Assembly (NCBI GenBank): GCA_017403155.1
Contig: JAFQOP010000012.1
Span: 79,126-143,125 of the forward strand
From: Clostridia bacterium
GTDB taxonomy: Bacteria; Bacillota; Clostridia; Oscillospirales; CAG-272
Direction of reading: 5' to 3'
DNA: 64,000 nucleotides
The position numbers were made by a program, and so were the translations under genes. How positions within the stretch are numbered: position 1 is the first letter of the stretch; the number at the start of each line of letters is the position of its first letter. Below the pieces are notes generated by a model, which ran no database searches, was not told the origin of the DNA, and worked only from the letters and a program-made list of their open reading frames with translations. Of this stretch, positions 1-64,000 are shown in pieces.

Positions 1-226
<226 letters not shown>

Positions 227-279
227 TTATTTTTTGTTTTTATCCGATTTCGGGCGGGAAACATCCCACACCAACATAT

Positions 280-308
280 ATTCTAGCACATTTTTTTCAA
301 TTATACAA
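280..308 (-). promoter_or_regulatory. Promoter of gap
   Basis: On the minus strand a TTGTAT -35 (303-308) and TAGAAT -10 (280-285) are separated by 17 bp, giving a leader of about 70 nt before the gap start. This is pattern matching to the vegetative sigma consensus only. Confidence 0.55.
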
Positions 309-419
309 TAGGATTGACTAAATTTTATCAAATTTGTCAGTTTGTATTATTTGTTTTGTTCCCATTCTACCCGTTTTTGGTCAGTTTAAATAGTCGCGCG
401 TGTGTGTTATTATAAATAC

Positions 420-448
420 TTGACAAGAGGTGGGAGATTTGGTATAAT
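420..448 (+). promoter_or_regulatory. Promoter of rnpB
   Basis: A perfect TTGACA (420-425) and perfect TATAAT (443-448) with 17-bp spacing end seven bases before the first paired base of RNase P RNA. Consensus at both hexamers fits a highly expressed stable RNA. Confidence 0.9.
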
Positions 449-454
449 GATATG

Positions 455-826
455 GACTGAGCGGGGCAATCGCGCGGTATCATGCCGAAAGGTCTTACCG
501 TGAGGAAAGTCCGGGCCTCGCAGGGCAGGATAACGGATAACGTCCGCCGAGGGTGACCTCAGGGAAAGTGCAACAGAAATAAACCGCCGCACACTTGCGG
601 TAAGGGTGGAAAGGCGAGGTAAGAGCTCACCAGTTCCTATGGTAACATAGGTCCGCTGTAAACCCTATCCGAAGCAACACCTCGAAGCGACCCCCAGGGT
701 CAGGGGCTGCCCGTCCCGGTCTTCGTGGTGGCAGAGCCGAATGGCTTGAACTGGGCAGTAATGCGCAGTGAAGATAGATGATTGCCACGTTGCAAAACGT
801 ACAGAACCCGGCTTACAAGCTCAGTC
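455..826 (+). ncRNA. rnpB: RNase P RNA (catalytic M1 RNA)
   Basis: RNA subunit of RNase P, which cleaves 5' leaders from pre-tRNAs. The 5' end GACTGAGC and 3' end GCTCAGTC close the terminal P1 helix. The conserved P4 strand GAGGAAAGTCCGGGC starts near 501 and its partner region ACAGAACCCGGCTTA lies at about 801-815, as in all bacterial RNase P RNAs. The mid-molecule GGTAAGAGCTCACCAG segment also fits. Length of about 372 nt is normal. It stands alone with its own promoter and terminator. Confidence 0.96.
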
Positions 827-843
827 AAAAATTAAAACCTGGC

Positions 844-876
844 AATCGGGAGCTTGCTCCCGATTTATTTCTTTTC
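844..876 (+). terminator. Terminator after rnpB
   Basis: A 10-bp perfect stem AATCGGGAGC / GCTCCCGATT with a TT apex is followed by a T-rich run. It lies 18 bases after the end of rnpB. Confidence 0.85.
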
Positions 877-963
877 GGTAAAATAATTATTTCCTCTCGC
901 GCATAGACTTTGGTAGAGCTGTGCCCCTTATTGTTATATTTTTTGTAAATTTTGTTCTGCCTC

Positions 964-992
964 TTGGAAAAGGACGGAATATGTAGTATAAT
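964..992 (+). promoter_or_regulatory. Promoter of the murD operon
   Basis: TTGGAA (964-969), 17 bp, TATAAT (987-992). The expected start point near 999 makes a GTG at 998 unusable as initiator and supports the later GTG at 1025. Confidence 0.75.
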
Positions 993-1024
993 GATACGTG
1001 GGCGAGCCAAGATGGAGGCCCGAG

Positions 1025-2401
1025 GTGAAGGAGCTTATTTACCGAAAAAGGACGATAAGGCAGGTTGGTATATTCGGACTTGGAAAATCCAACGTCGGTG
1101 TGATATACTACCTGAAGAGAAAATATCCGAATATTGCTATTACACTGCGGCAGGATAGCGCAAGGCTACCAAAGGACGTGCTGCGCGCTGTCAGATTTGA
1201 CAGAATTCTGCTCGGGGGTGCCTCGTGCGAGGACGTGACGGAGGAGCTGGTCTTTCTCTCACCTACCGTAAAGCGACAGAGGCTTGCCACGGTTGAGGAT
1301 GCGCGGATAACCTCCGATGCTCAGTTTTACCTCGACAACGTTACGCACCCCGTGCTTGCCGTGACGGGTTCGGACGGAAAAAGCACGACGACAACGCTCG
1401 CGTCGCTGATGCTGTCGGGAAAGGGTAGACACACCTCCGCCCTCGGCAACATCGGGGTGGCAATGACGCCGCACCTCGACGACGTACGTGCGACACTCGC
1501 TGTGGCGGAGCTATCCAGCTTTCAGCTAATGACGTTTGTACCTAGGACAATGCGAGCGCTTATCACGAATATAAGCGAGAACCATCTCGACTTTCACACC
1601 TCTATGGATGAATATCTCGGTTGTAAATACAGGATATTCGAGGGGTGCGAGGAGCCCGTGGTAAACTGCGACTGTCCTCTCACGCTACGCGGTGCTGCAG
1701 GGCGCGAGGTTTTCTGTGCATACTCGATGGAAAAGGACGAGGATGAGCTCGCTGCTATTATAAACGCAAGGCACTACACCACCCTGCGGGGTGGGATTAT
1801 ATACGTAGACAGCCGAGCCGTGCTTGACACGAATGAGGCAAAGCTGAGAACGAGGCACAACATAAACAACCTGCTCGCGGCAATATCGCTGACACACGGA
1901 CTGTGTGACGAGGAGCGAGTGAGAGAGGTTGCGCGCGAGTTTTCGGGGCTTCGGCACAGATGCGAATACGTAGGCACGTTTTCGGGAGTGGAATACTACA
2001 ATTCCTCTATCGACTCGACACCGCTGAGGACGGCGACGACCCTCTCATCCTTTGACGGGAGGCTTACGGTTATTCTCGGAGGCCGGTCAAAGGGACTGGA
2101 TTACGCACCGCTTGTCAGGGCAATAGCAAGCAAGGCGAGTGCAGTATATCTATGCGGAGAATGCGCGGCTGATATAAAGCGCGCGCTCCTATGCGATTCC
2201 CTATTTACTTCCCTGGGGATACCGATATACGAATATCGCACGCTCGAGGATGCGACGGAGGGCTGTGCCATCCGCTCACGCGAGGGTGAGCGCGTTATAC
2301 TCTCCCCTGCCTCGACTAGCTTCGATGCTTTTTCGAGCTTTGAGGAGCGGGGCGAAAAATTTAAGGAAGCTATAAGAAATTATTACTATAAAAGGACGTA
2401 A
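1025..2401 (+). CDS. murD: UDP-N-acetylmuramoylalanine--D-glutamate ligase (MurD)
   Basis: Cytosolic Mur ligase adding D-Glu to UDP-MurNAc-L-Ala in peptidoglycan precursor synthesis. The 458-residue protein has the N-terminal Rossmann-like loop GIFGLGKSN, the ATP P-loop TGSDGKSTTTT, the central ENHLDFH segment, HNINNLLAA, and a C-terminal substrate domain with ILGGRSKGLDY. Length is typical. I place the start at GTG 1025 because GGAGG lies six bases before it and the promoter start point falls at about 999. It is first in a four-gene operon rather than in a dcw division cluster. The usual NDS motif of the C-terminal domain reads NSS here. Confidence 0.9.
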   Translation: MKELIYRKRTIRQVGIFGLGKSNVGVIYYLKRKYPNIAITLRQDSARLPKDVLRAVRFDRILLGGASCEDVTEELVFLSPTVKRQRLATVEDARITSDAQFYLDNVTHPVLAVTGSDGKSTTTTLASLMLSGKGRHTSALGNIGVAMTPHLDDVRATLAVAELSSFQLMTFVPRTMRALITNISENHLDFHTSMDEYLGCKYRIFEGCEEPVVNCDCPLTLRGAAGREVFCAYSMEKDEDELAAIINARHYTTLRGGIIYVDSRAVLDTNEAKLRTRHNINNLLAAISLTHGLCDEERVREVAREFSGLRHRCEYVGTFSGVEYYNSSIDSTPLRTATTLSSFDGRLTVILGGRSKGLDYAPLVRAIASKASAVYLCGECAADIKRALLCDSLFTSLGIPIYEYRTLEDATEGCAIRSREGERVILSPASTSFDAFSSFEERGEKFKEAIRNYYYKRT

Positions 2402-2405
2402 AAGA

Positions 2406-3623
2406 ATGAAAAAGCTATTACTGCTTGTGCTGGCGGTTATCGCCATGCTTTCACTGTCCGCATGCGGAAATGACGGAGCACCCGACGATATGCAGCTCGT
2501 TGCAGGCGGAGAGACGGAGGGCTACTATTTCTACGGTCCGGAGGACTGGATAATCTCCAACACGAAGGATATAGCATCGACCTATATATCAAATCTTAAT
2601 AACACCTCCATATCATTTGCCGAGATTGATAAGGACAGCTTCGGGCAGATCGGAATAGAGGGCTGCACAAGGACGGAGTGCAAGGGCGAGAAGCTCGACG
2701 GCAAGACGCACTTCTTCCTCTACCATTATCTCGAGGCGGAGCGCGAGAGCTTTCCCGACAGCTTTGAGATGACGAAGGAGGGTGCGGCCGTTGTCTTCGG
2801 CAACTCGGACACGAAGGAAAATGCCGACAGATGCATTAAATATGAATTCAAATACAAGTACGTCAATCACGGGTTTGCGGACGAGGATGACGCAGAGGTT
2901 ACCTGCGGCTTTGCTCAATATTACATCTATGATGACGGAAGATACTATCTTATGACCTACTCGGGTCTGCTCGACGAAAACGAGGGACTCGGATACAACA
3001 ATTATGACCGCTACTACGAGCTGCTCGACGCGGTTGTAAAGAATTTCCGCTTCACCGAGGCAGGTGCTGCAGAGGAGGCACCTGAGGCTGAATATGAGCG
3101 CGACGAGGATGGCTATCGCCTCGTTACGGACAAGAGAGTTGCAGGGTTCGGCTTCTATCTTGCGGACGGGTTTGAAATTGATACAAATGACGGCTATCTC
3201 AGCGCGACTCACGCGGATGGCGGCGCGAATATAATGATGTCCGCTGTTACAGCGGCAGGCGCAAGCCCCGACCAGTATATTATGCGCAAGAGGGACGAGC
3301 TTGTTGAGATTGGCGCAACAAACTTCACCTTTATCGGCGAGCTTGACAAGAACGGTGCTGTTGTCGGCAAGGAGAGCGCGCTCGGCAATATTCCCGAGGA
3401 CGGAGAAAACAAACAGACCTCCCTCAGCGCAAGCTATGCCTTTGCATACGAATACACCTATGAATTCAACGGAGAGAGCTATCACGTGTATCAGGTAATT
3501 GCGGCGGACGGCTGGCTATTCTGGTATGACGCATACGTATTTACCTATACGGCAACGGAGGCTGAATACGCGGAGCACCTCGACGAGGTTGAGGCTATGC
3601 TCTCCAAGGTTGACATAAAATGA
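2406..3623 (+). CDS. Lipoprotein with two related extracytoplasmic halves
   Basis: The N-terminus is a lipoprotein signal: Lys-Lys, a hydrophobic stretch and an LSAC lipobox with Cys at residue 20. The 405-residue mature part appears bipartite: residues about 33-200 and 235-400 each open with a Gly/aromatic-rich strand (YYFYGPEDW; GFGFYLADGF) and end in an alpha/beta segment, reminiscent of PsbP/DcrB-like folds. The middle is acidic and Ala/Glu-rich. Function is unknown; a membrane-anchored surface role is inferred. It starts four bases after murD and overlaps the next start by four, so it is translationally coupled within the operon. Confidence 0.75.
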   Translation: MKKLLLLVLAVIAMLSLSACGNDGAPDDMQLVAGGETEGYYFYGPEDWIISNTKDIASTYISNLNNTSISFAEIDKDSFGQIGIEGCTRTECKGEKLDGKTHFFLYHYLEAERESFPDSFEMTKEGAAVVFGNSDTKENADRCIKYEFKYKYVNHGFADEDDAEVTCGFAQYYIYDDGRYYLMTYSGLLDENEGLGYNNYDRYYELLDAVVKNFRFTEAGAAEEAPEAEYERDEDGYRLVTDKRVAGFGFYLADGFEIDTNDGYLSATHADGGANIMMSAVTAAGASPDQYIMRKRDELVEIGATNFTFIGELDKNGAVVGKESALGNIPEDGENKQTSLSASYAFAYEYTYEFNGESYHVYQVIAADGWLFWYDAYVFTYTATEAEYAEHLDEVEAMLSKVDIK

Positions 3624-4789
3624 GAAGAATATATCTGGACAACAGTGCAACGACGAAAATAAGCGAGGCGGCACTCAAAAGATACGTTGACAGCTCTGTC
3701 GAATACTTTGCAAACCCCTCCTCACTCCACTCTCTCGGCGCAGATGCAGAGCGCGAGATAAAGGCGGTGAGGGGGAGGGTGCTCTCCTCACTCGGCATGC
3801 GCGAGGGCGGCGTTATCTTCACAGCCTCGGGAAGCGAGGCGAACAACCTTGCGATTTTTGGACGTGCATACGCAAAGGAGCGCTATAAAAAGGGCGCAAA
3901 AATAATAACCACCGAGGGGGAGCACGCGTCGGTGACCGAGCCACTCGAAAGGTTAAAGAGCGAGGGCTTTAAAATCGCTTATATCCCGACGGTCGGAGGC
4001 GTGATCGACCTCGAGAGGCTTCGCGAGGAGCTGACAGGGGATACCGTGCTAGTTACGATGATGCTCGTCAACAACGAGACGGGAGCGCTATACGATATTG
4101 CCGCCGTGGCAAGGCTCGTCCACTCGCTCTCTCCCGAGGCACTTGTGCACGTGGATGCGACACAAGGCTATATGAAGCTGCCGATAAATGCGCGCACACT
4201 CGGTGCGGATATGATTACCCTATCCTCCCACAAGATACACGGACCGAAGGGTGTCGGCGCCCTCTACGTCGGGTCAGACGTCCTCAAGTCACGCGGTCTT
4301 TCGCCCATTATCCACGGCGGAGGCCAGGAGATGGGACTGCGCTCGGGGACGGAAAACGTGCCCGCGATACTCGCCTTTGGCACAGCGGTTGAAGAGGGCG
4401 TCAGAGAGCTTGCCGAATCGAGCAAGAAAATGAACGAAATGCGCGATTATCTCATTGAAAAGCTTACACGGGTGGAGGCATTGGCAGAAATTTCGCCTAC
4501 CCTGCCCCCATCTCACGCACCGCACATACTCAACGTCACCCTTCCATCAATAAAGAGCGAAACCATGCTCCACTACCTATCGGGCGAGGGGATATTCGTC
4601 TCAAGCGGATCTGCCTGCTCATCGAATGCGCCGCACGTTAGCCGCGCGCTTGTAGCATACGGAAGAAGCGAGCGCGAGGCAGACTGCTCTATCCGAATAA
4701 GCCTCTCAAGAGAGACGACGGGTGAGGAGATTGACGCGCTGTGCGACGCACTCGCGTCGGGACTTAAGCGACTCGCGAGGATAAGATAA
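3620..4789 (+). CDS. Cysteine desulfurase (NifS/IscS class)
   Basis: PLP enzyme that takes sulfur from L-cysteine for Fe-S clusters and thiolated tRNA. The 389-residue protein starts RRIYLDNSATTK, the class-V aminotransferase beginning. The PLP lysine is in SSHKIHGPKG, and the catalytic cysteine lies in a loop reading SSGSACSS near residue 332. Length is normal. The start overlaps the lipoprotein stop as ATGA. No iscU or thiI homologue is adjacent, so the acceptor cannot be read from context; family is certain, physiological branch is not. Confidence 0.92.
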   Translation: MRRIYLDNSATTKISEAALKRYVDSSVEYFANPSSLHSLGADAEREIKAVRGRVLSSLGMREGGVIFTASGSEANNLAIFGRAYAKERYKKGAKIITTEGEHASVTEPLERLKSEGFKIAYIPTVGGVIDLERLREELTGDTVLVTMMLVNNETGALYDIAAVARLVHSLSPEALVHVDATQGYMKLPINARTLGADMITLSSHKIHGPKGVGALYVGSDVLKSRGLSPIIHGGGQEMGLRSGTENVPAILAFGTAVEEGVRELAESSKKMNEMRDYLIEKLTRVEALAEISPTLPPSHAPHILNVTLPSIKSETMLHYLSGEGIFVSSGSACSSNAPHVSRALVAYGRSEREADCSIRISLSRETTGEEIDALCDALASGLKRLARIR

Positions 4790-5268
4790 TGACGGCGGTA
4801 ACGGTGATAAGCGTCGGCACGCTCAAGGAGAGCTATCTCAAGGAGGCGGTTGCCGAATACAAAAAAAGACTCGCGCAGTATGCAAAGGTCGAGGAAATCA
4901 ATATAAAAGAAGAGGCTATCAAAAACGAGGACAACGAGAGTGAGATACAAAGGGCTCTCGACGCGGAGGGAGAGAGGATACTTTCTGCCGTGCCGAAGGA
5001 CTCCTATCTCATTTCGATGTGCGTCGAGGGAAAGCAATTCACCTCTCCCGAGCTTGCGAAAATTATTGAGGGTGCTATTGACTCGAGCGGCAAGATAACG
5101 CTCGTTATCGGCTCCTCTCACGGACTTGCGGACAAGGTGAAGTCGGCATCGGCACTCAAGCTGTCGATATCGAAGCTCACTTTCCCGCACCAGCTGATAC
5201 GCCCCGTGCTTTTTGAGGCGATATATCGCTCCTTTACCATAATCCATAACAAAAGATACCACAAATAG
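4789..5268 (+). CDS. rlmH: 23S rRNA pseudouridine-1915 N3-methyltransferase RlmH
   Basis: SPOUT-class methyltransferase that modifies the pseudouridine in helix 69 of 23S rRNA on assembled 70S ribosomes. The 159-residue protein has the SAM-knot segment LVIGSSHGL and the signature LTFPHQLIRPVLFEAIYR, ending in the conserved tail RYHK. Its ATG overlaps the desulfurase stop by one base (TAATG). The last codons form one arm of a long terminator hairpin. Many Firmicutes keep rlmH near housekeeping genes, so the context is unremarkable. Confidence 0.95.
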   Translation: MTAVTVISVGTLKESYLKEAVAEYKKRLAQYAKVEEINIKEEAIKNEDNESEIQRALDAEGERILSAVPKDSYLISMCVEGKQFTSPELAKIIEGAIDSSGKITLVIGSSHGLADKVKSASALKLSISKLTFPHQLIRPVLFEAIYRSFTIIHNKRYHK

Positions 5269-5299
5269 CCCGTGTGCTATTTGTGGTATCTTTTGTTAT
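5246..5299. terminator. 24-bp perfect bidirectional terminator between rlmH and the CYTH gene
   Basis: Arms 5246-5269 and 5276-5299 are exact reverse complements with a 6-nt loop. The left arm encodes the last residues and stop of RlmH; the right arm abuts the stop codon of the convergent gene. A and T runs at the two ends allow function on both strands. Confidence 0.9.
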
Positions 5300-5802
5300 C
5301 AGACGGGCTCGGGCGGAAAGGCTCTCGACATCGAGGCATTTGAATATGCTCGCTCTCCCGTCACCTCTTTGATGATTTTTATGAATGGGGGCATCTCGGC
5401 GCGCTCGTCGTCACCGCCAAGCTCTGTTTCCATTATGGCACAGTGCTGCCACTCGGGGTAAAAATCAATTTCAAACAGCTGCGACCTATATACAAAGGTA
5501 TGTCGGCACTTTCTTATCGGTCGGGTGCCGTTCTTGATTTCTTTAGAAAGCGCTGTATACTCCTCGACACCTATCTCCCTCTCGTCCTCGATGGAGCTGA
5601 CGGGGCTGATGCGTATTTTTTGAGTTTCGGTGTACTCTACTCTATCGATGTATTCGCGCCGACGCACTCTGTGCGTTATTCCGCTCTCAGATTCAAGGTA
5701 AATCTGCTCAATCTCGGAGGAGGCATACTCTGCCGATGAAAGAAAATCCTCGGCTGAAGGTTTTACAATTATATATTTTCTTTCTGTTTCGACATGGCTC
5801 AT
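5299..5802 (-). CDS. CYTH-domain protein (triphosphate tunnel enzyme / class IV cyclase-like)
   Basis: The 167-residue protein starts MSHVETERKYII, with the ExExK signature of the CYTH superfamily. Further strands with charged residues typical of a triphosphate tunnel follow (THRVRRREY, KIRISPVS, EIGVEEY, CRHTFVY, FEIDFYP, IMETEL). Members hydrolyse inorganic tri- or polyphosphate, thiamine triphosphate, or cyclise ATP; the substrate here cannot be told. The start at 5802 is chosen because GGAGTG lies seven bases upstream. It has its own promoter and converges on rlmH. Confidence 0.82.
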   Translation of the reverse strand: MSHVETERKYIIVKPSAEDFLSSAEYASSEIEQIYLESESGITHRVRRREYIDRVEYTETQKIRISPVSSIEDEREIGVEEYTALSKEIKNGTRPIRKCRHTFVYRSQLFEIDFYPEWQHCAIMETELGGDDERAEMPPFIKIIKEVTGERAYSNASMSRAFPPEPV

Positions 5803-5831
5803 AATAACACTCCGTTTCAATATATATAATT

Positions 5832-5860
5832 ATTGTAGCATATATCCTTTTGATTTTCAA
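5832..5860 (-). promoter_or_regulatory. Promoter of the CYTH gene
   Basis: Minus-strand TTGAAA (5855-5860), 17 bp, TACAAT (5832-5837), with TGC just before the -10. The same TGC-TACAAT form recurs at other minus-strand genes in this window. Confidence 0.75.
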
Positions 5861-5883
5861 GCATAATTCTTTTCTGTTCGGTA

Positions 5884-5912
5884 TTGACAATTGAAAGATT
5901 TTATGTTAGAAT
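5884..5912 (+). promoter_or_regulatory. Promoter of the 57-residue membrane peptide
   Basis: TTGACA (5884-5889), 17 bp, TAGAAT (5907-5912), about 40 bases before the small ORF. Its -35 lies 24 bp from the divergent CYTH -35. Confidence 0.78.
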
Positions 5913-5952
5913 TAATTAGAAGAATTATTTCAGCCTATATGGAGGACGAAAA

Positions 5953-6126
5953 ATGGCAAAGTCTAGAGAGCATCTTACACTTGATCAGTTGGCAAGAAAA
6001 AAGAAGATCGCGGCAGTTGTAGACAAAATCACTACGGGACTGCTCATTCTCCTTATGGCTTCCCCTCTTGCAATCCTTGGATACATTTTCCTTTGGTTTG
6101 CACAGAATATGGCATATTCTATTTAA
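5953..6126 (+). CDS. Small membrane protein, 57 residues, unrecognised
   Basis: A short reading frame with full expression signals: near-consensus promoter, GGAGG seven bases before ATG, and a strong terminator 13 bases after the stop. The peptide starts MAKSREHLTLDQL, has a basic patch LARKKK, then one hydrophobic span at residues about 28-50 (GLLILLMASPLAIL), and ends in a short polar tail. It should be a single-pass membrane peptide with a basic cytoplasmic N-terminus. I do not recognise the family and assign no function. Confidence 0.72.
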   Translation: MAKSREHLTLDQLARKKKIAAVVDKITTGLLILLMASPLAILGYIFLWFAQNMAYSI

Positions 6127-6138
6127 TTATGCTTTTTC

Positions 6139-6166
6139 GGCTCTGCTTCGGCAGAGCCTTTTTTTA
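6139..6166 (+). terminator. Terminator after the 57-residue peptide gene
   Basis: Stem GGCTCTGC / GCAGAGCC with a TTCG tetraloop (6139-6158) is followed by seven T residues. Confidence 0.9.
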
Positions 6167-6181
6167 TTAATGATAGAATAG

Positions 6182-6209
6182 AAAAAGCCGAGCGGATGCT
6201 CGGCTTTTT
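6182..6209 (-). terminator. Terminator of rpsO-pnp
   Basis: A 12-bp stem AAAAAGCCGAGC / GCTCGGCTTTTT with a GGAT loop lies eight bases past the pnp stop. Its A/T ends make it potentially bidirectional. Confidence 0.88.
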
Positions 6210-6216
6210 TGTTATA

Positions 6217-8334
6217 TTACTCTGCCTTGGGGGCAGCGTCCTTCATGGAGAGGTTCTGTCTACCCTTTTCGTCGGTACCGAGGTACTTAACGCGAACAAC
6301 GTCGCCAAGGTTTACAACGTCCTCAACCTTTTCGGTGCGCTCCTTCTGGAGCTTGGAGATGTGTACCATACCCTCCTTGCCGGGTGCGTACTCTACGAAC
6401 GCGCCGATAGGAATGATTCTGGTAACGGTACCCTCATAGGTCTCGCCTACAACGGGCTCGAATACGATAGCATCGATGATTGCCTTTGCCATATCTGCGC
6501 TCGCCTTGTCAACTGCGGCGATAAATACGGTGCCGTCGTCGTTGATGTCGATCTTTGCACCAGTGTCAGCAACTATCTTCTGAATTACCTTTCCGCCGGA
6601 ACCGATAACCTCACGGATCTTGTCGGGGTTGATATGCATGGTGATCATCTTGGGAGCATAAGCACTTACCTCCTCACGGGGTGCGGTGATAGCGGCAAGG
6701 AGAATCTTGTCGATGATCTCGTCTCTGCCCTGGTGAGTGGTTTCAAGAGCGCGCTTGATGATTTCGGGGGTAAGTCCGTCTACCTTGAGGTCCATCTGGA
6801 TAGAGGTGATACCCTTGTGAGTACCTGCTACCTTGAAGTCCATATCGCCGTAGAAGTCCTCAAGACCCTGGATATCTATCATAGTATCCCAAGAGCCATC
6901 CTCAGCGGTGATAAGACCGCAGGAGATACCTGCAACGGGAGCCTTAATCGGAACACCTGCGTCCATAAGAGCAAGGGTGGAGCCACATACGGAGCCCTGG
7001 GAGGTAGAGCCGTTGGAGCTTACGACCTCGGAAACAAGGCGGATAGCATAGGGGAACTCCTCCTCGGAGGGAAGAACGGGAACGAGAGAGCGCTCAGCGA
7101 GTGCGCCGTGGCCAATCTCACGTCTGCCGGGGCTACGAAGAGCCTTTGCCTCACCGGTGGAGTAGCCGGGCATGTTGTAGTGGTGCATATATCTCTTGGA
7201 TGTCTCGTCGTCAAGTCCCTCAAGCTTCTGTGCATCGGAAAGAGTTCCGAGGGTTGCGATGGTGAGAACCTGGGTCTGACCTCTGGTGAAAAGACCCGAG
7301 CCGTGTACTCTCGGAATTACGCCAACCTCAGCTGCAAGGGGACGAATCTCGTCCATGCGTCTGCCGTCAACGCGCTTCTTGTCAACAAGGAGCCAGCGGC
7401 GGACTATCTTCTTCTGTATCTTGTAGATGAGCTCGGGGAGGATGGTCTTGATGTTCTCATACTTCTCCTCATAGGTTGCAACGATATCGTCCATAATGGG
7501 CTGCATCTTTGCATCGCGGACGTTCTTGTCATCGGTGTCAAGAGCCTCCATAACGCGCTGCTCGCAATATGCGAAAATCTCGTCGAACATATCGTGGTCA
7601 AGCTCGCCCGATGCATACTCGAACTTAGGCTTGCCTATCTCGGCTACGATGCCGTTGATGAATGCAACCACGCCCTTGATTTCCTCGTGGGCGGTCATAA
7701 TTGCCTCGTACATAACCTCGTCAGACACCTCGTTTGCGCCTGCCTCGATCATTACTACCTTCTCAGCGGATGCGGCAACCGTAAGCTCAAGGTCGGATAC
7801 CTTTCTCTCAGCTGCGGTGGGGTTAACGACTATCTTGCCGTCAACAAGACCCATGAACACACCGCCGATGGGGCCGTTCCAGGGAATATCGGAGATGGAA
7901 AGAGCGATGGACGCGCCGATCATAGCGGTAATCTCGGGCGAGCAATCGGGGTCAACCGACATAATGGTGAGGAGCAGGGATACGTCGTTGCGAAGGTCCT
8001 TGGGGAAGAGGGGACGAACGGGACGGTCGATAACACGTCCTGCGAGAACTGCCTTCTCGGAGGGCTTGCCCTCACGCTTGAGGAAGCCGCCGGGGATCTT
8101 GCCTACTGCGTACATCTTCTCGTCATAGTCTACGGAAAGAGGAAGGAAATCGATTCCCTCTCTCGGAGATGCGGATGCGGTGGCGGTGGCGAGGACGGTG
8201 GTCTCACCGTACTGAACGAGAGCAGCACCGTTTGCAAGACCTGCGATCTTGCCCGTCTTTACAACGAGGGGGCGGCCCGCGAGGGTGTACTCATAAACCT
8301 TGTAGTCGTCAAATTTCTTGAAGTTTTCTACCAT
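6217..8334 (-). CDS. pnp: Polyribonucleotide nucleotidyltransferase (PNPase)
   Basis: Trimeric 3'-5' phosphorolytic exoribonuclease of mRNA turnover. The 705-residue protein has two RNase PH domains (residues about 15-220 and 320-550, second with SNGSTSQGSVCGST), an alpha-helical linker, a KH domain (IREVIGSGGKVIQKI) near 565-600 and an S1 domain (GAFVEYAPGKEGMVHIS) near 630-695. Length is standard. The start at 8334 has GGAG upstream; a frame extension to 8370 has no support. It follows rpsO, with a terminator-like hairpin between them. A 714-codon open frame on the opposite strand is a shadow. Confidence 0.97.
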   Translation of the reverse strand: MVENFKKFDDYKVYEYTLAGRPLVVKTGKIAGLANGAALVQYGETTVLATATASASPREGIDFLPLSVDYDEKMYAVGKIPGGFLKREGKPSEKAVLAGRVIDRPVRPLFPKDLRNDVSLLLTIMSVDPDCSPEITAMIGASIALSISDIPWNGPIGGVFMGLVDGKIVVNPTAAERKVSDLELTVAASAEKVVMIEAGANEVSDEVMYEAIMTAHEEIKGVVAFINGIVAEIGKPKFEYASGELDHDMFDEIFAYCEQRVMEALDTDDKNVRDAKMQPIMDDIVATYEEKYENIKTILPELIYKIQKKIVRRWLLVDKKRVDGRRMDEIRPLAAEVGVIPRVHGSGLFTRGQTQVLTIATLGTLSDAQKLEGLDDETSKRYMHHYNMPGYSTGEAKALRSPGRREIGHGALAERSLVPVLPSEEEFPYAIRLVSEVVSSNGSTSQGSVCGSTLALMDAGVPIKAPVAGISCGLITAEDGSWDTMIDIQGLEDFYGDMDFKVAGTHKGITSIQMDLKVDGLTPEIIKRALETTHQGRDEIIDKILLAAITAPREEVSAYAPKMITMHINPDKIREVIGSGGKVIQKIVADTGAKIDINDDGTVFIAAVDKASADMAKAIIDAIVFEPVVGETYEGTVTRIIPIGAFVEYAPGKEGMVHISKLQKERTEKVEDVVNLGDVVRVKYLGTDEKGRQNLSMKDAAPKAE

Positions 8335-8467
8335 TTTTAATTCTCCTTTTCTTTTTGAGGGAGCGAACATAGCATTTAAGTATATGCTTGAATAGCTTCA
8401 AACACATAATTAACTGCTACTTTCGCCCATCTCTGTTTGTTTTCTTGAATTTTTGGCTTTTCACAAC

Positions 8468-8498
8468 AAACGGGAACGATACACGCCCGTTCCCGTTT
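8468..8498 (-). terminator. Hairpin between rpsO and pnp
   Basis: An 11-bp stem AAACGGGAACG / CGTTCCCGTTT with a 9-nt loop lies between rpsO and pnp on their transcript, followed on the minus strand by a T-rich stretch. It could be a partial terminator or a processing site; rpsO-pnp mRNAs are processed in other bacteria. Confidence 0.6.
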
Positions 8499-8525
8499 TG
8501 TGAAAAAATCTCGGGAAGTAACAGA

Positions 8526-8792
8526 TTACTTTCTGAGACCGAGTCTCTTAATTACAGAACGGTATCTCTCGATATCCTTCTTTGCAAGGTAATTAAGAAG
8601 CTGCTTTCTGTGGCCAACCATCTTGGAAAGACCTCTCTGAGAGTGGAAATCCTTGGGATTCTTCTTCATGTGCTCGGTGAGGGTGTTGATTCTATCGGTG
8701 AGGATAGCAACCTGTACCTCGGGCGAGCCGGTGTCATTCTCGTTGATCTTGTACTCAGCGATGATGGCAGTCTTGGTTTCCTTTGAAATCAT
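8526..8792 (-). CDS. rpsO: 30S ribosomal protein S15
   Basis: Primary 16S rRNA-binding protein of the small-subunit central domain. The 88-residue sequence contains the family core: [23 protein letters not shown]-like [13 protein letters not shown] and HRKQLLNYL, ending KRLGLRK. Full length and close to invariant. It precedes pnp in the classic rpsO-pnp order. Its mRNA has a leader of about 120 nt. Confidence 0.97.
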
Positions 8793-8915
8793 TTTTCTTC
8801 ACCTTTCTAAAAAATATTCTCCTGTGTCCCAGTAAAGTGCGGGTGAAAAGCACGAGCCACGCAAGGGAATTCCCCAAACGGAGCAGGGCCATACACTGTA
8901 CCGAGGCATAGGCCA
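8793..8915 (-). promoter_or_regulatory. Long 5' leader of rpsO (possible S15 autoregulatory leader)
   Basis: The predicted start point near 8915 leaves about 120 untranslated nucleotides before rpsO. The leader is more GC-rich than normal spacers and has several short complementary stretches. S15 is known to repress its own mRNA through leader structures in several phyla; no known leader class is recognised here, so this is inference. Confidence 0.4.
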
Positions 8916-8921
8916 AGAGGT

Positions 8922-8950
8922 ATTATAGCATATTATTTGTAAAAAGTAAA
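8922..8950 (-). promoter_or_regulatory. Promoter of rpsO-pnp
   Basis: Minus-strand TTTACT (8945-8950), 17 bp, perfect TATAAT (8922-8927) with TGC before the -10. Confidence 0.7.
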
Positions 8951-8982
8951 TAGTTTTTCAAAAAATATTTATACAATTTATC

Positions 8983-9570
8983 TTACTCGGTCGAAAGTGT
9001 GGGCATAGGGGCCTTGGCACTCTTCTCTACAAGGAAGAAATAGGGGGAGGTCGGGGAGTTCAGTATACGGAAAAGCGAGGGACAGATCTGATACCTTGAG
9101 AGGGTGGAAAAATACTCGCGGAGCATCTCCCCCTCAAGCTCGCCCTCCTCGTGCCCGGGGTAAATCGCAACGATGAGCACACCGTCGGGCAGAAGCATTT
9201 CTATCGCCGCCTCGACTGCCGCCATAGTCGTTTGCCGAAGGGTGGTGACCCCCTTCCTTCCGCTGCCCGGGAGGTAGCCAAGGTTGAACATTCCTGCCTT
9301 TATCGGCTCGCGGACAAACTCGCGCACTCTGTGGTGAGAGGCACATATAAGGGTATAGTTTTCGGGGGCGTTTTCGGCTGTAAGTCTATCCCGTGTCGAC
9401 TTTAGAGCCTCCTCCTGAATATCAAAGGCATATACTCTGCCCTGCTCTCCGACTGTTCTGGAAAGGAAGAGGGTATCGTTGCCGTTGCCCATAGTGAAGT
9501 CAACGGCGACCTCGCCCTCACCAAGGTGAGCGAGAACAAACTGCTTGTGCAGCTCTTTTAAATCTACCAT
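8983..9570 (-). CDS. mnmM: Class I SAM methyltransferase of the YtqB/MnmM family
   Basis: The 195-residue protein has a SAM loop VDFTMGNGNDT near residues 23-33, an acidic motif II (AFDIQEEAL), and FNLGYLPGSGRKGVTT, the hallmark of the YtqB family. Members methylate 5-aminomethyl-2-thiouridine at the tRNA wobble position, the last step of mnm5s2U synthesis in Gram-positives lacking bifunctional MnmC. The start lies four bases after the rqcH stop, so the two are coupled. Family placement is strong; the exact tRNA target is by homology. Confidence 0.82.
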   Translation of the reverse strand: MVDLKELHKQFVLAHLGEGEVAVDFTMGNGNDTLFLSRTVGEQGRVYAFDIQEEALKSTRDRLTAENAPENYTLICASHHRVREFVREPIKAGMFNLGYLPGSGRKGVTTLRQTTMAAVEAAIEMLLPDGVLIVAIYPGHEEGELEGEMLREYFSTLSRYQICPSLFRILNSPTSPYFFLVEKSAKAPMPTLSTE

Positions 9571-9574
9571 ATTA

Positions 9575-11302
9575 TCACGGCTTTCTCGGGGTGACGTAGG
9601 CGGTGTAATTCGTCTTGTAGATGACGAATCCCGGCTTTGCGCCCGAAACCTTCTTTACGTATTTTATTCTGGTGTAGTCGACCGCTACGGGTGCTGCGGT
9701 CGCCTTCGAGTAGTAGGCGGCAATCTGTGCCGCCTCGGTGTAGTCCTCCTCACCGGGCTCTGTCCCCTCTGTTACAAGGACGACGTGGGAGCCGGGCATG
9801 TCCTTTACGTGAAACCATATATCCTCACCTCTGGCAAGCTTGAAGGTGACGTACTCATTCTGTATATTATTTCTGCCGACAAGGAGGGTGAAGCCTCCGC
9901 TCGTTTTCAGCTGCATAGGCTTCATCTTGAATTTTTTGGAGGGACGGTATCCCGTAAGACGGGAGGAATACCCGGAGCGGTATAGCTCCTCGCGGATTTC
10001 GGCAAGGTCATCCTCACACTCCGCCTTGTCAAGGAAGGAGCGCACGCTCTCGAGGTAGACGAGCTCCTTTTCCCATATTGCTATCTGCTCGGTGAGAACT
10101 GCTTTTGCCGTTTTTGACTTGTTGTAGAGCTTGTAGAGGCGCTGGGCGTTCTGCGAGGGTGAGAGGCGCGTGTCAAGCTCAATCGTTACCTCGGGGCAGG
10201 ACTCGTCGTAGTAATCGAGACAAACAAGTGTGCTGTCGCCGCGCTTTATGCGGTATATGTTGGCTGTGATAAGGTCGGCGCGTCGCTTATACAGCTCACC
10301 GTTTTCGCTCTCGAGGAGTGCCTCACGCTGGAGGGCGAGCTTGCGCTCGGTACGGGCTGTGGCATTGTTCAAAAGTGTTATCAGGTCGTGGGCGCGCTGG
10401 CGAATGCGCTCTACCCTATCCTTCTCTGCGAAGTAAGCGTCGAGCAGTGCGCTGATGCTATCAAAATGAGAAATCTCTGCTGCCCCCTCCAGATAGGTGA
10501 TATTCATATAGGAATAATCTATCGGCTTACCGCTGCTGTCGGTGGCAACGGTGGGGGTATAGCTGTGAGAGATAAGAAGCCTTTGCCACTCCGAAAATAC
10601 AGAATAAAGCCGTTCGATATCTGCCTCACGGACAGGGGTATCTATGCCGCCCGTGGCGCGGTAGCAAAGCTCATGTGCTATCTGCGTGGCAATGCCCGAC
10701 CAGCTCGAGGTTATGAACTTTTCTACTGTACGCTCTGTGCCAAACTCGGCAAGCGCTCTGTCAAACTGCGCCCTATCAATATCCAAGGGAGAAAGGCGCG
10801 GCTTCTGCTCGGGAAGGGTGTATCTAAGCCCGGGGAGAATCTGGCGCACCGTGCTGGCGGCAAAGTCGACGAGCTTCATTGCTGTGATTATCTTATAATC
10901 CTTGTCGGTAAGGATGAGGTTGGCATACTTACCCATTATTTCGGCAATGAGGTGCTTCTCGGTGGGAAAGCCCATCTCGTCGTATGCCGAAACGGTTAGG
11001 TCGGCAATACGGTCAAGGTCGGGCTGGCTGATGGAAACGATTCTGCCGCCCGTTATATGCTTGCGGAGGAGCATACAGAGCATTGGAGCCTTCTCGGGGT
11101 TTTCCTTTGCTATATCCGAGAGCTGGAGTCTCGGAGCATTCGGCCCTACGTTAAATACAAGGCGGCGCGTTTTTCCGCCCAGGCGGATTCCGAGGTCTAT
11201 CTCGTCGTTCTGCGGCTGGTAGACCTTCTCTATTTTCGCGACGTCTCCCGCCGAGGCAAGCTCATTCAGGCAGGCGCGCATCATAAAAGCATCGAATGCC
11301 AT
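9575..11302 (-). CDS. rqcH: Ribosome quality-control factor RqcH (NFACT family)
   Basis: RqcH binds stalled 50S-peptidyl-tRNA complexes and recruits tRNA-Ala to add C-terminal alanine tails. The 575-residue protein has an N-terminal NFACT-N domain, with the D97-R98 pair reported as needed for tailing present at exactly 97-98 (PDLDRI), a helix-hairpin-helix and coiled-coil region near 200-430, and a C-terminal NFACT-R domain with LVGRNNIQNEY and DIWFHVKDMPGSHV. Once annotated as fibronectin-binding protein. GGAAG precedes the ATG. It follows cca and is coupled to mnmM, a tRNA/translation operon. Confidence 0.93.
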   Translation of the reverse strand: MAFDAFMMRACLNELASAGDVAKIEKVYQPQNDEIDLGIRLGGKTRRLVFNVGPNAPRLQLSDIAKENPEKAPMLCMLLRKHITGGRIVSISQPDLDRIADLTVSAYDEMGFPTEKHLIAEIMGKYANLILTDKDYKIITAMKLVDFAASTVRQILPGLRYTLPEQKPRLSPLDIDRAQFDRALAEFGTERTVEKFITSSWSGIATQIAHELCYRATGGIDTPVREADIERLYSVFSEWQRLLISHSYTPTVATDSSGKPIDYSYMNITYLEGAAEISHFDSISALLDAYFAEKDRVERIRQRAHDLITLLNNATARTERKLALQREALLESENGELYKRRADLITANIYRIKRGDSTLVCLDYYDESCPEVTIELDTRLSPSQNAQRLYKLYNKSKTAKAVLTEQIAIWEKELVYLESVRSFLDKAECEDDLAEIREELYRSGYSSRLTGYRPSKKFKMKPMQLKTSGGFTLLVGRNNIQNEYVTFKLARGEDIWFHVKDMPGSHVVLVTEGTEPGEEDYTEAAQIAAYYSKATAAPVAVDYTRIKYVKKVSGAKPGFVIYKTNYTAYVTPRKP

Positions 11303-11364
11303 ATACTCACTTCCTTTCCTTTCTATTTTTGTATACTTTTATTAACGTAAAATCCGATTTGGTG

Positions 11365-12549
11365 CTATGCGTGTAAATTTAAATACCTAAAAATCGAATC
11401 GCGTGTGTTTTCGCATTCACCGCGGATAACCGCAATTATAGCAGCGGTGAGAGTCTTGCCTACCTCGGGTCCCTTTATACCGAGGGAGGTTAAGTCCTCT
11501 CCCTTTATCGCGAGGTCGGATATGCGATACGCCGCACCCGATGCAAGGATGCGCTCGGCTGTGGCAAGGCACTGCTGCGGTGCTCTTCCCATCGCAAAAA
11601 GGAGCTTGATAAGAGACAGTGTGTAGGGTGCGCCTATTTTCATAAACGCGAGCTTTATATCGACCTCGTCCGACAGAGGCAGATCGAGCGAGGAGAGAAT
11701 TTTCTCCCCCTCATGCCTTGCGGCATTATCCAGCCTGAGTCTGTCTGCGGCATGAGAGAATGCCTCGACGGGGCTGTCCGCAGAAAGAGCAAACAGCGAA
11801 AGAGTGCGCAGATTCGGAGGAAGTGAAGCAAAGCGGTCGCGGGGCAGGAGTCTTATAGCAGAGGGGATAGAAAGCACCCACGCGATTATGTCGGGATATT
11901 CGGATATGACCTCATATGCCTGAGAGCCCTCCATGAGCTTCTTGTATTCTGTGAGGATGCGCTCGGCACTGATATACTCCAGAAGATGTGCCTTCTCACG
12001 AATTGCACGGGCTGTTCCCTCCTCTATCACGAAGCCGAGGGTCGACGAAAAGCGCAGAGCGCGAAGAATGCGAAGGGCGTCCTCCTCAAAGCGGCAGGCA
12101 GGCTCGCCTACGGCGCGAATGACTCTTGCCTCTATATCCGCAACACCCGAAAACGGGTCGGTGAAGCCATGGCGCTCGCTGTAACAGATGGCATTGACGG
12201 TAAAGTCGCGACGGGATAGGTCGTCGGTGAGAGTGCGGGAGAAGGAGACAGTGCTCGGATGACGGTGGTCGGTGTAATCTCCCTCTGTGCGGTAGGTGGT
12301 TATCTCGTACGGCTCTGCGCCAAGTATTACTGTGAGTGTGCCGTGCTTCAAGCCCACCTCGAGTGTATGCTCGTCTCGAAAAATTTCACGCATCTCATCA
12401 GGGGTGGCAGACGTGGTTATATCAAAGTCGTGCGGCGGCTTGCCAAGAAGGAAATCGCGCACGCATCCGCCGACGATGTCGGCTCGCTGTCCTGCTGACT
12501 CGAGCTTTTCTATTATATATTTTACACTGTCGTTCAGCTTCAGCTGCAT
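11365..12549 (-). CDS. cca: CCA tRNA nucleotidyltransferase / poly(A) polymerase family
   Basis: Class II nucleotidyltransferase restoring the 3' CCA of tRNA. The 394-residue protein has the signature VGGCVRDFLLG (residues 26-36), catalytic DFDI, RRDFTVNAICY, and the nucleotide-selecting region EEDALRILRALRFSSTLGF. All tRNA genes in this window already encode CCA, so a repair role is likely. The start has GGGAGG seven bases upstream. First gene of the cca-rqcH-mnmM operon, 62 bases before rqcH. Confidence 0.93.
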   Translation of the reverse strand: MQLKLNDSVKYIIEKLESAGQRADIVGGCVRDFLLGKPPHDFDITTSATPDEMREIFRDEHTLEVGLKHGTLTVILGAEPYEITTYRTEGDYTDHRHPSTVSFSRTLTDDLSRRDFTVNAICYSERHGFTDPFSGVADIEARVIRAVGEPACRFEEDALRILRALRFSSTLGFVIEEGTARAIREKAHLLEYISAERILTEYKKLMEGSQAYEVISEYPDIIAWVLSIPSAIRLLPRDRFASLPPNLRTLSLFALSADSPVEAFSHAADRLRLDNAARHEGEKILSSLDLPLSDEVDIKLAFMKIGAPYTLSLIKLLFAMGRAPQQCLATAERILASGAAYRISDLAIKGEDLTSLGIKGPEVGKTLTAAIIAVIRGECENTRDSIFRYLNLHA

Positions 12550-12582
12550 TCGTTCTTCCTCCCTTATTATATTATTTTATAT

Positions 12583-12611
12583 ATTTTACCACAAATGTTT
12601 ATGATTGTCAA
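12583..12611 (-). promoter_or_regulatory. Promoter of cca-rqcH-mnmM
   Basis: Minus-strand TTGACA (12606-12611), 17 bp, TAAAAT (12583-12588). It is back-to-back with the esterase promoter; the two -35 boxes are six bases apart. Confidence 0.82.
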
Positions 12612-12617
12612 AACCTA

Positions 12618-12646
12618 TTGACATTTTTTTGCCTTTAATTTATAAT
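12618..12646 (+). promoter_or_regulatory. Promoter of the CE15-like esterase
   Basis: TTGACA (12618-12623), 17 bp, TATAAT (12641-12646). Confidence 0.88.
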
Positions 12647-12677
12647 AAATTCAGATATTTTTGGAGGTGTTCTTGCT

Positions 12678-13769
12678 ATGATAGATAAAATCCTTAAAAA
12701 GCGTGGCGTCCCGAGCCTTATGACCTTCCTTGACGGCAGCAAGGTAAAGAACGCGGAGGACTTCGAAAAAAGGCGCGAGGAGCTGAAGAGGATAGTTCAG
12801 GAGAAGGAATACGGATATATTCCCGCACCGCCTGACGATATGACGCTTGAGCTTCTCGCAGAGAACGAAAACTTCTGTGCCGGCAAGGCGCACAGACGCG
12901 AGTGGCGCATGCACCTCACAGTCAAAGGGATACAGCGTAGCTTTGACTTTATTTCGGTAATACCGAAGTCCAAGACACCCGTGCCTGCATTCGTGCTTAT
13001 GAACTTCACCCCCGATTCCCCCGATAAGTATCTACCCACAGAGGAGATAACCGACAGCGGATTTGCCGTTTTCTCCTTTCACCACAGCGGTGCAACAACT
13101 GACGACGGTGACTTTACCACCGGTGTGGCTCCTCTCTTTACAAACGGTGAGCGCGAGCCTCACGCACCCGGAAAAATTGCGATGTGGGCTTGGTGCGCAA
13201 TGAGAGTTATGGACCACGTTATGACCCTGCCCGAGATTGACAAGGACAACGTAGCGGTTATCGGGCACTCCAGACTCGGCAAGACGGCACTCGTCGCAGG
13301 TGCCTTCGACGAAAGATTTAAATACGTAATCTCTAACGATTCGGGCTGCTCCGGTGCGGCGCTCACGCGCGGCAAGTGCGGCGAGACGGTTGAGGTTATA
13401 ACGAGGGTTTTCCCCTTCTGGTTCTGCCCCTATTACGTAGAAAACCAGGCGAGCTTTCTTGAGGAGGGCTACGACCAGCACTTTCTTATTGCTCTCTCGG
13501 CGCCGAGGGTTGTAATGATAGGCAGCGCAAAGGAGGACCTGTGGGCTGACCCGGAGAGCGAATTTCTCGCTACGTATCTCGCAAGCGAGGCATGGCGTGC
13601 ACTTGGCAAGCAGGGGCTTATCAGCCACGGTGAGATTCCCTCACCGAAGAGCGTGCTAGACGGGGGCGACGTATTCTACCAGGTGAGATTCGGCACTCAC
13701 TACCTCTCACGCGAGGACTGGGGCGAATATATGCGCTACATAAAGAAAATGATGAACAAGTCATTATAA
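12678..13769 (+). CDS. CE15-like glucuronoyl esterase / alpha-beta hydrolase
   Basis: The 363-residue alpha/beta hydrolase has the nucleophile elbow GHSRLGKTAL near residues 197-206, matching the G-x-S-R-x-G of CE15 glucuronoyl esterases, then ISNDSGCSGAA and a C-terminal FGTHYLSREDW holding the likely catalytic His. CE15 enzymes cleave ester bonds between glucuronic acid of xylan and lignin alcohols. No signal peptide is present, so it would act inside the cell on imported oligosaccharides. GGAGGTG lies nine bases before the ATG. Single-gene unit with its own promoter and terminator. Confidence 0.72.
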   Translation: MIDKILKKRGVPSLMTFLDGSKVKNAEDFEKRREELKRIVQEKEYGYIPAPPDDMTLELLAENENFCAGKAHRREWRMHLTVKGIQRSFDFISVIPKSKTPVPAFVLMNFTPDSPDKYLPTEEITDSGFAVFSFHHSGATTDDGDFTTGVAPLFTNGEREPHAPGKIAMWAWCAMRVMDHVMTLPEIDKDNVAVIGHSRLGKTALVAGAFDERFKYVISNDSGCSGAALTRGKCGETVEVITRVFPFWFCPYYVENQASFLEEGYDQHFLIALSAPRVVMIGSAKEDLWADPESEFLATYLASEAWRALGKQGLISHGEIPSPKSVLDGGDVFYQVRFGTHYLSREDWGEYMRYIKKMMNKSL

Positions 13770-13773
13770 AGAC

Positions 13774-13806
13774 AAAAAAGAGAGAACACAGTTCTCTCTT
13801 TTTTGT
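13774..13806. terminator. Terminator after the CE15-like gene
   Basis: A 14-bp A-rich stem AAAAAAGAGAGAAC / GTTCTCTCTTTTTT with loop ACA lies between two convergent genes and may serve both. Confidence 0.88.
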
Positions 13807-13867
13807 TATATCGAAAGGGAATAGGCGCAGATGAGCAGCCCCGTCTCTTTCACTCGTCGAAGGGCGC

Positions 13868-14935
13868 TTATACGTGCTTGATATTTATAGAATAGTACCC
13901 TCCCTCATAGGCATAGGCATCACTGTCCTTGACGTCATGAAGGGAAGAGCGCATTGCGTCATTTACCTCCTCGTGGTAAATTGTGGGGTCGGCGCGGAAA
14001 TAATAGTATTTGTCAGCGCCGGATCCGCGTCCCGCCTCACAAAGGCTGTGAATATGCGCCCTGACTCCATCAAGGGTGTCGAAGTAGCAGCCGTTTTTGT
14101 AATAATAGTTATAGTCCCTTTTGTCGCAAACTATGCCCGGATAATAAAGGCTTTTGAAATCGTGGTCGACGCGTATTTCGTCATCGGTCAGATTGAAATA
14201 GGTGTAGGGCGGATAGCTTTCTTCCCGCTTTACGTCGTTGAAGGTTACGTCAAGATGATAGTAGGTGCCCTTTATCTTAACGGCAAGCCAGGCGTGCAGC
14301 TCGGCTTTTCCGTCCCCCATCGCATCTCCGACGATATGGGCGCAGGGCACGCCGTGGCTTTGGAGAATAAGCTGAGCGAGGTCGGTGTATGCCTCACAGA
14401 CTGCCTTTCCCCTCTTCAGAAATCCGACGACCGTAAACAGCTCGCCAAACTCCCTGCCCTCCTTTTCGTGCTCATAGTCGTATTCATAGCTTTCTGTGAT
14501 AAAATCGTTGACGGCGAGCTCAAGCTCATAATCGTCGGTAATACCGTCAAAGCGATGTATTATTTTTTCAAGCTCCTTATCAATCTCGGAAATCTCCTCG
14601 GGCGTATAGTTGCAGCTGCCCTCTTTTATAACGGCAAAGCCGCGCTCTCTGTCAAGCTCGAGCTCCGAGCCCTCCATATAGTAAAGCTCGGGAAAATCGA
14701 GGAGCATGTATTCGTAAACTACAACAACCATATTGTAAAAAAGGTCATAGGGGTCTTCGTTTGTCCTGAAGGTCGGGAGGTCGCGCCTCTCGGGCTCGGG
14801 CATTTGCCCCTCCTCGCGAAAGACGTTAAAGCTGTACTCATGGCGCAGTACACGCTCGATAAGAAAGCGATACAGCGACTTTTCCAGCTCCTCCAAAAGA
14901 CCGTAATAATATCTTAAATGTAGATTAAGCTCCAT
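13868..14935 (-). CDS. Transglutaminase-like domain protein
   Basis: The 355-residue protein carries a transglutaminase/protease-like core at about 150-260, with the triad visible as Cys in GKAVCEAYTD, His in ELHAWLAV and Asp in YYHLDVTF. The N-terminal 140 residues are acidic and helical; the C-terminal 80 are Tyr-rich with no known domain. No signal peptide or TM segment, unlike many secreted relatives. Such domains act as cysteine peptidases or cross-linkers; the substrate is unknown. Single-gene unit with a good promoter. Confidence 0.75.
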   Translation of the reverse strand: MELNLHLRYYYGLLEELEKSLYRFLIERVLRHEYSFNVFREEGQMPEPERRDLPTFRTNEDPYDLFYNMVVVVYEYMLLDFPELYYMEGSELELDRERGFAVIKEGSCNYTPEEISEIDKELEKIIHRFDGITDDYELELAVNDFITESYEYDYEHEKEGREFGELFTVVGFLKRGKAVCEAYTDLAQLILQSHGVPCAHIVGDAMGDGKAELHAWLAVKIKGTYYHLDVTFNDVKREESYPPYTYFNLTDDEIRVDHDFKSLYYPGIVCDKRDYNYYYKNGCYFDTLDGVRAHIHSLCEAGRGSGADKYYYFRADPTIYHEEVNDAMRSSLHDVKDSDAYAYEGGYYSINIKHV

Positions 14936-14965
14936 TTTTTCACCGTTTTTCCTTGTTATAAGGCT

Positions 14966-14994
14966 ATTTTAGCATTACGGCAGGCAAATGTCAA
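14966..14994 (-). promoter_or_regulatory. Promoter of the transglutaminase-like gene
   Basis: Minus-strand TTGACA (14989-14994), 17 bp, TAAAAT (14966-14971), TGC before the -10. The -35 abuts the upstream operon's terminator. Confidence 0.8.
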
Positions 14995-15024
14995 GAAAAA
15001 GAGGCTACCGATTACGGTAGCCTC
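14995..15024 (-). terminator. Terminator of the MBL-M14-beta-helix operon
   Basis: A 10-bp stem GAGGCTACCG / CGGTAGCCTC with a 4-nt loop lies six bases past the lipoprotein stop, with a T run on the minus strand. Confidence 0.9.
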
Positions 15025-15029
15025 GATTT

Positions 15030-17942
15030 TTATTCCTCGGGGAGAACGTACTCTCCGTCCTTGTTTACATACTGTATATAGGTGTCGGTTTCCTCGTCGT
15101 AGATGTTTACGGTGGAATTCTTGAACTGGGGCGCGGTGGGATAGATCAATTCAATATCCTCGCAATTCTTGAAGTAGAAGTTTTCTGTGCCTATATAGGG
15201 GTTGACACCGCCTCCGCCATAAGGATCGCTTATATCTATCGTAAGATCGGATATATCGGAGGGGTAGATATATACGGGACGGGCATTTCTTGCAACCTCG
15301 GTTTCGGTTCTTACACCGTTGCTGTCTACCGATATTTCAATCTCGACCGCATCCACACCGTCTATATAGACATTTTTCGGCAGGTATGTCTGATATCCGT
15401 AGTAGTGATCTGCCCTGTGGGTCGCGCTGATAATGGTAATCTCACTACGGTCAACGGGAACACCCTGTGACTTTGCCTTGTTATACCTTATAGTGATATC
15501 CTTGAGGTAAAAGTCTCCCTCAAAGGTCGAGCCGTAGTCTTCCCTAATCCAGATGCCGTGAGCGTCCGAGCTGTTGTCTCTGGTTGCATAGAAGGTTACG
15601 CCATCGCAGTCGAGTGTGCCGGCACCGATAATCGAAAGATAAACAAGCGTGGTATTCTTTATCGTGAGGTTATACACGCCTCTGTGCGCGTCAACCGTGT
15701 TCATAAAGCAGTTCTCGACGTACATATTGCGGCAGTAGTTCGTTCCCATCATACCGTTGTTGGAGTTGGTGCCATCGGGGTTGTGGAAGAAGTTGGACTG
15801 GTCGCAGTTGATAAGTCGAAAATTGTTTACAGCGGTCGCACGAACCTCGTAGCTGCGGGACATATCCGCATTAGTGACAGTGTTCCACCATCTCTGAGGG
15901 CGCTGGAAGGTAATGTTTTCGTAGGTTACGTTGGAGCAGTTTTGGCTCTCAATGAAGCCCTCGTAGGGCACGCCCGACGTTGCATCAGCCTCGCCGATTA
16001 TTACGTGGTTGATATTCTTAATAACTACGTTCGAGCGAGTGATGTAGATGTTGCGCCTGGTGTATCTGTCGACGCTCTGGAAGGGCGCAGCGATAAAGTT
16101 GGTAGTGACGGTGGCTCTCTCCTCGCCGTCGCCTCCAAGGAACTCAATATCCTCATCGCTTATATTGTATACGACAAGATCGGTGATCTTAGTGTAGTCC
16201 CACTGGACGGGAGTAGAGTCGTCAATCGTTCCGTCGGCATGTACAAGGATAAACTCGTGCTGTGCATAGCCGTTGTCGCCATTTGAGCCCGACCTGATGA
16301 AGTGACGGACTTCACTGTTCTGCACCATAATATATGCCTCGAATTCGGGTGCGTAGCCGAGGCTCTTCGCTCCCCTTGCAAGAGTTGTGATGGGAACGTT
16401 GCCGTCCGCCTCCGTGAAAGAATTTACAAGTCCCACATCAGGCATTATGTGGAAGATATGGGTGCCAAACTCCACGTCAGACTGAACTATGCCCTTATCA
16501 TCAAAGATGAAGCTCGCGCCATGCCAGTAGGTGTTAGTCTTGACGGGAATGGAGTATTTGCCCGTCTTGGGTCCTATGCGATAGGTCTTGCCCTCGGTGG
16601 CATGGACGTTAAGTCCATACATATTTGCCTCGGTGTGAGCCGCATAGATTGCAGCAAAGTCATCTGTGACACCGTCACCGACAGCACCGAAGTCGTCATA
16701 GTTAATGTTGCGGAGATCTATGGTGTCAAGAGTTCCCTCGGGGAAGGCTGCAACCTTTGTGGAGAGGGGAAGCTCAAATATTTTTTTGTTGAAGTATTCC
16801 GTGCACTTTTCCCTCATCTTGTCGGAAATCATACACTCGATAACGAGGTTGCCCGAATCGGTAACGGTGGCGGTAAAGCCGATGCTCTTGCGGTCGTTTG
16901 CAATATTGCTTATAGAGATGAGCTTTTCCTCACCCGTAAGCTTATCCGTTTTGACGATCTCTAGGCGGATACCGAGCTTTTCATAAAGCTCATCCTGCAG
17001 ATCACTCGCCGCACGGGATGCGGTGGTGTCCATATCGGGATACGTGATAACGTAGCCGTCTCTGATGCTGTTCCCTGCTACCGTAACGTCGGTGAGGGGA
17101 TAACCCGTCTGGGGCGCTGTTACGGTCTTGCTTGAGTCCGCAGCAAAATCGGTAAAGGGCTCGTTGCTTTTCTTGATTCCGAACAGTTCTGTCTTGAGAT
17201 AGGCAATCGCCGTGGCAAGTCCCTTGGTGGAGCCACCCTGCACTATAAGCTTGGTGCCGACCTGGATAACGGCATAGCCTTCCACGCCGAGGGTATACTT
17301 ATTGAATTTATACTCATCGCCTCTTGTATTGACAGTTCCGATAAGTATCTCGACCTCCACGGCATCCGTTCTGTAATCTCCGACCGTTATCTGTGACGAG
17401 TTAAGCCTGTTAAGGATAGTGGCAAGATCATCGACAGCAGAATAATTGCTACCGATATCGGAGCCCGTAACGAAGGTGAAGGTAGGAACACCGTTCTTAT
17501 ACAGGATCAGCTCACCCTTGTCATTGAAGTATTCGGGCTCCTCGGGAGCCACAACCTCATCGCAGCCCTCGGTGTCACATATACCGTCGCCGTCTGCATC
17601 AACGTGGTCGGTGCAAGCGGGGGTAACCGCAGCTCCGCAGCCGGGAGTGTCGCACACGCCGTCGGCGTTCGCATCAACGTGCTCGGTGCAAGCAGGAGTC
17701 ACCGCAGCTCCGCAGCCGGGAGTGTCACACACACCGTCAGCATTTGCGTCAATATGCTCGGTACAAGCAGGGGCAACAGACGCTCCGCAGCCCTCGGTGT
17801 CGCATATTCCGTCGCCGTTGCTGTCCACGTGCTCCGTGCAGGCAGGAGGTGTGGGGGTGTCGCCGCAGGCTACCATGGTCGCTGCGGTGCACAGCATAAG
17901 CACAAGCGAAAGAAGCAAAACTATTGTTCTTTTTAATTTCAT
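15030..17942 (-). CDS. Large lipoprotein with four Cys/Asp repeats and a beta-helix (pectate-lyase-like) domain
   Basis: A 970-residue surface protein. The signal ends in the lipobox MVAC (Cys 26). Four near-identical 25-residue repeats span residues 35-134, each with CTEHVD, a DG-type loop and CDTxGC. A mixed domain (about 140-405) resembles the N-terminal accessory domain of polysaccharide enzymes. FGAVGDGVTDDFAAI near residue 420 marks a Pectate_lyase_3-type right-handed beta-helix running to about 930. Likely role: cell-surface binding or cleavage of an acidic polysaccharide; substrate unknown. Third gene of an operon after M14 peptidase and metallo-hydrolase, 23 bases from the former. 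Confidence 0.75.
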   Translation of the reverse strand: MKLKRTIVLLLSLVLMLCTAATMVACGDTPTPPACTEHVDSNGDGICDTEGCGASVAPACTEHIDANADGVCDTPGCGAAVTPACTEHVDANADGVCDTPGCGAAVTPACTDHVDADGDGICDTEGCDEVVAPEEPEYFNDKGELILYKNGVPTFTFVTGSDIGSNYSAVDDLATILNRLNSSQITVGDYRTDAVEVEILIGTVNTRGDEYKFNKYTLGVEGYAVIQVGTKLIVQGGSTKGLATAIAYLKTELFGIKKSNEPFTDFAADSSKTVTAPQTGYPLTDVTVAGNSIRDGYVITYPDMDTTASRAASDLQDELYEKLGIRLEIVKTDKLTGEEKLISISNIANDRKSIGFTATVTDSGNLVIECMISDKMREKCTEYFNKKIFELPLSTKVAAFPEGTLDTIDLRNINYDDFGAVGDGVTDDFAAIYAAHTEANMYGLNVHATEGKTYRIGPKTGKYSIPVKTNTYWHGASFIFDDKGIVQSDVEFGTHIFHIMPDVGLVNSFTEADGNVPITTLARGAKSLGYAPEFEAYIMVQNSEVRHFIRSGSNGDNGYAQHEFILVHADGTIDDSTPVQWDYTKITDLVVYNISDEDIEFLGGDGEERATVTTNFIAAPFQSVDRYTRRNIYITRSNVVIKNINHVIIGEADATSGVPYEGFIESQNCSNVTYENITFQRPQRWWNTVTNADMSRSYEVRATAVNNFRLINCDQSNFFHNPDGTNSNNGMMGTNYCRNMYVENCFMNTVDAHRGVYNLTIKNTTLVYLSIIGAGTLDCDGVTFYATRDNSSDAHGIWIREDYGSTFEGDFYLKDITIRYNKAKSQGVPVDRSEITIISATHRADHYYGYQTYLPKNVYIDGVDAVEIEISVDSNGVRTETEVARNARPVYIYPSDISDLTIDISDPYGGGGVNPYIGTENFYFKNCEDIELIYPTAPQFKNSTVNIYDEETDTYIQYVNKDGEYVLPEE
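17541..17840 (-). repeat. Four tandem 75-bp coding repeats in the lipoprotein gene
   Basis: Four in-frame 75-bp units encode 25 residues each. The middle two are almost identical in DNA, which points to recent duplication or gene conversion; the outer two differ mainly at third positions and in the GDG/ADG loop. Confidence 0.9.
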
Positions 17943-17965
17943 AGATTTTTCCTCTTTTGTAAAAA

Positions 17966-18994
17966 TTAGATCTTACCAAACTTTTTAAGTATGAAACGAC
18001 AAAGCTCCTCGAAAAGAATGAGGTGCGTTTTATGTATCACCTCAGCAGTGTAGGTATCACCGGGAGCATCGAGAAGTCCCTGGTTTGACTCAAAGGTGAC
18101 GCAGGGGGCGCCGCAGATGTGATACATCGCCTCGGGAAGGCAGTAGGAGGCATAGATTCCCTTCTCATTTCTGTAATATTTAAGCCCCTCTGCCTTGAGG
18201 TGAGCCTCAAACGCATGGGATAAGGTATCAACCTCCTCCCACGCATCCCTCATGTGATAGGTGGGATAGAGAATGCTGCTGGTGCTATTGGTGCCACCGT
18301 GGAGAAGCACAGAGAAATCGGGAGCCTCATGTCTGCAAATATCAAAAACAGCTCTTGTCTCGTTTGAGGGGTTGTCGAAGTAGTCCTCATGCATCATATT
18401 GTAGCCGTCATCATTGAAGTATGCACCGAGAAAATCGGATGCCTCCTTGATGGGGTGGATGGTCTTGCAGCCCGGCCAGCCGCAGAGCGTGCCGTCCTTC
18501 TTCCATGTGCCCTGGTTATAGTAGCGAAGGTCCTCAAAGGTTCTGCCGAGGAAGGAGCGGAATGGGATTCTCGCACGTCCGTCGGGGTTGGATACGGGGA
18601 TTATAACGAGGTGAACACGGCTTACAAGGTCCATAAGAGTGGGGTGGGTATCTCCGTTGTAGTCGGTGCCCGTCTCAATCTCCTTTATAAGGTTAAGCAG
18701 AGACATTGTTCCCTCAAACTCACCGCCGTGAACAGCGCCGTCAAGGAAAAGGGTGGGAACGTAGTCATCTCCCGTCTTATCGGCAAAGCACTTGACATCG
18801 TGCGCGCCGAGTGCGCTTGAGAGGTTTGCGGAACCCATCTTCACGTTGGACTTGCCGTACTCTACCTTGTAGATAGGTCTGCCGCCTGCCGAGCGGGCAA
18901 GCTCGGTTACGGTACCGCGCTTTACAAGAGCGAGAGTTTCCTCAACATCCTCAAGGGTGGATTTCCACCATACAGGGCAATTGATTTCTGTCAT
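17966..18994 (-). CDS. M14-family zinc carboxypeptidase
   Basis: The 342-residue protein has the M14 zinc motif HGGEFEG (HxxE) near residues 90-96, the substrate segment NPDGRARIP, a later HGGTNS that can give the third zinc ligand, and the catalytic Glu in CVTFESNQG. M14 enzymes remove C-terminal residues from peptides or cut peptidoglycan stems. No signal peptide is visible, so the protein appears cytoplasmic. It lies 28 bases after the MBL gene and 23 before the beta-helix lipoprotein gene. Confidence 0.85.
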   Translation of the reverse strand: MTEINCPVWWKSTLEDVEETLALVKRGTVTELARSAGGRPIYKVEYGKSNVKMGSANLSSALGAHDVKCFADKTGDDYVPTLFLDGAVHGGEFEGTMSLLNLIKEIETGTDYNGDTHPTLMDLVSRVHLVIIPVSNPDGRARIPFRSFLGRTFEDLRYYNQGTWKKDGTLCGWPGCKTIHPIKEASDFLGAYFNDDGYNMMHEDYFDNPSNETRAVFDICRHEAPDFSVLLHGGTNSTSSILYPTYHMRDAWEEVDTLSHAFEAHLKAEGLKYYRNEKGIYASYCLPEAMYHICGAPCVTFESNQGLLDAPGDTYTAEVIHKTHLILFEELCRFILKKFGKI

Positions 18995-19022
18995 AACATT
19001 TTTCTCCTGTTATATATGTTTT

Positions 19023-19892
19023 TTAAATTTCGATTACGTTAGTTCCGTCCTTTGTGACGTAGTGGCTCTTCACACCGAGAAGCTCCATCCAGCGTCTCGT
19101 CATACCCGTGCCGTACATACGCATTCTCCCGTCGCGAAAATGCTTCTCCGTCCGAGAAAGGTAATCGGGGAGCTCGGGCTCCTCGTATAGCCATTCGGGA
19201 CAGCACCACAGGCACGTCTCGGGGCGAATCTCGGCATAGACCTCGAGGCCGACGTTCATATGTCCGTGGTGCGCCATTTGCACGATATCGCTCTTCAGCT
19301 TGTGGCGGGATTCACGGAAAAGAAAGTCTCCGCCGTCCGGTCCGAGGTCACCCAGGAAAAGCACCGTTTTGTTGGGTGCTGTAAGCTTAAATACCAGCGA
19401 GGAGTCGTTTATTACGTTGCTGTAAAGACCGTCGTGGAAGGTGTAGAGAAACTCAATATGACACTCGTCGATATCGATTGTCTCTCCCTGCTCCACTATA
19501 TGCGACCTATCCCGTATCAGGGGCTCTACCTCAGCAAAGGCGGGCAGCATTTCGTTCAACTCCACTTCAAAATACTCGGGGTCCTTTGTCTCGTTTTTCT
19601 TCTCTATGAGCGAATACGGCGGAAAGTTATAATAGAAGCACTCGACGTCGAAGTCGGCGCCGCCATTTTGGGTTAGCTCATCGACAATGCCGCTTATGTG
19701 GTCCTCGTGTGCGTGGGTGAAAATCCACGCCTTAATATGTCTGCCGCCAATATGCTCCTTGAGCAGGGGCATATCGAGAGGTCTGCCGCCGTCGATGACT
19801 ATGGCGTTGTTCTCTCTCGTTACGATAACGAAGCTCATCATATATCTGCTCGTTTCGGTTATTTGATATAATAGTGTCTTATCGTTTTTCAT
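19023..19892 (-). CDS. MBL-fold metallo-hydrolase
   Basis: The 289-residue protein has FTHAHEDHISG (HxHxDH), a downstream LFLGDLGPDGG giving the bridging Asp, and MAHHGH for the last His, the layout of ComEC-like/AIM-type MBL hydrolases. The start at 19892 is preceded by GGAG; an upstream extension lacks a ribosome site. First in a three-gene operon with a carboxypeptidase and a surface lipoprotein. The substrate cannot be read from sequence. Confidence 0.85.
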   Translation of the reverse strand: MKNDKTLLYQITETSRYMMSFVIVTRENNAIVIDGGRPLDMPLLKEHIGGRHIKAWIFTHAHEDHISGIVDELTQNGGADFDVECFYYNFPPYSLIEKKNETKDPEYFEVELNEMLPAFAEVEPLIRDRSHIVEQGETIDIDECHIEFLYTFHDGLYSNVINDSSLVFKLTAPNKTVLFLGDLGPDGGDFLFRESRHKLKSDIVQMAHHGHMNVGLEVYAEIRPETCLWCCPEWLYEEPELPDYLSRTEKHFRDGRMRMYGTGMTRRWMELLGVKSHYVTKDGTNVIEI

Positions 19893-19918
19893 TTTTTCTC
19901 CGTAGCTCTTGCAGAATA

Positions 19919-19947
19919 ATTGTAGCATAAAATGCTTATCTTTTCAA
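19919..19947 (-). promoter_or_regulatory. Promoter of the MBL-M14-beta-helix operon
   Basis: Minus-strand TTGAAA (19942-19947), 17 bp, TACAAT (19919-19924), TGC before the -10. Confidence 0.78.
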
Positions 19948-20027
19948 GATAAACGAGAAAAATGCTAACGATTTAGAAGAAAAAGAAAACATTTATAAAA
20001 TTTTCGTTGCCTTTTGCTTGATTTGCA

Positions 20028-20036
20028 TGTTATAAT
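20028..20036 (+). promoter_or_regulatory. Extended -10 promoter of the small lipoprotein
   Basis: TGTTATAAT gives a TG extension and a perfect -10 at 20031-20036. The only -35 candidate, TTGCCT, is 19 bp away. Confidence 0.6.
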
Positions 20037-20111
20037 GGAATAAAATTACGGCGCTTATATCGCGAATTATGCATATACTAAGTTCAGCCGTATTTTTCAA
20101 GAGGTTTTTTT

Positions 20112-20441
20112 ATGAAAAGAATAATTAAGCTGCTGTTTTCGGGACTGGTCTCGATTTTGCTGTGCTCCTGCACCCCCGGGGGCTCAGGTGGCGGTGTCAG
20201 AATGCTTGCAAGGGTGGAGGGGCTCGGCGAGAAGATAGAGGTGAGTGTCCTTGAGAGCGAGTACACCTCAGGCCCACACCTGGTAATCATTTCGGACAAG
20301 ACGAAAATATACTCCAAGGATGGTAAAAAAGTCACACGGGGTGCCATCTCTGTGGGTAACACGGTAGAGATATTTTACAGCGGGCAGGTTATGCTGTCCT
20401 ATCCTCCGCAGATTGTGGCACACACAGTAAGAATTAAATAA
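20112..20441 (+). CDS. Small lipoprotein, DUF3221-like
   Basis: The 109-residue precursor has a signal peptide with lipobox LCSC (Cys near 20), then a Gly/Ser linker and one small beta-barrel-like domain. The segment GAISVGNTVEIFYSG followed by SYPPQIVAHTVRI matches DUF3221/YobA-like surface proteins. Function is unknown for this family. GAGG-type ribosome site and an extended -10 promoter are present. It faces the GNAT fusion gene across a shared terminator. Confidence 0.68.
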   Translation: MKRIIKLLFSGLVSILLCSCTPGGSGGGVRMLARVEGLGEKIEVSVLESEYTSGPHLVIISDKTKIYSKDGKKVTRGAISVGNTVEIFYSGQVMLSYPPQIVAHTVRIK

Positions 20442-20445
20442 AATC

Positions 20446-20476
20446 GCGGCAGACCTCTTGGCCTGCCGCTTTTTTC
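20446..20476. terminator. Terminator shared by the DUF3221-like and GNAT-fusion genes
   Basis: Stem GCGGCAG / CTGCCGC (20446-20452, 20463-20469) with extra GG/CC pairing is followed by six T, ending at the stop codon of the convergent gene. Confidence 0.82.
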
Positions 20477-22572
20477 TATTCTATTATCTTCTTCAGCTCC
20501 ACCGTATCCTTCGCCAGGAGCTTTTCACGCATTTGCTGATACTCCGCGCAGGCGTAGGGCTCGTCTATGCACATAGCATATTTGACGTAGTCATAAACAA
20601 TATCGGCTATGAGCTCAGAGGGGACGCTTGTCACAGGATTGTGCTGTGGCGAGATGGTAAACCACAGTCCGTTTACCGCATGCTGCTCTGCAGAAAGGGC
20701 GGGCTGAACGTAATCAAAATCGAGATGCCAGAAATTATTCTTGTTCCAGAAATAGAGATATTTCTTTACTTCGGCGCGGCTATACTCAGGCGAGTCGATT
20801 TCACAGCAGATGTAATCAAGCGACCTACCGTTCATTCGGTGAGCTTCCTCGGAGAGAATTGCGCTGACGTGCTTATAAATCATCGAGCCAATGCCGCTGG
20901 ACTGCAGGTCACTGCGAACGGCAAGAAATTCGATTACACCCGTGTTGCTCTTTTTAAAATAGTTGAACACACAGCCGCCGATAATGCGACCCGTTTCATC
21001 CTTGGCGAGGACGACGTGGTACTTGTATTCTGTGGCAACGGAGGCGCGCTTCAGATATTTCAGGAAGCTATCGAAGGTTTCCCTCTCGTCATCGTCGGGG
21101 AATGCCTCCATATAGATATCGGTGTAAAATTGTCCGAGATCCGAAACAGAATTCTGGTCATTGAGAGAGACGTCAACGTAGTCAACCAGTCTGCTCGGCG
21201 AGAAGAACTCATCGTATGAGGCAAAAACGTCCGCAGGTGAGTGCTTGCTCTCAAGGATTATTCCGTCGCGGAGCATATTTCCGAGCTCGGTGCCAGACTC
21301 CATCACCTCGCAATACTTATTCAAGCACTCCTGAGCAATCTTTTCGTTCATCGCACAGACAAAGCGATATTTGCGTCCTGCGTTCTCGGGACGGGAAAAG
21401 ATATTCTCAAAGTGCTTCATGCTTTTATCAATCAAGGTATCTATAAGGAACTTGTAGGTTGCCTTGTTTGCAAGATTCGCGTGCTCAAAGAATGCGACAC
21501 TCTTCTCGGGTCTGAACGAATATTCCTCGCTCTCCACCTCGAAGAGCACCCATACGTATGCTGTGCTGTAATATTTCTTTGCCTTATAATTCAAGCAGGA
21601 GACGAAATCGTTAATCTGAATACCAAACGACAGCTCTCCGTTTTCAACCTTGTTGTAGAAGTAGTTGTTGTCGGGATTTATGTTTGTCCTTATGGATGCG
21701 TAAAAGGGCTTTTTATCGTATATGGACACATCAGCGGATATAAGCGCACCGTAGCGGCGCTCCTCGTTGTCAAGGAATCTTTTTCTCAGTCTGTCTGCTA
21801 CGCTGCTGTCAGTATCTGCAATAGCCGGCACGGAGTTGCTCTCATCGCCAAAGGACAGCTGGCAGAGTCCTGCCCAGTATTTGCGGTACTCCAGCTCATA
21901 GCTCGGCCCCCAAAGCAGCCAGGCGAAGGTGAAGTAGAGCTCGTTTGAGAGCACGTTCTTGCTCTGGAGCTCGCCATTTTCGGTTATGTATGCAGTTGAA
22001 ACATAGCGCTTGATAAATTCCTCCCAGCTCTCGTCATACTGAGAGAGCAGTCCTGTGAGAAGACAGGTCGGGGTTGCATACGCCTCCTCGATATGGAGCT
22101 TTGTAACCCAACGCAGCTGCTCATCCTGAATACCGAAGGTCTTCCTCACCTTGGGCTGGGCGAAATACTCGAAATAGCGGGCAGCAACGGCAGAAAACTC
22201 CTTCTCTATCAAGGGGGTAACGTTGGGAATGGAATACTTGAGATCTCCCTCAGATGCCTCGGTATAATAGGTCTTGAAGCCGTTGATAATAGTGTGCCAT
22301 TCCGAATTAATTACCGGCACACCGCCAGTTTTTATAATCGCATACTCGAGGAAGGCTCTCTTCTTCACCTGGGATTTTCGACATATAAAAAGCACGCGCA
22401 GACGCGGCCAGAAGCCCATACCGCAGGGAGAGAGGATTTTTTTCAGAGCCTTTGAATACTTATTGAGCATAAGAAAAAAGAAGGTGACAACCGATACGAT
22501 GATCGCCACAAGCTCAAAAACGTTCAGGGCAAGCTCGAGATATGACGGGAAATTTTCAAAAAAAGTCTGCAT
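20476..22572 (-). CDS. Membrane-anchored protein with C-terminal GNAT acetyltransferase domain
   Basis: The 698-residue protein begins with one TM segment (residues about 17-38) and a basic stretch. A long unrecognised region (about 60-450) rich in Tyr/Trp and acidic residues follows. Residues about 470-610 form a GNAT fold: GRIIGGCVFNYF (beta4), then FLAVRSDLQSSGIGSMIY, the acetyl-CoA loop R/Q-x-x-G-x-G/A here QSSGIG. The C-terminal 80 residues are again unassigned. Topology predicts a cytoplasmic enzyme tethered to the membrane. Substrate unknown. Single-gene transcript. Confidence 0.72.
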   Translation of the reverse strand: MQTFFENFPSYLELALNVFELVAIIVSVVTFFFLMLNKYSKALKKILSPCGMGFWPRLRVLFICRKSQVKKRAFLEYAIIKTGGVPVINSEWHTIINGFKTYYTEASEGDLKYSIPNVTPLIEKEFSAVAARYFEYFAQPKVRKTFGIQDEQLRWVTKLHIEEAYATPTCLLTGLLSQYDESWEEFIKRYVSTAYITENGELQSKNVLSNELYFTFAWLLWGPSYELEYRKYWAGLCQLSFGDESNSVPAIADTDSSVADRLRKRFLDNEERRYGALISADVSIYDKKPFYASIRTNINPDNNYFYNKVENGELSFGIQINDFVSCLNYKAKKYYSTAYVWVLFEVESEEYSFRPEKSVAFFEHANLANKATYKFLIDTLIDKSMKHFENIFSRPENAGRKYRFVCAMNEKIAQECLNKYCEVMESGTELGNMLRDGIILESKHSPADVFASYDEFFSPSRLVDYVDVSLNDQNSVSDLGQFYTDIYMEAFPDDDERETFDSFLKYLKRASVATEYKYHVVLAKDETGRIIGGCVFNYFKKSNTGVIEFLAVRSDLQSSGIGSMIYKHVSAILSEEAHRMNGRSLDYICCEIDSPEYSRAEVKKYLYFWNKNNFWHLDFDYVQPALSAEQHAVNGLWFTISPQHNPVTSVPSELIADIVYDYVKYAMCIDEPYACAEYQQMREKLLAKDTVELKKIIE

Positions 22573-22623
22573 AGCACAGCTCCTTTTCTGTCGCTGGGTA
22601 AACCGCGCGGTCTTATAAAATTA

Positions 22624-22652
22624 ATTGTAGCATACTTTAACGGATAAATCAA
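22624..22652 (-). promoter_or_regulatory. Promoter of the GNAT-fusion gene
   Basis: Minus-strand TTGATT (22647-22652), 17 bp, TACAAT (22624-22629), TGC before the -10. Confidence 0.72.
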
Positions 22653-22714
22653 GGGGGAGCCGGGTATTGCTACGCGTTAGGCTGTTTGTTCCTGGCGTGC
22701 CGCATCGACAATAA

Positions 22715-22748
22715 AAAAAATCGACTTGTTTTCACAAGTCGATTTTTT
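22715..22748 (-). terminator. Terminator of the tRNA-Thr/tRNA-Tyr transcript
   Basis: A 15-bp stem AAAAAATCGACTTGT / ACAAGTCGATTTTTT with a 4-nt loop starts at the CCA end of tRNA-Tyr, followed by a T run on the minus strand. Confidence 0.9.
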
Positions 22749-22832
22749 GGTGGGGGAAGCTGGATTCGGACCAGCGAAGTCACTGACAACAGATTTACAG
22801 TCTGCCCCCTTTGGCCACTCGGGAATTCCCCC
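22748..22832 (-). tRNA. tRNA-Tyr (GTA)
   Basis: 85 nt including encoded CCA. Acceptor GGGGGAA pairs with TTCCCCC; the anticodon loop reads CTGTAAA (GTA); the T-arm GGTCCGAATCC is present; the long variable arm is expected for bacterial class II tRNA-Tyr. It lies just after tRNA-Thr on the same strand. Confidence 0.96.
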
Positions 22833-22838
22833 CTATAC

Positions 22839-22913
22839 TGGAGCTGGTGATCGGAGTCGAACCAACAACCTGCTGATTACAAATCAGCTGCTCTGCCATT
22901 GAGCCACACCAGC
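22839..22913 (-). tRNA. tRNA-Thr (TGT)
   Basis: 75 nt with encoded CCA. Acceptor GCTGGTG pairs with CACCAGC; the anticodon loop reads TTTGTAA (TGT); the T-arm is GGTTCGACTCC. Six bases separate it from tRNA-Tyr, so the two are cotranscribed. Confidence 0.96.
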
Positions 22914-23005
22914 GTCAACGCAAGATATTATAACAAATGTTTTTTCCTTTGTCAATAGCTTTTTCGAAAAAAAATATTGTTTTGTCAAAATAACGATTTA
23001 TTATA

Positions 23006-23034
23006 TTGACACTACCTTTGTTTTATGGTATAAT
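23006..23034 (+). promoter_or_regulatory. Promoter of tRNA-Gln
   Basis: Perfect TTGACA (23006-23011), 17 bp, perfect TATAAT (23029-23034), about 20 bases before the tRNA. Confidence 0.9.
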
Positions 23035-23054
23035 CACCATTGTTGCTAACATAA

Positions 23055-23129
23055 AGGGGTATCGCCAAGCGGTAAGGCACAGGACTTTGACTCCTGTATT
23101 CGCTGGTTCAAATCCAGCTACCCCTGCCA
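23055..23129 (+). tRNA. tRNA-Gln (TTG)
   Basis: 75 nt with encoded CCA. Acceptor AGGGGTA pairs with TACCCCT; the anticodon loop reads CTTTGAC (TTG); the T-arm is GGTTCAAATCC. It is followed directly by a terminator and then by hairpin element A. Confidence 0.96.
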
Positions 23130-23132
23130 AAA

Positions 23133-23165
23133 AATTCGACAAGTTTCGACTTGTCGAATTTTTTA
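23133..23165 (+). terminator. Terminator of tRNA-Gln
   Basis: A 12-bp stem AATTCGACAAGT / ACTTGTCGAATT closes a TTCG loop and is followed by five T. Confidence 0.9.
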
Positions 23166-23170
23166 TTCAT

Positions 23171-23428
23171 GCCGCAGGCTTGGTATGGAATCTCACCGCA
23201 GGTGAGAATGGGATCGCCCAAGGCGCATGGCATCACCGAAGGTGCATTTTCTGCGGCTTGATTCCATACCGTCTTGCAACGGATTCCATACAATGCTTTG
23301 CATTGATTCCATACACGCCTTTGGCGTGATTTTGCGTTTGGGTTCGAATCCTTATTGCAAAACACAAAAAATATCTTTTTTGTCCGCTTTTTACAAACAA
23401 AAGAGCCGACCATTGAGGTCGGCTTTTT
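23171..23428 (+). repeat. tRNA-associated hairpin element, copy A
   Basis: Non-coding element just past the tRNA-Gln terminator. It contains about seven short stem-loops (for example CACCGCAGGTG, CACCGAAGGTG, AATGCTTTGCATT, ACGCCTTTGGCGT) separated by GGAATC or GATTCCATAC spacers. It then has a tRNA T-arm-like GGGTTCGAATCC (23340-23351), an AAATATCTTTTTT stretch (about 23369-23381) and a second terminator (23404-23428). Copy B at 57318-57570 has the same order. No coding frame is credible here. This explains the gene-free stretch from 23130 to 23581. Confidence 0.8.
23404..23428 (+). terminator. Second terminator closing hairpin element A
   Basis: Stem AGCCGACC / GGTCGGCT with a 5-nt loop and a T run. 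It sits at the end homologous to the terminator of copy B. Confidence 0.8.
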
Positions 23429-23467
23429 GCTTTCTTCAATATTTTTGTTGGAAAATCTGCGATTATG

Positions 23468-23482
23468 TTGTATTTTATACAA
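23468..23482. promoter_or_regulatory. Inverted repeat upstream of the 23.6-kb membrane-gene operon
   Basis: TTGTAT-TTT-ATACAA is a perfect 6-bp inverted repeat ten bases upstream of the -35 box. It is a candidate operator; no cognate regulator is adjacent. Confidence 0.35.
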
Positions 23483-23492
23483 TCTGCAATTA

Positions 23493-23521
23493 TTGACTTT
23501 ATTATACGTTAGGTGTATAAT
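23493..23521 (+). promoter_or_regulatory. Promoter of the 23.6-26 kb membrane-gene pair
   Basis: TTGACT (23493-23498), 17 bp, TATAAT (23516-23521). Confidence 0.82.
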
Positions 23522-23581
23522 TTAGGTAAATGCAGATAACTGTCGAAGTATTTGTCTCTTGGAAAGGATTTTAACTTAACT

Positions 23582-24562
23582 ATGGTGAAGAAGATTATTC
23601 TGTTCTCGGTTGCGCTCTTGCTTTCGGTGACGTTTATTGTTCTGGCACTGCACGGCAGTGCAATTGTAACAGCCGGCAGAAGCAATGGCACAAGCAAGGC
23701 TCTTTCAAACGTCGAAGAGCTAAGGGAGGCACTCTCGACGATTGCGTCCTACGGCACAACCGACCCTGAGAACAGGGTCAGCGCAACTGTACTGCTCAGT
23801 GAAAATGCTAAAATCAAAGAAAGCCGTCACTCCGACAAGGGCGGCGTTGCCACAGATGCGGACTGCTACCGCCTTTATAAGCGCGAGCTTGAGATTTATT
23901 ACGGTGAGAATGCGGTTTACTATAAGTCGGCGGGTATATTCACAATAGAATACGACTTTGCTGACGACGAGAAGGACGACACGCACTCCATGGTTGAATT
24001 TGACATTGATGCCTACGTAAGCGCTGAGGGCTGCTATGTCAAGGTGAAGGAGTTGACTGAAGCAACAGACACTGCAACCAGAAGGATAAGAGGCACATAT
24101 ATGGGCGAATGGATTGCCGTGGCACCCGAAATAATAGAATACCTCGTTGAGCTCGGTATAATCCCTCTCTCCCCTCTTGTGGACAGCATTACGATGCTCA
24201 ATTTGCTTATTGAGGACGAGCATATCGACGACAACGACACGGCGGTTAAGCTGGACAAGGACTCACGTCCCGAGATTTTCAAGGAGCTGTATCCCGAGGA
24301 TGAATACTCCGTCGGATTTGACTACTCTATCGACTTCAGTGATGAGGATGCGACTCGTGTATACACATATATGCGCATAAAGGAGGGCGGCTTCTGGTCC
24401 TCTCTGTCCAGGACTCGCACTGAGTTAAGTCTCACGGTCAAGGACGTTGGCAACACCCGTGTTATGCTCGATACCGACAGAATATCGATAGAAGCTAACG
24501 ACATGGATGATTTTAACGACATGTTTATAACCAAGGAAAGGAGCAGCGAGACAAATGACTAA
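23582..24562 (+). CDS. Membrane-anchored extracytoplasmic protein, unrecognised
   Basis: From the ATG at 23582 the 326-residue protein starts with Lys-Lys and one hydrophobic segment (residues about 3-24) that acts as signal anchor or uncleaved signal. The rest is hydrophilic, strongly acidic and mostly beta-like, with no cysteine-rich or catalytic motif I recognise. It overlaps the next gene by eight bases, so the two are probably made together. Ribosome site AAAGGA is further away than usual; a TTG at 23552 in frame would add ten residues. Confidence 0.6.
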   Translation: MVKKIILFSVALLLSVTFIVLALHGSAIVTAGRSNGTSKALSNVEELREALSTIASYGTTDPENRVSATVLLSENAKIKESRHSDKGGVATDADCYRLYKRELEIYYGENAVYYKSAGIFTIEYDFADDEKDDTHSMVEFDIDAYVSAEGCYVKVKELTEATDTATRRIRGTYMGEWIAVAPEIIEYLVELGIIPLSPLVDSITMLNLLIEDEHIDDNDTAVKLDKDSRPEIFKELYPEDEYSVGFDYSIDFSDEDATRVYTYMRIKEGGFWSSLSRTRTELSLTVKDVGNTRVMLDTDRISIEANDMDDFNDMFITKERSSETND

Positions 24563-25973
24563 GCACATAACTATATACAGAAGCACCTCGACGCTCCTCA
24601 GACGTATATCAACTATTCTCTATTTGCTTGTTATGCTCGGGTGCCTTGCATTCATAGGCTTTGGCTTTATCCCACTTTACGGACAGAAGGTCAACGCTAT
24701 TGTTGCTGCTGTTAACCTATTTGAAATCGTCAATATCTTCTCAAAATCGTTTTGGCCCGTGCTATGCACGGTTGCATTCTCCGCTGCTTATTATGCACTT
24801 GCGGTTGCGATTGCGGTTGAAATCATCAAAAGCATCCCTCTCCTCAAGCGCACTCTCACAGAGAAAAACGACACTGACACTGCGCGGGATAATGCCTCAC
24901 TCGTCGCATACAATGCGGACAGATGCGTTGTTGCTTTTCTCTGCCTTATAATCCTGTCCGCTTTTATTTCCCCATATAGCTTATCAACGTCAGACGTTCT
25001 TATTCTCGCAGCATTTTTTACAGTTTATTTCGGACTGTCTGCAATGCAGCTGATATATCGGAAGTGCGAGCTGGTAACTGCAATTGCAGCACCGGTCGGA
25101 CGTCTGCTTTATGTAATTATTACACTCACGTTTACCTTTGCCGTATCCGAATTTAACGTTTATGATTTCTTCAATTCTATCGGCAATCTTTTTTCCCTGT
25201 TCGGATATGAGGGCATTACCTTCCGATTTATTCTCAACCTCCTGCTTACGGATATCATAGCACCTGCGCTGCATGCGGTTATGCTCGTTATGCTGCTGTC
25301 GGTGTATGAGGCATCATACGGAATAACGAAATATTCGACGGTAAAATCCGTAGCAAAAAAGGTCATGATTCTGATGCTCATTTTTGTTGCGGCGATGCTG
25401 CTCATCGGAATTTTCACCAACGAGAGAAACGATGCTAACTCAATAAAGGAGCTTGCTCTTTGCTATCTGGACTACGTCATTCTCAGTGTAGCGGTATTCT
25501 TTGTTTCGTTCTTATGCTATATTGACGTAGATGATGCACCGTTTGCAACCGACCCCGTGCGCCTACCGCCGCCTGAAATCACAAAGCCCGAGGCGGAAAC
25601 TGAAACCGAAACGAAAACGGAGACCGACGAAGTCGCTGAGGTCGTTGAGGCAATCAAGGTGGAAGAGCCGACCGAAGATAAGGAAGAGACCTATGTAGAT
25701 GAGCTCCTCGAGTCTGAGGGGCTGACTCAAGCAGAAGAAAGGGGTGCGCTCGAGGCACCGACGGAAGCAGAAGAGATACCCGAATGTGTGGAAGAGGAGG
25801 ATGAGTGCCCCTTCCTTACACCCCCTACCCCACCGACTCCGATATCTGCACCCGAGCCTACGCCCGTCAGCTATACTTCGTCTGGCACGGCAACCATGTC
25901 GCCGCCCACCGCAACCCCACTTCCTTCAGCCGTAATTCTCCCCGAGGAGAAAAGGAATTCCCCATTTTCATAA
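24555..25973 (+). CDS. Polytopic membrane protein with acidic, proline-rich tail, unrecognised
   Basis: The 472-residue protein has about eight hydrophobic segments between residues 20 and 340. The C-terminal 130 residues are a low-complexity cytoplasmic tail, first Glu/Thr-rich (alternating acidic repeats), then Pro/Thr-rich. No transporter or enzyme motif is evident. The start overlaps the preceding extracytoplasmic protein gene, suggesting a two-component membrane assembly. Function unknown. Confidence 0.65.
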   Translation: MTKHITIYRSTSTLLRRISTILYLLVMLGCLAFIGFGFIPLYGQKVNAIVAAVNLFEIVNIFSKSFWPVLCTVAFSAAYYALAVAIAVEIIKSIPLLKRTLTEKNDTDTARDNASLVAYNADRCVVAFLCLIILSAFISPYSLSTSDVLILAAFFTVYFGLSAMQLIYRKCELVTAIAAPVGRLLYVIITLTFTFAVSEFNVYDFFNSIGNLFSLFGYEGITFRFILNLLLTDIIAPALHAVMLVMLLSVYEASYGITKYSTVKSVAKKVMILMLIFVAAMLLIGIFTNERNDANSIKELALCYLDYVILSVAVFFVSFLCYIDVDDAPFATDPVRLPPPEITKPEAETETETKTETDEVAEVVEAIKVEEPTEDKEETYVDELLESEGLTQAEERGALEAPTEAEEIPECVEEEDECPFLTPPTPPTPISAPEPTPVSYTSSGTATMSPPTATPLPSAVILPEEKRNSPFS

Positions 25974-25975
25974 CC

Positions 25976-26005
25976 AAAAAGGCGCCGAACGGCGCCTTTT
26001 TTATA
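25976..26005. terminator. Bidirectional terminator between the 472-residue membrane protein and the NSS transporter
   Basis: An 11-bp stem AAAAAGGCGCC / GGCGCCTTTTT with loop GAAC; the right arm reaches the TAA of the convergent transporter gene. Confidence 0.9.
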
Positions 26006-27356
26006 ATATTGAGAGGACGGAGGAGATGAAAATTACAGCGAGGCCAAACGGTGCGGCATAGCGGATTATGAAGGAGAAGGAGCGAGCGCTCGGCGGTTTA
26101 CCGCTTATATGCATCTCATTGATGACCGTGCGCGGCTTTATAACGTAGCCGATGAATATACAGCTGATTATGGCGACGAGGGGCATAAGGAGATTGTTAA
26201 TGGCGAAGTCGAAGAAATCAAGAATGCCGAAGCCGAGTATGCGCACGCCCGACAGAACATTGTAGCCAAGGGCAGAGGGCAGAGCGAGCGCAGCAGAGAA
26301 AACGGTGACGAGCGAAAGCGCATGGATGCGGTGTATACCCGTCTTATCCACGACGGCAGAAACAACCGTCTCGAGCAGGGCAACTGCCGAGGTAAGGGCG
26401 GCAAAGAGGACCATAATGAAGAAAACAGCTCCCAGGATATTACCGAAGGCGGCGCTGCTGAAAACGGCAGGAAGAGTTGAAAACAGGAGGGATGCACCCT
26501 CCTCGAGGGCAGTGGGGTCACCTCCCGTTTTGGCATAGGTGGCACCGACAACCATCAATCCGCTGAGAAATGCGACAGCGATATCAAACCACACGATTGC
26601 CCGAGCTGAGGATTTTATTGAAATATCACGGCTCATATAGGAGCCGAAGGTTATCATCGTGCCCATGGCGACAGACATTGAATAGAATATCTGCCCTGTG
26701 GCATTAACGAAGGTAATTGGTGTGAGTCGTGTCAGGTCGGGTAGAAAATAGAATGACAGTGCTTCGGCGGCTGTATCCGATGAAGCGAGGATAAACACGG
26801 TAATAAATACTACGATAGCAAGAAGGAGCGGCATCATGAGTTTAGTTACACGCTCGATCCCTCCCTTTACCCCCAGAGCGACAAGCAGGGAGGATACGAG
26901 AAGAAATGCGAGAAGGAAAAGAATGCTCTCGGAGGCAGAGGAGGTAAATACATCAAAATAGTTTTTTGTCGCGGCTTCTGCCCCTCTGCCAATAATGTAA
27001 ATAGTTGTGTACTTTATCACCCAACCGCCGATAACGCAATAGTAGGGAAAAATCAACACGGGTGCAAGCGTAGCAAGATAACCGAGAAAGGAAAAGCGTC
27101 TATCAAGCATACCGTATGCCAGCGGTGCGCTGACTCCTGTTTTGCGCCCTATTGCTATCTCGGCGCACATAAGCGAGATACCGAAGGTCAGAGCGAGGAT
27201 GAGATAAACGAGGAGGAACATCCCACCTCCTCCACTGGCAACAAGATAAGGAAATCGCCAGATGTTCCCAAGCCCGACAGCTGCCCCCGCTCCCGCGAGG
27301 ATAAAGCCGACCTTGCCCGAAAAGCCTCCTCTGATACTCCCTTTTTTCTCCGACAT
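26001..27356 (-). CDS. Neurotransmitter:sodium symporter family (NSS/SNF) transporter
   Basis: The 451-residue protein starts with the NSS hallmark GGFSGKVGFILAGAGAAVG, then GNIWRFPYLVASGGGG in TM1-TM2, which carries the substrate and Na+ sites in LeuT-fold transporters. About 11 TM segments follow, the number of bacterial NSS members such as MhsT and TnaT. Substrate is an amino acid or related compound, not specified by sequence. The promoter overlaps face to face with that of proB, so transport and proline synthesis may be coordinated. Confidence 0.88.
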   Translation of the reverse strand: MSEKKGSIRGGFSGKVGFILAGAGAAVGLGNIWRFPYLVASGGGGMFLLVYLILALTFGISLMCAEIAIGRKTGVSAPLAYGMLDRRFSFLGYLATLAPVLIFPYYCVIGGWVIKYTTIYIIGRGAEAATKNYFDVFTSSASESILFLLAFLLVSSLLVALGVKGGIERVTKLMMPLLLAIVVFITVFILASSDTAAEALSFYFLPDLTRLTPITFVNATGQIFYSMSVAMGTMITFGSYMSRDISIKSSARAIVWFDIAVAFLSGLMVVGATYAKTGGDPTALEEGASLLFSTLPAVFSSAAFGNILGAVFFIMVLFAALTSAVALLETVVSAVVDKTGIHRIHALSLVTVFSAALALPSALGYNVLSGVRILGFGILDFFDFAINNLLMPLVAIISCIFIGYVIKPRTVINEMHISGKPPSARSFSFIIRYAAPFGLAVIFISSVLSIL

Positions 27357-27420
27357 ACACCCTTTCCCCTCTCGCTCTTTTCCTCTTAGTTTTCACCTCT
27401 GTGCGGTTTTGATACCCAAA

Positions 27421-27449
27421 AATATAAAAATGGGTTGTATTTGTCGCAA
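27421..27449 (-). promoter_or_regulatory. Promoter of the NSS transporter
   Basis: Minus-strand TTGCGA (27444-27449), 17 bp, TATATT (27421-27426). It overlaps the proB promoter over 27435-27449. Confidence 0.55.
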
Positions 27450-27463
27450 AAGTATGGTAAAAT
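27435..27463 (+). promoter_or_regulatory. Promoter of proBAC
   Basis: TTGTAT (27435-27440), 17 bp, TAAAAT (27458-27463), 28 bases before proB. There is no room for a riboswitch or T-box leader. Confidence 0.65.
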
Positions 27464-27491
27464 AGCCTATATTATTTTAGGAGCTTTAAAT

Positions 27492-28262
27492 ATGAGAATA
27501 GTTATAAAGGTTGGTACGTCCACACTGACACACGAAAACGGGCTCGTTAATCTGCGCAGAATCGAGTCGCTGTGCAAAATTATCAGCGACGTGAGAAACT
27601 CGGGAAACGAGGTTATTCTCGTGTCCTCGGGAGCGATTGGAATGGGTGTCGGCAAGCTGAAGCTGCCCGAGCGTCCCTCCGACATCGCAAGCAAGCAGGC
27701 GGCAGCAGCAGTTGGACAGTGCGAGCTTATGTATATATATGACAGAGAATTCACCTCCTACAATCATACGGTGGCACAGGTGCTGCTTACTGCGCCCGAC
27801 CTCGACTGCGACGACAGACACGCAAAGTTCAGCGCAACGATGACAAGGCTCATCGAGCTCGGTGCGATACCGATTATAAACGAGAACGACACCGTTGCAA
27901 CAGAGGAGATAGAGTTTGGCGACAATGACACACTCGCGGCGAGAGTCGCTGAGAGCGTTGGCGCAGATCTTCTGGTGCTTTTGTCCGATATTGACGGGCT
28001 TTACACTGCCGACCCGAGGCACGACCCCGAGGCAGCTCTCATACCCGAGGTATACGAGATAACTCCCGAAATCGAGGCTCTCTCGGGCGGTGCAGGCTCC
28101 TCTCGCGGAACGGGCGGAATGATTACAAAGATACGCGCCGCGAGGATTGCGACGGCGGCAGGATGCGATATGATTATAGCAAACGGCGCCTATCCCGAGC
28201 TGCTCTACAACGTTATTGACGGAGAGGCGGCAGGAACAAGATTTTATGCAAAAAGAGGCTGA
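27492..28262 (+). CDS. proB: Glutamate 5-kinase
   Basis: First step of proline synthesis: ATP-dependent phosphorylation of glutamate. The 256-residue protein is an amino-acid kinase with IVIKVGTSTLT at the N-terminus, VSSGAIGMGVG, NENDTVATEEIEFGDNDTLAARVA, and GTGGMITKIRAARIA. It lacks the C-terminal PUA domain of E. coli ProB, as many short ProBs do. The start is preceded by AGGAG. The stop is one base before proA. Confidence 0.95.
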   Translation: MRIVIKVGTSTLTHENGLVNLRRIESLCKIISDVRNSGNEVILVSSGAIGMGVGKLKLPERPSDIASKQAAAAVGQCELMYIYDREFTSYNHTVAQVLLTAPDLDCDDRHAKFSATMTRLIELGAIPIINENDTVATEEIEFGDNDTLAARVAESVGADLLVLLSDIDGLYTADPRHDPEAALIPEVYEITPEIEALSGGAGSSRGTGGMITKIRAARIATAAGCDMIIANGAYPELLYNVIDGEAAGTRFYAKRG

Positions 28263-28263
28263 T

Positions 28264-29514
28264 ATGACGTCAACTAAGGAAATACTTATCCGCGCTAAGA
28301 AAACCGTTTCGGCACTGCGCGGTGTCAGTGATGAAAAAATTAACGAGGCACTCCTTGCGATGGCGGATGCGCTTATCACGGAGGCGGACGAGATACTCGC
28401 CGCAAACGACGAGGACGTCAGACGCGCCGAGGGGCATATTGCTCCCGTTATGATAGACAGACTTCGTCTGACAAGAGACAGAATTGAAGGGATGGCAAAG
28501 GGCATACGCGAAATATGTGCGCTCCCCTCCCCTCTCGGCAAGGTACAAAAGCGCACAGAAAGACCCAACGGTCTTATAATAGAGCGCGTGAGCGCACCGA
28601 TGGGTGTTATTGCGATTATATACGAATCCCGTCCCAACGTGACCTCCGATGCAGCAGCGCTCGCGCTCAAGAGCGGAAGCGTTTCGGTTCTGCGCGGAGG
28701 TAAGGAGGCATATGCATCAGCAAAGGCCATCACCGATGCTATGAGGCGAGGACTCGAGTCGGTAGGCTTGCCTGCCGATGCAGTTCAGCTGGTGTCCGAC
28801 ACAACCCGAGAGAGTGCGAATGAGCTTATGCGCGCAAAGGGCTACGTCGATCTGCTCATTCCGAGAGGTGGTGCGGGACTCATCCGCGCGTGCGTCGAAA
28901 ACGCGACCGTGCCCTGCCTCCAGACGGGAACGGGCATCTGCCATATATACGTTGACAAAAGCGCGGATACAGATATGGCACTTGACATCATAGAGAATGC
29001 CAAGACCTCCCGCCCCTCTGTATGCAATGCGGCGGAGGTTTGCCTTGTGCACAGAGATATTGCGAGGGAGCTGCTCCCGAGGCTTAAGGAAAGGCTCGTT
29101 GACAAGCGTGCCGAAAACCCCGTTGAGCTGATAACGGACAAGGAGGCATTTGCTATTATTGGCGGAACTCCTGCCGGAGAGGATGCCTTCGATACTGAAT
29201 ATCTTGACTATAAGCTGGCTATCGGCATAGTTGGCTCGGTCGAGGAGGCAGTGGAGCACATCAACACGCACTCAACCATGCACTCGGAGAGCATTATCAC
29301 GCGCGACGCAGAGGCGGAGGCATACTTCACCTCCTCTGTTGACTCGTCAAGTGTGTACGTAAATGCGTCCACGCGCTTTACCGACGGAGGAGAGTTTGGT
29401 CTCGGGTGCGAGATGGGTATCTCCACCCAGAAGCTGCACGCGCGCGGTCCTGTGGGCATTGAGGAGCTCACAACCTACAAATATATAATTCACGGAAACG
29501 GACAGGTAAGATAA
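28264..29514 (+). CDS. proA: Glutamate-5-semialdehyde dehydrogenase (gamma-glutamyl phosphate reductase)
   Basis: Second step of proline synthesis, NADPH-dependent reduction of gamma-glutamyl phosphate. The 416-residue aldehyde-dehydrogenase-fold protein shows IYESRPNVTSDAAAL, IPRGGAGLI, the catalytic Cys in RPSVCNAAE, and the C-terminal GEFGLGCEMGISTQKLHARGP. It starts one base after proB, and its stop overlaps the proC start (TAATG). Standard length. Confidence 0.96.
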   Translation: MTSTKEILIRAKKTVSALRGVSDEKINEALLAMADALITEADEILAANDEDVRRAEGHIAPVMIDRLRLTRDRIEGMAKGIREICALPSPLGKVQKRTERPNGLIIERVSAPMGVIAIIYESRPNVTSDAAALALKSGSVSVLRGGKEAYASAKAITDAMRRGLESVGLPADAVQLVSDTTRESANELMRAKGYVDLLIPRGGAGLIRACVENATVPCLQTGTGICHIYVDKSADTDMALDIIENAKTSRPSVCNAAEVCLVHRDIARELLPRLKERLVDKRAENPVELITDKEAFAIIGGTPAGEDAFDTEYLDYKLAIGIVGSVEEAVEHINTHSTMHSESIITRDAEAEAYFTSSVDSSSVYVNASTRFTDGGEFGLGCEMGISTQKLHARGPVGIEELTTYKYIIHGNGQVR

Positions 29515-30308
29515 TGGCAACAATCAAGGTAGGATTTATCGGATGCGGCAATATGGGCGGTGCTCTTGCAAGGGCGGCGGCAAAGTGCGCTGATGCATCC
29601 GTTCTGTTATACGACAAGGATGAGAGCAAGGCGAGCTCTCTGGCAAAAGAGATATCTGCCACCGTAAAGGACAGCAAGGAGCTGGCAGGTGTGTGCGACC
29701 TTCTCTTTCTCGGTGTTAAGCCTAATATAATACCTCTTGCGGCAGAGGAAATAAAGGCAAGCCTCTCGCCGAATACGACCGTCGTTAGTATGGCGGCAGG
29801 AGTGAGGCTCTCCGACCTTTCCACGATGCTCGGCACGAACAACATAATAAGAATTATGCCCAATACACCCGCGGCAGTCGGAATGGGCATGATACTCTAT
29901 TCCGTCCTGGACGGAGTAAGTAACTCTGCCAAGGATGCATTCGTAGCGTCAATGGCTAACGCAGGGGTGCTTTACGAGCTTGAGGAAGAAAAAATCGACG
30001 CAGGAACAGCGGTGTCGGGCTGCGGCCCCGCCTTTGTATATATGTTTATCGACGCAATGATTGCAGGCGGTGTTGCGGCAGGGCTGACAAACGAGGAAGC
30101 ACGCACGCTCGCAGCGGTTACCGCCAAGGGCGCCGCTGAAATGGTGCTGCGTGACCCGAGAGAGCCCGACGAGCTCCGTGCGGCAGTATGCTCTCCCGGA
30201 GGCAGCACGATTGAGGGCGTTAAGGTCCTTTGGGACAGAGATCTGGGAGACGCAGTCAAGGCTGCTGTCGATGCATCGTACAAGAGAACAAAGGAGCTTG
30301 GAAAATAA
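29514..30308 (+). CDS. proC: Pyrroline-5-carboxylate reductase
   Basis: Last step of proline synthesis. The 264-residue protein has the NADPH loop GFIGCGNMGGALA, the VSMAAGVRLS region, RIMPNTPAAVGMGM, and the signature SGCGPAFVYMFIDAM with EGVKVLW near the C-terminus. Standard length. Third gene of proBAC. No terminator hairpin is obvious before the rpmB promoter 35 bases downstream. Confidence 0.96.
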   Translation: MATIKVGFIGCGNMGGALARAAAKCADASVLLYDKDESKASSLAKEISATVKDSKELAGVCDLLFLGVKPNIIPLAAEEIKASLSPNTTVVSMAAGVRLSDLSTMLGTNNIIRIMPNTPAAVGMGMILYSVLDGVSNSAKDAFVASMANAGVLYELEEEKIDAGTAVSGCGPAFVYMFIDAMIAGGVAAGLTNEEARTLAAVTAKGAAEMVLRDPREPDELRAAVCSPGGSTIEGVKVLWDRDLGDAVKAAVDASYKRTKELGK

Positions 30309-30342
30309 TTTCTCAAAATGCGAAAAAACTTGAAAAAAGGTC

Positions 30343-30371
30343 TTGCATTTTCGAAAAATATATGTTATAAT
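30343..30371 (+). promoter_or_regulatory. Promoter of rpmB
   Basis: TTGCAT (30343-30348), 17 bp, TATAAT (30366-30371), with a TG extension before the -10. Confidence 0.82.
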
Positions 30372-30448
30372 GCTTCTTGTTGATTTATGATAATAAATAA
30401 ATTCATTATAAAATTCCGTTGAAAGACGAGATTTTTGGAGGTGTTAAA

Positions 30449-30634
30449 ATGGCTAAATGTAGCGTTTGCGGCAAGGGTGTTGCTTTCGGACACAACGTGT
30501 CTCACTCTAACCGTAAGACAAACAGAACCTGGAAGCCCAACATCCGCAAGGTAAAGGCAGTAGTTAACGGCACTAATCAGTCGGTTTACGTTTGCTCCCG
30601 TTGCCTTCGTTCCGGAAAGATTGAGCGCGCATAA
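30449..30634 (+). CDS. rpmB: 50S ribosomal protein L28, zinc-binding form
   Basis: The 61-residue protein starts MAKCSVCGKGVAFGHNVSHS and has a second pair of cysteines in VYVCSRCLRSGK, the four-Cys zinc-ribbon form of L28. Non-zinc paralogues elsewhere usually take over under zinc starvation. GGAGGTG precedes the ATG by six bases. Single-gene unit with its own promoter and terminator. Confidence 0.96.
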   Translation: MAKCSVCGKGVAFGHNVSHSNRKTNRTWKPNIRKVKAVVNGTNQSVYVCSRCLRSGKIERA

Positions 30635-30643
30635 TTTATGCAG

Positions 30644-30674
30644 AAAAAGCTCCGCGACAAGCGGAGCTTTTTTC
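30644..30674 (+). terminator. Terminator after rpmB
   Basis: A 12-bp stem AAAAAGCTCCGC / GCGGAGCTTTTT with a 5-nt loop. The next gene's ribosome site begins immediately after, so read-through could feed it. Confidence 0.88.
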
Positions 30675-30691
30675 TTGGGAAAGGAAGAATT

Positions 30692-31408
30692 ATGGCTATC
30701 GCTATAGTAGATACAAGAGTCAGCGACGAATGCGAGCGACGGCTGCGAGGCTACGGCTATGAGGTGCTGAGGGCTCCCGCCTTTTCTCGCCTAAGCGCCC
30801 CTCTCGCCTCACACCCCGATATGCTGATGTTTTATCACGGTGGAAAAATAATCACAAGCGCAGACTACAACGCGGAGGCAGAGGCGCTGTTCTCGGATAT
30901 CAGATACCTGTGCCCGAGGGTGAGTGTCTGCTTTGTCGACGAGGTGCAGGGCGAGAGCTATCCGCGCGATGCGATATTCAATGCGCTGGTGATAGGAAAC
31001 AGACTATTTGCGCGGTGCGAAAGCGTTTGTCGCGCTGTGACCGAATATGCAAGAGAATGCGGACTTGAAGTAATAAACGTCAATCAGGGCTACCCTGCCT
31101 GCTGCGCTCTGCCGCTGGGCTCGGATTCGGCAATAACCGCTGACAAGGGTTTATATCGCGCTTTTATCTCACACGGGGTGGATGCAACACTTATTGAAAA
31201 CGGAGATATTCTCCTGCCTCCGTATGAATACGGCTTTATCGGAGGGGCGGCAGGAGTACACCGCGGTAGGGTGTTCTTCCTCGGCGACGTCAGGACGCAC
31301 AGATGTGCCGACGTAATTCTCGGCGCCATAGAGCGCGCGGGGCTTGTGGCGGTGTCACTCGGAGACGGTCCGCTCTCTGACCTCGGGCGAATTATTTTTG
31401 TCGAATAG
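30692..31408 (+). CDS. DUF6873-like protein (possible GME fold)
   Basis: The 238-residue protein starts MAIAIVDTRVSDE with AAAGGAAG eight bases upstream. It has repeating beta-beta-alpha segments: NVNQGYPACCALPLGSDS, ADKGLYRAF, LPPYEYGFIGGA, VFFLGDVRTHRCADVI, typical of uncharacterised proteins assigned to a guanidino-modifying-enzyme (GME) fold. The Asp/His pair FLGD..THR and the Cys in PACCALP could be catalytic by analogy only. Function unknown. Its 3' end overlaps the convergent YtvI-like gene by 54 bp. Confidence 0.5.
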   Translation: MAIAIVDTRVSDECERRLRGYGYEVLRAPAFSRLSAPLASHPDMLMFYHGGKIITSADYNAEAEALFSDIRYLCPRVSVCFVDEVQGESYPRDAIFNALVIGNRLFARCESVCRAVTEYARECGLEVINVNQGYPACCALPLGSDSAITADKGLYRAFISHGVDATLIENGDILLPPYEYGFIGGAAGVHRGRVFFLGDVRTHRCADVILGAIERAGLVAVSLGDGPLSDLGRIIFVE

Positions 31409-32425
31409 GATGCTTATTACAGCTCCGAGCATGGGAGCGAGAAAAAGCCCGAGAACGCCGAGCACGGAATAGCCGACAAAGAGCAAAACAAGGCTGAGAA
31501 GGGGATGTATGCCGAGGCTCTTCCCTATTATCTTCGGCTCTACTATCTGCCTTATAATCTGATAAACGACAAACAGAACTGCAAGACCTATTCCGTAGGC
31601 GCGGCTGCCGAATATTAGCTCATATATACTCCACGGCACAAGCATGGTACCAACACCGATAACGGGCAGAAGGTCTAAAAATGCGGCAACAAAGGCAAGC
31701 AGGAGAGCATTCTCCACCCCCAGTATAACGAAGCCGACAAGCATAATGCCGAAGGTTATCAGCAAAAGATACAGATAGGAGCGAAGGTATCCGAGAATGA
31801 GTGACACGCTGCCGCGCTTAACTTTCGAAAGGAATGAGCAGGCACGGCGAGGCAGGACGGCTCTCACGGTTGAATTTATCCTCTCGATATCGATGGCAAA
31901 ATAGACAGTTGCCACAACGGTGACGAGAATAAAAAACAGCACCGACGGCACGCCTCTTAGAATAGAGGTTAGCAGGTCAACTATCCATCCGAGCAGCGAG
32001 GAAAGAGCGCCCTTGACACTCTCTCCGAGATAGTCGCGAAGCTCCTCTGCCCCCTCGACGTCCCCTATGAGCGCGCCAATCGGGTCGGCAAGGCTCGATA
32101 TTATGGCGGCAAACCTATCCCCCTCGAGAAAGGCGGAAAGAGCCTGCCATGCCTCACTGAGCAAAAGGATTATAAAGAGCACGGCGAGCGCGAGCCCCCC
32201 AAGGACTGCAAGGCAGGAGAGCACCGCCCTCACGACACGCGCGGAGAGGCGAAGGCGAGCCGAAATCCTTGCGGCAGCAGGTCGCGTTATCATAGCTACC
32301 GACCATGCAATTACAAAGGGCAAAAGCGGCAGAGCAAGATAGCGAAAAAGCACAAAAAGCAGAAGCAGGGCACCTGCGGCGGTGACGGTGAGGTGGGCAA
32401 AATATACGATTTTTTCCTTGTTCAT
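31355..32425 (-). CDS. AI-2E family membrane protein, YtvI-like (sporulation)
   Basis: The 356-residue protein has about eight TM segments and the AI-2E/PurR-type permease core, with FDLLPVIGVG-type loop (AFLDLLPVIGVGTM), the QIIRQIVEPKIIGKSLGIHPL motif and a final hydrophobic pair. In spore formers this length and N-terminal layout matches YtvI, made in the mother cell; other family members transport autoinducer-2 or act as antiporters. AGAGG precedes the ATG. The last 18 codons lie antisense to the end of the DUF6873-like gene. Confidence 0.75.
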   Translation of the reverse strand: MNKEKIVYFAHLTVTAAGALLLLFVLFRYLALPLLPFVIAWSVAMITRPAAARISARLRLSARVVRAVLSCLAVLGGLALAVLFIILLLSEAWQALSAFLEGDRFAAIISSLADPIGALIGDVEGAEELRDYLGESVKGALSSLLGWIVDLLTSILRGVPSVLFFILVTVVATVYFAIDIERINSTVRAVLPRRACSFLSKVKRGSVSLILGYLRSYLYLLLITFGIMLVGFVILGVENALLLAFVAAFLDLLPVIGVGTMLVPWSIYELIFGSRAYGIGLAVLFVVYQIIRQIVEPKIIGKSLGIHPLLSLVLLFVGYSVLGVLGLFLAPMLGAVISILFDKNNSPEVRERTVSE

Positions 32426-32435
32426 AAAAAACCTC

Positions 32436-32464
32436 TTTACAAAACGAACGGTTTAATATAGAAT
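32436..32464 (+). promoter_or_regulatory. Promoter of the cyclophilin gene
   Basis: TTTACA (32436-32441), 17 bp, TAGAAT (32459-32464). Confidence 0.65.
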
Positions 32465-32510
32465 AATTGTAGACTGAAATACAGAAAAATAGACCAAAAG
32501 GAGAAATATT

Positions 32511-32981
32511 ATGGTTGTTATCGAAATGGAAAACGGTGGCAAGATAGAGCTTGAGCTCTATGCCGATGCTGCTCCCGCAACCGTCAAAAACTTTGAGAAG
32601 CTTGTCAGCGAGGGCTTTTATGACGGTCTTATCTTCCACAGAGTTATTCGCGGCTTTATGATTCAGGGCGGAGACCCCATCGGCAACGGAATGGGCGGAG
32701 CGGAAAACAAGATCCGCGGTGAATTCAGTGCCAACGGTCATCCCAACCCCATCAAGCACGTGCGCGGAGTTATCTCTATGGCGAGGGCATACGACCCCAA
32801 CTCAGCATCCAGCCAGTTCTTCATCATGCATGCTGATGCGCCCCACCTCGACGGACAGTATGCCGCGTTTGGCAGAGTCGTATCGGGTATGGAGACGGTT
32901 GATGAGATTGCAGAAATTCCCACCGACTACTCCGACAGACCCAAAATCGCTATGAGAATCAAGAGGGCTTATATCAAATAA
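32511..32981 (+). CDS. Cyclophilin-type peptidyl-prolyl cis-trans isomerase
   Basis: Protein-folding catalyst. The 156-residue protein holds the catalytic FHRVIRGFMIQGGD (Arg and Phe/Met/Gln of the active site), SMARAYDPNSASSQFFI and LDGQYAAFGRVVSG. No signal peptide, so cytoplasmic (PpiB type). GGAG lies seven bases upstream of ATG. Single-gene unit. Confidence 0.94.
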   Translation: MVVIEMENGGKIELELYADAAPATVKNFEKLVSEGFYDGLIFHRVIRGFMIQGGDPIGNGMGGAENKIRGEFSANGHPNPIKHVRGVISMARAYDPNSASSQFFIMHADAPHLDGQYAAFGRVVSGMETVDEIAEIPTDYSDRPKIAMRIKRAYIK

Positions 32982-32987
32982 AAGAAG

Positions 32988-33016
32988 ATGCCCGACCGCA
33001 CGGTCGGGCATTTTCT
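32988..33016. terminator. Terminator after the cyclophilin gene
   Basis: GC-rich stem ATGCCCGACC / GGTCGGGCAT with a tight apex and a T run, between convergent genes. Confidence 0.88.
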
Positions 33017-33026
33017 TTATGATTTA

Positions 33027-33320
33027 TCACTGAGCGTCGGATATTTCCTTCACCCTTTTGAGCGTTGCCTCCTTCTCCTCGACCTCATGCTTCAGCTTTG
33101 CCAGCGCGCTTGTGAAGTCCTTGGAGGCAAAGGAGGGGGCGGTGGTGTATGCGGTGTAGACCTTCTCCATCGTTTCTATGTAGCTCTTTACTTCCAGTCT
33201 GAAGGAGGTGGCACCAAACCAGAATCTGCCATCCTTGAGGGCACTGGCGAGGCGCTTTACTCGCATCATTCTTTCGTAATATTCCCTGTATATAACCTTA
33301 TACTCTGATAAAGTAACCAT
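33027..33320 (-). CDS. Small helical protein, unrecognised
   Basis: The 97-residue protein is predicted all-helical, with heptad-like leucine and alanine spacing in its second half (SALAKLKHEVEEKEATLKRV), suggesting a coiled coil. No TM segment or motif. AAGGAGT precedes the ATG. It starts two bases after the stop of the VTT membrane protein, so the pair is one operon. Function unknown. Confidence 0.65.
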   Translation of the reverse strand: MVTLSEYKVIYREYYERMMRVKRLASALKDGRFWFGATSFRLEVKSYIETMEKVYTAYTTAPSFASKDFTSALAKLKHEVEEKEATLKRVKEISDAQ

Positions 33321-33322
33321 TT

Positions 33323-34069
33323 TTACTCCTTGTTTTCTTCGTTCTTACGGCGGCGGAATATGCGGGATATAACGCGCGAGAAGAAATCGTTGACGCGTTC
33401 GATATTTTTGTAGCACCAGATAAAGAGGGGAATAAGCACGAGGGCGCCTACCGCTATAAGGACGGCAAAGGGCCAGCCCTGCAGAGCTATGGTGGTGGAA
33501 ATAAGAGTGGCACCTATGGAGGTGGTGCGCGTTACGAGCTGCATCAGGGTGAATGTCAGGGGCTTTTGCGGTATTATGCCCGCGACCGAGCAAAGAAGGT
33601 CATCGGGAAACAGAGGGAGAAAGAACATAAAGAACAGAAGCAGATTCTCCCTGCCCTTCAGCTTTTTCAGCCAATAGTCGACCTTGTCCTCGCCTCCTGC
33701 GAGCCAGACGACGAAGGGTCTGCCTATCCATCTGCCGAGAAGATACGCAACAACAGCACCGAGCATCATTCCAACGTAGGAATAAAGGAAGGACTCCCAG
33801 AATCCAAAGCAAAGATAGCCGGCAACAATGGTGACCGCACCGGGAATGGGCACGAAGGTGACCTGGAGGAAGGAGATAATTATAAATACGATGGGTGCCC
33901 ACACACCCGTGGAATCCACGTATTCGCGAATTGCCTCGCTCGTGAGGTCTGTAAGCCCGAGGTGGCGAAGAAGAAGGTATGCACCGACAACAATAGCGCC
34001 TATAACGAGCGCACTTATCAAAAGCTTCTTCAAAAACTTGAACAGCTCACACCGCCCGTTTTCGGTCAT
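33323..34069 (-). CDS. TVP38/TMEM64 (VTT-domain) membrane protein
   Basis: The 248-residue protein has a TM segment near residues 12-32, then the VTT core: a re-entrant FVPIPGAVTIVAGYLCFG, GMMLGAVVAYLLGRWIGR, and PLFPDDLLCSVAGI, followed by two TM segments and a basic tail. VTT/DedA proteins include lipid scramblases and transporters of undecaprenyl phosphate; the role here is inferred only at family level. Start chosen at ATG 34069, seven bases after GGAGG, rather than the GTG two codons earlier. Confidence 0.86.
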   Translation of the reverse strand: MTENGRCELFKFLKKLLISALVIGAIVVGAYLLLRHLGLTDLTSEAIREYVDSTGVWAPIVFIIISFLQVTFVPIPGAVTIVAGYLCFGFWESFLYSYVGMMLGAVVAYLLGRWIGRPFVVWLAGGEDKVDYWLKKLKGRENLLLFFMFFLPLFPDDLLCSVAGIIPQKPLTFTLMQLVTRTTSIGATLISTTIALQGWPFAVLIAVGALVLIPLFIWCYKNIERVNDFFSRVISRIFRRRKNEENKE

Positions 34070-34220
34070 AGCCACACCTCCCTTTTTTATTTCGCTATTA
34101 TTTTATCAAAAGGCGGGGGATTTGTCAACAGAAAGTTCTTTAATCAAAGAGGTTGTGTTTTTTGTTTTTTGGATATTCAAAAAATATTCCGCGACTATAA
34201 AACATTTTTTGGAAAACCGA

Positions 34221-34249
34221 TTGACTTTTACCCCTGATTTGAATAGAAT
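34221..34249 (+). promoter_or_regulatory. Promoter of the YitT-family gene
   Basis: TTGACT (34221-34226), 17 bp, TAGAAT (34244-34249). Confidence 0.78.
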
Positions 34250-34278
34250 AAAGGCAACAAGGCATGAAGGTGACTATT

Positions 34279-35154
34279 ATGAAGAAAACTAAAACACTGA
34301 AGGAAATAGGCTATATTCTACTCACGCTGCTCGCCTCGGCGATGTCGGCACTCGGCATATATTATTTCGTTTACTCGGCTAAATTCGCTCCTGCGGGAGT
34401 TGAGGGTATTGCGACCATGCTCTGGCAGATAACGGGTCTTAACGCTGGTATATTTTCCCTCATTTTCAACCTGCCGCTGCTTATTGCGGCGTGGTTCATA
34501 CTAAAGAGACGCTACGTTATCTACACCCTGCTCTTCACCTTTATCTCATCGGGTCTTCTTATGATGCTTGAGGAGATTGGCTTTCCCACCTATGGCGGCG
34601 AGGAGGGCACGCTCATCGCGGCAATATTCTCGGGCGTTATACTCGGTGTCAGGACGGGGCTTATGCTGAGACTTGGCGCATCAACCGGCGGCATTGATAT
34701 TATCGCAGGAATGATACAGGCGAAACGACCGCACCTCAACGTCGAGAGAGTTATAACCGTTATTTGCTACGGTACAATTCTGCTCTCCTATCTTTATTAC
34801 AGAGAGATTGGCAGCATTCTGCTCTCATTCGTGCAGATGTTTGTTTTTGACGTTTTTGCAGGTCGAATGCTAAAGGACAGACGAAACGCTATCGAGGTTA
34901 TGATTGTTACCGACGAGCCCGACAGACTGCGCGAGGCTCTTATCTATAAGCTGAAGCACGGTGCTACCGTTATAAATGCAAAGGGTATGTATACAGACGG
35001 AGAGCGCTCTCTCATTATTTCTGTTATAAACATCAGGCAGATACCCGAGCTTACCGATATTATGAAGGACTTCCCTACCTCATTTACCTATTACAGTGAG
35101 GTTTCCGGTATACGTGGCAACTTCAGATGGAAGAAGGATGACGTTGCAAAATAA
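34279..35154 (+). CDS. YitT-family membrane protein (DUF161 plus DUF2179)
   Basis: The 291-residue protein has five to six TM segments in the N-terminal 200 residues with APAGVEGIATMLWQITG and LGASTGGIDIIAG, the YitT/DUF161 signature. A soluble C-terminal DUF2179 domain (about 215-285: VMIVTDEPDRLREAL, GATVINAKGMYT, YYSEVSGIRG) follows. Start at 34279 is preceded by AAGGTG. Proposed functions for this common Firmicutes family remain unproven. Confidence 0.87.
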   Translation: MKKTKTLKEIGYILLTLLASAMSALGIYYFVYSAKFAPAGVEGIATMLWQITGLNAGIFSLIFNLPLLIAAWFILKRRYVIYTLLFTFISSGLLMMLEEIGFPTYGGEEGTLIAAIFSGVILGVRTGLMLRLGASTGGIDIIAGMIQAKRPHLNVERVITVICYGTILLSYLYYREIGSILLSFVQMFVFDVFAGRMLKDRRNAIEVMIVTDEPDRLREALIYKLKHGATVINAKGMYTDGERSLIISVINIRQIPELTDIMKDFPTSFTYYSEVSGIRGNFRWKKDDVAK

Positions 35155-35180
35155 AAAGCGCCTTTTGGCGCTTTTTATTT
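35153..35180. terminator. Bidirectional terminator between the YitT-family and DUF362 genes
   Basis: A 10-bp stem AAAAAGCGCC / GGCGCTTTTT with a TTTT loop; its right arm enters the TAA of the convergent gene and its left arm abuts the YitT-family stop. Confidence 0.9.
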
Positions 35181-36350
35181 TTCTCTGTGAAAGAGCGAGG
35201 CAATAGGAGTTCTGGCGACCTTCATCGCACTCTTGGGGCAGAACTCCTGACAGCAGAAGCAGCGAATGCACTTGCTTCTGTCTATTTTTGCCTTCTTATT
35301 CTTTATTACTATTGCCTTGGCAGGACAGATATCACGGCAGATGCCGCATCCGACGCACATATCCTTCTTAAGCTTTGGCTTAGTGCGCAGTATTGCGCCC
35401 GCTATCCTTGAGAAAAGACGCTTGATTGCGCTTTTTCCGTCTCCTGCAAATTGGAGAGAACGGCGCTCGATGACGTGCTCAAAGTCGGATACTATAAGTC
35501 TGGCTATACTGCCGTGGAGGGTTATGTCGTCGAGTGTGGCGGGGACGAGGTCGCGGCGAAGGGCGGCGGCAAGAGTTGGCACCTCGTTAAAGCCAAGACC
35601 GATAAGCTCGGCGGCAACCATATCGAGAGTATGGGGGGAGCGGGACGCGAGCAGGCAACCGATGGCTCGGGGAGTGCCCGCGGTGGGGCCGTTGCCCTCC
35701 ATGCCTATCACGGCATCGGCAATCGAGATTTCGGGGTGAAAATACTCGTCCAGATCCAGTATCATATCGGCAAAATCCTCATAACGAGGAAAGCGGTAGT
35801 GATACTCGGGCTTTATAATTCCCGGAACTGTGCCAAACATATTCTTTGCCGCGCAGGACATCCCCATCATTCCGTGGCTCTTGAGCTTACAGAAATTGAT
35901 TATCATATCGGCGCCGTCAAGATATCCCGTGTAGGTAAAGCTATGAAGCACCTTGCCCTCGGGATATTCGGCACGTCGCTCTGAGAAATCGGTGTTCAGG
36001 CTTGCTCCGTGAGACTCTACCTCACGCATACCCGATGCATTATACACTCTGCCGACGAAGACGGAGTTGTACAGCCCTCCCGGGCTGTCTCCGACAATAA
36101 CCGTGGCACCGCGCTCAACAAGAAGCTCGGCAAGCGCGGAAATTAACACGGGGTGGGTTGTGGCGGCTGTATCGGGCTTCATTGCGGAGACGAGATTAGC
36201 CTTTATTACGATGCGCATGCCGCAAGATACCGACTCGAGTGCACCGAGAGGATAGAGAAGGTCGACAAGTGCCGCCTTCGCGTCGGCAAGGTTATATTCA
36301 CCGAGGGGGATGACGCTTACGGGGTCTGTTTTGTTATAGAATGATGACAT
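35175..36350 (-). CDS. DUF362 protein with C-terminal 2x[4Fe-4S] ferredoxin domain
   Basis: The 391-residue protein has a DUF362 domain (residues about 30-300: KANLVSAMKP, GDSPGG, KLKSHGMMGMSCAAKNMFGTVPG, GMEGNGPTAGTPR) then two CxxCxxCxxxCP motifs near 335-375 (CVGCGICRDICP, CIRCFCCQEFCP). DUF362-ferredoxin proteins are widespread in anaerobes and are assumed to be redox enzymes; the reaction is unknown. Single-gene unit. Confidence 0.85.
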   Translation of the reverse strand: MSSFYNKTDPVSVIPLGEYNLADAKAALVDLLYPLGALESVSCGMRIVIKANLVSAMKPDTAATTHPVLISALAELLVERGATVIVGDSPGGLYNSVFVGRVYNASGMREVESHGASLNTDFSERRAEYPEGKVLHSFTYTGYLDGADMIINFCKLKSHGMMGMSCAAKNMFGTVPGIIKPEYHYRFPRYEDFADMILDLDEYFHPEISIADAVIGMEGNGPTAGTPRAIGCLLASRSPHTLDMVAAELIGLGFNEVPTLAAALRRDLVPATLDDITLHGSIARLIVSDFEHVIERRSLQFAGDGKSAIKRLFSRIAGAILRTKPKLKKDMCVGCGICRDICPAKAIVIKNKKAKIDRSKCIRCFCCQEFCPKSAMKVARTPIASLFHREK

Positions 36351-36380
36351 AATATTCTGTCCTTATTGCTTGATAACTAT

Positions 36381-36409
36381 ATTTTACTACAAGCGTTCAG
36401 TTTTTGCAA
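36381..36409 (-). promoter_or_regulatory. Promoter of the DUF362 gene
   Basis: Minus-strand TTGCAA (36404-36409), 17 bp, TAAAAT (36381-36386). Confidence 0.68.
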
Positions 36410-36436
36410 TATTTATTTCACTATTTACTATTTACT

Positions 36437-36464
36437 TTGCGAAAAAAATGTTCTAACATATAAA
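36437..36464 (+). promoter_or_regulatory. Candidate promoter of nagBA
   Basis: TTGCGA (36437-36442), 16 bp, TATAAA (36459-36464). Weaker than its neighbours, as expected for an induced operon. No clear NagR-type palindrome is seen. Confidence 0.4.
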
Positions 36465-36495
36465 TAAAGATAAAAAACATTTAAGGAGAATAGAT

Positions 36496-37254
36496 ATGAG
36501 ACAGTTTATGAAGGACAAGCTCGAGGTTCGTGCGTATGAAAACCGCACCCTTATGGGAGAGGCGGCAGCGCGCGACATAAGCGCAACAATAAGGTCCCTG
36601 CTCGAGCATGAGGACGAGATAAACATGATATTTGCCGCAGCACCCTCGCAGAATGACGTGCTGCTCGCCCTTGTCAACGACAAGAGCATCGACTGGACGA
36701 GAGTAAACGCATTTCACATGGACGAGTATGTAGGTCTTGACAAGGATGCGCCCCAGGGCTTTGGCAACTTTTTGTTCGAGCATTTGTTCTCACTTGCGCC
36801 CTTCAAGTCGGTGAATTACATAGACTGCACGGCAAAGGACCCCGAGGCAGAGTGCCTGCGATACACAGAGCTGCTCAAGACCAATCCGACCGACATCGTT
36901 GTTATGGGCATTGGAGAAAACGGTCATATTGCATTCAACGACCCGCCCGTCGCAGACTTTGCCGATGAGAAGTGGGTTAAGGTGGTAGAGCTCGATCCCA
37001 TATGCCGCCAACAGCAGGTCAACGACGGCTGCTTTAAGACTATTGAGGAGGTGCCGACCCACGCAATCACCCTCACTGTGCCCACCCTTATGAGGGCGGC
37101 ATACCATTTTTGCATTGTTCCTGCAGCTACGAAGGCGCAGGCGGTATACAACACGCTGACGGGCGAGATAAGCGAAAGCTGCCCCGCAAGCATTCTTCGC
37201 ACGCAGAACAGCGCGATACTTTACCTTGACGAAAAGAGCTCGGCACTTATATGA
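36496..37254 (+). CDS. nagB: Glucosamine-6-phosphate deaminase
   Basis: Converts GlcN-6-P to fructose-6-P and ammonia. The 252-residue protein has NAFHMDEYVGL with the catalytic Asp, GIGENGHIAFNDPP with the ring-opening His, and a C-terminal lid ending in short form. AAGGAG lies eight bases before ATG. It overlaps nagA by four bases, so amino-sugar catabolism is coupled. Length is slightly short but within the Firmicutes range. Confidence 0.93.
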   Translation: MRQFMKDKLEVRAYENRTLMGEAAARDISATIRSLLEHEDEINMIFAAAPSQNDVLLALVNDKSIDWTRVNAFHMDEYVGLDKDAPQGFGNFLFEHLFSLAPFKSVNYIDCTAKDPEAECLRYTELLKTNPTDIVVMGIGENGHIAFNDPPVADFADEKWVKVVELDPICRQQQVNDGCFKTIEEVPTHAITLTVPTLMRAAYHFCIVPAATKAQAVYNTLTGEISESCPASILRTQNSAILYLDEKSSALI

Positions 37255-38402
37255 CTGTAAGAATAAAATGCGACAATATCGTCACGTTGGACGGTATTCT
37301 TGACGGATATCTCTATATATGCGACGGTATTATTGCCGATATATCCAAAAAGTACAAAAAATGCGACACGGGGTATGACTTTACGGGCAAAACCCTGCTT
37401 GCAGGCTTTGTAGAGCTGCACACCCACGGGGCAGGCGGATACCCCTTTCTCACCGAGTCGGGTGAGGTAGTCGGACGGGCGTGCGACTATCATCTTGCAC
37501 ACGGTACAACCACAATTCTTCCCACCCTGTCCGCTTCTCCCATCGAGGTGATGGAAAAGGGCGTTGCTGCTATCAGGGAGGCTCGCGACTCCCATCTTAC
37601 AAAATCAAATATTATAGGCGCACATCTGGAGGGCCCCTATCTCAGCCCCGAGCAGTGCGGAGCACAGTGCACCGACTACATCACCGAGCCTATCGAGGAT
37701 GACTACCGTGCGCTTGTTGAGAGATACGGCGATGCTGTTGCAAGATGGACCTACGCTCCCGAGCGCGACCCGAGTGGCAAATTTGCTCGGTATCTCACCG
37801 AAAACGGAATTCTCCCCTCTGCGGGACACACGAATGCTAAGCACCCTGATATGAGGGTGGCGATAGATGGCGGCTGTAAGCTCGTCACCCACCTCTACTC
37901 CTGCACCTCTACGGTAACGAGGGATATGGGCTTCCGCTCTCTCGGCGTTATAGAAAGCGCATTTCTCGAGGATGAGCTTTTTGTGGAGCTTATTGCGGAC
38001 GGAAAGCACCTGCCGAGCGAGCTTGTGAGGATGATTGTGAAAATCAAGGGTGTAGACCGAGTTGCCCTGATAACCGACTCGCTTGAAATAGCGGGCACGG
38101 ATATCAAGGAGGGCGTTATGGCAGGCACGGCATTTATCGTGGAGGACGGGGTATGTAAGCTACGCGACCGCTCCGCCTTTGCAGGCAGTGTTGCAACCTC
38201 GGACGTGCTGCTTCGCTTTGCTGTAAACGAATGCGGCATTTCGATCACTGATGCATCGAGGATGCTCTCTAACGTTCCCGCAAGGCTGCTTGGAATCAAG
38301 CGCGGACGCCTTGAGGTCGGATACGCCGCTGACATTGCGGTGCTCGACGGTGGGCTGAACGTCACCGAGGTATTTGTAAACGGTGAGAAAATTAGTTTTT
38401 AA
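37251..38402 (+). CDS. nagA: N-acetylglucosamine-6-phosphate deacetylase
   Basis: Amidohydrolase that feeds GlcN-6-P to NagB. The 383-residue protein shows GFVELHTHGAGG (metal-binding HxH), HLEGPYLSP, SAGHTNA, THLYSCTS and the catalytic Asp in LITDSLEIAGT, ending with the ADIAVLDG typical of the composite beta-sandwich. Standard length. The stop codon lies in the arm of a strong terminator shared with the convergent GH2 gene. Confidence 0.94.
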   Translation: MTVRIKCDNIVTLDGILDGYLYICDGIIADISKKYKKCDTGYDFTGKTLLAGFVELHTHGAGGYPFLTESGEVVGRACDYHLAHGTTTILPTLSASPIEVMEKGVAAIREARDSHLTKSNIIGAHLEGPYLSPEQCGAQCTDYITEPIEDDYRALVERYGDAVARWTYAPERDPSGKFARYLTENGILPSAGHTNAKHPDMRVAIDGGCKLVTHLYSCTSTVTRDMGFRSLGVIESAFLEDELFVELIADGKHLPSELVRMIVKIKGVDRVALITDSLEIAGTDIKEGVMAGTAFIVEDGVCKLRDRSAFAGSVATSDVLLRFAVNECGISITDASRMLSNVPARLLGIKRGRLEVGYAADIAVLDGGLNVTEVFVNGEKISF

Positions 38403-38438
38403 TACAAAAAGCACTCCGCGAGGAGTGCTTTTTGTATT
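38401..38438. terminator. 17-bp perfect bidirectional terminator between nagA and GH2
   Basis: Arms 38401-38417 and 38422-38438 are exact complements with a GCGA loop. The nagA stop overlaps the left arm and the GH2 stop overlaps the right arm. Confidence 0.92.
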
Positions 38439-40902
38439 AGGTTTCTTCTCTGAGGTAGCGCTCGGACTCGTTCCAATAGTCCATCGATTCAACGGGCTCG
38501 GCATCAAGCTGCCAATACTGGGTCATCATTCCCTCCTTCTGAGGTCCTGCGGCAGCGGTATCGGAAAGGTATGCGCGAAGGTCCGCCGTGCTGATATGCT
38601 CTCCTCTGCCGAAGTCTGGCGTGTGGCAATAGTAGACAAGAGCCTTCATCATTGCAACGCTGGCAGGCTCCTCCCTCTCACAGCCCGTGAAATTGAAGCC
38701 CGTTACAAGCAGCCGTCCCTTTCCCACCTTTAAATCGAAGGCATAGGAGAAGTTGCGCATGCATCTCTCGGGACGAAGCTCTGAGTAGGCAAACTTGGTT
38801 ACGTCAAAGCGGTCTCTGTTGCACTTATCAATACCGGATACGATAGAATGCACCCTGACGGGAAAATCGTCGAGATTTATCTTATCCGAGTCATCGATAA
38901 GGTGATAATACTGGAAGTTTATCTCCCCGTCGGTCGGGAAGCCGAGGGAGGTCAGTGCTGTTTTGTCGTCTCTGCCGCCGTTGATGGTGCCTCTGTCCCA
39001 TATTACACCCTTATATCTGTCCCACGTGTGGACAAAGGAATACTCGGGGGCTGCCATGCCCTTGTGGAGGAGGTGGCGGCACCAATCGGTGCGATATATG
39101 AGAAGCACATCCTCACCTCTATCGAGCCTCTCGAAGAGGCTACCGTCAAGCTTATCGGTGACGGTGAGTGAGGAATCGGGGTTGGCGGTGAAGGCGGTGT
39201 CGAGATAACTCTCTCGCATATCGAATGCGGCATCTATCGGTGCTGCGCGAACGACGGGGGGGAACACCCACAGCTCCCAGCTATTCTCCGCAACGGTGCC
39301 GTCGGTGAAGGAGAGGCGGCAGGTGAGAGTGAGCTTATCTGCCGCTGTAAGTGTCGGCAGCTTTATTTCAAGAGAGCATATCTCATAGGTACCCGAGGCG
39401 CCCGTGTCAACGTCAGTGAGAGTTCCCGTGCGCAGCACGTCGGAGGCGTGGGAGAGTGTGTAGGTGAAGGTCGCGCTCTCAGGCGGTGCTATCGCAAACT
39501 GCGAGAGGAGGACGGGAAATTTGACAGTCTCACCGAAGGTAAATATCTGCTTTGGCAGACGGGCGAGGACGACGGTGTCTGCGTTGAAGCGACGAAATTC
39601 GTCTGCGCTTATGCCGTGTGGATCGTCAAAGCAATCGACAACACCGTTGGAATTTTCATATCTGTCCGTGTCTGCAAACTGGAGCATATGGAAGCCCGAG
39701 AGAAGGTGGCTCGCACGAATACTCTCGAGGGCACATTTCCAGGCTCTCATCTGATAGTTTTTGGTTATCTGGAGGGTTTGGGCAAAGTTATCCTTATATC
39801 CCTTTGCTTCGAGGAGCTTTATCTCCTCGTCGACCCACCAGGGTGCCTCCTTGCCATAGCGGAGAAACTTTTCCTTCAGGGCATAGAAGTCGCGCCAGGA
39901 GGTGTAGTGACAGACCTCGTGCGCGAGAAGCGGACGGGCGAAGGCAATGCCTCGACGAATCACGCCCCCCTCCCCTTCTGCTATCATATCGCGATCCCGC
40001 ACCGTGCCAAAGCCGAGCAGATTATCCGTGTCGGAGAACATATCGCGGTTTCTGCCATAGGGGAAATAATATCCCATGTGCTGTACGTCAAAATCGACAT
40101 AATCACGGTCAAACTCACCGTGGGCACAGGTATCGATAAAAAGACGGGTGGGGTCATGGCGCTTGATAAAGTCGCGAATCTCGCGTATTCTCGGCTTTGT
40201 TCCCGGCTGACGGATTTCATTGCCGACACAGTAGACCATAAAGGAAGGATGGTTGTAAAGACGGTTTATTATGGCGATAAGCTCACCGTCGGAGACAAAG
40301 TCATTCTTGCCGTAGAGCATCTCCTCAAGGTTGTCGTATTCCATATTTTCCGCACGCATCTCGATATGCACAAGCATACCTATCTCGTCTGCAGCGCTGA
40401 AGCATTCGTCGGTCGGTACGACAGAGTGGAAACGGACTGTGTTATAGCCGTAGCTCTTTGCCATAAGGAAGTTCTTCTTGTAGAACTCAAGCTCGGACAG
40501 AGAGCAATTGTTCTCATGCTCGTGTGCTGCAGCGCCGCGTATGTAGGCGCGCATATAGAAGGGGTAGCCGTTCAGATATATGTATTTCGAGTCGGTCGAG
40601 AAATAGCGGAAGCCAAAGCGGTCGGATATCACCTCTGCCGTGCCGTCGGAGTAGGCAATGCGGCACTCCAGGGTATAGAGATATGGGGACTCGGCAGACC
40701 AAGCATTGGCAGAAAAGGACGCGGACAGGCTTGCACACCTCCCTGCTACCTCGCCGATGCCGCTGAAGCATACCTGCCCTTTCACGTCGCGGACGGAAAA
40801 GGTGAGGTCGGATATCTCGCACACGGCGGTGACGGTGGCGCTCATGGGCTCATCCGTTTTGCCTGCTGTTATATTCAGTACAGTGTTTTTATCGGTTATC
40901 AT
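38437..40902 (-). CDS. Glycoside hydrolase family 2 enzyme without N-terminal sugar-binding domain
   Basis: The 821-residue protein starts in an immunoglobulin-like GH2 domain (residues about 10-100), followed by the TIM barrel: YNTVRFHSVVPTDE, the acid/base Glu 229 in YCVGNEIR and the nucleophile Glu 329 in LAHEVCHY. Beta-sandwich domains fill the C-terminal half. GH2 covers beta-galactosidase, mannosidase and glucuronidase activities; specificity cannot be told. Family members usually begin with a sugar-binding beta-sandwich, absent here. No signal peptide. It follows an EamA transporter by nine bases. Confidence 0.82.
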   Translation of the reverse strand: MITDKNTVLNITAGKTDEPMSATVTAVCEISDLTFSVRDVKGQVCFSGIGEVAGRCASLSASFSANAWSAESPYLYTLECRIAYSDGTAEVISDRFGFRYFSTDSKYIYLNGYPFYMRAYIRGAAAHEHENNCSLSELEFYKKNFLMAKSYGYNTVRFHSVVPTDECFSAADEIGMLVHIEMRAENMEYDNLEEMLYGKNDFVSDGELIAIINRLYNHPSFMVYCVGNEIRQPGTKPRIREIRDFIKRHDPTRLFIDTCAHGEFDRDYVDFDVQHMGYYFPYGRNRDMFSDTDNLLGFGTVRDRDMIAEGEGGVIRRGIAFARPLLAHEVCHYTSWRDFYALKEKFLRYGKEAPWWVDEEIKLLEAKGYKDNFAQTLQITKNYQMRAWKCALESIRASHLLSGFHMLQFADTDRYENSNGVVDCFDDPHGISADEFRRFNADTVVLARLPKQIFTFGETVKFPVLLSQFAIAPPESATFTYTLSHASDVLRTGTLTDVDTGASGTYEICSLEIKLPTLTAADKLTLTCRLSFTDGTVAENSWELWVFPPVVRAAPIDAAFDMRESYLDTAFTANPDSSLTVTDKLDGSLFERLDRGEDVLLIYRTDWCRHLLHKGMAAPEYSFVHTWDRYKGVIWDRGTINGGRDDKTALTSLGFPTDGEINFQYYHLIDDSDKINLDDFPVRVHSIVSGIDKCNRDRFDVTKFAYSELRPERCMRNFSYAFDLKVGKGRLLVTGFNFTGCEREEPASVAMMKALVYYCHTPDFGRGEHISTADLRAYLSDTAAAGPQKEGMMTQYWQLDAEPVESMDYWNESERYLREET

Positions 40903-40911
40903 AAATACTCC

Positions 40912-41844
40912 TTATGCGACAAGCGTGGGCAAAAGATTCATAGAAACGAGGGCGCAAACCATTATCACGATACCGACGATATTCTTGACGGAAAGACGCT
41001 CCCTGAAGAAAACGGCGGAGGCAATCACACTCATAATAAGCACACTGGAATTATCGAGGGTATAAAGAACGGTGGTGGATATCTGCGGAATGAGAATAAC
41101 TATAAGGTTGATGGCAAGGGCAAACACTATGCTCGTCAGCGCGAGGTAGAGAAAAGATATCCTTGTCTGGCGGAAGGTGGCAAAAAAGCCCTTGCGATTC
41201 TTGATCAGAGAGGTGACGGTGGAGATGAGTGCAGCAAAGAGGAAGGTCAGAATGACCATCTCGTCGCGATTCGCCTCGCCGCCTGCCTCCTCTGTGCGCT
41301 GCTGGAGGGTGAGGAATATACCGTAGACTCCGTTACATACGCCAAGACCGAGGCAGGAGAGAATAAACGGGAGGCTGACACGCTGCTTTTCATCTCCCGA
41401 TGCGTCACTCTTGCCGCTAACAAGGTAGACGGCGGCGATAATGGCAACAATGGAAATAACGTTTATCAGAATTACGGGTGTGCTCGTCCAGCTATCCCAG
41501 CCGAGAATGAGCGCGGCAACGATGGGAAGAATTATTCCGCCGGCAAGGGAGAACATCATCAGTATTGAATAGGGGCCCGACTGCGAAGCCTTTACGATGA
41601 AGTAGTTATATCCGAAGAGGGCTACTGCATTGAGCGCTCCGATAAGAACCGTCCACCCGTTGAAGGTAAACCGGCAGAGGGAGAAGCAGAAAAAGGTGAT
41701 TACCGCGACGGTAAGACCCGATACCGTGGTAAGAGTTGCCGATGCGTTGTCGGGTTTGCCCGGGTATTTATCGGTATAAAGCTTGGTGAAAAGGGACTGA
41801 AGTGTGTAAAGAATGATAAGAAATGCTAAAAGCAGATACGGCAT
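40912..41844 (-). CDS. EamA/DMT-family transporter
   Basis: The 310-residue protein has ten hydrophobic segments in two five-TM halves with the DMT pattern (AVALFGYNYFIVKASQSGPYSI, then VLYTLDNSSVLIMSVIASAVFFRERLS near the C-terminus). Drug/metabolite exporters of this class move small molecules. Being cotranscribed with a GH2 hydrolase suggests a sugar or derivative, an inference only. The start lies downstream of a strong promoter and a palindrome. Confidence 0.82.
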   Translation of the reverse strand: MPYLLLAFLIILYTLQSLFTKLYTDKYPGKPDNASATLTTVSGLTVAVITFFCFSLCRFTFNGWTVLIGALNAVALFGYNYFIVKASQSGPYSILMMFSLAGGIILPIVAALILGWDSWTSTPVILINVISIVAIIAAVYLVSGKSDASGDEKQRVSLPFILSCLGLGVCNGVYGIFLTLQQRTEEAGGEANRDEMVILTFLFAALISTVTSLIKNRKGFFATFRQTRISFLYLALTSIVFALAINLIVILIPQISTTVLYTLDNSSVLIMSVIASAVFFRERLSVKNIVGIVIMVCALVSMNLLPTLVA

Positions 41845-41880
41845 AAATATTCTCCTTGAGCTAGAAACGGATTAATTATC

Positions 41881-41898
41881 CAAGTCAAAATCAACTTG
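41881..41898. promoter_or_regulatory. Palindrome at the start point of the EamA-GH2 operon
   Basis: CAAGT and ACTTG arms are separated by 8 bp and sit where transcription should begin (about seven bases past the -10). Position and symmetry fit a repressor operator; no regulator gene is adjacent. Confidence 0.4.
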
Positions 41899-41927
41899 AT
41901 TTTATCAAATTGAGTGGCGGCTGTCAA
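41899..41927 (-). promoter_or_regulatory. Promoter of the EamA-GH2 operon
   Basis: Minus-strand TTGACA (41922-41927), 17 bp, TAAAAT (41899-41904). Confidence 0.82.
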
Positions 41928-42082
41928 TAGACTCGGCAATTTTATTGTAAATAAAATTCAAAGCCTCAATATGCGATCAGGAGGGCTTTTTTCCTTGGTT
42001 TGAGATTTTTTGTCGAAAAATATAACAAAACAAACAATTATACCGCAAAGGAACAAATTTAGTGGTAGCAAGGATTTTGAAC

Positions 42083-42122
42083 ACAAAAAAGGCAGGCGCC
42101 GAGCTTTTCGGTGTCTGCCTCA
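42083..42122 (-). terminator. Terminator after degV
   Basis: Stem AGGCAG..GCCGA / TCGG..CTGCCT with a few mismatches lies just past the degV stop and is followed on the minus strand by six T. Confidence 0.75.
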
Positions 42123-42131
42123 TTGTCGAGC

Positions 42132-42968
42132 TTATTTTCCTGACACGAATATATAGCCGAAGGCACCCGGTCCCCAGTGGCAGGAGATCGCGGGATCCAG
42201 CTCATCGTATGCTATCATGGCACCGTGATACCTTGTATCGGTCATCTCAACGAGCTTATCCAGGTTTGCCGCATCGTAGGTAAATGAGGGTACGATGGGA
42301 TAGCTTACGTCACAATTATTGTCGGCAAGATATTTGTTGATTGCGATCATCGCGTTGCGCTTGCCACGCTCCTTGCTTATTACGAAGACCTTGCCATCTG
42401 TCACAGAATTTATTCCGATAAGTGGCTTGAGCTGGAGGATGCTGCCAAACACCCACGCCGCACGGCTGAGTCTGCCGCCCCTATGGAGATACTCGAGGGT
42501 GTCGGGGATGGCAACAACGCGGATACGGGGCACAAGCGAGCAAAGGATATCTACAACCGTATCGACGTCCTCATCAAGGTGCTTTAACGCCTCCATAGCA
42601 AGAATACGGACTCCACCCACGGCTGTCCTCGAATCCACAACTCTCACTTTCGGGTCATCCTTAAAGAAGCCCGATATTGCATTATAGGTGCCCGATATGC
42701 CCGAGGAGATGGTTATTATTATAACGCTGTCGCCGCGGTCGGTATATTTCTTCACGCGTGCCCGGACGTCTCCAAGCTCGGGAAGGGATGTTGCCGGGAA
42801 CTGCTTTTCCTCTATAAGCGCCTTATAAAACTCGGCAAAGCCGAGATCAACTCCGTCGAGGTATTCCCTGCACCCGATTCGTATTTTAAGAGGAAGAATC
42901 TCAACACCGAGCGCTGCTGCCTCCTCCGTTTTTATACTGCTGCCAGAATCTACAAAAATCTTTATCAT
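42132..42968 (-). CDS. DegV-family fatty-acid-binding protein
   Basis: The 278-residue protein starts IKIFVDSGSSI and contains the family motifs ATSLPE, ISSGISGTYNA, VVDSRTAVGG and LEYLHRGGRLSRAAW. DegV/FakB proteins bind a fatty acid and present it to the FakA kinase, supplying acyl phosphate to phospholipid synthesis. No fakA is in the window. Own promoter and terminator. Confidence 0.92.
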   Translation of the reverse strand: MIKIFVDSGSSIKTEEAAALGVEILPLKIRIGCREYLDGVDLGFAEFYKALIEEKQFPATSLPELGDVRARVKKYTDRGDSVIIITISSGISGTYNAISGFFKDDPKVRVVDSRTAVGGVRILAMEALKHLDEDVDTVVDILCSLVPRIRVVAIPDTLEYLHRGGRLSRAAWVFGSILQLKPLIGINSVTDGKVFVISKERGKRNAMIAINKYLADNNCDVSYPIVPSFTYDAANLDKLVEMTDTRYHGAMIAYDELDPAISCHWGPGAFGYIFVSGK

Positions 42969-43009
42969 CAGATTACTCCTTAACTTATATACACTTCAAG
43001 AGTCGTATA

Positions 43010-43038
43010 ATTGTAGCACACAATGGTTGATTTGTCAA
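43010..43038 (-). promoter_or_regulatory. Promoter of degV
   Basis: Minus-strand TTGACA (43033-43038), 17 bp, TACAAT (43010-43015), TGC before the -10. Confidence 0.85.
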
Positions 43039-43070
43039 CTTTTTGTTTCCTGACGCATGCTTTTGCAAAG

Positions 43071-43100
43071 AAAAAGCGAAGATCAACTCTTCGCTTTTTC
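43071..43100 (-). terminator. Terminator after the 140-residue membrane protein
   Basis: A 12-bp stem AAAAAGCGAAGA / TCTTCGCTTTTT with a 5-nt loop, 16 bases past the stop. Confidence 0.88.
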
Positions 43101-43115
43101 TTATATTGCTAACAG

Positions 43116-43538
43116 TCAATCCTTCTCTATCTCTCTGATATTTCTTACCAGAGCGAGCGGATAGACGAACACGGATACTATCGCACCAACTATTATTGCC
43201 AAAATCGCGTATATAACACCGAGGATGAGGCCGATTATGAGGAGTAGCAGCTTTACGGTAAGAAGCCAGATTATGCCGTCGAGGTCGAGTGTGAGAACGA
43301 GACCGGGAAATTTGACAAAGCCCAACAAGAATATCTCAAGCATAAGCTTACCGATCATATTGCTACCAAGGATAAGGCAGGATACAAGAGTAAATGCAAC
43401 GACGCCTGCTATCGAGTAGATAAGCATATTGGTGGCGCTGCCCGTTTGGATCCAGAATACAATACCGAGTGTGATACCTGCTGCAAGAAGCATACCGCCA
43501 AATACGAAGGAGAGAATCCTTCTTCTTGCAAAGTTCAT
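43116..43538 (-). CDS. Four-TM membrane protein, unrecognised
   Basis: From ATG 43538 (AAAGGAAC upstream) the 140-residue protein begins with a basic N-terminus (NFARRR) and has four hydrophobic segments covering nearly the whole length, ending in a charged tail. No residues inside the membrane suggest a transporter class. It has its own regulated-looking promoter with a palindrome over the -10. Function unknown. Confidence 0.7.
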   Translation of the reverse strand: MNFARRRILSFVFGGMLLAAGITLGIVFWIQTGSATNMLIYSIAGVVAFTLVSCLILGSNMIGKLMLEIFLLGFVKFPGLVLTLDLDGIIWLLTVKLLLLIIGLILGVIYAILAIIVGAIVSVFVYPLALVRNIREIEKD

Positions 43539-43571
43539 AGTATTTGTTCCTTTCTTGATTATTTGTATTTC

Positions 43572-43590
43572 CGTGTTATTATACAACACG
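43572..43590. promoter_or_regulatory. Palindrome over the -10 of the four-TM protein
   Basis: CGTGTT-N7-AACACG is a perfect 6-bp inverted repeat that straddles the -10 hexamer, a typical repressor position. Confidence 0.5.
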
Positions 43591-43606
43591 CATTAAGAAA
43601 AGTCAA
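43578..43606 (-). promoter_or_regulatory. Promoter of the four-TM protein
   Basis: Minus-strand TTGACT (43601-43606), 17 bp, TATAAT (43578-43583). Confidence 0.82.
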
Positions 43607-43777
43607 GCGGAGGTTTTATTTGACTCTGCCGAAAAAACAAAAAAGCGCGGTTTCTCGCCGCACTACAATTTCAGTATATCACAGGATAATGTGCCTTGTA
43701 AAGAGTTTTTTGTTCAAAGATAACAATTTCTACCTTTTTTACAAAAAATAATTGTAAATTACTTACAAATTGCCATA

Positions 43778-43806
43778 TTGCAATCGGTAAAAAAATGTGA
43801 TATACT
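43778..43806 (+). promoter_or_regulatory. Promoter of the structured non-coding RNA
   Basis: TTGCAA (43778-43783), 17 bp, TATACT (43801-43806). The first paired base of the RNA's 5' hairpin follows within a few bases. Confidence 0.75.
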
Positions 43807-43815
43807 GTAATCGAA

Positions 43816-43884
43816 GAAAGGAAGGTACGGTCCAATGAAAAAGTAACTTTCTCGATTCAAACGAAAGGAAGGTACGGTCCAATG
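43816..43884 (+). repeat. Duplicated 22-nt module in the non-coding RNA
   Basis: Two exact 22-nt copies start 47 nt apart. Each carries AAGGAAGG and ten bases later ATG, one codon, AAG, TAA, so each could be read as a three-residue mini-frame (MKK, MAK). Each copy is flanked by GAAAG on the left and CTTT on the right. Confidence 0.85.
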
Positions 43885-44233
43885 GCAAAGTAAGGTACCG
43901 ACTTTAAAACGAGGGTGAGACTAAATACGGTGTTTGGATGAAGCAACCGTTTAGGGCTTGCAAAACACGGCGGTGTTACGCATTTATATATAGTTTCCAT
44001 ACAGTATGCATACGACAAACAATCAGTGGCAAGTGGGAAACGGTTTAAAAAGACCCTCGGAAAGTCAAACGCATCAGTAAAAATCGCCCTATGCGAAATC
44101 AGTTTACGCCACAATAGGAGTTGTTCTCGCTTGAGAATTTAAAGATGTGTGTTGTTGACGGCAAAACGACGGAACGTAAGGCAGACTAAGAAAGAGAGGA
44201 TAACCAAAGGATGTTAGATACGAAGAGTGAACA

Positions 44234-44288
44234 TAAGTGACCCTTGATTGCAGTTCGACGATGCAGTCAAGGGTCACTTATTTTTTTA
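44234..44288 (+). terminator. Terminator of the non-coding RNA
   Basis: A 14-bp stem TAAGTGACCCTTGA / TCAAGGGTCACTTA continues with TGCA/TGCA pairing to a small loop and is followed by seven T. Confidence 0.93.
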
Positions 44289-44320
44289 TCGGGGAGCCGC
44301 AGGGCTTCTTTTTTTATTAT

Positions 44321-44674
44321 TCAGTCCTCGCGTGCTGTGAGAATTCCAACTGTATTCTCACTTCTGTTGTGGTGCTGCATGATCAAGTCCATCTCCTCAT
44401 CCGTGCAGGCGAAGAGGAGCTTGACCTCAACGTCCGACTTCAGAATATCGACCGAGGATATTATCCCTCTCACCCGTCGGTCGGATGAAGTGCCGAGCCA
44501 GACGTCTACCTCTACGTTGTCCGAGGAGTGGCTGCCGTCAAGATATCCGTAGTCAAGCGGATATATATAATCCTCGTATCTCGGGTGACAGCTCCCCTTA
44601 GGTCGGTCGACGACTATCCTATGCTTCTCTACGAGCTTGTCCAGAAGCTGCCAGAATTTCTCATTTTTATTCAT
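44321..44674 (-). CDS. Small inorganic pyrophosphatase-like protein
   Basis: From ATG 44674 (GGGAG upstream) the 117-residue protein reads DRPKGSCHPRYEDYIYPLDYGYLDG, then VDVWLG, matching family I pyrophosphatase strands with the YPLDYGYL loop. It is much shorter than the 170-220 residues of classical Ppa and lacks the downstream Asp-rich metal triad, so activity on pyrophosphate is doubtful. Such short forms are common in Firmicutes. Lies just past the non-coding RNA on the opposite strand. Confidence 0.7.
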   Translation of the reverse strand: MNKNEKFWQLLDKLVEKHRIVVDRPKGSCHPRYEDYIYPLDYGYLDGSHSSDNVEVDVWLGTSSDRRVRGIISSVDILKSDVEVKLLFACTDEEMDLIMQHHNRSENTVGILTARED

Positions 44675-44834
44675 ATCCGGTCTCCCTGTGTCTTTTCTGC
44701 CTGTCCTAAAATGATAGCACACTTTTTCCCCTTTGTCAACGGAGGCTCAACAAGGCTCGCGATACAGCTTGAGAAGCTACAAAAGCATGAGTAATAATCA
44801 AAAAAACACCCGTTGCATTGTGGGCTTGTTTAAT

Positions 44835-45053
44835 TTAATACCAAGCAACAGTACCAGAGCTTTTTTTGACATCGATTCCGCTGACTGCGTGAAAGGCATA
44901 GTATTTATCCGGATCCTTATCCGAGAGCTTAACGATACGTCCACGCTCGCCGTCCTTCTTAGAAATTATGCCAGGATTGCTTTCATCATCCTCCACGTAG
45001 TATTCATAAAAATATTCGTCGTTTTCAATATATAAGAGTTTATATCTTAACAT
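44835..45053 (-). CDS. Small acidic protein, unrecognised
   Basis: The 72-residue frame starts MLRYKLLYIENDEYFYEY, Tyr- and acid-rich. The start at 45053 has GGGTGAG close upstream; an ATG at 45086 in the same frame overlaps the preceding stop by eight bases and would give 83 residues. It is the last of a chain of small minus-strand genes (46879 to 44835) and is probably cotranscribed. Function unknown. Confidence 0.5.
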   Translation of the reverse strand: MLRYKLLYIENDEYFYEYYVEDDESNPGIISKKDGERGRIVKLSDKDPDKYYAFHAVSGIDVKKSSGTVAWY

Positions 45054-45078
45054 ATCTCTCACCCTTGCATTTTGATTA

Positions 45079-45702
45079 CTACTCATATTTTTTGAGCAGC
45101 TTTTCGAGCTTTGGTATGCATTCTTGCATCACGAGGCTAAAGCCCTTATCAAATTCGACTTCAATTGGCTCCCCATCCGCATTAAAAACCCATATCATGG
45201 AGGAAATGCAATCGTAGCACTCATACTCCTCGCATATATCGTCTCCAACCGAATAATCCTCTATCCATTCGGTGAGGTAGTCTATGCGCGTTTGTGCACT
45301 TGATTTTGCACAGGAGACGGCACAATTATATCCTTCGTCTGCCTTTGTTTTTTCCTCGATGGGAGAAAGCGATGCTTTAAATGCTGTTAACTCTTTAATA
45401 CAATCGACTATTATGGGCAAGGCTTTCTCGGCAACCTCTCTTTCCTCCTTCGTTTTCCGAGGCTTACCAAACGTATAATCCTCTATTCCCGCTAAGCAGA
45501 GCGCAAAGCCCAGCACGTCCCCCTGCGTTGCGCATTCCCTCATAAACTCGGTAATTCGCTTTAACGCCTCTGCCGACGTCCCGAAGTTGTCATGCATCTC
45601 CTGCGTGCCGGCAACAGTGGCAACAACTATCGCGTCATCGAGGCGAAAGCCCTTTTCCTTCCAAAGGTCAAGGAAGGACTCTACTGCTTCTTCATAAGTC
45701 AT
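45079..45702 (-). CDS. Soluble helical protein, unrecognised
   Basis: The 207-residue protein is acidic and mainly helical, with a cysteine cluster near the C-terminus (ICEEYECYDCISSM) and no TM segment or catalytic motif. Size, acidity and company resemble immunity proteins of polymorphic toxin or contact systems, but no toxin gene is adjacent. Function unknown. Confidence 0.55.
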   Translation of the reverse strand: MTYEEAVESFLDLWKEKGFRLDDAIVVATVAGTQEMHDNFGTSAEALKRITEFMRECATQGDVLGFALCLAGIEDYTFGKPRKTKEEREVAEKALPIIVDCIKELTAFKASLSPIEEKTKADEGYNCAVSCAKSSAQTRIDYLTEWIEDYSVGDDICEEYECYDCISSMIWVFNADGEPIEVEFDKGFSLVMQECIPKLEKLLKKYE

Positions 45703-45738
45703 TTTTGTGCTCCTCTTTTCTGCGTATAAATTCTGCTG

Positions 45739-46146
45739 TTAATAATAGAACGAAATTGCTTCCTTGACAATGCCGTCTCGCTGATAGGTATCAAAAAGAT
45801 GCTCTATCAGCCGCATTGCAATACAACCGATGCCGCAAGTTAAAATCTTATAGCAAAAACGGCTGTTTTCTACTTCTATTTTGCCCGAGGCAAGAAGTGC
45901 TTCGTAATCAACGGGGCGCACAATGCGCTTTGTTATCATCCGCTTGCGACCGCTTGACATTCTCTTCAGCTTTTCCCGTATTTCGGGCTCAAGGAGGGCG
46001 TCTTTGCAGATAGTGATTACTCCGTCATAAACTCTATCCTCGTTCCTATACCTTTTATCATTTAAGTTATACGGACAGTATTCGAATATCAGCATTTCCT
46101 CATCCTGCAATACCAGTCGGGCATCGCCACCAATTCCTATGCTCAT
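45739..46146 (-). CDS. Small soluble protein, unrecognised
   Basis: The 135-residue protein starts MSIGIGGDARLVLQDEEMLIFEY, a beta-rich opening, then a basic helix (KLKRMSSGRKRMITKRI). No known motif. It lies 36 bases after the preceding stop and 30 before the next in the same small-gene run. Function unknown. Confidence 0.55.
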   Translation of the reverse strand: MSIGIGGDARLVLQDEEMLIFEYCPYNLNDKRYRNEDRVYDGVITICKDALLEPEIREKLKRMSSGRKRMITKRIVRPVDYEALLASGKIEVENSRFCYKILTCGIGCIAMRLIEHLFDTYQRDGIVKEAISFYY

Positions 46147-46176
46147 CTTATTCCTCCATTTTATTCAAAGAACGCA

Positions 46177-46707
46177 TCACAAATCACTGTCATCAAATTC
46201 ATCAAAGGACTGCTCCGGTCGAAGACCGAAAAATCTTTTTAATGCAAGCTCTTCCATTTCCTTGCTTCCGTCAAGCACACAATGCATCGACCGACTCGCA
46301 CAGCTTACTCCCTCAAAGACGTCGATATATTTAATTTCATATTGCTCAACGTCGTTTCTCTCTCCGTTATTTATGTCAAAGACGAGCAAGTCCGCTCCGC
46401 TCGGCGACTTGCCGAGACTCGGCACTCCTTCAAAGAGCACTCCGTCGATAGTACGAAGCTTGACGCACTTGCCAACGTATTCCCGTATCGGGGCAATCTC
46501 GCTCTCCAGCGGCTCAATGCTCACGATATCATCCTCGCATAATTCGATATATTCCTTTTTGACGTTTTCAAGGCAGGCGTAGCATAAATAGGTGCCATCT
46601 TTACCGGTTTTGTAGATAAAGTGAACCCTGCCGCAAACAACGTTTCCACCAACGTCAGTTATTTCGACCCTTCTGCACTCTAGGTCACGACATTCCTTCA
46701 GCTTCAT
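46177..46707 (-). CDS. Protein with two Sm/SH3-like beta-barrel segments, unrecognised
   Basis: From ATG 46707 (GAGGAGG upstream) the 176-residue protein has two similar segments: CRRVEITDVGGNVVCGRVHFI (about 8-28) and GKCVKLRTIDGVLFEGVPSL (about 78-97), each resembling the first strands of an Sm/Hfq or SH3 barrel (hydrophobic-x-DG-x-hydrophobic-x-G). No other motif. The start lies inside the end of the small TM gene, so the two are coupled. Function unknown. Confidence 0.5.
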   Translation of the reverse strand: MKLKECRDLECRRVEITDVGGNVVCGRVHFIYKTGKDGTYLCYACLENVKKEYIELCEDDIVSIEPLESEIAPIREYVGKCVKLRTIDGVLFEGVPSLGKSPSGADLLVFDINNGERNDVEQYEIKYIDVFEGVSCASRSMHCVLDGSKEMEELALKRFFGLRPEQSFDEFDDSDL

Positions 46708-46879
46708 CCGCGCCATCCTCCTCTTCACTTTTTGCGAACATTCTTTTCGCTTGGAATATTGCGTCGAAGAGAAGGAGGAGCGCGCTTGCGCCGAGGGCTA
46801 TGCGAAGGGGGATGGTCAGTCCGAATATTGCGATTAAGACGTTAAGCACCGCTAATGAGATATAAAAAATTTTGTCCAT
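46685..46879 (-). CDS. Small two-TM membrane protein
   Basis: The 64-residue protein has two hydrophobic segments (residues 4-20 and 26-44) and a cytoplasmic tail, KRMFAKSEEEDGADEAEG, that turns strongly acidic. AAAGGAG precedes ATG. It leads the small-gene run and overlaps the next start by 23 bases. A -10-like ATTATA (minus-strand TATAAT) is at 46920-46925, but no good -35. Function unknown. Confidence 0.6.
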   Translation of the reverse strand: MDKIFYISLAVLNVLIAIFGLTIPLRIALGASALLLLFDAIFQAKRMFAKSEEEDGADEAEGMS

Positions 46880-46961
46880 AGTTTCAGGCTCCTTTTTTTG
46901 TTTTTTTAACTACGCCCTAATTATAGTCTAATATGTGTCCGTTAAATAGGACTCGATCAGA

Positions 46962-47004
46962 AGGATAAAAAAAGGAGCAAGTCAAGGTGACTTGCTCCTT
47001 TTGC
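46962..47004 (-). terminator. Terminator after the STAND-HD gene
   Basis: A 14-bp stem AAAGGAGCAAGTCA / TGACTTGCTCCTTT with loop AGG and a minus-strand T run, 30 bases past the stop. Confidence 0.9.
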
Positions 47005-47031
47005 GTAGAACAAAAAAACTGACAGCTTGGG

Positions 47032-49800
47032 CTATTTATTTTCCTTCAGGTGCTCCTTGACAAGTCGAATCTGCTGTGCCAATTGGCTAATCTTCTGGAA
47101 CTCGGCGTTGTCTAAAATTGCATCGCGCACTATATTGCCGCCGATTTGAGTTGATGTATTCAAGTATCTTGCCCAGCCGTCCCAATCCTCTTTGTTGAAC
47201 AGGGCGGGCTTTTGTGCCACGTAGCAGCAATACTGATATACGGCTTGAATATGGTCAATATCCTTTGCGATTCTCGCATTTATATTATTCGAGCCCGCGG
47301 TCTCGGAGGCATTCCAAAGGGAAATGAGGTTTTCGGCAGTCTTCGCGGGGAAAAGCTGCTTTATATAACTCGCGACTGCCGACTTCTCTATTTCCTTTTG
47401 CTCGGGGCTCTTTTCTCCCGGGACTATATCCCCGATTATTGCCTCGCCGACATCATGAACAAGCAACAGTCTGAGAATCTGCTCCTTATCATATCTTCCC
47501 TCAAGCTCGCTGTCGCCGTCGTATTCCTCGGGCAAATAGATTGATGCCATCAGCCACGCGTTATACATATGGGTGGATATGCTCTCTGCGTCGTTCACGC
47601 CGCGCTGAAGCCACCCTGTGCGCGCCTTACTCAGGCGCGTGGTCAACTCGAAGTATCGAGGGTTCTTGTTAAGGCTGCGCTCAAAGCCGTCGCGGATACG
47701 GTAGAAATAGCTCATGACCTCGCGATCCAAGCCACACTGCCTCTTTTCAGAAAGCTCTAAAAAGCTGTTCAGGAAAAGCAGGCACTTTTCCTGCATAGAG
47801 CTCATGTTGTCGAAGCACCTTGCCGACCTTTTGGTAATCAGCTCACAGTATGTAAACATATTTAACGTTATCATACAAACCTTTTTGCCAAAGTCATTCT
47901 CATTTTCAAGGTCAGCCTCCAGCTCCAAGCCGAGCTTTCGCAACGTGTTTACTCCCTTATGGGGTAAATCTGTCAGAACCACCCCGATCAGGGATTTGTG
48001 TCTATCCTTTTCTTCAACCGTTACGTCACCGTAATAATCCAGATGATATCCCACGTTGACATCGGCAGCTACGCGGTCAGCAATCAATAGCTTCAGGTAC
48101 TCATTCAGGGCACCCTTATTTCCGCGCTTGATCATATCCACCAGTACTGTGCGAAGGAGGAAATGGTTTATTCTTACGTCATCACCCTCGGGGCTTTCTG
48201 CCCTGGATTTTGAAACAGCCTCCTCAAAGCACGACTTAAGGCAACCGAGTATTTCACCGACAACGTCCTGCTGCCTTTTTTTCAGAATTCTCTCGGCATC
48301 CGAGGGAACTCTTCCAATCAAATAGATAAGCTGCGCTATTGTTTTTTCTCCGAATGAGCTAGCACCCGTCGGAGAGAGCTTGTCAAGGTTGTTGTAAACG
48401 TATAGAACCAGCTTCACCCATTCATCGGGAGTCAGCATGGCTCTGAGGAATCTGTTGATGGAATTTGTAAGCGCGACGTCGGGCAGCAAGGCTTCTGTGC
48501 CACCGTAAAACGCCTGCTTCAAGCAATTGTGATAGTATTTTGCAACGAGGTAGTCTAAAAGGCTTCTGTGCTCTACTGCAAATTTCCACCAGATCGACCT
48601 TCTCGGGAAAGCACTTACGCTCTCGTCGTAGTCATAAAGAAAGGCCTCGTGAATGCATTCCTCATCTACGTCCGCTCCAAGATATTTCGCATAAATCTGG
48701 GCGAGGGTTTCACTGATTCTCTTATCAACAGCCTTTGCATCTACGTAGTTCAGTATCTCCTTCAGATTGTAGGCATCCAGCGCAACGAATCTCAAATCAA
48801 TAAGCTGATCACGCACGTCCTTGGGATCTCTTTTGTTGCATCTAAAAATATCTATGCAGTTGCCTATGAATTCCTCCGATTCGCGCTCTCTGTCCAGGTT
48901 CAGAGAAGAGATTTTAATTACGTTTTCGTAATTCTTTTCCCAGTTGGCGAGGTCTCCGCAATATTTTCTGTTTGTTGCTGCAATTAAGGTATCCACGCCC
49001 GTGACAATCCAACATTTATTGCTTCTGTTGTTTATAAAGCTGGTTATCCTGTTATACACATCCTCAAGTCCGCAGACAAAGCTACGCACATTATCAAAAA
49101 TGATGATGGGAGCCTTGTTATCCTTGTTTGCGAGTCCTACGATATTTCCGAGCTTATTCAAAAGTCCGTCTACCGTGAGCTCCGTGCCGTAGGCAAGCCT
49201 CACAGTGCCGTTGTTTTCGTACCTTGCCATATCTATATAGATGGGTAAGATCGTGGCTTGCTCGGTACTATCGAGGTTTACCGAGTGTTCATCTCTCTCA
49301 CACGCTTTGTGATAAAGATACAGATATATATACTGCAGAAGTCTGTTTTTGTATGAGCCTACCGGACCTCTTAAAAGAAGAAGCTGCTTATTTTCAATCT
49401 GCTCGCGCTTTTCTATAACGTCGAGAACAAACTGCCCGAGGTGCATCCCTTCCTTCAACACCGTCAGTCGTCCGTCCTTTGCCGTGTTGTCGTTCAGGGC
49501 TGCGTGACACTTAACTGTATGGATATCCTTATATATTCGGGAAAAACGCTCTATCTCGAAGCCGAGATCTTTTACAAGCTCGGCAGAGCTCTTGCCGCTG
49601 TTGACGTTGAGATACTCCTTTATGCTCGAGCAAAAATGACTCCCCGAAATGGCATGCGCAAGCTGCTCAAACGCATCGATTTTTTCACTTGCGAAAAAAT
49701 CCACTGAATTGGATGAAGAATTATTATTCGGCTCCTTATTCTGACTGAACCGATTTTTCAGACTATTTTGAAGTGCGGTGGGGTCGGTTTGTGGCTTCAT
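47032..49800 (-). CDS. STAND-like NTPase fused to a C-terminal YfbR/HDDC2-type HD nucleotidase
   Basis: The 922-residue protein has an Asn/Ser-rich N-terminal tail, then a P-loop at 145-152 (GPVGSYKN) with hydrophobic flanks, a Walker B-like PIIIFDN at 231-237 and a sensor-like WIVTGVD at 264-270. A helical region with WKFAVEHRSLLDYLVAKYY (406-423) looks like the NACHT/STAND post-ATPase helices. Residues about 726-900 match HDDC2/YfbR 5'-deoxynucleotidases: TGWLQRGVNDAES, His 744, His 782-Asp 783, Glu 786, Asp 791 and Asp 847, so the metal site looks complete. The P-loop ends in Asn where Ser/Thr is usual. Cotranscribed with a two-TM partner; reads like an antiviral effector-sensor (inference). 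Confidence 0.72.
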   Translation of the reverse strand: MKPQTDPTALQNSLKNRFSQNKEPNNNSSSNSVDFFASEKIDAFEQLAHAISGSHFCSSIKEYLNVNSGKSSAELVKDLGFEIERFSRIYKDIHTVKCHAALNDNTAKDGRLTVLKEGMHLGQFVLDVIEKREQIENKQLLLLRGPVGSYKNRLLQYIYLYLYHKACERDEHSVNLDSTEQATILPIYIDMARYENNGTVRLAYGTELTVDGLLNKLGNIVGLANKDNKAPIIIFDNVRSFVCGLEDVYNRITSFINNRSNKCWIVTGVDTLIAATNRKYCGDLANWEKNYENVIKISSLNLDRERESEEFIGNCIDIFRCNKRDPKDVRDQLIDLRFVALDAYNLKEILNYVDAKAVDKRISETLAQIYAKYLGADVDEECIHEAFLYDYDESVSAFPRRSIWWKFAVEHRSLLDYLVAKYYHNCLKQAFYGGTEALLPDVALTNSINRFLRAMLTPDEWVKLVLYVYNNLDKLSPTGASSFGEKTIAQLIYLIGRVPSDAERILKKRQQDVVGEILGCLKSCFEEAVSKSRAESPEGDDVRINHFLLRTVLVDMIKRGNKGALNEYLKLLIADRVAADVNVGYHLDYYGDVTVEEKDRHKSLIGVVLTDLPHKGVNTLRKLGLELEADLENENDFGKKVCMITLNMFTYCELITKRSARCFDNMSSMQEKCLLFLNSFLELSEKRQCGLDREVMSYFYRIRDGFERSLNKNPRYFELTTRLSKARTGWLQRGVNDAESISTHMYNAWLMASIYLPEEYDGDSELEGRYDKEQILRLLLVHDVGEAIIGDIVPGEKSPEQKEIEKSAVASYIKQLFPAKTAENLISLWNASETAGSNNINARIAKDIDHIQAVYQYCCYVAQKPALFNKEDWDGWARYLNTSTQIGGNIVRDAILDNAEFQKISQLAQQIRLVKEHLKENK

Positions 49801-49816
49801 TTTGCTTTATCTCCGC

Positions 49817-50701
49817 TTAATCTTTTTTTGCTTTTAATATTCTCTCTATCTTGTCAATACGGCTTTTAATGTCGCATTTTTCCTCTGATATCTTCTTGCC
49901 CAGATACTCCAATACTGCCACATCATCATTATGTATACCGATGTAATTCGGCCACTGAGCATCCTCCAAGGTACAATCCTCCAGCTCATAGCTGCAGCAT
50001 TTAGCAAAGAAAATCAAGGCGCACTTATGCTCTCTTTTCAAGGGTTGTATAGTGGTATGCTGATTCATACCGTATTCATCTCTGGCATTTACAATTATGT
50101 TTGAAACGGTTTCTGCATTTCGCATCGTTGCCGAAAGATAAACGTTCAGGTTAGCTATATCGGTTGCCAAATCACATATTACCTTGGAAAGCGCAACCCT
50201 TTTTTCCCAGAAGAAATAGCGCGGGAGATTGTGAATTATCGACATCGACTCATGAGAGCCTATTATTCCGTCGAGAATCGGGGTCGGCAACGTATCACCC
50301 GGCATGACTCCGTCTATCGAGCCGATTTTTTCTGTCATGCTTCTAATTTCATCAAGCTCCGCCCACAGCACGCTCGTCAAAGCATCATACCTTTTCAGGT
50401 GGATAAGTCTTGCGACTATTATCGAATCTAACAGAGTAGCAATCAAAATACCGAAAAGACCTCCAAAGAAGTCCGGCAACAGCATCAGATACTCACTGCT
50501 GTCACCTGCAGCCAGCTCTCCCGAAAAGCCCTCCCACGTTGAAAAGAGAGAATATACGAGCTTTAAAATCCAAGGAATTACAACCGTGGAAATACAGAAT
50601 ATAAGAATCAGGTATGCTATAAGGACAGCTCTGTGCCAAAAAACACTGTAATGCTTTATCTCTTCGTTCTGTTTATTCTGCTTATCCTTTTCATTCGACA
50701 T
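49817..50701 (-). CDS. Two-TM membrane protein, partner of the STAND-HD protein
   Basis: The 294-residue protein has a charged N-terminus, TM segments at about 25-47 and 78-100, and a mostly helical cytoplasmic domain of 190 residues that ends in a coiled-coil-like basic tail (KSRIDKIERILKAKKD). No enzyme motif is seen. GGGGTGAG lies six bases before the ATG. It is promoter-proximal and 16 bases ahead of the STAND-HD gene, so the two form one unit. Family unrecognised. Confidence 0.65.
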   Translation of the reverse strand: MSNEKDKQNKQNEEIKHYSVFWHRAVLIAYLILIFCISTVVIPWILKLVYSLFSTWEGFSGELAAGDSSEYLMLLPDFFGGLFGILIATLLDSIIVARLIHLKRYDALTSVLWAELDEIRSMTEKIGSIDGVMPGDTLPTPILDGIIGSHESMSIIHNLPRYFFWEKRVALSKVICDLATDIANLNVYLSATMRNAETVSNIIVNARDEYGMNQHTTIQPLKREHKCALIFFAKCCSYELEDCTLEDAQWPNYIGIHNDDVAVLEYLGKKISEEKCDIKSRIDKIERILKAKKD

Positions 50702-50729
50702 TTTAATCTCACCCCCAAATTATGACAAA

Positions 50730-50758
50730 ATTATACCACACTTGTCATTTCCAGTCAA
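50730..50758 (-). promoter_or_regulatory. Promoter of the two-TM / STAND-HD cassette
   Basis: Minus-strand TTGACT (50753-50758), 17 bp, perfect TATAAT (50730-50735). A constitutive-looking promoter. Confidence 0.85.
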
Positions 50759-50864
50759 TAGCGATTGTAAATTAGTTATGAATTTTCGGGTGATATTTCA
50801 ACCAAAATCGTTTGAAACGGACAAAATTTGAGCGGATAAAAAACGTTATGTCATATTTGAGCAC

Positions 50865-50894
50865 TTGATTTTTCCTATGGATGCGTGATATAAT
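50865..50894 (+). promoter_or_regulatory. Promoter of the small HD-domain gene
   Basis: TTGATT (50865-50870), 18 bp, TATAAT (50889-50894). Confidence 0.7.
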
Positions 50895-50927
50895 TGAGGT
50901 GCAAGGAAGTCAAAGGGGAGCAAAAAT

Positions 50928-51356
50928 ATGATTTATACGGAATTAACCAAAAAGGCACTGAAGCTATGCTTCGAGGTACATAAAAACCAGCTTGACAAAT
51001 CGGGGATGCCTTACGTTTTTCATCCGTTCTATCTGGCAACGCAAATGTCGGACGAGATATGCACCGTTTGTGCCCTCCTGCACGACGTTGTGGAGGACTC
51101 GGACTATACCCTTGACGATATACAAAAGCTGGGCTTTCCGTCAGAGGTGACGGACGCATTGTCAATGCTGACACACGATGCCGCCACCCCCTATATGGAA
51201 TACGTCAGAGAGATACGCACCAACCCGATAGCAAAAAGGGTCAAGCTCGCAGATCTTATGCACAACAGCGACTTGTCACGGCTGGACACCGTTGACGAAA
51301 AGGCACTGAAAAGGATAGAAAAATACAAGATGGCAATAGAGCTTTTGTCCGAATGA
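50928..51356 (+). CDS. Small HD-domain protein, SpoT/MESH1-like
   Basis: The 142-residue protein has KSGMPYVFHPFYLA, ALLHDVVEDSDYT and VKLADLMHNSDLSRL, the His/Asp metal ligands and the layout of the (p)ppGpp hydrolase HD domain found in SpoT and MESH1. No synthetase or regulatory domain. Hydrolysis of (p)ppGpp or a related nucleotide is expected. It diverges from the STAND-HD cassette, with both promoters in one 225-bp spacer. GGGG-type ribosome site present. Confidence 0.85.
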   Translation: MIYTELTKKALKLCFEVHKNQLDKSGMPYVFHPFYLATQMSDEICTVCALLHDVVEDSDYTLDDIQKLGFPSEVTDALSMLTHDAATPYMEYVREIRTNPIAKRVKLADLMHNSDLSRLDTVDEKALKRIEKYKMAIELLSE

Positions 51357-51370
51357 GGGCTATTTGCAAT

Positions 51371-51408
51371 AGAAAAGAAGCACACCGACGCGGTGTGCTT
51401 CTTTTTTA
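51371..51408. terminator. Terminator after the small HD gene
   Basis: A 17-bp stem AGAAAAGAAGCACACCG / CGGTGTGCTTCTTTTTT with loop ACG (one A-T mismatch in the outer pairs) between convergent genes. Confidence 0.9.
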
Positions 51409-51476
51409 CGGTATTATTGATGAGAATATGCAGCATTTTAGCGCTTCTCCATACTGCTCGACGGGAGTGCTCTTCC

Positions 51477-53267
51477 CTATTCAAAAACAGATATGTTTCC
51501 TATTCTGGCGCATCTGTCGACATATTCCTCGATGTGAGAATTCATGCCGACGGTTTCTGTAACCTCAAGCATTATATATCTTGCCTCACTCGGGGGGAAG
51601 GTCTCTATGTTTTCCTCTCCCAGTGTGCGGCAATTAACCCGCTTTACAAGGGTGTATTCCTCACCGTCGCAGCTCAGGTAGATGTTATAACGAGAGAGAA
51701 GGCTTGGTGACTCGTCGTGGGTATTCCAGTCGGGAGCCTTGCTCGAATCTCGCACCACCCGGTGGGGATAATAGCCAATAGCCGAAATTCTTCGGCTGCT
51801 TTTCATATCGATAATGATTTTGGGAGTTTTTGTTTTCGCGGTATAGCTATTATACGGATTGCCGTCGATAAGTTCGGGCGCGGATTCACCGTCTGCTGTC
51901 GCTGTGAATGTGCTCATATCAACGGGAGTGAGAGTCGGCGGCGCAACTCCTTCATCAAAAGGTCTGCCGCACCAAACGGGCATGGACCATGTTTTTCTTC
52001 CGCATCCGTCAACAAGACGCAGATAGAAATATCTTGCGGTGTCTGACTTTATTTCAAGCTCCGTAATTCTGTCGGTTATACTGCAGCGATGAGCCACCTC
52101 TCCGTAGTCGGTAATTATCTCGCAGAGGGTCGGCATGGCAGACATATCCGGCTCAAACAGGTCGAGCTCAATTCTGAAGCGGTAGGTATCTGTCGGCGCA
52201 AGCTCCGTCGGAGCAACGCTTCCGTTTACCGAATATTTCAGCTTTACCCTACCCGATTCGGTAGCATAGAATCGGCAGGCACGCAGAGCCTCGTGAAATG
52301 CCTCGCGGCTCTTTTCCTTCGCTATTACCACGGTTTTTCCCGGGCAAAAGCCGAAGCCCCAATCGGGTCCGTGGCAGTCGCCTGAGCAGGTTGTGCTAAG
52401 TCTGAAGCCCGCATCAAGCGCCGAGGATATTGCATACTCGTGAAGGATATTTTCCTTAAACGGCGTGCCGCTGCCCATTTCTATGCCTCGCACGGTCCTT
52501 AGCATAATATCGGTGGCTCTCTTTGGAAAGTCAAAATTCCATATTCCGGGTGTGCTATACCCCACAACGTGAGGATGGGCAAAAATCGCAACGGGCATGG
52601 GAGAATAAGTCATCTCTCGCTCAAACGCTTCCCAATCGCTTGTCGCGGCGTAGCCCGCAGAGCCAATCACCACAAGCTCGCCCGAGCGTCTGTGCTCTAT
52701 CCCGAATCTATCGGGCTCAACGTATTCTACCTCCGACTCCGCGCCCGCCATAACTACGGGCGAAAGAGTGTGCTCGGCATACTTAAAGCCTCGATAAAAA
52801 TCCCTGTCCGAGGTGACGGCGGCATGATCTGAAATTACTGTGAGATCAAGGGCACCGTCTGCCGCAACTGCACTGATATAATCGGGAATATCCTCCGTTT
52901 TATGGAGGGCAAAGAGGTCGTGATCATGCTCCGTCGAGGTATGCGCGTGCAGGTCTGCTCTGTAATAATTGAGATTTCCGTCAGAAATCAGCATTTTGTG
53001 GGATGTGACCCTTGCCTCGTATTTTTTGCCGAGATACTCTGCGCAAACAAAGCCGCATCCCTCACCCCAGACCGAAACAAGTGCCACGTTTCTCGGAGAG
53101 AGCTCGTCGCCACAAAAGGCTCTCACTCCGGCTACCTCACCGTCGGCGGACCATCTGACATCAGACTCGCTGTTTATACCGTCACCGACAAGCTCAATCG
53201 GCAAAACGTCTCCAACGTAGGTTTCTATGTAATTCTTCGATAGGCTTATTACACCCTCGTTACGCAT
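51477..53267 (-). CDS. PHP-domain phosphoesterase with C-terminal discoidin-like domain
   Basis: The 596-residue protein has an N-terminal beta-domain (1-95), then a PHP metal site: RADLHAHTSTEHDHD, VISDHAAVTSD, AHPHVVG and SGDCHGPDWG. After an Ig-like stretch, residues about 450-596 form an F5/8-type-C (discoidin) domain (ELIDGNPYNSYTAKT, IIIDMKSSRRISAIGYYP). PHP proteins are phosphoesterases or nucleases; discoidin domains bind carbohydrate. No signal peptide seems present, which is odd for such a domain set. Start at 53267 has GGGAGTG upstream. Confidence 0.8.
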   Translation of the reverse strand: MRNEGVISLSKNYIETYVGDVLPIELVGDGINSESDVRWSADGEVAGVRAFCGDELSPRNVALVSVWGEGCGFVCAEYLGKKYEARVTSHKMLISDGNLNYYRADLHAHTSTEHDHDLFALHKTEDIPDYISAVAADGALDLTVISDHAAVTSDRDFYRGFKYAEHTLSPVVMAGAESEVEYVEPDRFGIEHRRSGELVVIGSAGYAATSDWEAFEREMTYSPMPVAIFAHPHVVGYSTPGIWNFDFPKRATDIMLRTVRGIEMGSGTPFKENILHEYAISSALDAGFRLSTTCSGDCHGPDWGFGFCPGKTVVIAKEKSREAFHEALRACRFYATESGRVKLKYSVNGSVAPTELAPTDTYRFRIELDLFEPDMSAMPTLCEIITDYGEVAHRCSITDRITELEIKSDTARYFYLRLVDGCGRKTWSMPVWCGRPFDEGVAPPTLTPVDMSTFTATADGESAPELIDGNPYNSYTAKTKTPKIIIDMKSSRRISAIGYYPHRVVRDSSKAPDWNTHDESPSLLSRYNIYLSCDGEEYTLVKRVNCRTLGEENIETFPPSEARYIMLEVTETVGMNSHIEEYVDRCARIGNISVFE

Positions 53268-53311
53268 AAGAGCACTCCCATTTTTAACCAATAAATTACC
53301 ATTATACCGGT

Positions 53312-53340
53312 ATTATATCACCGTTGATTTTGGGTGTCAA
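53312..53340 (-). promoter_or_regulatory. Promoter of the PHP-discoidin gene
   Basis: Minus-strand TTGACA (53335-53340), 17 bp, TATAAT (53312-53317). A palindromic TACCGGTA lies at the start point. Confidence 0.84.
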
Positions 53341-53358
53341 GAAACAAAGCAGCAATTT

Positions 53359-54531
53359 CTATATTCTTGCTACTCCCGTTTTAACTGCCGCATCGTAGAC
53401 AGCCTTTGCCACGGTCCTTCCTACTCGCTCGTCGAATGCCTTGGGAATTATATATTCCTCGCAGAGCTCGCTATCGCTTACAAGGGAGGCAATAGCGAAA
53501 GCCGCCGCCCTTTTCATTTCTTCGTTTATTTCGCTTGCCCTTGCATCAAGTGCACCGCGGAATATGCCCGGGAAAGCAAGCACGTTGTTTATCTGATTGT
53601 TGAAATCGCTTCTGCCCGTGCCGACGACTGCGGCACCTGCGTCAAGAGCAAGCTCGGGAGCGATTTCCGGCACAGGATTTGCCATCGGAAAGACTATCGC
53701 TCTGTCAGCCATTGATTCTATCATTTCTTTGCTTACGATGTTTGGCGCGGAAACACCGATAAACACGTCTGCGCCAACCATAGCCTCTGCAAGAGTGCCG
53801 TCGAGCTTATCCTTGTTCGTTATGCCTGCAAGCTCTGCCTGAGGCTCTGTCATTCCAGCCTTGCCGTCAAGGAGCGTGCCTATCTTGTCGCAAACCACAA
53901 GATTTTCTACCCCCATTCCGATGAGGAATTTGGCAATAGCTATACCTGCGCTGCCTGCACCGTTTATAACTATTCGAGCGGTGGAAAGCTCCTTTCCAAC
54001 AACCTTAAGTGCGTTTATAAGTGCCGCACCCAGAACGATAGCCGTTCCGTGCTGGTCGTCGTGAAAAACGGGAATGTCACATATTTCCTTCAGCCGCCTT
54101 TCAACCTCAAAGCAGCGAGGCGCGGAAATGTCCTCGAGATTTATGCCGCCAAAGCTTCCGGAAATAAGATAGATAGTACGCACAAGCTCGTCGACGTCCT
54201 TTGTTTTTATGCATAGAGGAATAGCGTCAACGTCTCCGAACGTTTTGAATAGAAGTGCCTTTCCTTCCATAACGGGCATACCTGCAACGGGGCCAATATC
54301 TCCGAGCCCCAGCACAGCCGTTCCGTCGGTGATGACCGCAACGGTATTCCATCTGCGGGTCAACAGATACGACTTGTTTTCGTCCTTTTGTATCTCAAGA
54401 CAGGGGGTTGCCACTCCCGGTGTATAGGCAAGCGACAGGTCTTCCTTACTTTTTACCTCTACCCTTGCCGTTACCTCAATTTTGCCGCCCCATTCATAAT
54501 GCTTTTTAAGAGATTCCTCTGCGTAGTTCAT
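53359..54531 (-). CDS. NAD(P)-dependent malic enzyme (short form)
   Basis: Oxidative decarboxylation of malate to pyruvate. The 390-residue protein has [53 protein letters not shown] and the Rossmann loop [12 protein letters not shown]. Length is that of the small bacterial form without phosphotransacetylase domain. It starts four bases after a type-2 malate dehydrogenase gene, so both act on malate in one operon. Confidence 0.93.
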
Positions 54532-54535
54532 TCTC

Positions 54536-55648
54536 TTACTCCTCCCAGGGAAATACGTACTGCGTGAGACCGAGCTCGTTTCTTACTTTTATCATCTCCG
54601 CCTGGACCGACTCGTTTATCGGAACACCGGTCTCGCGGCGGGAGAGCCATATTTCATATTCCTTCTCGCCTGCGGTGTAGATTCTGCTCTCGCCGGGCGC
54701 TTTTTTCGATGCTCTGATTGCACGGAGGATATCGCCCGCCTTCCTTCGGCAGACCTCTTCACCCATAAAATGCTCGGTATCGATAGCAATAAAGAAATGA
54801 CCGAGGTGATAGGGGCGGATATTTCCGTTTTCGTCCTTGCCGTCCAGGTCCTTTCCGTACATACCGTCCTGCAATACGGCGCTGAGCATCTCAACAACGA
54901 GAGCAAAGCCATAGCCCTTGTAGCCGCCGAGCGCCTCACCGATACCTCCGAGGGTGGTGAGAGCGGCAGTGCCGTTGCGGATTTTCTTAAGTGCAACGCC
55001 GGCGTCTCCCTCCACGGCATTTCCGTCAATATCTATGATAGTACCCGGGTGGACAGGCTCGCCTATACGCTCGTAATACTCAACCTTGCCGTTTTGAGTG
55101 ATTGAAGTGGCGCAGTCAAAGATAAAATCAAAGGGCTCGTCGGTGGGAATACCAACCGTGTACGGGTTTGTGCCAAACATTCCCTCAACGCCAAAGGTGG
55201 GCGCAACCGATGGGCGCGCATTTGTACCCGTCATACCGATACAGCCTGCCTTCGTTGCCATGGTGGCATAATAGCCTGCTATACCGTAGTGGCAGGAATT
55301 TCGGACTGCAACCATACCCATACCGTACTTTTTTGCCTTCTCTATCGCCATCGTCATTGCACGATGACCTATCACCTGCCCCATTCCGTGGTGACCGTCA
55401 ACAACTGCGGTGGTGGGGGTTTCCTTTATTATCTCAAAATCAGTGACGGGCTGCTGTATTCCCGCCTTTATCCTATCGATATAAATGGGCTTAAAGCGGT
55501 TGCAGCCGTGCGACTCGATACCTCTCTTATCGCTCTCCAGCAGGACGTCGGTGCATATCTCAGCGTCCTCTCGCGGCACCCCTGCACCGACGAAGGCATC
55601 GGTTATAAAGGCGTAGGCACAGTCCCAGTCAAGATTCATTTTTGGCAT
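54536..55648 (-). CDS. Type-2 malate/L-lactate dehydrogenase (Ldh2/YlbC family)
   Basis: NAD(P)-dependent 2-hydroxyacid dehydrogenase with the Ldh2 fold. The 370-residue protein shows SHGCNRFKPIYIDRI, VDGHHGMGQVIG, VRNSCHYGIAGYY, TGTNARPSVAPTFG, FGTNPYTVGIP and GYKGYGFALVVEM. Substrates include malate, lactate, ureidoglycolate and sulfolactate; the malic enzyme behind it favours malate. The ATG has GGGGAG upstream. First gene of the operon; divergent from a DeoR regulator. Confidence 0.9.
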   Translation of the reverse strand: MPKMNLDWDCAYAFITDAFVGAGVPREDAEICTDVLLESDKRGIESHGCNRFKPIYIDRIKAGIQQPVTDFEIIKETPTTAVVDGHHGMGQVIGHRAMTMAIEKAKKYGMGMVAVRNSCHYGIAGYYATMATKAGCIGMTGTNARPSVAPTFGVEGMFGTNPYTVGIPTDEPFDFIFDCATSITQNGKVEYYERIGEPVHPGTIIDIDGNAVEGDAGVALKKIRNGTAALTTLGGIGEALGGYKGYGFALVVEMLSAVLQDGMYGKDLDGKDENGNIRPYHLGHFFIAIDTEHFMGEEVCRRKAGDILRAIRASKKAPGESRIYTAGEKEYEIWLSRRETGVPINESVQAEMIKVRNELGLTQYVFPWEE

Positions 55649-55711
55649 ATCATTTTCTCCCCTTTTCTTTTGTTTTTTCGTATGCTTGAATTTTGTGTCT
55701 TACTATGCTAT

Positions 55712-55740
55712 AATATAACCAACTTGAGCGAATTTGTCAA
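55712..55740 (-). promoter_or_regulatory. Promoter of the malate operon
   Basis: Minus-strand TTGACA (55735-55740), 17 bp, TATATT (55712-55717). Confidence 0.78.
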
Positions 55741-55764
55741 CATCGGCAACAAAGATTGAGCGAA
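55724..55764. promoter_or_regulatory. Direct repeats, candidate DeoR operator
   Basis: TTGAGCGAA occurs at 55724-55732 (inside the malate promoter spacer) and at 55756-55764, 32 bp apart, about three helical turns. Placement between the malate operon and its divergent DeoR gene suits an operator. Confidence 0.5.
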
Positions 55765-55832
55765 AGACTCATGAAAACGATAATAATTAAGTCAAATAGT
55801 GAACGAACAATCACACGTGAGGGGAATTCCAA

Positions 55833-56573
55833 ATGGCATTCAAGGAAAGAGAAACTGCGATTTTAGAGTATCTTAACGAGCATAAGGAGGCGAGCATTTC
55901 CGAGCTTTGTGCGGCTTTTTTTGTCAGCGAGCCGACTATGAGACGCGACCTCGCTAAGCTCAATATGGCAGGAAAGATAATACGTGTCCACGGTGGTGCG
56001 GCGCGCCGCAGCGAGCTTGGTGAGAATCTACCGCTGCCTATACGGGAAAAGGAAAATCCCGAAGCAAAAACTATTATTGCTAAAAAATGCCTTGATCTGA
56101 TAAACGACGGGGATACCGTAATGGTTGACGGCTCATCAACTGCGCTTGCTCTTTTGCAGGAGCTCGGCGACAAAAAATCCGTAGTCGTGATAACAAACAG
56201 TGCCAAGGCTCCTCTCGTTCTTGCCAAAACGAAGGTTAAAACCCTAGTAACAGGTGGAGAGCTTGCCTCGGATACATATGTCTACGTTGGTAGCTATGCG
56301 GAGAGCTTTCTGCGCGCATTTAACGCAGATATCTGCTTTTTTTCGGTCAGAACATTGACAGAGGACGGTATGCTCACAGACAATGCGATAGAAGAAAATT
56401 CTGTGCGCAAGGTTATGCTGTCGCAGTCGAAGAAAACCGTTTTAATTCTTAATTCCGGGAAGATCGGCAATCCGTGCTTAAGCAATCTTTGCACCATTAA
56501 CGACGTTGACTTTATAGTTAGCGAATGCGATATTTCTAACCGCTTTAAAGGGTTTAAGGAAAAATTTATTTGA
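55833..56573 (+). CDS. DeoR-family transcriptional regulator
   Basis: The 246-residue protein has a DeoR winged helix (ILEYLNEHKEASISELCAAF, SEPTMRRDLAKLNMAGKIIRVHGGA) and a sugar-phosphate-sensor domain from about residue 75 (DGDTVMVDGSSTALAL, VVITNSAKAPLVL, CFFSVRTLTEDG). GAGGGG precedes the ATG. It diverges from the malic enzyme/malate dehydrogenase operon and is its likely regulator; the effector is unknown. Confidence 0.9.
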   Translation: MAFKERETAILEYLNEHKEASISELCAAFFVSEPTMRRDLAKLNMAGKIIRVHGGAARRSELGENLPLPIREKENPEAKTIIAKKCLDLINDGDTVMVDGSSTALALLQELGDKKSVVVITNSAKAPLVLAKTKVKTLVTGGELASDTYVYVGSYAESFLRAFNADICFFSVRTLTEDGMLTDNAIEENSVRKVMLSQSKKTVLILNSGKIGNPCLSNLCTINDVDFIVSECDISNRFKGFKEKFI

Positions 56574-56668
56574 TAATATCTATACTTGCTTTGTTTGGGT
56601 AAGATGCAATCTGACGCATGCTGAGAAACAAGTGCGGCTGCAGACCTTGAAAATATGAGGCGAGAATA

Positions 56669-56702
56669 AAAAAACGACAAGTAGAAACCTGTCGTTTTTT
56701 GC
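56669..56702 (+). terminator. Terminator downstream of the DeoR gene
   Basis: Stem AAAAACGACA / TGTCGTTTTT around a 10-nt loop, with a T run. Nearly the same sequence forms the tRNA-Ser terminator at 57571-57602. It lies about 95 bases past the deoR stop. Confidence 0.8.
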
Positions 56703-56741
56703 TAATAACTGTAATTTTGATACAAACCGTGGGTTTTGACA

Positions 56742-57224
56742 TTAAGCGGAAAGTGCAATCATCAAAAGTGCCAAAACAAATGCAATTAACACAGTTACCA
56801 CAACTACACCTATTCCGATTAGCAGCTTGATTAGTAACGATTTTGCGTTCTTCATAAGCAGCAGCGAGGTTATTGAACTAATGCCGCCTAAAGCACCTCC
56901 GATTGCACCGCCAACAACCGGAAAAATAGAACAAAGAGCTGCACTATTTCCCCAAGTTAACAAAAAGATAAGCGGAAGAAAGGCGAAAACAAGTTCATAC
57001 CACGTTGGTTTGGGAGAAACTTCAACAACATCATTGTCGATCTGCAATTTTAAACCCATAAGTCTACTTCCTATTATTACAACTTTTTTTTCTTCCGCCG
57101 TAAACTCCTTCTTCGAAACCGGTTGGGCGTGAACTCCGTTTATCGTCAACGTCTTTTTCCCGGTCCAAAAGCTTTCGTTGTAAACGATCTCGCCATAAAT
57201 AGGATGTTGAACAAACTCTTTCAT
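56742..57224 (-). CDS. Membrane protein with N-terminal soluble beta domain, unrecognised
   Basis: The 160-residue protein starts MKEFVQHPIYGEIVYNESFW, a beta-strand domain of about 75 residues, followed by three hydrophobic segments (about 78-93, 95-122 with Gly-rich GGAIGGALGG, 128-158). AAAGGAG lies seven bases before the ATG. The N-terminal motif is familiar from other uncharacterised Firmicutes proteins, but I know no function. Confidence 0.65.
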   Translation of the reverse strand: MKEFVQHPIYGEIVYNESFWTGKKTLTINGVHAQPVSKKEFTAEEKKVVIIGSRLMGLKLQIDNDVVEVSPKPTWYELVFAFLPLIFLLTWGNSAALCSIFPVVGGAIGGALGGISSITSLLLMKNAKSLLIKLLIGIGVVVVTVLIAFVLALLMIALSA

Positions 57225-57317
57225 TGTGCTTCTCCTTTGTTATAGTAAACTGAATACATTACCATATTTTTTGATTTTGTTATACCATAAACAGTAGTAT
57301 TTGTCAATAGCAAAACT

Positions 57318-57354
57318 AAAACCGCAATCCCTTTGTATCAGAATTGCGGTTTTT
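57318..57354 (-). terminator. Second terminator closing hairpin element B
   Basis: Stem AAAACCGCAAT / ATTGCGGTTTT with a 14-nt loop. It lies where copy A has its second terminator. Either strand could use it. Confidence 0.72.
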
Positions 57355-57570
57355 GCTTGTGAAGGGGCGATAAAAAAGATATTTTACCTTTTTATCAATG
57401 GATTTGAACCCGCGCGTACTCAATCACGGCGGAGCCGTGCATGGAATCCGCAACTTGTTGCGGTATGGAATATGTCGCAAGACAGTATGGAATCAAGCCG
57501 CAGAAAATACACCTTCGGTGATGCCATACACGCTAAAGCGCGATTCCATGCCAAGCCTGCGGCTTGGATA
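57318..57570 (-). repeat. tRNA-associated hairpin element, copy B
   Basis: Read on the minus strand after the tRNA-Ser terminator, this repeats the order of copy A: CCAAGCC-GCA-GGCTTGG hairpin, ATGGAATC spacer, several short stem-loops including an identical CACCGAAGGTG, TTTTCTGCGGCTTGATTCCATAC, further hairpins in ATTCCAT spacers, a T-arm-like GGGTTCAAATCC (57400-57411), AAAATATCTTTTTT, and a terminator. Stems differ from copy A mostly by paired changes. The whole gene-free stretch 57225-57601 is filled by this element and its terminators. Confidence 0.8.
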
Positions 57571-57602
57571 AAAAAACGACAGGTTGAAACCTGTCGTTTT
57601 TT
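57571..57602 (-). terminator. Terminator of tRNA-Ser
   Basis: A 14-bp perfect stem AAAAAACGACAGGT / ACCTGTCGTTTTTT with a 4-nt loop starts at the CCA end of the tRNA. Confidence 0.9.
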
Positions 57603-57692
57603 GGCGGAGAAGAAAGGATTTGAACCTTCGCGCCGGTTACCCGACCTACACCCTTAGCAGGGGCGCCTCTTCGGCCTCTTGAGTACTTCTCC
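57602..57692 (-). tRNA. tRNA-Ser (GCT)
   Basis: 91 nt with encoded CCA. Acceptor GGAGAAG pairs with CTTCTCC; the anticodon loop reads CTGCTAA (GCT); a long variable arm (GGTGTAGGTCGGGTAACCGGC region) and T-arm GGTTCAAATCC are present, as in class II tRNA-Ser. Confidence 0.96.
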
Positions 57693-57809
57693 ATAGAGCG
57701 CAGACCGCCGTTTCGTAGCCTGCCGAATAATTATATCAACTTTTTTTATCTTTGTCAATACTTTTTCCGAAAATACATTTTTATTTCTCTCATTTTTTCG
57801 TTTTTGTTA

Positions 57810-57838
57810 TTGACAAGCGCGTACTTTTGTGGTATCAT
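57810..57838 (+). promoter_or_regulatory. Promoter of the tRNA-Leu locus
   Basis: TTGACA (57810-57815), 17 bp, TATCAT (57833-57838). It is the only good promoter upstream of tRNA-Leu, 226 bases before it, with the partial tRNA copy in between. Confidence 0.72.
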
Positions 57839-57870
57839 TGTTTATGCTTTGGAGATAAACACCTCCGGGG

Positions 57871-58077
57871 CTGCGCTGGAAGCGCGTCGAACTATCGATT
57901 TGCTTTCACAAATAACTTAATATGCGGATGTGGCGGACAAGCCGAACTCGGCGAAGCAAGGACATTTATGTCCTTGAGCGTTAGGGAGCGGAGCGAGTCT
58001 ACGCCGCAGACTGCGCTGGAAGCGCGTCGAACTATCGATTTGCTTTCACAAATAACTTAATATGCGGATGTGGCGGA
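57871..58077 (+). repeat. 67-bp direct repeat upstream of and into tRNA-Leu
   Basis: Exact copies lie at 57871-57937 and 58011-58077, 140 bp apart. Each ends in the first 14 bases of tRNA-Leu, so the first copy leaves an orphan tRNA 5' fragment. The 73-bp insert between them is hairpin-rich (CCGAACTCGG at 57942-57951; AAGGACA-TTTA-TGTCCTT at 57958-57975). Confidence 0.92.
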
Positions 58078-58147
58078 ACGGCAGACGCGCTGGTTTCAGG
58101 TTCCAGTGTTGAGAGACGTGTGGGTTCAAATCCCGTCATCCGCACCA
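58064..58147 (+). tRNA. tRNA-Leu (CAG)
   Basis: 84 nt with encoded CCA. Acceptor GCGGATG pairs with CATCCGC; the anticodon CAG is at 58097-58099; a long variable arm and T-arm GGGTTCAAATCCC are present, as in class II tRNA-Leu. Intact despite partial copies of both halves on its two sides. Confidence 0.95.
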
Positions 58148-58393
58148 ATGACCGAGAGTAATCTCGGTCATTTTTCTTTTTGCGGTTGATGGAGATGCAG
58201 AACCCACCCCCGAGGCTGCTTGAGCGTTGAGTTTTTGATATGCATGTGCCGAGGGGGGACGTTTGTCCTATGACAAACTCCTTGAGCTCGCCTTTGTTTC
58301 GCTTTGCGAGCGCCGTTTAATATCCCGTCATCCGCACCAATGACCGAGAGCAATCTCGGTCATTTTTCTTTTTGCGGTTGATGGAGATGCAGA
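58130..58393 (+). repeat. 72-bp direct repeat of the tRNA-Leu 3' end and terminator
   Basis: Copies at 58130-58201 and 58322-58393 differ at one base. Each holds the last T-arm/acceptor bases, CCA, terminator and 30 bases of flank. The 120-bp insert between them has hairpins such as GTTTGTC-CTAT-GACAAAC (58261-58278) and GCTCGC / GCGAGC (58286-58311). Confidence 0.92.
58147..58178 (+). terminator. Terminator of tRNA-Leu
   Basis: An 11-bp stem AATGACCGAGA / TCTCGGTCATT with loop GTAA and a T run. A duplicate is at about 58339-58370. Confidence 0.9.
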
Positions 58394-58440
58394 GACAACT
58401 CACCGGACGGGTGATGTTAAATCAGACCTGCACAATAAGG

Positions 58441-59298
58441 CTACATCAAGCCGTCGCCCCTATAAAGTCTTCTGTACTCGGAGGGAGATAACTGTTTATA
58501 CCTTCTGAACGTGCGGTGAAAATAAGAGGGAGAGGAAAAGCCTGCAGCGTAGGCTACTTCGGTGAGATTCATATTCCCTGCAAGCATTTCCTCGCTCTTC
58601 GACACTCTGACGAAATTGATAAAATCCCATAGGGTTATACCCGTGCTGTTTCGAAACAGACGCGAAAGATAGCTCTTATTGAGGCGGAGAAGCTCTGCAC
58701 AATAGTCAAGGGATATCGGCTCGAAGAAATGAGAGTCAATATATTCAAAAAGAGGCACGAGCCTTTGCAGCCGATTAAAATCAAATGCAGCGCGCTCATC
58801 AGCAAGAATACCGCGACGGTGTAGCAAGGATATAACGTAATAAATATCCGATGTAGTACGGTAGTCTGCTGCTACACTGCTATCATCATATTGCTCTATC
58901 ATATCGACAAGATGCGAGCTGAGATCGGCATAATCTGCATCGTCGGGATGAAAAACAAAAGCGGGCACAACCGTGCGCGCAAGAATATCCGAGAGATAGC
59001 GAAGCGCACCGCGGAAGGTGGACGGAATCTTGAACTGAATCATGTGCTGGACCGTGCCATCAGCGATCGGCTGCGTGGCGTGCGGTATACCTTTATTAAA
59101 AAAGATAATATCTCCCGATTGTGTTACGTGCTCCTCTCCCTCAAGCCGATTTTTCATTCTTCCAGCTTCAATGATGAGGAACTCAAGCTCAGGGTGAAAG
59201 TGCATAGGCACCCCACTGTTGTTCGCGGAAAAAGGCTTGCCCCGAATGCATTTTATGGGGCGGTTCGGATTTTTATAAAATATCTTTTCGTTTATCAT
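58441..59298 (-). CDS. AraC-family transcriptional regulator
   Basis: The 285-residue protein has an N-terminal cupin sensor (residues about 20-110: PMHFHPELEFLIIEAG, GDIIFFNKGIPHATQP) and two C-terminal AraC helix-turn-helix motifs (LRLNKSYLSRLFRNSTGITLWDF; VAYAAGFSSPSYFHRTFRRYKQLSPSEYR). Start at 59298 has GGAG seven bases upstream. It diverges from a Gfo/Idh oxidoreductase and a sugar isomerase and is their likely activator, probably responding to a sugar or polyol. Confidence 0.92.
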   Translation of the reverse strand: MINEKIFYKNPNRPIKCIRGKPFSANNSGVPMHFHPELEFLIIEAGRMKNRLEGEEHVTQSGDIIFFNKGIPHATQPIADGTVQHMIQFKIPSTFRGALRYLSDILARTVVPAFVFHPDDADYADLSSHLVDMIEQYDDSSVAADYRTTSDIYYVISLLHRRGILADERAAFDFNRLQRLVPLFEYIDSHFFEPISLDYCAELLRLNKSYLSRLFRNSTGITLWDFINFVRVSKSEEMLAGNMNLTEVAYAAGFSSPSYFHRTFRRYKQLSPSEYRRLYRGDGLM

Positions 59299-59364
59299 CT
59301 TTTCTCCAAACGTCAATATTGTGCAAAAAATAAGCAATATTTAAGTTGTTGAACGTAAATTTTT

Positions 59365-59387
59365 TGTGCTATTATGAATATAGCACA
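59365..59387. promoter_or_regulatory. Inverted repeat in the AraC/Gfo-Idh intergenic region
   Basis: TGTGCTAT and ATAGCACA arms are exact complements separated by 7 bp, lying 43-66 bases before the oxidoreductase start. A plausible operator or leader hairpin; no better palindrome is seen in this spacer. Confidence 0.5.
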
Positions 59388-59430
59388 GGTTAACGGAAAA
59401 ATCAAGTCTAATCTTATGGAGGAAACCCAA

Positions 59431-60600
59431 ATGGCAAAAAAATGCAACGACCTTGACGCTTTCAAATTTGATCAGACGGTCGAAACAATTGATACGACGA
59501 AGAAAATTCGCGTAGGCATCATCGGTACGGGATGGATTGCAGGAACGCATGTTAAAAACTATCTCGAGATGCCTGACGTGGAGATCGTTGGCGGCGCTGA
59601 TCTCATCGAAGGAAAGGCAGAGGAATTCTTTGCTTCCTATGGACTGAACGATGTAAAATGCTTTCGTTCCCACAAGGAGCTGATAGATGCAGGAATTTGC
59701 GACGCAGTCAGCATTTGTACCTACAATTCAACGCACGCAGAATGTACGATCTACGCGCTCGAGCACGGCGTACACGTTCTTCTTGAGAAGCCCATGTGCG
59801 TAACACTTGATGAGGCGGTGGACATTTGCAAGGCGGAAAAGAATTCCGGCAAGATTCTCTCCATCGGATTTCAGCCTCGCTTCGATTCAAATATGAAGAT
59901 GGTAAAAAGGATTGTTGAATCGGGCGAGCTTGGTAAAATATATTATATTCAGACTGGCGGCGGTAGAAGGCGCGGCATTCCTACCCCATTCGGCACCAGC
60001 TTCATTGAGAAAGACAAGGGTGCAATCGGAGCGCTCGGAGATATTGGCTGCTACTCATTGGATATGGTTTTGAATGCTATCGGTTATCCGAAGCCGCTGA
60101 CCGTTTCGGGCTATGTTTCCGACTTCTTCGGCAAGAATCCCGAGTATTTCAGATCCGAGGGAAAGCCCGAAGAATATGCAAGAATCTTTGGTGTTGACGA
60201 TTTCGGTGCTGCATTCATTCGCTTGGAGGGCGGTATAATTCTCGATTTCCGTATTGCGTGGGCAATGCACCTCGACACCCCCGGTGATACAATAATTATG
60301 GGTACTGACGGTAGCCTCAGAATCCCCTCCACAGAGTGCTGGAACGGTTCGATTGGCGGACCTCTGAAGCTCTATAAGAGAGTGGCAGGCACTGACGTTA
60401 TCACAGAATTCCCGCTGGCAACGCCCAACAAGCACGATAACTTCTATCTGAAGATTCGCTCCTTCCTCGATGCTATTAAGAATGGCGGTGAGTCTCCAGT
60501 TCCCTCTTCCCAGATTATCATCAATCAAGCTCTGATTGACGCTATCAACAAATCCTCAAATCTTTGCCGTGAGATTGAGGTAAATATTCCTGAAATATGA
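59431..60600 (+). CDS. Gfo/Idh/MocA-family oxidoreductase
   Basis: The 389-residue protein has a Rossmann loop VGIIGTGWIAGTHV near residue 29-42, the EKP motif in VHVLLEKPMCV, and a C-terminal beta-sheet domain with GGGRRRGIPTP and GDIGCYSLDMVLNAIG. Family members are NAD(P) dehydrogenases or hydrolases of sugars, inositols and glycosides. Start at 59431 has GGAGG seven bases upstream; an earlier in-frame ATG at 59374 lies in the operator region. The next gene follows 11 bases after the stop. Confidence 0.9.
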   Translation: MAKKCNDLDAFKFDQTVETIDTTKKIRVGIIGTGWIAGTHVKNYLEMPDVEIVGGADLIEGKAEEFFASYGLNDVKCFRSHKELIDAGICDAVSICTYNSTHAECTIYALEHGVHVLLEKPMCVTLDEAVDICKAEKNSGKILSIGFQPRFDSNMKMVKRIVESGELGKIYYIQTGGGRRRGIPTPFGTSFIEKDKGAIGALGDIGCYSLDMVLNAIGYPKPLTVSGYVSDFFGKNPEYFRSEGKPEEYARIFGVDDFGAAFIRLEGGIILDFRIAWAMHLDTPGDTIIMGTDGSLRIPSTECWNGSIGGPLKLYKRVAGTDVITEFPLATPNKHDNFYLKIRSFLDAIKNGGESPVPSSQIIINQALIDAINKSSNLCREIEVNIPEI

Positions 60601-60611
60601 GGAGAAATATT

Positions 60612-61427
60612 ATGAAAAAATTTAAGATTGGACTCCAGCTTTACAGTGTCAGAGAAGATATCGCCAACGACCTCGTCGGCACACTCAAAGCTGTTAAGGC
60701 TGCTGGATATGACTATGTAGAAAGCGCAGGTCCCGGCTTCTACGGTCTCGATGCAGAGGAGGCAAGGAAGGTGCTCGACGAGTGCGGACTCACCTTGGTA
60801 TCCGTACATACCACAGACACATCGGAGAATAATCTCACGTTTCTTAATACTCTTGGAGTAAGGAACCTCACTATTCCCTACTATTCAATTGACAACTACA
60901 AAGAAGACCTTGACGGAGCGCTGAATTACTTCAACGAGTGTGCCGAAAAAATAAGGAATTACGGCATGCGCCTCTTTTATCACAACCATGACTTTGAGTT
61001 TGAACAGATAGACGGAAAGAAGATCATTGACAGAGTATTCACCGAAACAAACGAGGGAGCTATCGCACCTCAGTTCGACGTATGCTGGGTTACATACGGA
61101 GGCTCAGATCCCGGAGAATACATTCGTAAATATGCCTACAAGAATATGCCTATGGCACATCTCAAGGACTTCGTCTGCAAGGGTGTTGTCAAGGGCGCGG
61201 TCTACGATCTTATTGAGCAAGGTCCGACAAAAAAATCAAAAGAGGAAAATCTGTTTCGTTTTAAGCCCGTCGGTCAGGGTGTTGTAGGCTTCGACAACGT
61301 GCTTGCCGCTGCTGAAGAGGCAGGAATCGAATATCTTATTGTCGAGCAGGACAATTCCTACGAAACGCCTGCGCTTGAAGCAGCAAAACAGAGCCGAGAG
61401 TTCCTGAAGAATACCTACGGTATATAA
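60612..61427 (+). CDS. Sugar phosphate isomerase/epimerase (xylose-isomerase-like TIM barrel)
   Basis: The 271-residue protein starts KFKIGLQLYSVREDIAND and has metal-ligand segments YDYVESAG, RLFYHNHDFEFE, QFDVCWV, PMAHLKDF and YLIVEQDNS, the AP-endonuclease-2 TIM-barrel family (IolE, IolI, Hyi type). Start at 60612 is preceded by GAGGAG. With the upstream dehydrogenase it forms a two-step sugar or cyclitol route; the substrate is not identifiable. Confidence 0.9.
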   Translation: MKKFKIGLQLYSVREDIANDLVGTLKAVKAAGYDYVESAGPGFYGLDAEEARKVLDECGLTLVSVHTTDTSENNLTFLNTLGVRNLTIPYYSIDNYKEDLDGALNYFNECAEKIRNYGMRLFYHNHDFEFEQIDGKKIIDRVFTETNEGAIAPQFDVCWVTYGGSDPGEYIRKYAYKNMPMAHLKDFVCKGVVKGAVYDLIEQGPTKKSKEENLFRFKPVGQGVVGFDNVLAAAEEAGIEYLIVEQDNSYETPALEAAKQSREFLKNTYGI

Positions 61428-61452
61428 GTAGATACAGCACCGCGGCATAGAC

Positions 61453-61484
61453 AAAAAAGGAGATTCGTCAGAATCTCCTTTTTC
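61453..61484 (+). terminator. Terminator after the isomerase gene
   Basis: A 13-bp stem (AAAAAGGAGATTC / GAATCTCCTTTTT) with loop GTCA. Confidence 0.9.
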
Positions 61485-61507
61485 TTGCGAAATATTGGCA
61501 ACAGTAC

Positions 61508-61536
61508 TTGACAAATTGGCAAGTCTGTGATATAAT
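61508..61536 (+). promoter_or_regulatory. Promoter of the XRE regulator operon
   Basis: Perfect TTGACA (61508-61513), 17 bp, perfect TATAAT (61531-61536). The sequence TTGACAAATTGGCAAGTC carries a TTGRCAA half-repeat that could bind the regulator. Confidence 0.88.
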
Positions 61537-61591
61537 ACTTACAGAATGCACAAGATGCATCGTAGAGCCAGAGCCAGAAAGGAATATTACC

Positions 61592-61903
61592 ATGAGCAAG
61601 GACCTAGGTAATCGAATAGCCGAAATGCTATCAAAAAGAGGAGTTACGCAAAAAGAATTAGCATCAACCATCGGCGTTACGGAAGCGGTTATTTCGAGAT
61701 ATGTTTCCGGCGAGAGGGATCCCAAGCCCGAAACCATTGCGAATATCGCAACAGCTTTACGCACTACATCGGATTATCTTCTTGGTATTGAAAATGAAGA
61801 ATTCGATCACGCAAGAATTCGTCATATCATTGCCAGGAATGCGTCACAAATGACACAGCAAGAAAAGAAGGACTTGATTAATGCTCTGTTCGGGGAGGAT
61901 TAA
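61592..61903 (+). CDS. XRE-family helix-turn-helix regulator
   Basis: The 103-residue protein has a Cro/CI-type HTH (RIAEMLSKRGVTQKELASTIGVTEAVISRYVSGERDPKPETIANIATAL) and a 35-residue helical tail. AAAGGAA precedes ATG. It is followed 87 bases later by a larger unknown gene on the same strand, as in regulator-effector accessory pairs. Confidence 0.92.
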   Translation: MSKDLGNRIAEMLSKRGVTQKELASTIGVTEAVISRYVSGERDPKPETIANIATALRTTSDYLLGIENEEFDHARIRHIIARNASQMTQQEKKDLINALFGED

Positions 61904-61990
61904 CGGCTGATATCAAACTCTCTTCGCGATGATGTGAAGAATAACATTAAAAAATCATTAAATTGTTTATATGAAGGCGAGGTACTTATT

Positions 61991-63163
61991 ATGTTTACTA
62001 CGGACGGTTGGGGCGTTTTTCTTGAGGAGCAAATTACCGGCGCACTAGAAAATCTGATATCAGATGAAAACATCGATGAGGAAGGACTAGCCCTTATCGA
62101 AAAAATAAAAGAAAGCATCGAGATGTTCAAAAGGTTCCAGGAAGGCGACGTCCCGGAAAATGAAAAAGCAGTGCTGATTCTTCAGCTTGAAGCTCTACAA
62201 CTAGAGATACTTGATTATAGTCTCAAGGATCGAAGAAAACGAATATCTCCTGAAGATTTGCCCAACAGACTTGAGACGCTTGGTCTTCTTGATGCATATA
62301 AAGAATGGAATGAAGATTTGTTAAAATACGGTTTTACAATGGATGAAGTCATCGAGGAAGATCTGATGGAATCTAAAAAGCTGTCCTATTACTATATCGG
62401 ACATTTTGCCGTTGAAGGGGATCATGATGATGTTGTGTTTTGCTTGTCAGCAAAAATCACCGAAGACGGTCTTACGGTTGGATATTGGAACAGCAAGTTT
62501 TCTGTTTTATATTTGGGATACTATGATGAAAATGAACCGTTAAGGAATCCCGAAGGGCTAGAGAAAGTTAAATCCTTTCTCGTTAAGCATAAAGAATTTC
62601 TTCAAGACGAGTGTATAGAAGTATGTAATGATGGATGTTTTCAAATGCATTTTAAAATAAATTCACGCCCTCATTTTTCGTATCACACAAGAGGAGCATT
62701 TATTAAATTTGCGGTATTGCTTGATAAAGAATTGCAAAGGAAATATCCTTTTGAAAACATCAAAGGCTACGAGATGCGCAGTCAAGTAAAGCTCGCCGAA
62801 ACTATCGAAGATTTTGAGAAATTTGACCCCTCTAAATCTTATGCATACAAGCAAATTCGCAACAGCGAATCTCTTGATCATCAGGATTTGCTAGATCTTA
62901 TCATAATGAGCTCCTACAAAATTACACAAGAAGAAGTAATTGAGAATTTCCATGAATTTTCGAGTGCTCTTATGGCACACAAAAAAAAGGAAAGGGAGTA
63001 TAAAGAGCAACAAGGTAAAAAAACCACTTCGCGACCTTATTGGGTGAAAATAGACGGTAAAGAATATTCCGAAGAGGAATACGTTGCTTTACTTGTCGAT
63101 GAGATCAGAGGCATGTCAATCGAGGAATTTGAGAATCACAAGGATCAATTATTTGACCTTTAA
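61991..63163 (+). CDS. Large acidic protein in an XRE-regulated cassette, unrecognised
   Basis: From ATG 61991 (GGCGAGG upstream) the 390-residue protein starts MFTTDGWGVFLEEQI and is acidic, mainly helical at both ends with a beta-rich centre (FCLSAKITEDGLTVGYWNSKFSVLYLGYY). The C-terminus WVKIDGKEYSEEEYVALLVDEI resembles a small repeat domain. No TM or catalytic motif recognised. A GTG at 61934 in frame would add 19 residues but has no ribosome site. AT-rich compared with the core; probably acquired. Confidence 0.55.
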   Translation: MFTTDGWGVFLEEQITGALENLISDENIDEEGLALIEKIKESIEMFKRFQEGDVPENEKAVLILQLEALQLEILDYSLKDRRKRISPEDLPNRLETLGLLDAYKEWNEDLLKYGFTMDEVIEEDLMESKKLSYYYIGHFAVEGDHDDVVFCLSAKITEDGLTVGYWNSKFSVLYLGYYDENEPLRNPEGLEKVKSFLVKHKEFLQDECIEVCNDGCFQMHFKINSRPHFSYHTRGAFIKFAVLLDKELQRKYPFENIKGYEMRSQVKLAETIEDFEKFDPSKSYAYKQIRNSESLDHQDLLDLIIMSSYKITQEEVIENFHEFSSALMAHKKKEREYKEQQGKKTTSRPYWVKIDGKEYSEEEYVALLVDEIRGMSIEEFENHKDQLFDL

Positions 63164-63240
63164 TTCTATTTTCGGTGTTAAGAGACAAAAACGCAATGCC
63201 TTCTATACCACAATCTCGTCCTTTTTCAACCGAGTCATAA
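63164..63240. other. Spacer between the XRE cassette and the IS element
   Basis: AT-rich spacer with no promoter, gene or clear terminator that I can support. With 63845-64000 it flanks tnpA without further coding content. Confidence 0.5.
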
Positions 63241-63362
63241 CCACCGGCCGTGCCGGTGGCTTGCGATAGCCCCCTTAGGGCGTAACACCGGCTCGGTGAG
63301 CCTATAGGCTCGTCGAAAAGTCTGCCAAGCGCGCAGATTTCACCGGCTTGCCCCTAAAGGGG
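63241..63362. repeat. Cluster of short hairpins downstream of tnpA
   Basis: Between tnpA and its downstream end lie several mini-stems: CCACCGGC-CGT-GCCGGTGG (63241-63259), GCCC-CCTTA-GGGC (63269-63281), GAGCC-TATA-GGCTC (about 63298-63311), TCTGC..GCAGA (63321-63337), CCCC-TAAA-GGGG (63351-63362). IS200-type ends normally have one subterminal hairpin, so this cluster is unusual. Confidence 0.75.
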
Positions 63363-63367
63363 TTGTT

Positions 63368-63844
63368 TTATTTGCCTTCTTTTGTCGGCTCACCCGTAAA
63401 CGGGTCGATATACTCTTTTATGCTCAGTTGCTCCGCTTCTTTATCTTCGTGTAATTGATTCCTTATGTACTCCGCAATAGCCTTTTTATTGCGCCCTACT
63501 GTATCTACGTAAAACCCTCTGCACCAGAAATGGCGGTTTCCGTATTTATACTTTAAGTTCGCATATTTTTCAAAAATCATCAGGCTGCTTTTCCCTTTAA
63601 GATAACCCATTATTTGCGAAATGCTATACTTGGGCGGTACTGAAATGAGCATATGGATATGGTCTTTGCACGCTTCCGCTTCTAGTATCTCAATTTGTTT
63701 GTACTCGCATAGCTTCCTAAGCATATTCCCTATATCCGCTTTTATCTTCCCATATATTACCTGCCTCCTATATTTCGGGGCAAAAACTATATGGTACTTG
63801 CAATTCTATTTTGTATGTGCTAAACTATCTGTATCAAGTTTCAC
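63368..63844 (-). pseudogene. tnpA: IS200-type transposase TnpA with an in-frame amber codon
   Basis: Reading from GTG 63844 (GGAGG eight bases upstream) gives a normal-length frame of 158 codons: KLDTDSLAHTK, then TAG at 63808-63806, then NCKYHIVFAPKYRR and the rest. The stop takes the place of a Trp (TGG) conserved in the family motif HTKWNCKYHIVF. Downstream the HUH motif (DHIHMLISVPPKYS) and catalytic Tyr (GFYVDTVGRNKKAIAEYI) are intact, and the frame runs to 63368. So one base separates this gene from a functional transposase. Either it is inactivated or the amber codon is read through at a low level. Confidence 0.82.
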
Positions 63845-64000
63845 TACTTGATTCCTCCTTTGGTTTTTTAGTTTTGGTTGGCAGACCATCTCTATTCTAC
63901 CAAAGGAGGATATTTTTGTCTACGCATAGCTAAAGCTTTTTGGAACCACCAGCCGGACTGGTGGTTTACGAGCGAAGCCTTTTTCGAAGTCTTCGCTATA

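What the first reader, a model, noticed from the sequence alone, without database searches (positions are those of the whole stretch)
47032..50701. Two-gene cassette: two-TM protein plus STAND-like NTPase fused to an HD nucleotidase, candidate undescribed defence system
One protein joins a STAND/NACHT-like NTPase (P-loop 145-152, Walker B 231-237, NACHT-like helices near 406-423) to a C-terminal HDDC2/YfbR-type HD domain with all metal ligands visible (H744, H782, D783, E786, D847). Its cotranscribed partner has two TM segments and a helical cytoplasmic domain. STAND proteins in bacteria are mostly antiphage sensors with a fused effector, and nucleotide depletion by HD or deaminase enzymes is a known antiviral effector strategy. 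The HD domain at the C-terminus, where sensors normally sit, is unusual. I know of no named system with this pair.
Basis: partly seen in the sequence, partly recalled or inferred. Interest (0 to 1): 0.88.

Follow-up and report, generated by a model that had tools for sequence, protein, structure and literature searches.

The report
NLR-like immune switch with deoxynucleotidase
This bacterial gene pair looks like a rare relative of animal immune switches (NLR proteins) that carries a built-in enzyme domain of the kind that clips DNA building blocks, a pairing that recurs in very distant bacteria and an archaeon while the presumed killing part is swapped, so it may guard cells against viruses in a way not yet described.

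Summary
Both genes are real and look like one transcription unit (promoter-like site 50758-50730, terminator-like hairpin 47002-46970). The 922-aa protein is a diverged NACHT (NLR-type STAND) protein with a C-terminal helical region bearing NxGYHLxYYGD and a fused HD_3 domain of the HDDC2/YfbR 5'-deoxynucleotidase type. The 294-aa partner has two TM helices and no detected relatives. The NACHT assignment rests on one collinear profile match (E 3e-12); Walker A and B are atypical, Walker A in the same way in a congener. NACHT-YYGD genes are followed by overlapping HD_3 genes in Thermococcus and two Chloroflexota, and by a frame-split one in a Thermoanaerobaculales MAG. A species of the same genus has TIR-NACHT-HD_3 in one protein. 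N-termini vary (TM helices, TIR, hydrolase, HTH) while HD_3 stays in these six; two of the four contexts that could be read hold restriction, TIR or AbiE genes. The fourth metal ligand aligns with D849, not D847. Nine completed literature searches found no such pair. Defence activity and HD function are inferred.

The parts
50730..50758 (-). sigma-70-like promoter TTGACT-17-TATAAT with TG before -10
   Evidence: 11 of 12 matches; 14 promoter-like sites found in the region against a mean of 7.6 in shuffles, so a consensus match, not proof
49817..50701 (-). 294-aa partner: N-terminal two-TM protein with a predicted helical remainder; presumed effector or membrane anchor
   Evidence: only insignificant matches far below cut-offs in Pfam (E=0.069) and NCBIfam (E=0.016, 0.083), none in PADLOC or PHROGs; model mean pLDDT 49, too low for a fold search
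50573..50629 (-). TM helix 1 (residues 25-43)
   Evidence: hydropathy
50432..50488 (-). TM helix 2 (residues 72-90)
   Evidence: hydropathy
47032..49800 (-). 922-aa diverged NACHT - YYGD region - HD_3 fusion protein
49345..49368 (-). atypical Walker A, residues 145-152 GPVGSYKN; pattern GxxGxxKNxLLQ shared with the same-genus TIR protein
49081..49116 (-). atypical Walker B, residues 229-240 (holds IIIFDNVRS)
48532..48582 (-). NACHT-associated helix motif, residues 407-423 (FAVEHRSLLDYLVAKYY; relatives FLHKSFHEYYVAKYI)
48025..48057 (-). NVGYHLDYYGD, residues 582-592: signature of the YYGD region
47197..47625 (-). HD_3 domain, residues 726-868; R727, W730, H744, H782, D783, E786, D791, D849
46970..47002 (-). 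intrinsic terminator-like hairpin (15 pairs, T tail)
   Evidence: 7 such sites found in the region against a mean of 4.0 in shuffles

Best explanation
This is an NLR-like (NACHT-type STAND) conflict switch. A diverged NACHT module couples a regulatory/sensing half (helical YYGD region plus a 5'-deoxynucleotidase-type HD_3 domain) to an exchangeable effector, which here is the separate two-TM protein. Proposed working: at rest the HD_3 site and YYGD region hold the NACHT module closed; a change in deoxynucleotides during infection (for instance dNMPs from breakdown of host DNA, or a phage-made nucleotide), bound or hydrolysed by HD_3, frees the NACHT module to assemble, and the assembly opens or clusters the two-TM protein in the membrane, halting the cell. 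Shown by sequence: domain identities, gene order, recurrence of NACHT-YYGD with HD_3, and exchange of the N-terminal part. Inferred: antiphage function (about 0.8), TM protein as effector (about 0.6), HD_3 as sensor or gate rather than main effector (about 0.5).
For: HD_3 is fused here and in a same-genus protein TIR-NACHT-HD_3, and is a separate overlapping next gene in Thermococcus (17 nt), Dictyobacter (14 nt) and a Ktedonobacteraceae MAG (10 nt); in a Thermoanaerobaculales MAG the next HD_3 gene is split over two frames. Of 119 loci from the motif scans, 10 carry a NACHT-YYGD ORF (E<=1e-4); the 3 loci with HD_3 are all among these 10 and 0 are among the other 109 (chance 4e-4; two of the three are close kin, 55% identical, so the figure flatters). 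NACHT identity: collinear profile match over 454 columns, E=3.1e-12. N-terminal exchange: TIR_2 E=1e-21, XRE HTH, alpha/beta hydrolase, two TM helices in Thermococcus from an upstream start with a Shine-Dalgarno; DUF4062 in a branch with another HD gene. Thermococcus 2TM-NACHT + HD_3 and the window's 2TM + NACHT-HD_3 have the same kinds of modules split in different places. Defence neighbours: AbiE and restriction genes, Mrr-type and ThsB-like TIR genes. The TIR homologue has N instead of the fourth HD ligand, easier to fit with a binding role than with a catalytic effector. STAND proteins: effector N-terminal, sensor C-terminal (passages of PMC12169576).
Against: No defence genes recognised around the window copy or the TIR copy (Pfam and PHROGs or by eye, PADLOC was not run on these neighbours). 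The metal and most substrate residues of a working deoxynucleotidase are present in the window, so HD_3 could be an effector. Of the 10 scan loci with NACHT-YYGD, 3 have a different, dGTPase-like HD gene and 4 show none, so HD_3 is not universal. The Walker motifs are atypical, so nucleotide switching itself is uncertain. The TM protein has no detected relative and does not align with the Thermococcus TM segment.
Confidence: 0.5

Rival explanations
1. HD_3 is the effector: on activation it dephosphorylates dNMPs and starves phage DNA synthesis; the TM protein or N-terminal domain localises or senses, or is a second effector.
For: Residues that inactivate E. coli YfbR when changed have counterparts: H744/H782/D783/D849, W730, D791 and probably R727 (YfbR residues from passages of PMC8177086). 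dNTP-hydrolysing HD enzymes are known antiphage effectors (abstract of PMC12265719). A dGTPase-like HD gene accompanies another NACHT-YYGD branch.
Against: Effector-type domains (TIR, hydrolase, TM) occupy the usual effector end while HD_3 is kept; the TIR homologue has lost one metal ligand; cleaving dNMPs is a weak way to deplete dNTPs (inference).
Confidence: 0.3
2. HD_3 is an off-switch or guard: it constantly destroys a nucleotide that activates the NACHT module, and inhibition of HD_3 by phage triggers the effector.
For: HD_3 kept with varying effectors; Clover shows that a nucleotide signal restrains a defence HD enzyme (abstract).
Against: No dedicated nucleotide-signal synthase was recognised in the neighbours that were annotated or scanned; neighbours of the Ktedonobacteraceae and Thermoanaerobaculales copies were hardly scanned (one ORF), and an AbiEii nucleotidyltransferase with its own AbiEi lies divergent beside the Thermococcus copy. 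Ligand loss in the TIR homologue.
Confidence: 0.15
3. A STAND transcriptional or metabolic regulator of nucleotide salvage rather than defence.
For: Two relatives begin with an XRE-type HTH; the window and same-genus copies lie among metabolic or unknown genes.
Against: Other relatives begin with TIR, hydrolase or TM helices; sporadic distribution (1 of the other 68 same-genus genomes, many incomplete); Thermococcus and Dictyobacter neighbours are restriction/TIR/AbiE genes; no salvage gene was recognised.
Confidence: 0.1
4. Residues 1-400 are a decaying or non-NACHT domain and the fusion is a degenerate relic.
For: Atypical Walker A and B; window residues 1-398 alone match the NACHT profile only weakly (E=0.033, prob 1.5); low-confidence model.
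Against: Same GxxGxxKNxLLQ in a 26%-identical intact homologue, which speaks for conservation; whole-length match once that homologue is added; 922-aa open frame between promoter-like and terminator-like sites.
Confidence: 0.1

Closest known systems
bNACHT antiphage proteins (bacterial NLR-related, e.g. bNACHT25)
   Same: NACHT core with effector at one end and helical sensor region at the other; the NACHT profile of the relatives also matches NLRP3/NLRC4. NCBIfam antiphage models EruA and DS8 touch the NACHT part of two relatives, far below their cut-offs
   Different: No described bNACHT with an HD_3 domain or HD_3 partner found; PADLOC gives nothing for the window or Thermococcus proteins and only weak partial matches for the NACHT relatives; atypical Walker motifs; effector in trans
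HDDC2 / YfbR 5'-deoxynucleotidases (Pfam HD_3, YfbR-like)
   Same: Fold family, ligands, W/D and probably R substrate residues
   Different: Fused to, or coupled with, a NACHT protein
Clover and other dNTPase defence systems
   Same: HD phosphohydrolase tied to phage defence and nucleotide signals (abstract and passages of PMC12265719)
   Different: CloA is a dGTPase with a nucleotidyltransferase partner; no NACHT; different HD family
Thoeris / TIR and DUF4062 (Swarozyc) systems
   Same: Relatives here use TIR or DUF4062 as N-terminal domain; the same-genus TIR matches PADLOC TIR models
   Different: The window copy has neither; the switch is a NACHT-YYGD-HD_3 module
AVAST (Avs) STAND proteins
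   Same: Tripartite STAND logic (recalled, and passages of PMC12169576)
   Different: No TPR sensor recognised; NACHT rather than Avs NTPase; no PADLOC match

Membership tests
NACHT-type STAND NTPase | sequence homology of the NTPase plus C-terminal helical region to NACHT proteins | tested here: met
   (E=3.1e-12 over 454 columns); weak for residues 1-398 alone
NACHT-type STAND NTPase | canonical Walker A GxxxxGK[ST] (motif recalled) | tested here: not met
   GPVGSYKN; same-genus homologue GLPGCAKN, so the departure is shared
NACHT-type STAND NTPase | Walker B hhhhDGxDE (motif recalled; seen in the relatives) | tested here: not met
   IIIFDNVRS
bNACHT antiphage proteins | protection against phage | not testable with these tools
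   needs plaque assay
bNACHT antiphage proteins | match to a curated model of a known system | tested here: not met
   922-aa protein: no PADLOC or NCBIfam family at E<=1
HD_3 / YfbR-like 5'-deoxynucleotidase | H...HD...D metal motif | tested here: met
   H744, H782, D783, D849
HD_3 / YfbR-like 5'-deoxynucleotidase | R18, W19, D77 of YfbR | tested here: inconclusive
   W730 and D791 by alignment with HDDC2 and spacing, R727 likely but offset by two residues; no direct alignment with YfbR was printed
HD_3 / YfbR-like 5'-deoxynucleotidase | dNMP phosphatase activity | not testable with these tools
   needs enzyme assay
dGTPase-type defence (Clover) | dGTPase-family HD and nucleotidyltransferase partner | tested here: not met
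   HD_3, no dGTPase model matched; partner is a TM protein
Thoeris | TIR (ThsB) plus ThsA (definition recalled) | tested here: not met
   no TIR in the window pair

The most novel reading that the evidence does not exclude
A new class of NLR-like immune receptors in bacteria and archaea whose sensor is an enzyme-derived deoxynucleotide-binding (HD_3 5'-deoxynucleotidase) domain: the receptor monitors the deoxynucleotide state of the cell, a sign of phage takeover of DNA metabolism, and fires interchangeable effectors (membrane protein, TIR NADase, hydrolase).
Probability: 0.35. Interest if true: 0.9.

Novelty: new variant of a known kind. Interest (0 to 1): 0.72.

Why it matters
What bacterial NLR-like proteins sense is an open question (the 2025 bNACHT25 paper calls the stimuli challenging to discover; passage). 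A receptor with a recognisable small-molecule enzyme domain at its sensor end, kept while effectors change, makes that question directly testable with defined nucleotides. It also ties dNTP metabolism, known as an effector target, to the NLR switch.

Tried and rejected
Scans for close relatives of the window proteins found nothing: genome contigs (14 pattern matches, none a relative), viral contigs, NTPase part in phages, TM protein in plasmids and phages. Viral contigs with the Thermococcus protein and with alignments found nothing. The Thermococcus NACHT in phages gave only NACHT-core hits in 2 Vibrio elements.

Synteny: 13 of 14 same-genus genomes tested have the malic enzyme, 1 of 14 the DegV gene. 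I fetched 5 of the 13 malic loci; they share too little with the window to show an empty site, so whether 43116-50701 is an insert stays undecided.

Structure: the 922-aa model (8 rows) and the TM protein both have mean pLDDT 49. Foldseek of the former gave no match at E<=0.001; rank 1 was HDDC2 (3e-3), rank 6 YfbR (0.17), with large helical proteins between them. I draw nothing from it.

Considered and dropped: the HD_4 neighbour (50928-51356) as a part: divergent. Own-family scan with the fused profile: 10 of 226 genomes besides the own one matched, all within profile columns 1-162 (the TIR end), so none counts as a relative of the whole and I dropped these rows; G738 is not listed in that draw. 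Thermococcus NACHT in plasmids: 45 of 46 records matched up to residue 458 at most, taken as generic NACHT, not followed.

Papers: nine searches completed found no report of a NACHT-HD_3 pair in the listings, abstracts and passages I saw. The library lacks most subscription papers; I did not see the original bNACHT survey. Of six papers opened I saw passages only (PMC8195603, PMC12169576, PMC11592144, PMC8177086, PMC13174449), or outline, abstract and passages (PMC12265719); none whole.
Full report
Observation. The two ORFs are present at the stated places. The 294-aa gene ends 16 nt before the 922-aa gene starts. A good sigma-70-like promoter match lies upstream at 50758-50730 and a 15-pair terminator-like hairpin downstream at 47002-46970, so they look like one transcription unit; consensus scans are not proof. 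The cassette has 45% G+C against 51% in the two flanking segments measured (38437-42968, 51477-55648) and 49% in the whole window.

Domains. Pfam gives HD_3 at 726-868 (E=1.3e-21), weaker HD and YfbR-like matches below their cut-offs, and nothing else; PADLOC gives nothing for either protein. The best solved relative is human HDDC2. Alignment with HDDC2 shows the metal ligands to be H744, H782, D783 and D849; entry 4l1j has A in place of the aspartate that aligns with D849. W730 and D791, and probably R727, correspond to W19, D77 and R18, which a review says inactivate YfbR when changed (passages of PMC8177086).

The NTPase. No library recognises it in the window protein. A tblastn of residues 1-720 against plasmids gave one record of 72,556: the NACHT protein of Thermococcus barophilus pTBMP1, matching 406-592 (E=6e-5). 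Its next gene, overlapping by 17 nt, is an HD_3 protein, in a plasmid region that also holds AbiEi/AbiEii and a restriction endonuclease gene. The shared stretch carries HxSxxDYxxAKY and NxGYxLxYYGD. With four such NACHT proteins as a profile, the window protein matches at 409-596 (E=5e-10), but its residues 1-398 alone only weakly (E=0.033, probability 1.5, P-loops in register). When the same-genus homologue (below) is added, one collinear match runs from the P-loop to beyond YYGD: 454 columns, E=3.1e-12. I therefore call it a diverged NACHT. Walker A (GPVGSYKN) and Walker B (IIIFDNVRS) are non-canonical.

Relatives. Of these 119 loci, 10 carry an ORF that matches the NACHT-YYGD queries at E<=1e-4. 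Three of the 10 have an HD_3 ORF next to it: Ktedonobacteraceae MAG, Dictyobacter aurantiacus (these two Chloroflexota, name recalled), Thermoanaerobaculales MAG (there the HD_3 gene is split over two frames). None of the other 109 loci has one at E<=1e-3 (chance of all 3 falling among the 10: 4e-4; the two Chloroflexota are 55% identical, so the three are not independent). Three of the 10 (Clostridiales, Acetatifactor and Methanothrix MAGs) have instead a dGTPase-like HD gene (below curated cut-offs), a DNA-methylase-like gene and a B12-radical SAM gene ahead of a DUF4062-NACHT (for the Clostridiales one this shows only in the longer stretch L146; for Methanothrix the DUF4062 label rests on alignment with the Acetatifactor protein). 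Four show no HD: for L021 I searched further downstream with five HD queries and found none, for L038 the 3' side is cut off, for L046 and L108 only the 8-kb locus was examined.

Same-genus homologue. Of 69 genomes of the genus, 2 match: the own one and G738. The G738 gene encodes TIR_2 (E=1.2e-21), the NACHT-like region and HD_3 (E=4.2e-17) in one 991-aa protein, 26% identical to the window's. It shares GxxGxxKNxLLQ at the P-loop. Its HD has N at the position of D849, and its YYGD motif is itself diverged. Elsewhere the protein is rare: of 295 genomes of the order 3 matched, two of them only by the HD end; of 398 of the phylum only the own one, for both the NTPase part and the TM protein; the YYGD profile found 2 of 201 (phylum of Dictyobacter, both already known) and 1 of 245 (class of the Clostridiales MAG, already known). 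Many of the same-genus genomes are incomplete.

Swappable N-termini. XRE HTH in the two Chloroflexota, alpha/beta hydrolase in the Thermoanaerobaculales MAG, DUF4062 in the radical-SAM branch, TIR in G738. In Thermococcus the annotated start probably misses an upstream ATG with a good Shine-Dalgarno; from there the protein begins with two TM helices. So Thermococcus has 2TM-NACHT + HD_3 and the window 2TM + NACHT-HD_3: the same kinds of modules joined at different places, though the TM segments show no sequence similarity.

Context. Dictyobacter: the genes after HD_3 are an Mrr-like type IV restriction enzyme (E=2e-67) and a ThsB-like TIR protein (E=2e-49). Thermococcus: AbiE, restriction. Window and G738: no recognised defence neighbours, mostly metabolic or unknown genes; PADLOC was not run on them. 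The Ktedonobacteraceae and Thermoanaerobaculales neighbourhoods were not informative.

Mechanism. In bacterial NACHT proteins the N-terminus is the effector and the C-terminus the sensor (passage of PMC12169576). Here what varies is the N-terminal or separate part, what stays in the six members is YYGD plus HD_3. The simplest reading is that HD_3 senses, gates or edits a nucleotide signal and the TM protein acts on the membrane. The intact metal site in the window leaves room for HD_3 as co-effector. Which of these holds is not decided by sequence.

Novelty. A known kind (NLR-like STAND defence) in a new variant. Nine literature searches (listed under Tried and rejected) found no NACHT-HD_3 pair; the library lacks most subscription papers, so this is not proof of absence in print.

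Noticed in passing
L146 8544-14965 (-), L147 900-7362 (+), L047 1907-7914 (-): Overlapping four-gene operon: B12-binding radical SAM, dGTPase-like HD, N6/N4 DNA-methylase-like protein, DUF4062-NACHT-YYGD, in Clostridiales, Acetatifactor and Methanothrix MAGs. A second HD family tied to the same NACHT branch; one dedicated paper search and the passages of the DUF4062 paper showed no description.
   Followed up: partly
L021 5124-7733, L046, L108, L038: NACHT-YYGD proteins (three actinobacterial, one from a Sulfuritalea MAG) without a visible HD gene; L038 begins with an alpha/beta-hydrolase-like stretch by eye and is cut at its 3' side.
   Followed up: partly
L006 4669-4854: The Thermococcus pTBMP1 NACHT gene is probably annotated with too late a start; the upstream ATG adds two TM helices.
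   Followed up: yes
window 43116-46879: Seven small ORFs in a stretch of 44% G+C with no PHROGs match and only insignificant Pfam matches, next to the cassette.
   Followed up: no
window 50928-51356: Small HD_4-like gene divergent from the cassette; Pfam match below the curated cut-off.
   Followed up: no
G000:C2:8498-8836: The own genome has a separate TIR-like protein (366-aa open frame) matching the TIR end of the fused-protein profile.
   Followed up: no
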